A stretch of DNA of 23,477 nucleotides, taken from Strigomonas culicis (lineage: Eukaryota; Euglenozoa; Kinetoplastea; Trypanosomatida; Trypanosomatidae). Within the stretch, counting starts at the first letter, position 1. Each line of letters opens with the position of its first letter. This document shows positions 1 through 23,477 of the stretch, piece after piece. The DNA lies in NCBI GenBank assembly GCA_000482145.1, contig AUXH01000286.1, positions 1 through 23,477 on the forward strand, given 5' to 3'. A program made the translations under genes and the position numbers. Below the pieces are notes generated by a model. That model was not told the origin of the DNA. It did not search any database and saw only the letters and a list, made by a program, of their open reading frames with translations.

Positions 1-835
1 CGCGGCAGAGGTAGCGCAGCAGCGCCGCGTACAGCGCCTGCCGCGCGGCGGGCGAGTCCTTGGCGCCGTGTGGCGCCGCTGGCCCGTCGACGCGGAGCTC
101 GCGCGTGGCGAGCGCGCGCTGCATCCACTGGACGGCGGCCGGCGGCGGCCGCTCCGTCGCGGCGTGCGCCGCGCAGAGGCGGTCGAACTGCCTCTTGGCC
201 GCCTCCCACTCCGTGTCGACCGCGCCGCGCAGCTGGAGGGCCGCGCACCGCAGGAAGAGCGCCACGAGCTGGACGGCTGCGTCCGGCGCGCGCCGCGGCT
301 GCAGCTCCACCAGCAGCAGCGCGTCCAGCGCGGCCGGCGGGTCGCGCTGGACGACCACGTAGTACAGCGCGAGCTGCAGCGGCAGCCGCACGGCGCCGCC
401 GCCGTCGTCCGTGCGGCCGGCGTGGGGGAGAGCGAGGCTGTGGCGCCAGACGGCGAGGGCGGCGTCGCGCTCGCCGCGCAGCAGCAGCTGCGCGATCAGC
501 TCACTGGCGTACCAGCGGTCCGTGCGGCGGGCGTGGGTGGCGCGCCACACGCGCCGCAGCAGCCGGTGCACAAGGTGTCGCTGCCGCGCCGCCTCCGCAT
601 CCAGTGGAGGTGCCACGCCCACCAGCGCGGCTGCGGCCGGCGCCGGCCACAGCTGCGCTGCCAGCCGCGCCGCGCTGGGTGGCGGGACCGGCGCCGGCGG
701 CGCATGCGCGGGGAAGGAGGTGCGCACCGCGGCGGCATCGTCCGGTCGCGGAGGGGAGGGTGACGGGCGGTGGGAGGCGCGGCACGCGCTCGTGAGACCG
801 CAGAGGCGGAGCGCTAATCGTGTCCGGGTGTACAT
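1..835 (-). CDS. Helical-repeat (PPR/TPR-like) protein, probably mitochondrial; partial, C-terminus outside window
   Basis: An open frame reads leftward from the ATG at 835-833 to the window edge without a stop, giving 278 residues. The N-terminus (MYTRTRLALRLCGLTSACR) is basic, rich in Ser, Thr, Leu and Arg and free of acidic residues, as in mitochondrial presequences. A proline/alanine-rich linker follows (about residues 23-56). From about residue 80 the protein is mostly amphipathic helices rich in Ala, Leu and Arg. Residues 108-137 (ELIAQLLLRGERDAALAVW within) resemble a single PPR/TPR-like helix pair. PPR proteins in kinetoplastid mitochondria act in RNA processing and ribosomes, but the match here is only to a general helical-repeat pattern, so no specific role is assigned. 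Third codon positions are almost all G or C. An upstream ATG at 849-847 opens a short out-of-frame uORF across the start. The frame and presequence are clear; the family is uncertain. Confidence 0.7.
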   Translation of the reverse strand, partial: MYTRTRLALRLCGLTSACRASHRPSPSPPRPDDAAAVRTSFPAHAPPAPVPPPSAARLAAQLWPAPAAAALVGVAPPLDAEAARQRHLVHRLLRRVWRATHARRTDRWYASELIAQLLLRGERDAALAVWRHSLALPHAGRTDDGGGAVRLPLQLALYYVVVQRDPPAALDALLLVELQPRRAPDAAVQLVALFLRCAALQLRGAVDTEWEAAKRQFDRLCAAHAATERPPPAAVQWMQRALATRELRVDGPAAPHGAKDSPAARQALYAALLRYLCR

Positions 836-1436
836 GCGCGGACGTACATATATATGTGTGTGTGTTGCAGTTATGTTTCCGAACTTAAAATGCAGAAAAA
901 AGAAAAAAAAGAAGAGGGAAGAGGGTATATATTGTTGACTCTGATTTTTTTTGTTTGAAGAAATCATGTGTGACAGTTTCAAACTGATCGAAGGAATATA
1001 TCAATATATATTAAACAACAGTTGATTTTCTTGTTGCTACAGGTTACACAGCGAGGTGAAGTGATTGATATACATGGATTTTCTTTAATGTATACTTTTG
1101 TACATTTTTCTCTCTCGTTCCTTTTCCAAAAAGTGAGAGAGAAATACAGAAAAAAACAATAACAGTAATAACAGTACAATACAGGTTTATACAGGTGTAT
1201 ACGTAGGAGAAAAAAAAGCAAGACGAAATAGGTTTATTTGACCGCGATGCGCAAAGCAGGCGCACCGCTAACCACACAAAGTAAAAGGAAACAAGAAACA
1301 AACAGCGGAAACGAAGACGTACGCCATCCACGTTGTCCAGTGTCACTATCAGCGGATGTCTCCCTTCTTTTGAAGACGATGACCATCCCTTCTTAACTGT
1401 TCCGTTTTTTTTTTGTTGTCGTTTATGGTATGATTA
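836..1436. other. Intergenic region / 3' UTR of the DUF4586-like gene
   Basis: This is AT-rich sequence with poly-A and poly-T runs and a (GT)n stretch near 855-865. On the minus strand it should carry the 3' UTR and poly(A) site of the gene ending at 1437 and the splice acceptor of the gene starting at 835. A second pyrimidine tract on the minus strand (opposite about 1125-1165) could be an alternative acceptor. The short frames here start at non-ATG codons or are low-complexity, and none looks like a gene. Confidence 0.6.
884..926 (-). promoter_or_regulatory. Predicted trans-splice acceptor (pyrimidine tract plus AG) for the leftmost gene
   Basis: On the minus strand a long pyrimidine run (a C/T tract opposite 891-925) is followed by the first AG at 885-884. 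No further AG lies between it and the ATG at 835. This would give a 5' UTR of about 48 nt before the main start. It is predicted from the general kinetoplastid rule that the spliced leader is added at the first AG after a polypyrimidine tract. Confidence 0.55.
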
Positions 1437-2441
1437 TTATTTCGTGCTGTTCTTCGGTGCGCTATTTATTTTATGAACTGGCTGGCGCTTGAAGCTGACG
1501 GGCTCGGGCTGGCGGTAGCTATGCAGCGCGGCCTCGCTGCCAATCGTGTGCGTCATGTTGACGCGGCGGTACGTGGCGAGGCTGGGCAGGTTGCGGTCCG
1601 TCAGGTCGAGGCCCTCGCCCTTCGCGGGCTCCGCCGTCGTCAGCCCGGCGCGCCACGGCGCCGCCACCGGCATGTTCCACTTGCGCCGCGTGTGCCACGT
1701 GCGGAAGGGGTGGCGGCCGTCCTTCACGCGGCCGTCCTGGTACGGGTCCGGGATCCACTCGACGTCCCCCGTGAGGCGCATCCCCGCGGGGTGGCCGGCG
1801 TTGAAGGGCCCGTAGGACTCCACCGGCTGCCGCTCCGCCTCGCCCTCCGGCATCCACTCGTGCTGGTCGTGCTTGACGGTACCGGTCTTGAAGTGGCCGA
1901 TGCGGCCGTGGTCCGCCTTGTCGCGGTACGGGTCCTCGATGTACTCGTGCGCCTCGCCAATGTAATTGACGGGGCCGCCCGCCTTCATGCCGCCGCTGCG
2001 CTCCTTGTTCTTTGCGTCCGGCTCGCCCTCCGGCATCCACTCGTACTCGGAGAAGAGGCCGCGCTTCAGGGGGTTCTTCTTGGTGTGCACTCCGTTGATG
2101 CGCCCGGGCGCGGTGCTGCGCTGCGGCCGGCCAGGCTCCGTGTCGACCGGCACGTTGCCGCCGCCGCCGATGCCGGTGCCGCGGCCCTTGGAGAAGTCCA
2201 TGCGGTCGCCCGCCGGCCGCTCCTGCACCTTCACCGGCGCGAGCGGCTGGCGGTACGGGCCGCCGGCGCCGTACTCGTACTGGAACTGGCCGCCCGCGCG
2301 CAGGTCGTGGAAGGGTGCGCTCTCGCGGGCGATGTGGTCCTCCTCACAGTCGTAGAGGTGGTGCCAGTTCGTCCAGTGCCGCCGGTTGTCCCAGTTCTCC
2401 GGCCGCAGGTTGTGGACCGTCTCTAAGCGTCCTTCCGTCAT
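1437..2441 (-). CDS. DUF4586 (CFAP96-like) probable flagellar/cytoskeletal protein with a duplicated 61-residue unit
   Basis: The frame encodes 334 residues from the ATG at 2441 to a TAA at 1437-1439. The frame stays open upstream to a TTG at 2609, but that part is translated pyrimidine tract and UTR, so the first ATG after the predicted splice site is the start. The protein is soluble, with no signal peptide or membrane segment, and rich in Gly, Pro, Trp and Tyr. A segment beginning RGLFSEYEWMPEGE (about residues 129-140) resembles the opening of the DUF4586 domain of cilia-and-flagella-associated protein 96. The block EWMPEGE recurs at 134-140 and 195-201, each followed about 34 residues later by an IEDPY or IPDPY motif (168-172, 230-234), which defines two repeat units. 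A flagellar or microtubule-associated role is inferred from that resemblance. The family assignment is from remembered motif patterns and is tentative; the gene itself is secure. Confidence 0.6.
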   Translation of the reverse strand: MTEGRLETVHNLRPENWDNRRHWTNWHHLYDCEEDHIARESAPFHDLRAGGQFQYEYGAGGPYRQPLAPVKVQERPAGDRMDFSKGRGTGIGGGGNVPVDTEPGRPQRSTAPGRINGVHTKKNPLKRGLFSEYEWMPEGEPDAKNKERSGGMKAGGPVNYIGEAHEYIEDPYRDKADHGRIGHFKTGTVKHDQHEWMPEGEAERQPVESYGPFNAGHPAGMRLTGDVEWIPDPYQDGRVKDGRHPFRTWHTRRKWNMPVAAPWRAGLTTAEPAKGEGLDLTDRNLPSLATYRRVNMTHTIGSEAALHSYRQPEPVSFKRQPVHKINSAPKNSTK

Positions 2442-2805
2442 GGCGCCCGCTCGTGTGTGTGGACAGGGATATATGGGGTTTCTCCTAGAGGGGAAGGCCG
2501 CGCTCGTTCGATTGGGAACACACAAAAAGAGGGAAATCAAAGAAAAGCAAAACAAAACGAAAAGAAGTATCCGGAGACAGTGACTCACGGTGGTGCAAAT
2601 ATACTTCAATATTCTAATACAATGCAGAAATATGAGGGAAGAAGGAGAGATTCATACGCATAACAACAACAACTGCATGAAGAAGAGCGCTACACAACTA
2701 AACAAAACAGAAGTCCTATTTTTTATTCATTATTTATTATGTGTGTCTGTGTGTGTGTGCATAAGTGTATTTACTGTAACGGCTTTTTCTTCACTCCCCC
2801 CCCCC
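2442..2805. other. Intergenic region / 3' UTR of the sulfotransferase-like gene
   Basis: This AT-rich spacer contains a (TG)n stretch near 2741-2760 and, on the minus strand, a run of ten G residues (opposite 2796-2805) immediately after the TGA stop of the upstream gene. The acceptor for the next gene lies at 2503-2504. I see no additional gene in it. Confidence 0.6.
2503..2570 (-). promoter_or_regulatory. Predicted trans-splice acceptor for the DUF4586-like gene
   Basis: The minus strand shows a strong T/C-rich tract opposite 2519-2570, followed by the first AG at 2504-2503. The predicted 5' UTR to the ATG at 2441 is about 61 nt and contains no upstream ATG. Confidence 0.5.
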
Positions 2806-4347
2806 TCACGACTTGTACGCGTCGCTCTCCTTGAGGAAGTGGCCCGCCGGTGTGTGCCCCGCCCCGAGCGTCGTCTTCTCCAGACTGCCCAGCTTGCCAT
2901 GGTCGCTGGAGCCGATGCGCAGCGCACCCATGTTGACGTTGTCCGAGCTGCCCGCGATGCTCTCGTACTCCTGAATGTGGACGCCGAACCGCTTCTCAAA
3001 GGCGAACTCCTCAAATTGATAGATGTAGTCCTTGAACACGTCGCCGATGAGGCCCTCATGCAGGGCAAAGTAGGGCATCTGCGAGTCGTGTAGCGGCCGC
3101 GCGTTCTCCCCGTAGGCGGTCTGCCCGTTGATCATCTGCATACGGCGGTAGCGGTCGAGGTCGATGCCAAAGTGGGCGAGCGTCTTGCCGGCCAGCCGCG
3201 AGGCGTGGCGCTTGACGTCGCGGTTCGACCAGTGCACCATGCGCCGCTTCTGGTCGAACCCGCCGTAGTAGTCGATCGCGTACTGCGTGCCGCTGCCGAA
3301 GAGGCCGAGGACCTTCTCCCCCGTCAGCGCCAGCTGCGCGTCGGTCGGCGGCTTGCCGGTGTAGAGCGCGTTGTGCAGGCAGAGGGACGAACAGAGGGAC
3401 GGGATGCACTGGGCCAGCGCGCGGTGCACCCAGATCGCCCGCAGGTCCGGGAAGGTCTCGTTGAGCGCGTCCGTGCTGAGGATCGCGAGCGGGCTGTGCA
3501 GGACCCACTGGGCACGGGCGACGGCGGGCTTGGTGCCGTACTTCTGCGTCTCCATCGGGTTTTCGATCGGCTCGTACTCCTTCGCGACCGGGGTCGTCAG
3601 GTGGCCGCAGCGGTGGTACCACTGCAGCAGCTTCAGCGTCCGCTTCAGCTGCGCGTAGACGGGCGTCTGGTCCTCCTCGATGCACTCCAGCAGGTGGGTG
3701 TCCAGGCCGTGCAGCAGACCCCACGCGAGGGACTGCGGCGTCAGCAGGTGCAGCGTCAGGTCGTCGTCGATCTGCGTCGCCTGGGGCACCCGCACGCAGA
3801 GAAAGTCCGGGTGCAGGTAGGGGAAGCCGAAGAACTGCCGCCGGAAGCGGTCCACGCGGTCGCTCTCGTGCAGCATGGACGGCGTCAGCGTATCGCACTG
3901 CTTGGCGGCGAGGAAGAGGCCGGTGTGGCTCAGCACGTGCGCCGCGAAGTGCCCGTTGGACCGCGGGAGGCCCATGACGACGAGCGGCTCCTCGATCCGC
4001 TCCCGCTCAATCTCATTGCCGTTGAGGCGGTACAGCTCGTCAATGGCAAGGCGCTGCGACAGGGCGTTGATCAGGCGCGACCGCAGCCGCGCGGCCCCAT
4101 ACGCGGTCATGTTTTTCTCCCCACATGCGCGACACAGTTTGTTCCACCACCGGTAGTGCTCGATCGTCTTGTCGGGCTCCGATGGGATTTCAACGTTTGC
4201 TATGTGACACGAATCTTTCAGTACATTTTCCATGAGAAAAGACTCCGCTGTCGGCCGTCTTGTCAACAGATTGGCCGCACGGGCCGCTAAGTTACCACCT
4301 CGCACGAGGTCCCGAACACCCGACATGGCTTTTATTCTACCTACCAT
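2806..4347 (-). CDS. Sulfotransferase-fold protein (Sulfotransfer_3-like) with altered PAPS-binding motifs
   Basis: The frame gives 513 residues from the ATG at 4347 to TGA at 2806-2808. A longer frame begins at a TTG at 4392, but the first ATG of the predicted mRNA is at 4347, with a second ATG 7 codons later. The N-terminus is basic and amphipathic with few acidic residues, so mitochondrial import is possible. The order of motifs follows the Sulfotransfer_3 family. A 5' phosphosulfate-loop position reads VMGLPRSNGHF (from about residue 124). An acidic block DDDLTLHLL follows (about 194-202). WVLHSP sits at about 281-286, and the 3'-phosphate region WVHRALAQCIPSLCSS at about 306-321. Family members normally have GLPRSGTT, WVLK and HRDP at these places, so several catalytic or ligand-binding residues are replaced. 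It may be a non-enzymatic relative or use another substrate. The first 60 or so codons are less GC-biased than the rest. Confidence 0.65.
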   Translation of the reverse strand: MVGRIKAMSGVRDLVRGGNLAARAANLLTRRPTAESFLMENVLKDSCHIANVEIPSEPDKTIEHYRWWNKLCRACGEKNMTAYGAARLRSRLINALSQRLAIDELYRLNGNEIERERIEEPLVVMGLPRSNGHFAAHVLSHTGLFLAAKQCDTLTPSMLHESDRVDRFRRQFFGFPYLHPDFLCVRVPQATQIDDDLTLHLLTPQSLAWGLLHGLDTHLLECIEEDQTPVYAQLKRTLKLLQWYHRCGHLTTPVAKEYEPIENPMETQKYGTKPAVARAQWVLHSPLAILSTDALNETFPDLRAIWVHRALAQCIPSLCSSLCLHNALYTGKPPTDAQLALTGEKVLGLFGSGTQYAIDYYGGFDQKRRMVHWSNRDVKRHASRLAGKTLAHFGIDLDRYRRMQMINGQTAYGENARPLHDSQMPYFALHEGLIGDVFKDYIYQFEEFAFEKRFGVHIQEYESIAGSSDNVNMGALRIGSSDHGKLGSLEKTTLGAGHTPAGHFLKESDAYKS

Positions 4348-4787
4348 TTTCCCCACTCCTTTCTTCCACTTTTTTTTTGTTTTTAAAATCAAATGAGTGC
4401 AGAAAAGGGAGTAAGGGGAACACCAACAAATTCTGTGAAAGCGCTAAAAGAAGAGAGTGAAAGAGAGAAAAGGAAGTGTAAAATAATAATAATGATAAAA
4501 ACACTTAATACAGAAAGGAAGTTAATTATGAACGTAAGAAGCATGGAAATAAAAGACTCCCAGAGAGATTCAATGTCAAAGGGAAAACCGGTTTTATTAT
4601 TTAAAACAAGAGAAAGTAAAACCAACTCGAAACAGGGATTAATATGAAGAAAAGAAAAAACGAGAAACGAAAAAAAAAAAAGAAGCGACGCCCTTAGCTA
4701 CTAAAATAGGCCTCGTATTCTCTTTAAATGGTAAAAAAGCAACTTTTTATTTCCTACCTCTTTATTATTATGTTCGATAGTATGTTC
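4348..4787. other. Intergenic region / 3' UTR of the VTC1 gene
   Basis: This is AT-rich, purine-rich sequence on the plus strand, and so pyrimidine-rich on the transcribed minus-strand product. It contains the acceptor at 4444-4445 and poly-A runs near 4670-4682. The open frames at 4389-4647 on either strand are low-complexity products of A/T runs, and I do not regard them as genes. Confidence 0.6.
4444..4483 (-). promoter_or_regulatory. Predicted trans-splice acceptor for the sulfotransferase-like gene
   Basis: The minus strand carries an almost uninterrupted C/T tract opposite about 4447-4480, ending in TTTTAG with the AG at 4445-4444. The first ATG downstream is at 4347, giving a 5' UTR of about 96 nt with no uORF. 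Confidence 0.6.
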
Positions 4788-5324
4788 TTAACGGGAAAAG
4801 CGTGCCGTCTCCGAGAAGGTGGACACGGTTTCGTTGTACTGACGCTGCAGCGAAAAGATAGTCGCCAGGACGAGAGACGTCCCAAGGACAATAACCAGCA
4901 TGGTGGGGCCACGCGTATCGTCATAACGCATGGGCTCACGCATGTAGATCTTATTCGCACGGTCACGGAAAATGAAAAGCGAGTACACCATAAAAACAAT
5001 TGAGACAGGAAGCAAGACCAAACCGGCAAGCTCCGCCCCATTGCTGGAGGCGTCACCAAAATTCAACAAGGTTAGTGACATCAGACCCACCATCACAGAG
5101 ATTGAAAGCCACTTCAGAAACGTACGCTCGTTAGCAAAGAAGGTCTTGGGATCGATCTTTTGCGGCACACAGATGCGCTTATCGTTAACAGATCCCGTTA
5201 AGTTACGGCCACCGGGTCCCTGCAGGTTCTGATACTTGTCGTCGCCTTCATCCTGCCCATCCGCCCATGGCTTCTGAGACCCAGAAACACAGCAGAGGTA
5301 TGACAAGCCTTTACTCGCGTCCAT
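4788..5324 (-). CDS. VTC1: Vacuolar transporter chaperone 1 (VTC1), DUF202 membrane protein
   Basis: The frame encodes 178 residues from the ATG at 5324 to TAA at 4788-4790. The first 55 residues are hydrophilic. A DUF202 domain follows, with the signature KTFFANERTFLKW (about 60-72) and three membrane helices at about 72-90, 99-118 and 141-159. This is the topology of VTC1, the small subunit of the vacuolar transporter chaperone complex that works with VTC4 to make polyphosphate and pass it across the acidocalcisome membrane. The length fits trypanosomatid VTC1 proteins, which carry an N-terminal extension relative to the yeast protein. The basic residues in and after the signature (Arg67, Lys71) are in the expected places. 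Third-position GC is intermediate, between the GC-rich genes to the left and the AT-leaning genes to the right. Confidence 0.9.
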   Translation of the reverse strand: MDASKGLSYLCCVSGSQKPWADGQDEGDDKYQNLQGPGGRNLTGSVNDKRICVPQKIDPKTFFANERTFLKWLSISVMVGLMSLTLLNFGDASSNGAELAGLVLLPVSIVFMVYSLFIFRDRANKIYMREPMRYDDTRGPTMLVIVLGTSLVLATIFSLQRQYNETVSTFSETARFSR

Positions 5325-5648
5325 GTCTTTCCTTCTTAGAGTTTATTTTCTTTTTTTGATTATTTCTTTTTTCTTGGCTTCTGGAAGCAGTAGCTGTTAA
5401 ATCGTATTCTCGCTAAAAACTACACAGTAGTAAACCTTTTTTTTTTGAAAAGAAAGAGAGAAAAACAAGAGGAAGAACAATTACAAAAACATCAACAAAA
5501 ATAAAAGAGATGGTAAAATGGGTAACACTTTTTTTTTTCGTGAGTGTATTTTTATTGTTTCAGCATTAAGAATGAGGTCGCAAACGAAACCAGAAGGTAC
5601 ACTGATGCGTACCAAAACAATTAATAAAGCACTCTAAAAGGTTGAATC
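5325..5648. other. Intergenic region / 3' UTR of the four-helix membrane protein gene
   Basis: This AT-rich spacer with poly-T runs (around 5440-5450 and 5529-5538) separates two minus-strand genes. It contains the VTC1 splice signals and presumably the poly(A) site of the upstream gene. I see no other feature. Confidence 0.55.
5420..5490 (-). promoter_or_regulatory. Predicted trans-splice acceptor for VTC1
   Basis: The minus strand has a T/C-rich tract (opposite about 5449-5485), a run of A and G, and then the first clear AG at 5421-5420. Other AGs follow before the ATG at 5324, so the exact site is uncertain. The predicted leader of about 95 nt has no upstream ATG. Confidence 0.45.
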
Positions 5649-6236
5649 CTACTGTGAATCAGGTACAGGAATGAAAATGTCCTGTGATGGATTGTGTGCA
5701 GCAATGTAATTCACTGTAAATACACACGCTGAAATGAAGAGTCTCCACAGGGATGTGTATCCCAGATAATTCTGCAGCGACATCCGCCAGTGCAATGCAT
5801 AAGCAGGGCCATTAACAATAAAGCTCAGAATATGAAGAAAAATAAGAACGAGTATTCCAGGAAAAAGGAAAGAGAATAATGTAAAGCTGAAAAGACGACG
5901 TTGTCCTTTATCGACACAGATCGGATGCAAAAAAGAAGGTAGCTTGGCGAGAGCTGTCATTTTCAGCGGTGCTCTCTCACCTGTTGCTATTGTCCTTGTT
6001 ATTTGAAAAGATGTACTAAACACCATGATACTAGTTAAAAATGTATAGCTTAACACGTTTACCAAGAGCGAAGGGTACACAAATTCAGGTGGCATGCTTT
6101 TTTCAACATACTGCTGCTTCTCCAGATAATAAGTCGAGCACAGGGATACGGTTGAAGACGTCGCAAATGCAATGGCAAAATGAGGACTATACAACAACTT
6201 GGAGATTGAGTCGATTTCTGCGTTTTGTCTCGACAT
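5649..6236 (-). CDS. Hypothetical four-helix integral membrane protein
   Basis: The frame encodes 195 residues from the ATG at 6236 to TAG at 5649-5651. I do not recognise the family. Hydrophobic segments lie at about residues 19-36, 55-76, 114-141 and 160-180, with a basic loop between helices 2 and 3 (TGERAPLKMTALAKL, about 85-99) and DKGQRR before helix 3. Both termini are hydrophilic. There is no cleavable signal peptide. The arrangement suggests a small polytopic membrane protein; the organelle cannot be told. Third codon positions are AT-leaning. It sits between VTC1 and a COQ9-like gene, but co-transcription in this kind of genome says little about function. The long frame, clear ATG and predicted acceptor upstream support a real gene. 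Confidence 0.75.
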   Translation of the reverse strand: MSRQNAEIDSISKLLYSPHFAIAFATSSTVSLCSTYYLEKQQYVEKSMPPEFVYPSLLVNVLSYTFLTSIMVFSTSFQITRTIATGERAPLKMTALAKLPSFLHPICVDKGQRRLFSFTLFSFLFPGILVLIFLHILSFIVNGPAYALHWRMSLQNYLGYTSLWRLFISACVFTVNYIAAHNPSQDIFIPVPDSQ

Positions 6237-6974
6237 GATTTATAATTGTAATTATTTTGTAATGATCTATTGCTTATTGCTCTTAAAATAATAATAATAA
6301 TAAAGAATACAAGGACAGAGGAGGGGTGTGAACAACGAAGTCAATAGCAACAACAACAAGAAAATAACACCTGCAAGTTTGGAACAAACACAACGTAACT
6401 GAGCAAACTCAACGAAAATATATGTTTTTTTTTCTTAGTAAACATATTATACTCATGATTTTGTGGATTTGTTGCTGTTATAGTTATTTATTTTGTAAGG
6501 TACACTTCTTATATTTTTGTGTATTATATAGAAGTATTTGTGATTCATGTATAACCATAATTCTTACTTTGGGCGAACGTCAAAAAGAAGGAAAGCAAAA
6601 GAAAAAAAATTACAAAAGGAGGAACACCAACAATGACTCTATCAGTCACCATGTTAAAGCAAAATTAAAGGACCAACAAAATAATGGCGGTAAAAATATG
6701 GAGACTAGAAGGAGCAAATTAAAAAAAAAAGTGACAATCATGATGAAGCGAACACCAATAATAAAAACACACAGTGTTTACATAAAATAAATGTCCATAA
6801 GGAATTATCACGCACTTCCAAATGGGCCTTCGATTACTATAATCACTGTCATTATTATTATAAAAAAAATGAATGCACTGATTTTTTTTTGAAGCAATAA
6901 CAAGGAAATTTCTCCTCTTCCATTTTTATTTCTCAAATGAGATATTATTGTGTAACTGTTCCGCTCGTGCTGGT
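6237..6974. other. Intergenic region / 3' UTR of the COQ9-like gene
   Basis: This is a 738-base AT-rich gap between two minus-strand genes. It has a (TAA)n patch near 6288-6303 and many A and T homopolymers. A 122-codon plus-strand frame at 6422-6790 is Lys/Asn/Ile low-complexity on the non-coding strand of the array, and I do not call it. Apart from the splice acceptor near 6282 I see no function. Confidence 0.6.
6282..6345 (-). promoter_or_regulatory. Predicted trans-splice acceptor for the four-helix membrane protein gene
   Basis: The minus strand shows a C/T-rich stretch (opposite about 6305-6345), a run of TTA triplets, and the first AG at 6283-6282. The leader of about 45 nt has no ATG before 6236. 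The interrupted tract makes this weaker than the other predicted acceptors. Confidence 0.4.
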
Positions 6975-7802
6975 TTAAAATAAACAGTGTGTCATTTTTT
7001 TTGCCAATGCTTTTGTTTCTGCTTTCCCAGCTGAAGTATCACCTAAAAGGGAAGTGACACATGTGCAGTAAATAAAACCTAATTGTGCGCGCTTCATGTA
7101 CCAATCCATGCTAAAGTTAGAAGTGCTCATGTGCGGGCCACTGGACAGTGGAACTCCTGCAATAAATGTTCGCAGAAACTTGGCCGTGTTGGAAAGCGGA
7201 GATTTGGATGAGGAGGATTCTTCATTGCCGATTGGAATATAAGAGGACATTACTTTAGACTGTATGATTTGTTTGGCTGGGAGGAGAAGTTGGTTGAGGT
7301 TTTCTACTCTCTCAATGTAAAAGCTAGATGAATCCACAAATTCTGTCAATGTGATGAGTGTGTAGGGGATATTTTGTGTTTGGTACTCAACTCCTACTGC
7401 GCTGGGCCACTTTTCACAGTACGGCATCAGCGCTTCCAGTTTTTTAATGATTGCAGATGCCGCAACATCTTTGGAAGTTGGGGGAAAAAAGCGGTTATTG
7501 ATGTAGTCTTCTTCATTGCGCACTATAGTGTTAATAATATTTTCTGAGCTGTATACTTCATCCAAGTACTTCTGAGTAATAGTCGTAGTATCCTTGGCAA
7601 CATATTCCACAAGTGCAGCAGGAAAACCGCGCTCAAACATGACTGACAGTGTGGAAGGTGTAACTGTGCTTTTATGCTCCACTTCGTTCAAGGCTTTCAG
7701 AAGTGCATCATTCGTAAAACCGACCGCAGGCACATGCTTTTTTGCTTGCTCAAGCAGACTAAATCTCAGGTGATAAAGCTCCGGACTAAGTGTGGCAAAC
7801 AT
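6975..7802 (-). CDS. COQ9: COQ9-like protein (ubiquinone biosynthesis), with an insertion and a shortened C-terminus
   Basis: The frame gives 275 residues from the ATG at 7802 to TAA at 6975-6977. Three COQ9 family signatures are visible in order. The N-terminal helix-turn-helix-like segment is LLEQAKKHVPAVGFTNDALL (16-35). The helix KKLEALMPYCEKWPSAVG (120-137) continues to NIPYTLITLTEFVD. The lipid-binding C-terminal block is DWYMKRAQLGFIY (233-245). COQ9 is a mitochondrial lipid-binding protein that supports COQ7 in coenzyme Q synthesis. Two points are odd. About 76 residues, partly a serine-rich run (196-201), separate the VD motif (156-157) from DWYMKR, where other COQ9 proteins have only a short loop. 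The end after residue 254 lacks the usual TW..L..R region. No long presequence is seen. In the first 55 codons only 24 end in G or C. This is the first gene left of the strand switch. Confidence 0.7.
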   Translation of the reverse strand: MFATLSPELYHLRFSLLEQAKKHVPAVGFTNDALLKALNEVEHKSTVTPSTLSVMFERGFPAALVEYVAKDTTTITQKYLDEVYSSENIINTIVRNEEDYINNRFFPPTSKDVAASAIIKKLEALMPYCEKWPSAVGVEYQTQNIPYTLITLTEFVDSSSFYIERVENLNQLLLPAKQIIQSKVMSSYIPIGNEESSSSKSPLSNTAKFLRTFIAGVPLSSGPHMSTSNFSMDWYMKRAQLGFIYCTCVTSLLGDTSAGKAETKALAKKMTHCLF

Positions 7803-7828
7803 TGTTTTGATTTAATTTTTTTTTTATC

Positions 7829-7885
7829 CTTGAAGAATAGTGAGAAATGTGGAGAGGGATATGAAATAAAATGGAAAAGTGAAGC
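7829..7885 (-). promoter_or_regulatory. Predicted trans-splice acceptor for the COQ9-like gene
   Basis: The minus strand has a long C/T-rich tract (opposite about 7833-7885), ending in TTCTTCAAG with the AG at 7830-7829. This leaves a short A-rich leader of about 26 nt before the ATG at 7802. Confidence 0.6.
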
Positions 7886-8002
7886 GTCTCTGTGAGTGTC
7901 GTGGGCGGAAAATACATAATTATTTATATATTTATTCCAATGATTTGCATTCCATAATGTTAACGTTTTAATTGAATTATCAGAGGTCTTGATAAAACTA
8001 GG

Positions 8003-8430
8003 TGATCGATGGGCGGCGGGCGGCGTTGGCAAGCTCGCGCTTTTCCTCGGTTTTGGATTTCGCCCGTTTGGCTTCCCTGCGCTTGGTGCGTGTCGGGCGC
8101 GGGGTGCGCCATCGGCCGCCTGGGCGCTTTGGGAGGGGTGCGTGTGCCCTTGGCTGAGGGGCGCGGGGCGCGGGGTCCCCCCCGGCGCCGCGGGGCCGGG
8201 GCTCGGCCCCTCGCCACGGGGGGCGTGCCCCGCCCTGGAGGTGTTGGGAGCCGATTCCCCGCCCCGTGGGTGGCGTCTTGGCAATTCCCTTTCTTTTTAT
8301 TTCCGCCGCGGCGGGGCGCGGGCCGGCCGGTTCACGCGCCGCCCCCTCGGGAAATGTGGAGCCGGCCCCCCGGGCGGGGTTGGGAATGCGCCGCGGTTCG
8401 CTGGGGGTTATGATGCTGCTTTGATTTTTC
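8003..8430. other. GC-rich island inside the AT-rich strand-switch region
   Basis: About 430 bases with very high G+C are embedded in AT-rich flanks, with G more frequent than C on the plus strand. The island contains repeated GGGG runs at 8158-8161, 8165-8168 and 8172-8175 separated by CGC, and a further run at 8192-8195. A GGGGC/GCCCC hairpin with a 3-nt loop lies at 8198-8210, and a perfect 12-bp palindrome (CCGCCGCGGCGG) at 8303-8314. Frames are open on both strands because GC-rich DNA has few stops, but the predicted peptides are Pro/Arg/Gly low-complexity and run into AT-rich sequence. It may be a promoter or origin element, or the remnant of a gene; I cannot decide. Confidence 0.7.
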
Positions 8431-8722
8431 ATTGGCGTGTGAGGTGGGGAAACGACGCGGATGGTTCCATGAGTGTTCGTATCTCTTACCGTTGCTTTTT
8501 TAACAACATTAAATTGTTTAAAAAGTATGCGAGGCGTTTATTGCGAGCACGTTCCCACACCTTATTATATTATTATATACATGTAATAGCAATGAGAAAA
8601 ATGCTGTATTTATTACTTCATTACTTACTGGTTACTCTTTATTTTGTTCGAGAGCAGAAATAATACTGTAATTAGTAAATACACTGTTTGTTGGTACTCA
8701 TGCATCTTTTCACAAGTATTAT

Positions 8723-8866
8723 AGATATGTCCATATATATATCCATACACCTACATATTTGTATTTATATATCTACATCTATATTCATACACATCTATGT
8801 TTATATAACTGTATCTATTTATCTATACATGTACGCATACATGGACATAAATATATGCATACATTT
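8723..8866. repeat. Degenerate TATATC/CATACA-type simple repeat
   Basis: The plus strand is built of short, imperfect A/T/C words such as CATATATATC, CTACATCTATAT and CATACA, with hardly any G. It has no exact tandem period, but the words recur throughout, and again at 9290-9480 and near 23240-23280. It ends in a T run at 8864-8874. Confidence 0.6.
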
Positions 8867-9286
8867 TTTTTTTAAAGGCCGTGGAAAGCATGGAATTATC
8901 AGAGTAGACGGGTAATGCAATGAAAAGGAAAGCGATTTGTTTTCGATCCGGACGTGTAAATCAATGATAAAGTGATTATTCGCTTGGTCCACTTTCACAC
9001 TTTAAAGAGAATTCTATCGTTCTTTCTTCGAAAAACCATCCCGCCCACCCCTGCGCACAGCTACTGCAGGGATCCTTGGATTTCGAAAAGAGAGAGGACC
9101 TTTTCCCTTTGTACATTTCATGAGGTGTAATTTGGCAATTTATTCTAGAGTAAACAATACACGGAAAAGGAAAAGGAACATAATATTTTAGGTAGTAAAA
9201 TATATTCTTTCGCTTGTGAATGTACCAATGATGGACACGCTCATGCGGAATGAAACGTGTTGTTTTCCCAGAATTCTTATTTTTCT

Positions 9287-9500
9287 TTTATGAGTATCCA
9301 TACGTTTCCATCTATTTATTTACCAATATGCATCTATCTCTACATCTATATGGGAACCAGGCTTCACCCTCTTAAATGCATATATCCACATATCTTTATA
9401 TTTAGATGTGCACATATATACGTGTCTAATTATACATCTGTCTGTGCACCTAACCATATCTATTACACCCACCCTTTGGTATGGATATATGTACATATTA
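9287..9500. repeat. Second degenerate TATATC/CATACA-type simple repeat
   Basis: This stretch has the same vocabulary as the one at 8723-8866, in the same orientation. The 12-mer CTACATCTATAT at 9340-9351 is identical to 8773-8784. A non-repetitive interruption lies at about 9352-9378. Confidence 0.55.
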
Positions 9501-9763
9501 AATTGTAGTATATGTGTTTTTTTTTTCAGTACAAATGCTATGTATTGTTTTTGGATTGTAATATTTTATTCCTTTTTTTTTTTTTGCACTCTAATCCAAC
9601 GAAGAATAATTCAGTATGCATGTGCATAAATAGGAAGTGTTTGAATATAAATACCGAGTGCAATTTAGCTTCACTATTTTCTTTTGTGTTAATATGCAAA
9701 AATACTTTTGTTTTTCCATAAATAATATGTTTTGAATCCAATTACTGAATCATACCAAACTCC

Positions 9764-9812
<49 letters not shown>

Positions 9813-9819
9813 GTAATAG
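9764..9819. repeat. (AAT)n microsatellite
   Basis: About 16 uninterrupted AAT units (9764-9812) are followed by an imperfect GTAATA end. It lies in the strand-switch region about 680 bases upstream of the dynein start. Confidence 0.95.
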
Positions 9820-10189
9820 GTAAATTCCGTTGACAAATGCAGCAGAGTTAAGGCACTGCATTCATTCACTTGTAAACTTGTAATAAAATACATGTACATA
9901 CATATTTATAGATATAAATGAAGTTTATTATAGAAAAAAAAAAGATTCCATTAAAGCAATGAGTTATGATGCAGCCGAATGTAAGACAGCACTTTTCTGA
10001 AGGAAGAAAAAAGACACATTAAAACGCTTCTGAAATAATAATAATAACCACAATATTAAAATAACAGATTTGAATTATTTGATGTATTTCAGGACCTGTT
10101 AACGTATCCATGAGTAGACGGCAATATATTACTCTCTCTCTTGTGCATCTTTTTTTTACTTATGCATGTTATGCTCCTGTTCATTTCTT

Positions 10190-10308
10190 CTTTATTTCCT
10201 TCTTGTTCTTATTTTTTTCCTTTATTATTAGGTTTTCGTAGTTCTACATTTTTTTTGATTTCTCTTTTATTCTCTTTTTTTTTCCCTTTGTCCTTGCGGG
10301 TGTATCAG
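10190..10308 (+). promoter_or_regulatory. Predicted trans-splice acceptor for the dynein heavy chain gene
   Basis: A long T/C-rich tract, densest at 10250-10292, is followed by the first AG after it, at 10307-10308. This gives a predicted 5' UTR of about 191 nt. The leader contains a start-stop uORF (ATGTAA) at 10434-10439. Later AGs could also be used. Confidence 0.5.
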
Positions 10309-10499
10309 CAACAAATATATAATATTCAATTTCGTGTTGGAAACAGAAGGTCTGTCTGAAACAACAGTAGCGTTATCAAGCAACAACATACATAACAAGT
10401 GTGTTTTAGAGGTAAGCGCAAGTACTTAAATATATGTAAATAACTGTGCTATATAGTGATTTCTAAGGTATTTACGACACTTTAAAAAAAAAAAAGACA

Positions 10500-13400
10500 A
10501 TGGCTTCCAATGATCTGCTCAGTGCTCCACTTAGCAGCGTTGATGATGCGACCAATTTTTTTGAATTGGTTGATAGCATGCGTGCGCATGGAAAAGCACT
10601 GCCTCCCATTAATCATGTGTTCTTTGCGAAAGTCGATGCTGGGCTTGATTTTCAACCCTATCTCATTCGCGCGGTCTCCAAGGAAAACCGTCCAGCAAAT
10701 TACTTTATTGTTACAAGAGAGTATGTAATTAAAGTAAATCGAGTGCTCTCCACCTTTGAAACAGTTGGTACGGTTAGCGCATGGCGCAGAGAAACGGAGT
10801 GCTTTGCCTTGTTACGCAAGCTAACGTTTTTCAAGAATTTTTTACGTGCAAAGATGCTCACACTGTGGAGACAAAAATGTGAAGAGATGAAGTTCAACAA
10901 GAACAGAACTTTGCTTGCAAAGCGGCTACTTATTGCAAACCCTCTCTTTAGCTCCACTTTGGATTCGCTGATGAAACGAGCGTTTGACTTGGAGTGGCGG
11001 AAAAACAATGACACGGATCGGGAATATGAGGTTGTTTACAATCTTGCGCTTTATTCGGAGAACAGATATCCCAAAGGAATTGGTTTAGATGAATTCTCTA
11101 CTATCCAGCAGTCTTACTCCAGCGATCTGAAAAAGCTATTTGGCAACGCACTGCTTCATATTTTGACGGGTGTTCTTCAGTGCTCCGGAAAAGTGGATGA
11201 TTTAATTGCAAGGCTTCCTTCACTGGAAAAGAAAACGGGTTCTATTGTAGGCACTGTCAATAAAGAACTCGCGAATGAAAAACAGTTCAGACTAAAACAA
11301 GAACATAAAGCACTGCTGGTTTCTCAAGAGAATATTTCGCAGCTGGTACGCGCGATACATATTCTACAGGTTGAGGCATTATTTAGACAAGCATGCACAT
11401 CTTTTTTCGAATTGGGTAAGCTAGTGAATTACAGAGTGGTTAACGATTCGTCGGTTTGGTTTTTTCGAGTAAATTGTATCATCGATAATGACGTATTGAC
11501 CCTTGCACCAAATAAGTCACAGCTCTTAGCCAAAGTGGAATACACGTTAAACGAATCCATTATCGACCTCGCTAATATCCCCACTTGTGCAAATTCCGAA
11601 GAAATAAGGAAAAAGTGCATCATTCCGGTGGAAACCGATCATCCAAACAGCCTGTTCTTCGGTGACCCACTCTTGATGGATTACCAGAACACAATTCTAG
11701 ACAAGGTGGCCGATTGCTTCGAAGACGCACAATCGAAGTTACCACATTATGAAGCGTTGCTAACGTCGTCTGCTTTTCTTAACCAGTTTGACAAATATCA
11801 CATGTCATGGAGATTCACATTGGACACAAACGAGCTCCTTGTTGGGGTGATTTCGGAAAGTGATCTGCGTAGTTATTTCACACGCGCCGTGCATCTTTCA
11901 GACACTGTAAAAAAACTAGAAGGCCACGGGTACGGCATCATTTTTGTGAGCTGCAAATCTATTGTCCAGTCACTGTTGAAAAAACTGAACCATACCATTA
12001 GCGACATCAAGGACATGCTTCACCGCTTGATCGAATCGCAGAGTGCTACCTTTCTGGAGGCGGTGAAATCCTGGAAAACACGGCTGCAAACCCCACCACT
12101 CGAGCTCGCCGCGTACGTGGCGTGGCAGGAGGAGGTACTCAACGGCGAGGAGGCCTACGAGACCTTCTCGTCGCAAGTGAGCGACCTGCAGGCCCTGCAG
12201 GCCCTGCAGGTCGAAATACACGAGCACACCAACCCGGACGTGGCGTATCGCAACACCGTGGACGTCAACATGGTGCTGCGCGAGCCTTTTCTGCAGATGC
12301 TGACCGCCGCCAAGCAGTTCCACGCCACGAATCGCTCCACCATGACGGACAAGGTCATTGCGGAGAGGAAGGACATTATCGCGACACTCGAGCAGGCCGC
12401 CAAGCGGCTGCGGGACAGCTTTGGATCCCTCACGGCGAACGAGGGCGTCTCAGCGCTGAAGAAGCTGTCGCATGTGCAGGACAACGTGAGCCAGCTTCAC
12501 GTCCATGCCCGGCAGCTGGACCACTGCGCGGAGAGCCTCGAGATGGCGCCACTCAAGTGGCTCGAGTTTGGTGTCACGGAGGATGAGGTGCACCGATACG
12601 AGGAGCTGTGGAAGACGTACAGCGAAACGGAGCGGCTGAAGGAGCAGCTCATGATGAAGCAGGTGCAGAAGCTCAATGGCCAGGAGCTGCGCGACACCAT
12701 CGTCTCGCTGTTCCAGCGCGCCTTCAAGATCTCCAAGGTGATCCCCGGCGATGCGTCCGAGAGCCTGGTGTCCTTTCTGTCGGACCAGAAGGCGAAGGCG
12801 TCCCTCTACGTGGAGCTGTGCAACCCCGCCCTGAAGGAGAAGGACTGGGAGCTCATTTTCGAGCAGGCCGGCATCCCGCACGTCTCGGCGCCGCTGCGCA
12901 CACTGGTCGAGCTGCAGACGGCGAAGCTGCTGGAGGGCAACGAGGAGATCATCACCAATGTGGTCTCGAACGCGGTCGGCGTCTTCGAGGTCGAGCAGAG
13001 CATTGGCAAGATCGACAGCTTCTGGAAGGAGCGGCAGCTGCTTGTCGTGCCCTACGCGGGTCGCGCCAACGCCTTCGTGATCGACGGCGCGGACGAGCTG
13101 ATGGAGGAGCTGGAGGAGCAGCAGGTGGTTGTGCAGACGTGCCTTGCCTCCAAGTTCGTGACGGAGATGCGGGAGACGGTGGAGGGCTGGGAGGAGAAGC
13201 TGTCGACGATACGGGCGGTCATCCTGGAGTGGGTCTCCGTGCAGAAAGCGTGGATGTATCTCGAGTTCATCTTCTCCAGCGACGACATCAAGCGGCAGCT
13301 GCCCGACGAGTCGCTGCTCTTCTCCGCTGCGGACCGCTTCTTCACGAACCTCATGAAGAGGTGCTACGCGGAGCCGCTCGCCGCGCCTGTGTGCCTCGCG

Positions 13401-16400
13401 GACGAAATGCTCAAGAAGCTGGAGAAGTGCACCTACCAGCTCGACTCCGTGCAGAAGAAGCTGGACGAGTACCTGGAGACGAAGCGCGTTGCCTTCCCCC
13501 GCTTTTACTTTTTGTCGAACGACGAGCTGCTGTCCATTCTGTCCGACTCGCGCAACCCGCAGGCGGTGCAGCCGCATCTGCAGAAGTGCTTTGACAACAT
13601 CAAGGAGCTGCTCTTCGCCGACGCGAAGACGATCGTGGCGATGAAGAGCTCGGAGGGGGAGCAGGTCGTCTTCTCGAACCCGGTCAAGATCATCGGCAAC
13701 GTGGAGAACTGGCTGAACGACGTGGAGCGTGCGATGCGGGAGACGCTGTACAACGCCCTGAGCGCGTGCCTCAAGGCCTACGCGCCGGAGCGCCGCCTCA
13801 CGTGGTACTTCGAGCACGCCGCGCAGAGCATCGCGACGGCGGACCAGGTCGCGTGGACGCAGGAGGTGGAGCAGGTGATCGCGTCCGCCGCGACGGTGCC
13901 GACCGCGTGGGCCACCTACACGGCGTCGTACCAAGCCGAGCTGCTGGGGACGGTCGCCCTGGTGGAGCGCGCGCTGACCGCGCTGGAGCGGCAGGTGGTG
14001 TCCAACCTCATCGTCGCGGATGTGCACTGCCGCGACATCAACGCCAAGCTGGCCGCCGCACAGTGTGCCTCCGTGCTCGACTTCGCGTGGCTGCAGCAGC
14101 TGCGGTATTACTGGACGGAGCCGGCGCCGCGGGCGACGGTGAAGAACTGCGTGATCCGCCACGGCGCGGCGAGCCTCAGCTACGGCTACGAGTACCTCGG
14201 CAACCAGCCCCGCCTCGTCATCACGCCGCTGACGGAGCGCGCCTTCCTGACGTGCACGGCCGCCCTCCACATGCAGAAGGGCGCCGCGCCGCAGGGCCCG
14301 GCTGGTACGGGTAAGACGGAGTCCGTGAAGGACCTCGGCAAGGCCCTCGCGCGCCAGGTGGTCGTGTTCAACTGTTCGGATGGCCTGAACTACAAAATGA
14401 TGAGCCAGATGTTTGCCGGCCTCGCCCAAGGCGGCGCCTGGGCCTGCTTCGACGAGTTCAACCGTATCGAGCTCGAGGTGCTCTCCGTCGTGGCGCAGCA
14501 GATGCTGGACATCACGACCGCCATCGCGCAGAAGCAGCTGAGCATGAACTTCGAGGGCCACCGGATCAAGCTGCACCCCAACTTCGGCGTCTTCATCACG
14601 ATGAACCCCGGCTACGCGGGCCGCACGGAGCTGCCGGACAACCTGAAGGCGCTCTTCCGGCCGATTTGCATGATGATCCCCAACTACGCGCTCATCGCGG
14701 AGATCATGTTCTACTCGGAGGGCTACACCAAGGCCGGCATGCTGGCGGACAAGATGATTCGCCTGTACTCACTCGCGTCGCAGCAGCTGTCGAAGCAGGA
14801 CCACTACGACTTTGGGATGCGCGCGGTCAAGGCCATCCTCGTCGTCGCCGGCCGCCTCAAGCGCGCGGACCCCGACTGCGACGAGGAGCTGCTGCTCGTG
14901 CGGTCCATCTGCGACGCGAACCTGCCCAAGTTTTTGACGGACGACACGCACCTCTTCCTCGCACTCGTGCGGGACTTCTTCCCCGACGTGGCCGCGGACG
15001 AGGCGGCCGGCGCGAGCGTCAGCGCGACGGCGCCGGCGACCATCAGCGATGTCCTGCAGGCGGAGACGATGGCGGTGCTGACCAAGGGCGGGCTGCAGGC
15101 GCCCCCGGGCATGCGGCTCAAGGCGGTGCAGCTCTTCGACACGCTCATCACGCGCCACGGGCTCATGCTGGTCGGCCACACCATGACCGGCAAGACGACG
15201 CTGCGCGACAACCTCGCGGCGGCGCTCACGAACCTCTACGCCCGACGGGCGAGCTACAGCTTCGACGCCCGCTCGCTCTCCTTCTTCACCAAGACGAACG
15301 CGATCGAGTGCAACCCCAAGTCGATCACCATGACGGAGCTGTACGGCGATGTCAACCCGCTCACGCGCGAGTGGCAGGACGGCGTCTTCTCGTCCATCGT
15401 CCGCGACCTGGTGCGGGCCGCGTCGGCGGAGGGGCACGTCGACCGCCACTGGGTCGTCTTCGACGGCCCGGTCGATGCCATCTGGATTGAAAACCTCAAC
15501 ACGGTCCTCGACGACAACAAGATGCTGTGCCTCGTGAACGGCGAGCGCATCCGCATCCCCGAGCCCATCTCGATCCTCTTCGAGGTGCAGGACCTGCGCG
15601 TGGCCTCGCCGGCAACCGTCTCGCGCTGCGGCATGGTGTACATGGACCGCGAGGCGCTCGACGACGGGTGGCGGCCGGTGGTGACGACGCTCTCGCAGCG
15701 CGCCGATGCGGAGCTCGGCGACAAGCACTGGAAGCACAAGCGCTTCATGGAGTTGTGCGACAAGCTCGTGCCGGCGCTGCTGCGCCACGTGCGCACCCAC
15801 GCGAAGGAGTACATCCGCACCGTGGATGCCCAGCTCGCGCGGAATGTCTTCTACATGCTGAAGGCGGCCCTGCTGGATATCAAGGAGGCCGTGGAGGCGG
15901 AGCAGTCGCAGACCGCGGCGCAGCGGCGCTCCTCGAAGCGCAACAGCACGCTGCCGGTGCGCACCGCCGCGCTCTTCCTCGGCGACCAGCTCTTCGACAC
16001 GCTCTTCATCCAGAGCTGCACCTGGGGCATCGGCGGCAACCTCGCCGACGGGCACCGCGACGGCTTCGCAGCCGAGCTGCTGCGGCTGGTGCGGGAGTGC
16101 AGGTTGTACTTCCCCGAGGACGCGGAGGGGCGCAACCTGACCGTGTACGACTACGGGGTGAGCACCATGACGTGCGACTGGCAGCGGTGGACCGATCTCG
16201 TGCCGGCCTTCCGGTACGACGCGAGCCAGCCCTTCTTCGACATTGTCGTCCCGACCGCCCACACGGTCGTGCTGAACTTCCTGCTGCGCTGCTCCACGCT
16301 GGTACAGCACCACGTGCTGCTGAACGGCATGACCGGCACGGCCAAGTCCTCGACGGTGAACAACTACCTGCTGTCCACGCTGCGGACCGAGAACGCGGAC

Positions 16401-19400
16401 AGCGACTACGTCGCCTTCGCCTTCACGCTCAGCGCCCAGACGTCCTCGCGCAGCCTGCAGGAGACGATCGAGAGCAAGCTGACGAAGCGCCGCGGTGAGA
16501 AGGAGATCGGCCCGCCGCCGTCCAAGAAGCTCATGATCGCCGTCATCGACGACTGCAACGTGCCGCAGCTGGAGGTCTACGGCGCGGCGCCGCCGGTGGA
16601 GCTGCTGCGCCAGATGATCACGCAGGGCGGCTTCTACGACCGCCGGAAGCTCTTCTTCAAGGAGGTGGTGCACACAATGCTCGTCGCCTGCTGCGGCGAG
16701 CCCGGCGGCGGCAAGAACGAGCTGACGCCGCGCTTCACGTCGCAGCTGCTGTCCTTCTGCGTCCCACAGCTCTCCACCGAGTCCATGCGGACCATCTACG
16801 AGACCATCTTGCGCAACTTCTTCGACACGCGCTCGTTTGCGGAGGAGGTGCTGCAGCTGGCCGGCGCGGCGGTGGACAGCACGCTCGAGGCCTACCGCCG
16901 CATCAGCGTGGAGTGCCTGCCGACGCCGGAGAAGACGCACTGCACCTTCAACCTTCGCGACGTGAGCAAGGTGGTCCAGGGCGTGCTGCAGGTGGCGCCC
17001 GCGCAGTGCGGCACGGCGCAGCAGCTCGTGGACCTCTGGAGCCACGAGGCGTCGCGCGTCTTCCACGACCGGCTCATCGACGACCAGGACCGCGGCTGGT
17101 GGTGGCGCTGCTGCCGCGAGACGATCGACAAGTACTTCGGCGCCGCCGTGGAGGAGAACGCGCGGCGTGCCGCGGACACCGACGGCGGCGTCGCGGCCGA
17201 CCTCAAGGTGGAGGAGGCGTCTCTCAAGGAGATCCTCTACGGCAACTGGGGCAACCCGCGTGAGCGCGCCTACCAGCGGATCGAGCACGGCGCCAAGACG
17301 GAGGAGGTGATCCACCAGTACTTGGCGGACTACAACTTGCAGAGCACCGTCCCGATGAACCTCGTCTTCTTCACAGAGGCGATCCAGCACCTCTCGCGCA
17401 TCTGCCGCATCATCAACCAGCCGCGCGGCCACGCGCTGCTCGTCGGCGTCGGCGGCAGCGGCCGCACGTCGCTGTGCCGCCTCGCGGCCTCCATGATGAA
17501 CATGGACCTGCACACAGTGCAGATCATGCGCGGGTACAACATCGAGAGCTTCCGCGACGAGATGCGGCGGGCCCTCCTCGACAGCGGCGCGCGCGGGAAG
17601 GAGGTGGTGTTCGTGCTCGCGGACCCGCAGATCGTCTGCAGCGAGATGTTGGAGGACGTGAACAACGTGCTGAACATCGGCGAGGTCCCCGGCATGATGC
17701 GGCTGGAGGAGATGGAGGTCATCCTGCGGCTCTGCCGCGAGAACTGCATCGCGGCGGGCAAGCCCGACACGCGCACGAGCGTCTACCAGTACTTTGTCGG
17801 CCGCTGCCGTGAGCAGCTGCACATGGTGCTGTGCATGTCCCCGATGAGCGGCTGCTTCCGCGAGCGCCTGCGGACCTTCCCCGCGCTGGTGAACTGCACG
17901 ACGATCGACTGGTTCTCCCCGTGGCCGGCGGAGGCGCTCCTCACGGTCGCGCGGCACATCCTCGTCGCCGCGCGCGCGAGCGACACGGGCCCGCTGCAGC
18001 CCGCGGAGGACTTCTCGGGCGCGCTGAGCGCACTGCTGACGTACATCCACCAGTCCGTGCAGACCGCGTCGGCCGCGCTCGACGCGCGGCAGCACCGCCG
18101 CAACCACACCACGCCGACGAGCTACCTCGCGGCGCTGCAGCTCTTCCACGCGATGCAGCGCAACCGGCTGCAGTGCATGCACGGCAACATGCGGCGCTAC
18201 GGCGACGGTCTGCGGAAGCTGGACGACGCGAACCGCACCATTGCGGAGCTCAAGGCGGAGATCAGCCGCATGCAGCCGGTGCTGAACGCGGCCCTCGCCG
18301 AGGCGGAGACGCAGCAGCGCACCGTGATGGCGGAGAAGAGCGAGGCCGACGTGCTGCGCGCGGACTGCGCCAAGGAGGAGGCGGCCGCGAAGGAGCTCAT
18401 GCGTGGGGCGGAGGAGATCCGCAAGGTGTGCGAGGCGGGGCTCGCCGAGGCGATGCCCGCGCTGGAGGCCGCCGAGCGCGCGCTGCAGACGCTGAGCGCC
18501 AAGGACATCCAGGAGATCAAGACCTTCCCGACCCCACCGAGCAACGTGGAGAAGACGATGAACGCGGTGCTCATTCTGCTGAAGGAGAGGGACGGCTGGG
18601 CGAGCGCGAAGGCGTGTCTGGGGAAGATGGATTTCCTTACCCGCCTCACGAGCTACCCGCGGGACGAGATCCCGGCGACGGTGATCAAGAAGCTCGCCGG
18701 GTTCATCAACGACCCGGAGTTTGTGCCCGAGGTGATCGAGAAGACGTCGCTGCCGTGCCGCTCCATGTGCATGTGGGCGCACGCCATGTACAAGTACTAC
18801 TTCGTCGCGAAGGAGGTGGCGCCGAAGCGCGCGCAGCTGGAGCAGGCGGAGCGGAAGCTCTCCGAGGCCCGCGCGCTGCTGGCGGAGAAGCAGAAGGCGC
18901 TGCAGCAGGTGCTCCGCCACATCGCCGTGCTCGAGGCGGCCGCGAAGGAGGCGAAGGACAAGGCGGACCACCTCACGCGGCAGATTGAGACCGCCACCGC
19001 GCGGCTGGAGCGCGCGGACCAGCTGACGAGCGGCCTCGCGGCGGAGAAGGTGCGCTGGCAGCAGAACCTGCGGACGCTGGAGCAGCAGCTCGGGCGCGTG
19101 GCCGGCACGTGTGTGCTGGGCGCCGGCTGCGTGGCCTACCTCGGCGCCTTCCCGAGCTCCTATCGCGAGGACCTCATCGCGGCGTGGCGCAGCAAGTGCG
19201 CGGAGGTGCAGCTGCCGTTCGACACGGACTTTGCGCTGGAGCGCATGGAGCCCGAGGCGAAGGTGCAGCGCTGGGCGCTGCAGTCCCTCCCGCGCGACAC
19301 CTTCTCCGTGCAGAACGCCACCATCCTGCAGCTCAGCAGCCGCTGGTGCTACATGATCGACCCGCAGGGGCAGGCGAACCAGTTCATACGGCGGAGCCAC

Positions 19401-22400
19401 GGCGCCAGCGGCGGCGCCGGGCTTCTTGTGCTGAAGCAGACGGACGACAACTTCATGCGCAGCATCGAGAACGCGGTGCAGGTCGGCCAGCCGGTGCTGC
19501 TGGAGGGCGTCGGCGAGACGCTCGACGCGGCGCTGGACCCCATCCTGCTGAAGCAGGTGCGCCGCACCGGCGGGCGCAACGTGGTGGTGCTGGGCGATAA
19601 GGAGGTGACCTACAATGACGGCTTCTGTCTCTTCATCACGACGAAGCTGTCGAACCCGGTGCTCACACCGGAGCTGCAGGTGAAGGTGACGGTGCTCAAC
19701 TTCACGGTGACCCCGAAGGGGCTGGAGGACCAGCTGCTGTCCGACATTGTCGGCTCCGAGCGCGCGGAGCTGCAGGCGAGCAGCGACCGCTGCATCGTCT
19801 CCATCGCCGCGCAGCGCGAAGAGATCCACGCGCTGGAGGAGAAGGTGCTGCACATGCTGAGCGAGGCAAAGGGCGACGTGCTGGACAACATCCACCTCAT
19901 CGACACGCTGCAGACCTCCAAGGCGACGTCGGATGCCATTGCGAAGGAGCTCGCGGTGGTGGAGGAGACGAGCGCGAAGATCTCCGTGACGCGGGAGCTC
20001 TACCGCCCCCTGGCGGAGCGCGGGTCGCTCATCTACGGCGTCATCGCGGACCTCGCCAAGGTCGACTCCATGTACGAGTACTCGCTGCAGTTCTTCAAGA
20101 ACCTCGTTGTGACGGTGCTGGTCGACACGCGGGAGGACGGCGGGGTGGCCGCGACCTCCGTGCGTAGCGCCGGCAGCAGCATGAACTCGCCCATGCACGA
20201 CCGGCGGCGGGAGGAGGTGACGGACGAGGCCGCCGTGCGGGTGCGCGTCGCGATGCTGATCGAGGAGGTCATGTGGACCTCCTACCGCGTCGTCTGCCGC
20301 GGCCTCTTCGAGCAGCACAAGATCCTGTTCAGCTTCCTGCTCGCGGCGACGCTCATGAAGCGGGAGGGCAGCGTCACGGAGGAGGAGTGGGAGCTCTTTC
20401 TGCAGGGCGCGGCGGGCCGCGCCGCGTGGGAGGGCTTCGCGGCGGTGCCCCCGCCGGACTACATGAACAGCGTGATGTGGGCCGACTTTGGCGCGCAGTG
20501 CCGCCTCGATGTGTTCATCGCGGCTCGGCAGCAGTTCCTGACCGCCGAGGACACGTGGCGGCACTGGCTGGTCGACGTCCACGGCGACGCGGTGCTCGCT
20601 GAGCTGCCCACCGCGATCCGCGAGCTCTCCGCGTGGCACCAGGTGCTGCTCTTCAAGGCGATCCGCCCGGAGCTGGTGCACAGCGCCGTCGTGACGCTCG
20701 TGCTCAACCGGCTCGGCGAGCGCTACACCCGGGCCCCGGGCTTCATCCTCGCGGAGGCCTTCCGGGACAGCACGAAGCTGACGCCCATCATCTTCATCCT
20801 GTCGCCCGGCACGGACCCCACCGTGCTCTTCACCTCCTTCGCCGAGGAGCTCGGCTTCGCGGAGCGGCGCTACATGCTGTCGCTCGGCCAGGACCAGGGC
20901 CCGCGCGCGCAGAAGATGATCGAGGACGGCCGGCGCGAGGGCTGCTGGGTCTACCTGCAGAACTGCCACGTCTACGCGTCGTGGATGCCGAAGCTGCAGC
21001 AGCTGGTCGAGGCGATCCGGCCGGCGGACACCCACGACGACTTCCGGCTGTGGCTGACGAGCAGCCCCTCCCCCGCCTTCCCCGCGGCCGTGCTGCAGGC
21101 GGGGCTCAAGCTGACGCGCGAGCCGCCGCAGGGGCTGCGCGGCAAGGTCCGCGAGACGCTGCGCATCGCCGCCGTGCAGGAGGCGTGGGGCGCCGCCGCG
21201 GCGGCGGCGGCCGACGGCAGCCGCCGCGCCTCCCCCACTGACAGCGCGCTGGACACCAAGGCCGCGACCTCCGCGACCTCCGCCGGCGACGGCGACGGGA
21301 AGGGGCTCGCCACGGCCATGGCCGCCGCGGAGGAGGTCTATGCGAGCCCGCGCTGGCGCCGCCTCGCGTTTGCCCTGGCGCTCTTCACCGGCGTGCTCAT
21401 GGAGCGGCGGCAGTACGCGCCGCTGGGGTGGAACCTGCGCTACGAGTGGGGCAGCGACGACTTCGCCGCCGGGCTCAAGACGCTGACGACGGCGCTCACG
21501 CGCTGCACGGCGGAGGAGCCCATCCCGTGGCCGGAGCTCGCCTTCATGCTGGGCACGATCGACTTCGGCGGGCGCGTGACGGACATGTGGGACACGCGCT
21601 GCCTCGAGGTGCTGACGAAGCAGTTCTTCACCGCCGAGGCGGACGAGGCGCGGCTGGCCGGTCGCCAGGCGCCCGGCACGGTCGGCTACGTGCCGAGCCT
21701 GCCGGCGGGCTGCAGCTACGCGGAGCTGCTGGACTTCGTCGACACGGCGATCCCGGACGCGCACCCGCCGCTGCCGACCGCCTTCGGGCTGCACGCCAAC
21801 GCGAACATCGCGCTGCTCCGGCGCCGCTCCGCGGACCTGGTCGGCGCGCTCGTCCGCATCAACGCCGGCGGCGGCGGCGGCGGCGACGCGTCCGGCGGCG
21901 AGGGCGGGCGGGCGCTGGTGGCGCACGTGGCGCAGGGGCTGCTGGACCGCGTGCCGGCGCCGCTCCCGCACGTGGGGGTGGTGCGGTCGGCCGACGCGGA
22001 CGCGCCGCTGCGGACACTGCTCGCGCACGAGGTGGACCTCTACAACGGGCTCGTCGCGGAGGTCGCGCGCAGCCTGCGCGAGCTGCTGCGCGCGCTGCGC
22101 GGCGAGGTGGTCATGACGCGCCAGACGGAGGAGACCGCGACGCGGCTGCAGTACGGGCAGGTGCCCGACTCGTGGCACCAGGCCGGCTACCTGTCTCTCA
22201 AGCCCCTCGCCTCGCACTTCGAGGACTTCCTGCGGCGCCTCGACTTTGTGCGGACATGGTGCGAGGCGGGCCCGCCGGCGAGCTACTGGGTCTCCGGCTT
22301 CTTCTTTCCCCAGGGCTTCATGACCGCGATCCTGCAGTCCCGCAGCCGCGCGCTGCACGTGCCGATCGACACGATGGAGTACCGCTTCCGCGTGCTGACG

Positions 22401-22775
22401 CCGGCGGAGAGCGCCGCGGCGACCGCCACGCGCGACGAGGCGCTCGTCGGCGCCTACGTGAGCGGCATCTACTTGGAGGGCTGCGGCTGGGACCACGCGC
22501 GCGGGGGCCTCGTGGAGTCGCGGCCCGGGGAGCTCACCGTCGCACTCCCCGTCGTGCACTTCGAGCCCGTGGCCATCGACGACGCGACGACGGCCGCGGC
22601 CGCCGAGCGCTACGGGTGCCCCATGTACAAGGTCAGCTCGCGCGCCGGCGTGCTGTCGACCACCGGCGTCTCGACGAACTACGTCATCACGATGCGGCTG
22701 CCGTCCCTCGATGGGGTGGCCGCGGACCACTGGGTGCAGCGCGGCGTCGCCGCCCTTGCCTCGCTCGACGTGTGA
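10500..22775 (+). CDS. Axonemal dynein heavy chain, inner-arm (single-headed DNAH1/3/6/7-type) family
   Basis: The single uninterrupted frame encodes 4091 residues, ATG at 10500 to TGA at 22773. This is the ATP-driven motor subunit of a flagellar inner dynein arm. The order is: N-terminal tail (1 to about 690); linker (about 690-1100, with QKAWMYLEFIFSSDDIKRQL near 915 and RFYFLSNDELLSIL near 1000); and six AAA modules. P-loops are at 1266-1273 (AAA1, GPAGTGKT), 1559-1566 (AAA2, GHTMTGKT), 1943-1950 (AAA3, GMTGTAKS) and 2316-2323 (AAA4, GVGGSGRT). AAA1 Walker B is CFDEFNRI at 1316-1323. The coiled-coil stalk with microtubule-binding tip spans about 2570-2880. AAA5 (LLEGVGETLD near 3000), AAA6 and the C-terminal domain (WVSGFFFPQGF, STTGVSTNYV) follow. 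The length fits the single-headed inner-arm group (about 4000-4300). AAA3 lacks the usual last glycine of its P-loop. Low-complexity inserts occur at about 1802-1825, 3214-3245, 3558-3615 and 3788-3805. Codon use changes abruptly near codon 520. Confidence 0.95.
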   Translation: MASNDLLSAPLSSVDDATNFFELVDSMRAHGKALPPINHVFFAKVDAGLDFQPYLIRAVSKENRPANYFIVTREYVIKVNRVLSTFETVGTVSAWRRETECFALLRKLTFFKNFLRAKMLTLWRQKCEEMKFNKNRTLLAKRLLIANPLFSSTLDSLMKRAFDLEWRKNNDTDREYEVVYNLALYSENRYPKGIGLDEFSTIQQSYSSDLKKLFGNALLHILTGVLQCSGKVDDLIARLPSLEKKTGSIVGTVNKELANEKQFRLKQEHKALLVSQENISQLVRAIHILQVEALFRQACTSFFELGKLVNYRVVNDSSVWFFRVNCIIDNDVLTLAPNKSQLLAKVEYTLNESIIDLANIPTCANSEEIRKKCIIPVETDHPNSLFFGDPLLMDYQNTILDKVADCFEDAQSKLPHYEALLTSSAFLNQFDKYHMSWRFTLDTNELLVGVISESDLRSYFTRAVHLSDTVKKLEGHGYGIIFVSCKSIVQSLLKKLNHTISDIKDMLHRLIESQSATFLEAVKSWKTRLQTPPLELAAYVAWQEEVLNGEEAYETFSSQVSDLQALQALQVEIHEHTNPDVAYRNTVDVNMVLREPFLQMLTAAKQFHATNRSTMTDKVIAERKDIIATLEQAAKRLRDSFGSLTANEGVSALKKLSHVQDNVSQLHVHARQLDHCAESLEMAPLKWLEFGVTEDEVHRYEELWKTYSETERLKEQLMMKQVQKLNGQELRDTIVSLFQRAFKISKVIPGDASESLVSFLSDQKAKASLYVELCNPALKEKDWELIFEQAGIPHVSAPLRTLVELQTAKLLEGNEEIITNVVSNAVGVFEVEQSIGKIDSFWKERQLLVVPYAGRANAFVIDGADELMEELEEQQVVVQTCLASKFVTEMRETVEGWEEKLSTIRAVILEWVSVQKAWMYLEFIFSSDDIKRQLPDESLLFSAADRFFTNLMKRCYAEPLAAPVCLADEMLKKLEKCTYQLDSVQKKLDEYLETKRVAFPRFYFLSNDELLSILSDSRNPQAVQPHLQKCFDNIKELLFADAKTIVAMKSSEGEQVVFSNPVKIIGNVENWLNDVERAMRETLYNALSACLKAYAPERRLTWYFEHAAQSIATADQVAWTQEVEQVIASAATVPTAWATYTASYQAELLGTVALVERALTALERQVVSNLIVADVHCRDINAKLAAAQCASVLDFAWLQQLRYYWTEPAPRATVKNCVIRHGAASLSYGYEYLGNQPRLVITPLTERAFLTCTAALHMQKGAAPQGPAGTGKTESVKDLGKALARQVVVFNCSDGLNYKMMSQMFAGLAQGGAWACFDEFNRIELEVLSVVAQQMLDITTAIAQKQLSMNFEGHRIKLHPNFGVFITMNPGYAGRTELPDNLKALFRPICMMIPNYALIAEIMFYSEGYTKAGMLADKMIRLYSLASQQLSKQDHYDFGMRAVKAILVVAGRLKRADPDCDEELLLVRSICDANLPKFLTDDTHLFLALVRDFFPDVAADEAAGASVSATAPATISDVLQAETMAVLTKGGLQAPPGMRLKAVQLFDTLITRHGLMLVGHTMTGKTTLRDNLAAALTNLYARRASYSFDARSLSFFTKTNAIECNPKSITMTELYGDVNPLTREWQDGVFSSIVRDLVRAASAEGHVDRHWVVFDGPVDAIWIENLNTVLDDNKMLCLVNGERIRIPEPISILFEVQDLRVASPATVSRCGMVYMDREALDDGWRPVVTTLSQRADAELGDKHWKHKRFMELCDKLVPALLRHVRTHAKEYIRTVDAQLARNVFYMLKAALLDIKEAVEAEQSQTAAQRRSSKRNSTLPVRTAALFLGDQLFDTLFIQSCTWGIGGNLADGHRDGFAAELLRLVRECRLYFPEDAEGRNLTVYDYGVSTMTCDWQRWTDLVPAFRYDASQPFFDIVVPTAHTVVLNFLLRCSTLVQHHVLLNGMTGTAKSSTVNNYLLSTLRTENADSDYVAFAFTLSAQTSSRSLQETIESKLTKRRGEKEIGPPPSKKLMIAVIDDCNVPQLEVYGAAPPVELLRQMITQGGFYDRRKLFFKEVVHTMLVACCGEPGGGKNELTPRFTSQLLSFCVPQLSTESMRTIYETILRNFFDTRSFAEEVLQLAGAAVDSTLEAYRRISVECLPTPEKTHCTFNLRDVSKVVQGVLQVAPAQCGTAQQLVDLWSHEASRVFHDRLIDDQDRGWWWRCCRETIDKYFGAAVEENARRAADTDGGVAADLKVEEASLKEILYGNWGNPRERAYQRIEHGAKTEEVIHQYLADYNLQSTVPMNLVFFTEAIQHLSRICRIINQPRGHALLVGVGGSGRTSLCRLAASMMNMDLHTVQIMRGYNIESFRDEMRRALLDSGARGKEVVFVLADPQIVCSEMLEDVNNVLNIGEVPGMMRLEEMEVILRLCRENCIAAGKPDTRTSVYQYFVGRCREQLHMVLCMSPMSGCFRERLRTFPALVNCTTIDWFSPWPAEALLTVARHILVAARASDTGPLQPAEDFSGALSALLTYIHQSVQTASAALDARQHRRNHTTPTSYLAALQLFHAMQRNRLQCMHGNMRRYGDGLRKLDDANRTIAELKAEISRMQPVLNAALAEAETQQRTVMAEKSEADVLRADCAKEEAAAKELMRGAEEIRKVCEAGLAEAMPALEAAERALQTLSAKDIQEIKTFPTPPSNVEKTMNAVLILLKERDGWASAKACLGKMDFLTRLTSYPRDEIPATVIKKLAGFINDPEFVPEVIEKTSLPCRSMCMWAHAMYKYYFVAKEVAPKRAQLEQAERKLSEARALLAEKQKALQQVLRHIAVLEAAAKEAKDKADHLTRQIETATARLERADQLTSGLAAEKVRWQQNLRTLEQQLGRVAGTCVLGAGCVAYLGAFPSSYREDLIAAWRSKCAEVQLPFDTDFALERMEPEAKVQRWALQSLPRDTFSVQNATILQLSSRWCYMIDPQGQANQFIRRSHGASGGAGLLVLKQTDDNFMRSIENAVQVGQPVLLEGVGETLDAALDPILLKQVRRTGGRNVVVLGDKEVTYNDGFCLFITTKLSNPVLTPELQVKVTVLNFTVTPKGLEDQLLSDIVGSERAELQASSDRCIVSIAAQREEIHALEEKVLHMLSEAKGDVLDNIHLIDTLQTSKATSDAIAKELAVVEETSAKISVTRELYRPLAERGSLIYGVIADLAKVDSMYEYSLQFFKNLVVTVLVDTREDGGVAATSVRSAGSSMNSPMHDRRREEVTDEAAVRVRVAMLIEEVMWTSYRVVCRGLFEQHKILFSFLLAATLMKREGSVTEEEWELFLQGAAGRAAWEGFAAVPPPDYMNSVMWADFGAQCRLDVFIAARQQFLTAEDTWRHWLVDVHGDAVLAELPTAIRELSAWHQVLLFKAIRPELVHSAVVTLVLNRLGERYTRAPGFILAEAFRDSTKLTPIIFILSPGTDPTVLFTSFAEELGFAERRYMLSLGQDQGPRAQKMIEDGRREGCWVYLQNCHVYASWMPKLQQLVEAIRPADTHDDFRLWLTSSPSPAFPAAVLQAGLKLTREPPQGLRGKVRETLRIAAVQEAWGAAAAAAADGSRRASPTDSALDTKAATSATSAGDGDGKGLATAMAAAEEVYASPRWRRLAFALALFTGVLMERRQYAPLGWNLRYEWGSDDFAAGLKTLTTALTRCTAEEPIPWPELAFMLGTIDFGGRVTDMWDTRCLEVLTKQFFTAEADEARLAGRQAPGTVGYVPSLPAGCSYAELLDFVDTAIPDAHPPLPTAFGLHANANIALLRRRSADLVGALVRINAGGGGGGDASGGEGGRALVAHVAQGLLDRVPAPLPHVGVVRSADADAPLRTLLAHEVDLYNGLVAEVARSLRELLRALRGEVVMTRQTEETATRLQYGQVPDSWHQAGYLSLKPLASHFEDFLRRLDFVRTWCEAGPPASYWVSGFFFPQGFMTAILQSRSRALHVPIDTMEYRFRVLTPAESAAATATRDEALVGAYVSGIYLEGCGWDHARGGLVESRPGELTVALPVVHFEPVAIDDATTAAAAERYGCPMYKVSSRAGVLSTTGVSTNYVITMRLPSLDGVAADHWVQRGVAALASLDV
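12186..12212 (+). repeat. Nine-base tandem repeat inside the dynein tail
   Basis: CTGCAGGCC occurs twice and is followed by CTGCAGGTC, encoding LQALQALQV at residues 563-571. The unit is a multiple of three, so copy-number change would keep the frame. It lies about 120 bases downstream of the codon-usage break. Confidence 0.9.
21171..21345 (+). repeat. GC-rich low-complexity insert in dynein AAA6
   Basis: Residues of about 3558-3615 are Ala-, Ser-, Asp- and Gly-rich, with an alanine run encoded by GCC/GCG repeats. They interrupt the usual transition from the conserved EPPQGLRGK block to the helix leading to PLGWN. It is probably a surface loop expanded by trinucleotide slippage. Confidence 0.7.
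21858..21915 (+). repeat. Glycine-rich (GGC)n insert in the dynein C-terminal region
   Basis: Six consecutive glycine codons, all GGC, are followed by DASGGEGG (about residues 3788-3805), in a region that normally links helices after AAA6. It is likely a disordered loop of microsatellite origin. Confidence 0.75.
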
Positions 22776-23414
22776 GGCGGGAGGTGCCCTCCCCCCCCTC
22801 TTTTCTCCTTTCTGGATAGTGATCATCTGACAGGTGTGTACGGCGTCGCAGCAGCAGCTCTCCCCTCCTTCTGCGACACCGTATTCTTCCTTCCCTTTCA
22901 TAGTCTCCCTTTTTGTTGGTTAGAGTGTTCTGTACATACCTCTTTGTATTTTTCATGTATAATTTCTGTTGTTACTGTTTTTTTTTTTCTCTTGTTCTCA
23001 GTGTTTAGATGTATCATAATGAGTCTACCTGTTCAGTATTTACTCTTCAATAAACAAAACATCAAACTGTAAGCATAATGATAATAATAAAAAAAAAACA
23101 ATTAATGAAAGGTATTGCTGAATAGTTCTGTAGGAATGCCTTTTTTTTTTCTCATTTTTTAACACATGTACTTCTTCTCCCCCTTCTTCTGTGCTTGTCG
23201 TAACGCTAGCTGTACGCAAGGGAATAGAAAGGTATATATCCATATATGTATACATACGTTCATACATACATACATATATTGTCTATACTGTTTCTTATTT
23301 TCAGTTTTGGTTTTTCCTTTTCTTCCTCTTAATTATTTCCTCCATCGTGAACCCGCAGTTAAGTTAGCATTAATCTTCTGTACGTATAAATATACAGATT
23401 TCACGTTTTTGTAT

Positions 23415-23477
<63 letters not shown>
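22776..23477. other. 3' UTR of dynein and start of the next intergenic region
   Basis: GC-rich composition continues only to about 22,880. The rest is AT-rich with T runs and AT-word repeats (23230-23280) resembling those in the strand-switch region. No gene starts before the window ends. The next plus-strand gene, if the array continues, lies outside the window. Confidence 0.6.
23411..23472. repeat. (CA)n-(TA)n dinucleotide microsatellite
   Basis: A short AC run (23415-23426) passes into about 22 units of AT that reach almost to the window edge. An assembly break or length error at such a run would not be surprising. Confidence 0.9.

Follow-up and report, generated by a model that had tools for sequence, protein, structure and literature searches.

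A low-GC3 valley in Strigomonas culicis as the probable sequence footprint of a putative Pol II transcription start region

Why should the genes on both sides of a divergent strand switch lose the G/C-ending codons that nearly saturate their neighbours, and why should this loss begin and end inside reading frames? The question arises from a window of 23,477 nucleotides, a complete contig of the 17.7-Mb assembly of Strigomonas culicis, an insect-living relative of Leishmania. It bears on a wider difficulty: trypanosomatid genes have no ordinary promoters, which makes their Pol II starts hard to pin down. A first-pass annotation of the window had described an AT-leaning valley of about 8 kb, centered on a GC-rich island in the strand switch. 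Recounting reproduced its codon tallies: 24 of the first 55 codons of the COQ9-like ORF and 19 of the first 50 of the dynein ORF end in G or C, against 50 of 50 in the dynein stretch at 20640–20789. The VTC1-like ORF is indeed intermediate (Table 1).

Both edges of the valley were located by two-segment fits, each judged against 200 block shuffles. The right edge at 12,101 gave a likelihood ratio of 819 versus a shuffle maximum of 67 (2-lnL interval 12,099–12,105), and the left edge at 4,180 gave 494 versus 68 (4,111–4,186). Viewed in 25-codon bins, the right-hand GC3 change spans about 300 bp. As previously claimed, both edges fall inside reading frames, the left one 167 bp from the start of the sulfotransferase-like ORF and the right one 1.6 kb from the ATG of the dynein ORF, and their midpoint (8.14 kb) lies within the island. 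The genes are mechanical ORF picks. Residues 1–520 of the dynein ORF, which lie inside the valley, align to one homologue at 42% identity with 99% of the stretch covered, so the low-GC3 part is genuine coding sequence. The island is bordered by AT-rich flanks, its longest C/G runs measure 7, 6, and 6, and its observed/expected CpG ratio is 1.03.

Table 1. Features of the window, with positions counted from its first nucleotide
Feature	Position	Strand	Context	Details
GC-rich island	7998..8432		within divergent strand switch	435 bp, 72% GC; putative Pol II start core
Left low-GC3 arm	4180..7997	-		GC3 0.45 <3 kb from island; ~0.47 to 0.93 at 4,180
Right low-GC3 arm	8433..12101	+	non-coding up to 10,499, then dynein codons	GC3 0.46 to 0.96 at 12,101
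COQ9-like ORF	6975..7802	-	first gene of left cluster	Pfam COQ9 E 5.3e-6; GC3 0.42
195-aa ORF	5649..6236	-	function unassigned	no Pfam match; GC3 0.41
VTC1-like (DUF202) ORF	4788..5324	-		Pfam DUF202 E 1.7e-16; GC3 0.63 (112/179 codons)
Sulfotransferase-like ORF	2806..4347	-	holds left edge	Sulfotransfer_3 under cut-off, 25.3 of 27 bits
Dynein heavy chain ORF	10500..22775	+	holds right edge	Pfam dynein domains; homologue match residues 1-520

We compared the window with sites on eight other contigs (five divergent, two head-to-tail, and one convergent), reading about 0.27 Mb of the assembly outside the window. The divergent set comprises the window, C1, C2, C15, C16, and C58 (n = 6), and the head-to-tail set C13 and C350 (n = 2). 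Six sites were picked as apparently non-coding among the places listed, and all six are reported; other candidate places, among them C7, C24, C47, C53, and C54, were left out. Island limits were set by eye on GC profiles, and those of the broad C58 island (L030 4950–7700) are uncertain. Eight sites, each a divergent switch or the head of a gene cluster, share one anatomy: a GC-rich island with C/G runs marks the place where gene clusters begin, the longest runs measuring 7–16 across the seven islands measured. Pfam matches back the gene direction to either side of the island in the window, C2, C58, C13, and C350, and to one side only in C1, C15, and C16. Searching the genome by blastn with the window-island stretch and with the C1 island returned in each case only the query itself; thus the two islands are not copies of one sequence.

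Each of the five divergent switches besides the window carries an island flanked left and right by low GC3, so that the dip is present at all six examined, and GC3 recovers within the DNA read at five of the six, C15 being the exception. At the two head-to-tail sites, GC3 is low on the downstream side only, the upstream sides standing at 0.91 and 0.86, and the one convergent site examined shows no GC3 valley. Dips at random places are rare. In a background sample of 90 genes in 19 stretches selected by contig number, including one C350 gene of odd composition admitted by hand from outside the ORF filter, GC3 fell below 0.55 in four genes, three of them beside islands and one away. Against the pattern, a gene with GC3 of 0.53 on C285 (L014) sits next to a 2.4-kb gap that lacks an island, and GC3 is middling (0.55–0.69) in L007 and L011, where there is no island either. 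The contrast between divergent and convergent switches and the rarity of dips elsewhere are both in line with what the first-pass annotation had expected.

Within 3 kb of the island, GC3 is 0.31–0.62 in all 14 arms. In 11 of them the GC3 step exceeds all 200 block shuffles and lies 3,816 ± 674 bp from the island; up to the step (3.8 ± 0.7 kb) these arms span one to four ORFs. The coefficient of variation of the step distance is 0.18 measured from the island versus 0.42 from the first ATG, and distance from the island is the better predictor of the step. Coding GC3 thus stays near 0.45 for about 3.8 kb downstream of the island, whichever way the genes are read, and then rises, often steeply, to 0.6–0.96. 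In 9 of the 11 arms the step falls within an ORF by a margin of more than 150 bp. Within the DNA read, no significant step emerges for C15-L, C15-R, or C350-L; the C16-L step is marginal at best, being non-significant in one fit and marginal in another; and the step of C16-R, only 98 bp from the ATG, could be ordinary 5′ taper. Codon usage set gene by gene was rejected because steps fall inside ORFs, and ordinary 5′ taper as the general explanation because it spans only about 80 codons.

Given this arrangement, the valley is probably the sequence footprint of a putative kinetoplastid Pol II transcription start region, a reading whose polarity comes from two head-to-tail sites and whose convergent control comes from one site. 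The island would be the start core, and each low-GC3 arm the stretch packaged in start-region chromatin with acetylated H3 and H2A.Z/H2B.V. The earlier proposal of a domain tied to transcription-start chromatin agrees in position and width; its single domain gives way to two arms, each downstream of a start. That a chromatin state, the Pol II start domain, has left its imprint in synonymous codons, its edge a few hundred bases wide and its arms nearly constant in length, has in our judgment an even chance of being right. If so, start sites, their direction, and the domain width could be mapped from genome sequence alone by a GC3 step at near-constant distance. The cause of extreme GC3 in such genomes could then be approached by asking what ceases at the domain edge. 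With one ORF on one chromosome lying to either side of a presumed chromatin boundary, single genes offer a natural experiment on how coding DNA becomes GC-rich.

The model is reminiscent of the acetyl-H3 domains of 4–6 kb at polycistronic transcription origins in Leishmania major, which are polarized, have G/C tracts upstream, and are linked to raised AT content (PMC2679053). Unlike the present valley, those domains are chromatin-defined, and the parts of that report available describe no GC3 step, in-ORF edge, or one-sided head-to-tail composition; the steep in-ORF step and its polarity extend the AT-content link drawn there. Against the start-region reading, nearly half of the predicted L. 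major starts in that report have no long G-tract, and long G-tracts are seen in other places too. The strand switch of Leishmania chromosome 1 similarly combines AT-richness with a poly(C) tract and a C-rich start segment, the latter about 70% GC; however, only about 1.6 kb separates its start codons, and the AT-richness is given, in the excerpt available, for the switch and not for the neighboring genes (PMC1805754). Start regions of T. brucei, about 10 kb wide, are comparable to the two-arm valley of about 8 kb, but in the available portion of that source they are defined by some 50 H2A.Z nucleosomes, and composition is not mentioned (PMC7083915). In the accessible parts of the literature on biased conversion in Leishmania and on strand-switch composition, no GC3 step at starts came up.

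What lowers GC3 within the arms? Intergenic GC changes little across the six divergent sites, from 0.31 less than 3 kb from the island to 0.36 beyond 5 kb, so the drop lies mainly in coding DNA. The description of a coding and non-coding valley therefore holds for its coding half and weakly for the other. At fourfold sites, GC rises from 0.431 near the island to 0.915 far from it (far zone throughout this comparison, window and C1 only), while intergenic DNA is AT-rich throughout (0.31 near versus 0.36–0.39 far; random-stretch tallies in the same comparison cover 13 of 19 stretches). Strand-specific mutation during transcription was rejected because fourfold-site skews are alike near and far. 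Our first choice, a tentative one, is that a strand-symmetric GC-raising pressure on coding DNA, exerted by a GC-biased conversion or repair process requiring ordinary, stable nucleosomes, would be inactive within the arm. Such a process would also keep intergenic DNA, taken as nucleosome-poor, AT-rich; the weak response of intergenic DNA bears against it.

A purely regional substitution bias near starts, whether through weaker GC-biased gene conversion or a stronger AT bias in mutation, acting alike on coding and non-coding DNA, is possible though somewhat doubtful. Coding and intergenic GC shift in the same direction, but the intergenic shift is weak. Intergenic GC tracks flanking GC3 (r = 0.40, 91 gaps), and at fourfold sites G and C, like A and T, stay close to balance near the island and far from it. 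In ordinary genes GC3 tapers toward either end (41 genes from 13 stretches, counting only complete genes whose GC3 was 0.7 or more), and one SPO11-type (TP6A_N) match exists. In addition, dynein replacements relative to 16/16 homologues lean toward GC-rich codons outside the valley and not inside. As a test of cause this is at most suggestive; Lotmaria shows the same contrast, and dynein alone was favorable among the two genes tried (dynein and the C2 SNF2-like gene). However, the modest intergenic change set against that at fourfold sites would require rapid turnover or constraint of intergenic DNA.

Selection on synonymous sites, in which GC-ending codons would be favored because they stabilize mRNA or nucleosomes and DNA near starts would be kept AT-rich so that its chromatin stays loose, is unlikely. 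It fits the location of the strong effect in coding DNA, and mRNA levels in trypanosomes respond to codon choice and GC3, according to the portions available of two studies (PMC5896881, PMC5896880). In its plain translational form, however, it cannot account for steps within single ORFs, and in the codon families tallied A- and T-ending codons are both rare in the far zone, which resembles GC pressure rather than tRNA matching. A replication origin, as the first-pass annotation suggested, may be present, though nothing observed points to one specifically; that the domain represents an origin or a centromere instead of transcription starts is very improbable. Leishmania strand-switch regions are suspected of such roles (PMC1805754, in the part available), yet the one-sided arms of the two head-to-tail sites follow gene direction, fourfold-site GC skew is alike near and far (0.054 and 0.055), and the window contains no long tandem array. 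Foreign or introgressed DNA of other composition, to which the steep change within genes might point, can practically be dismissed, given the same anatomy and similar arm length at eight sites and an alignment that places the in-valley segment of the dynein at the N-terminus of its homologues.

Scans for tRNA genes in the window and in 28 further loci (ARAGORN, bacterial settings, for the latter) found none, and an Rfam search of the window gave no match. In favor of the start-region reading, a 5S rRNA gene lies directly beside the C13 island, and on C1–C100 four of six Pol III gene groups lie within 1 kb of a C/G-run cluster among the clusters listed, a limit chosen post hoc after the lists had been viewed.

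Strigomonas culicis is an insect trypanosomatid, and contig C286 of its 17.7-Mb assembly (670 contigs) makes up the entire window. Genes left of 7.8 kb point leftward and the dynein gene points rightward from 10.5 kb; a GC-rich island lies between these divergent genes. The codon counts by which the first-pass annotation had described an AT-leaning valley at this strand switch were reproduced exactly on recount. To the left of the island, GC at third codon positions (GC3) starts low, at 0.42 and 0.41 in the first two ORFs, and reaches 0.63 in the VTC1-like ORF; past the right edge it is 0.96. Two-segment fits place the GC3 steps at 4,180 and 12,101, both far above 200 block shuffles per edge, and the dynein N-terminus within the valley is conserved coding sequence.

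Features at or near islands, gene gaps and strand switches
Feature	Location	Strand	Size	Remarks
Island between divergent genes	window		435 bp	72% GC, C/G runs; AT-rich DNA on both flanks
Island at divergent switch	C1, 6.03-6.41 kb
5S rRNA gene	L027 (fetched from C13) 5150-5268 = C13:78749-78867	+		adjoins head-to-tail island
Match to eukaryotic SSU rRNA model	L029 (fetched from C33) 4457-4531	-	75 nt	convergent region; GC-rich DNA adjoining
Gap between same-strand genes	L014 (fetched from C285) 1474-3837		2.4 kb	without island

Nineteen stretches of 10 kb were chosen by contig number (a 20th pick fell in the window). One of them, the start of contig C1, holds a divergent switch with a valley like that of the window, the right edge of which lies within a 4,083-aa ORF. 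The two islands have C/G runs in common despite showing no mutual blastn similarity; C/G-run clusters were therefore listed across the genome, and six non-coding-looking sites among those listed were fetched. Divergent switches account for four of these (contigs C2, C15, C16 and C58), GC3 being low to either side; C13 is a head-to-tail site with a dip downstream only, and C33 is convergent, with GC3 of 0.68 and 0.81 on its two sides. Low GC3 beside the island, as in the window, recurs at these four switches and C1, versus no dip at the sole convergent site examined, which carries a short match to an rRNA model. Among the 19 stretches, C350 adds another head-to-tail site where the dip is confined to one side. 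Gene direction is Pfam-supported on both sides for the window, C2, C58, C13 and C350, with two domains, Cep192 in C58 and RRM in C350, barely exceeding their cut-offs; for C1, C15, C16 and C33 the support is on one side only.

Low-GC3 DNA extends from each island along the direction of the genes, giving 14 arms at six divergent and two head-to-tail sites. In the 3 kb next to the island, GC3 of the arms ranges from 0.31 to 0.62, and upstream of the two head-to-tail islands it is 0.91 and 0.86. Of the 14 arms, 11 have a significant step, at a distance of 3,816 ± 674 bp to the island, with a median of 3,764; in nine of them the step falls over 150 bp into an ORF. The coefficient of variation of step position is 0.18 when measured from the island versus 0.42 from the first ATG. 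Both C15 arms and the left arm of C350 showed no significant step within the DNA available, the left step of C16 is marginal (not significant in one of two analyses), and the right arm of C58 climbs to about 0.6-0.7 in a further 2.5 kb. The 41 control genes (GC3 of at least 0.7, from 13 stretches) lose GC3 towards both their 5' and 3' ends, from about 0.88-0.91 down to about 0.71 across some 80 codons; the right step of C16, 98 bp away from the ATG, might be an ordinary taper of this kind. In the 19 stretches, the 90 genes 150 aa or longer have a median GC3 of 0.80. GC3 below 0.55 is limited to four of them: two beside the C1 island, one beside that of C350 and one on C285.

The first-pass annotation had described the valley as both coding and non-coding. 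The coding part is strong: GC at fourfold sites is 0.431 within 3 kb (3,521 sites) versus 0.915 beyond 5 kb (5,174 sites, exclusively from the window and C1). The non-coding part is weak, intergenic GC rising from 0.31 near the islands to 0.36 in the far zone and standing at 0.39 across 13 of the 19 stretches. Intergenic GC tracks flanking GC3 with a shallow slope (r 0.40, 91 gaps). Given this small shift and shallow slope, it is coding DNA that carries the strong effect. Strand-specific mutation during transcription is argued against by the equal GC skew at fourfold sites (0.054 near, 0.055 far). Against each of the 16 homologues compared, replacements in the window's dynein lean more strongly to GC-rich codons in residues 1100-2700 than in the valley, which is suggestive of, but does not prove, a nucleotide-level pressure; when each of the 17 dyneins was scored against the rest, that of Lotmaria gave an equally large contrast (0.077).

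Position, polarity, width and C/G-run core match those known for kinetoplastid start regions, and a 5S rRNA gene adjoins the C13 island. Further 5S matches lie on C53, C169, C215 and C601, that on C53 being 168 bp from a C/G-run cluster among those listed. On C1-C100, four of six Pol III gene groups have a listed cluster no more than 1 kb away (chance about 0.02 per group), a rough estimate as the 1-kb limit was set after the lists were seen and coding clusters were counted too. Taken together, these features make it likely that the valley is the footprint of a Pol II transcription start region. Earlier reports describe AT-richer start domains in L. major, with long G-tracts missing from almost half of predicted starts (PMC2679053), and an AT-rich switch with a C-rich start segment on Leishmania chromosome 1 (PMC1805754). 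The GC3 step inside ORFs at near-constant distance from starts and the one-sided dip at head-to-tail starts were not found in the literature searched, in which subscription journals are thinly covered, including the parts available of PMC1805754, PMC11708010, PMC2679053 and PMC7083915; the AT-richer start domains of L. major were already known.

A pressure linked to stable nucleosomes would account for both the AT-rich intergenic DNA and the AT-rich start arms. Intergenic DNA of trypanosomatids is nucleosome-poor, and nucleosomes alter mutation in yeast.

Two island-free settings were also observed. At the C285 gap GC3 is 0.53 downstream and 0.79-0.83 upstream, and the gap is perhaps an internal start. 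Two other stretches, L007 and L011, have middling GC3 (mostly 0.55-0.69), unlike both the valleys and the saturated regions.
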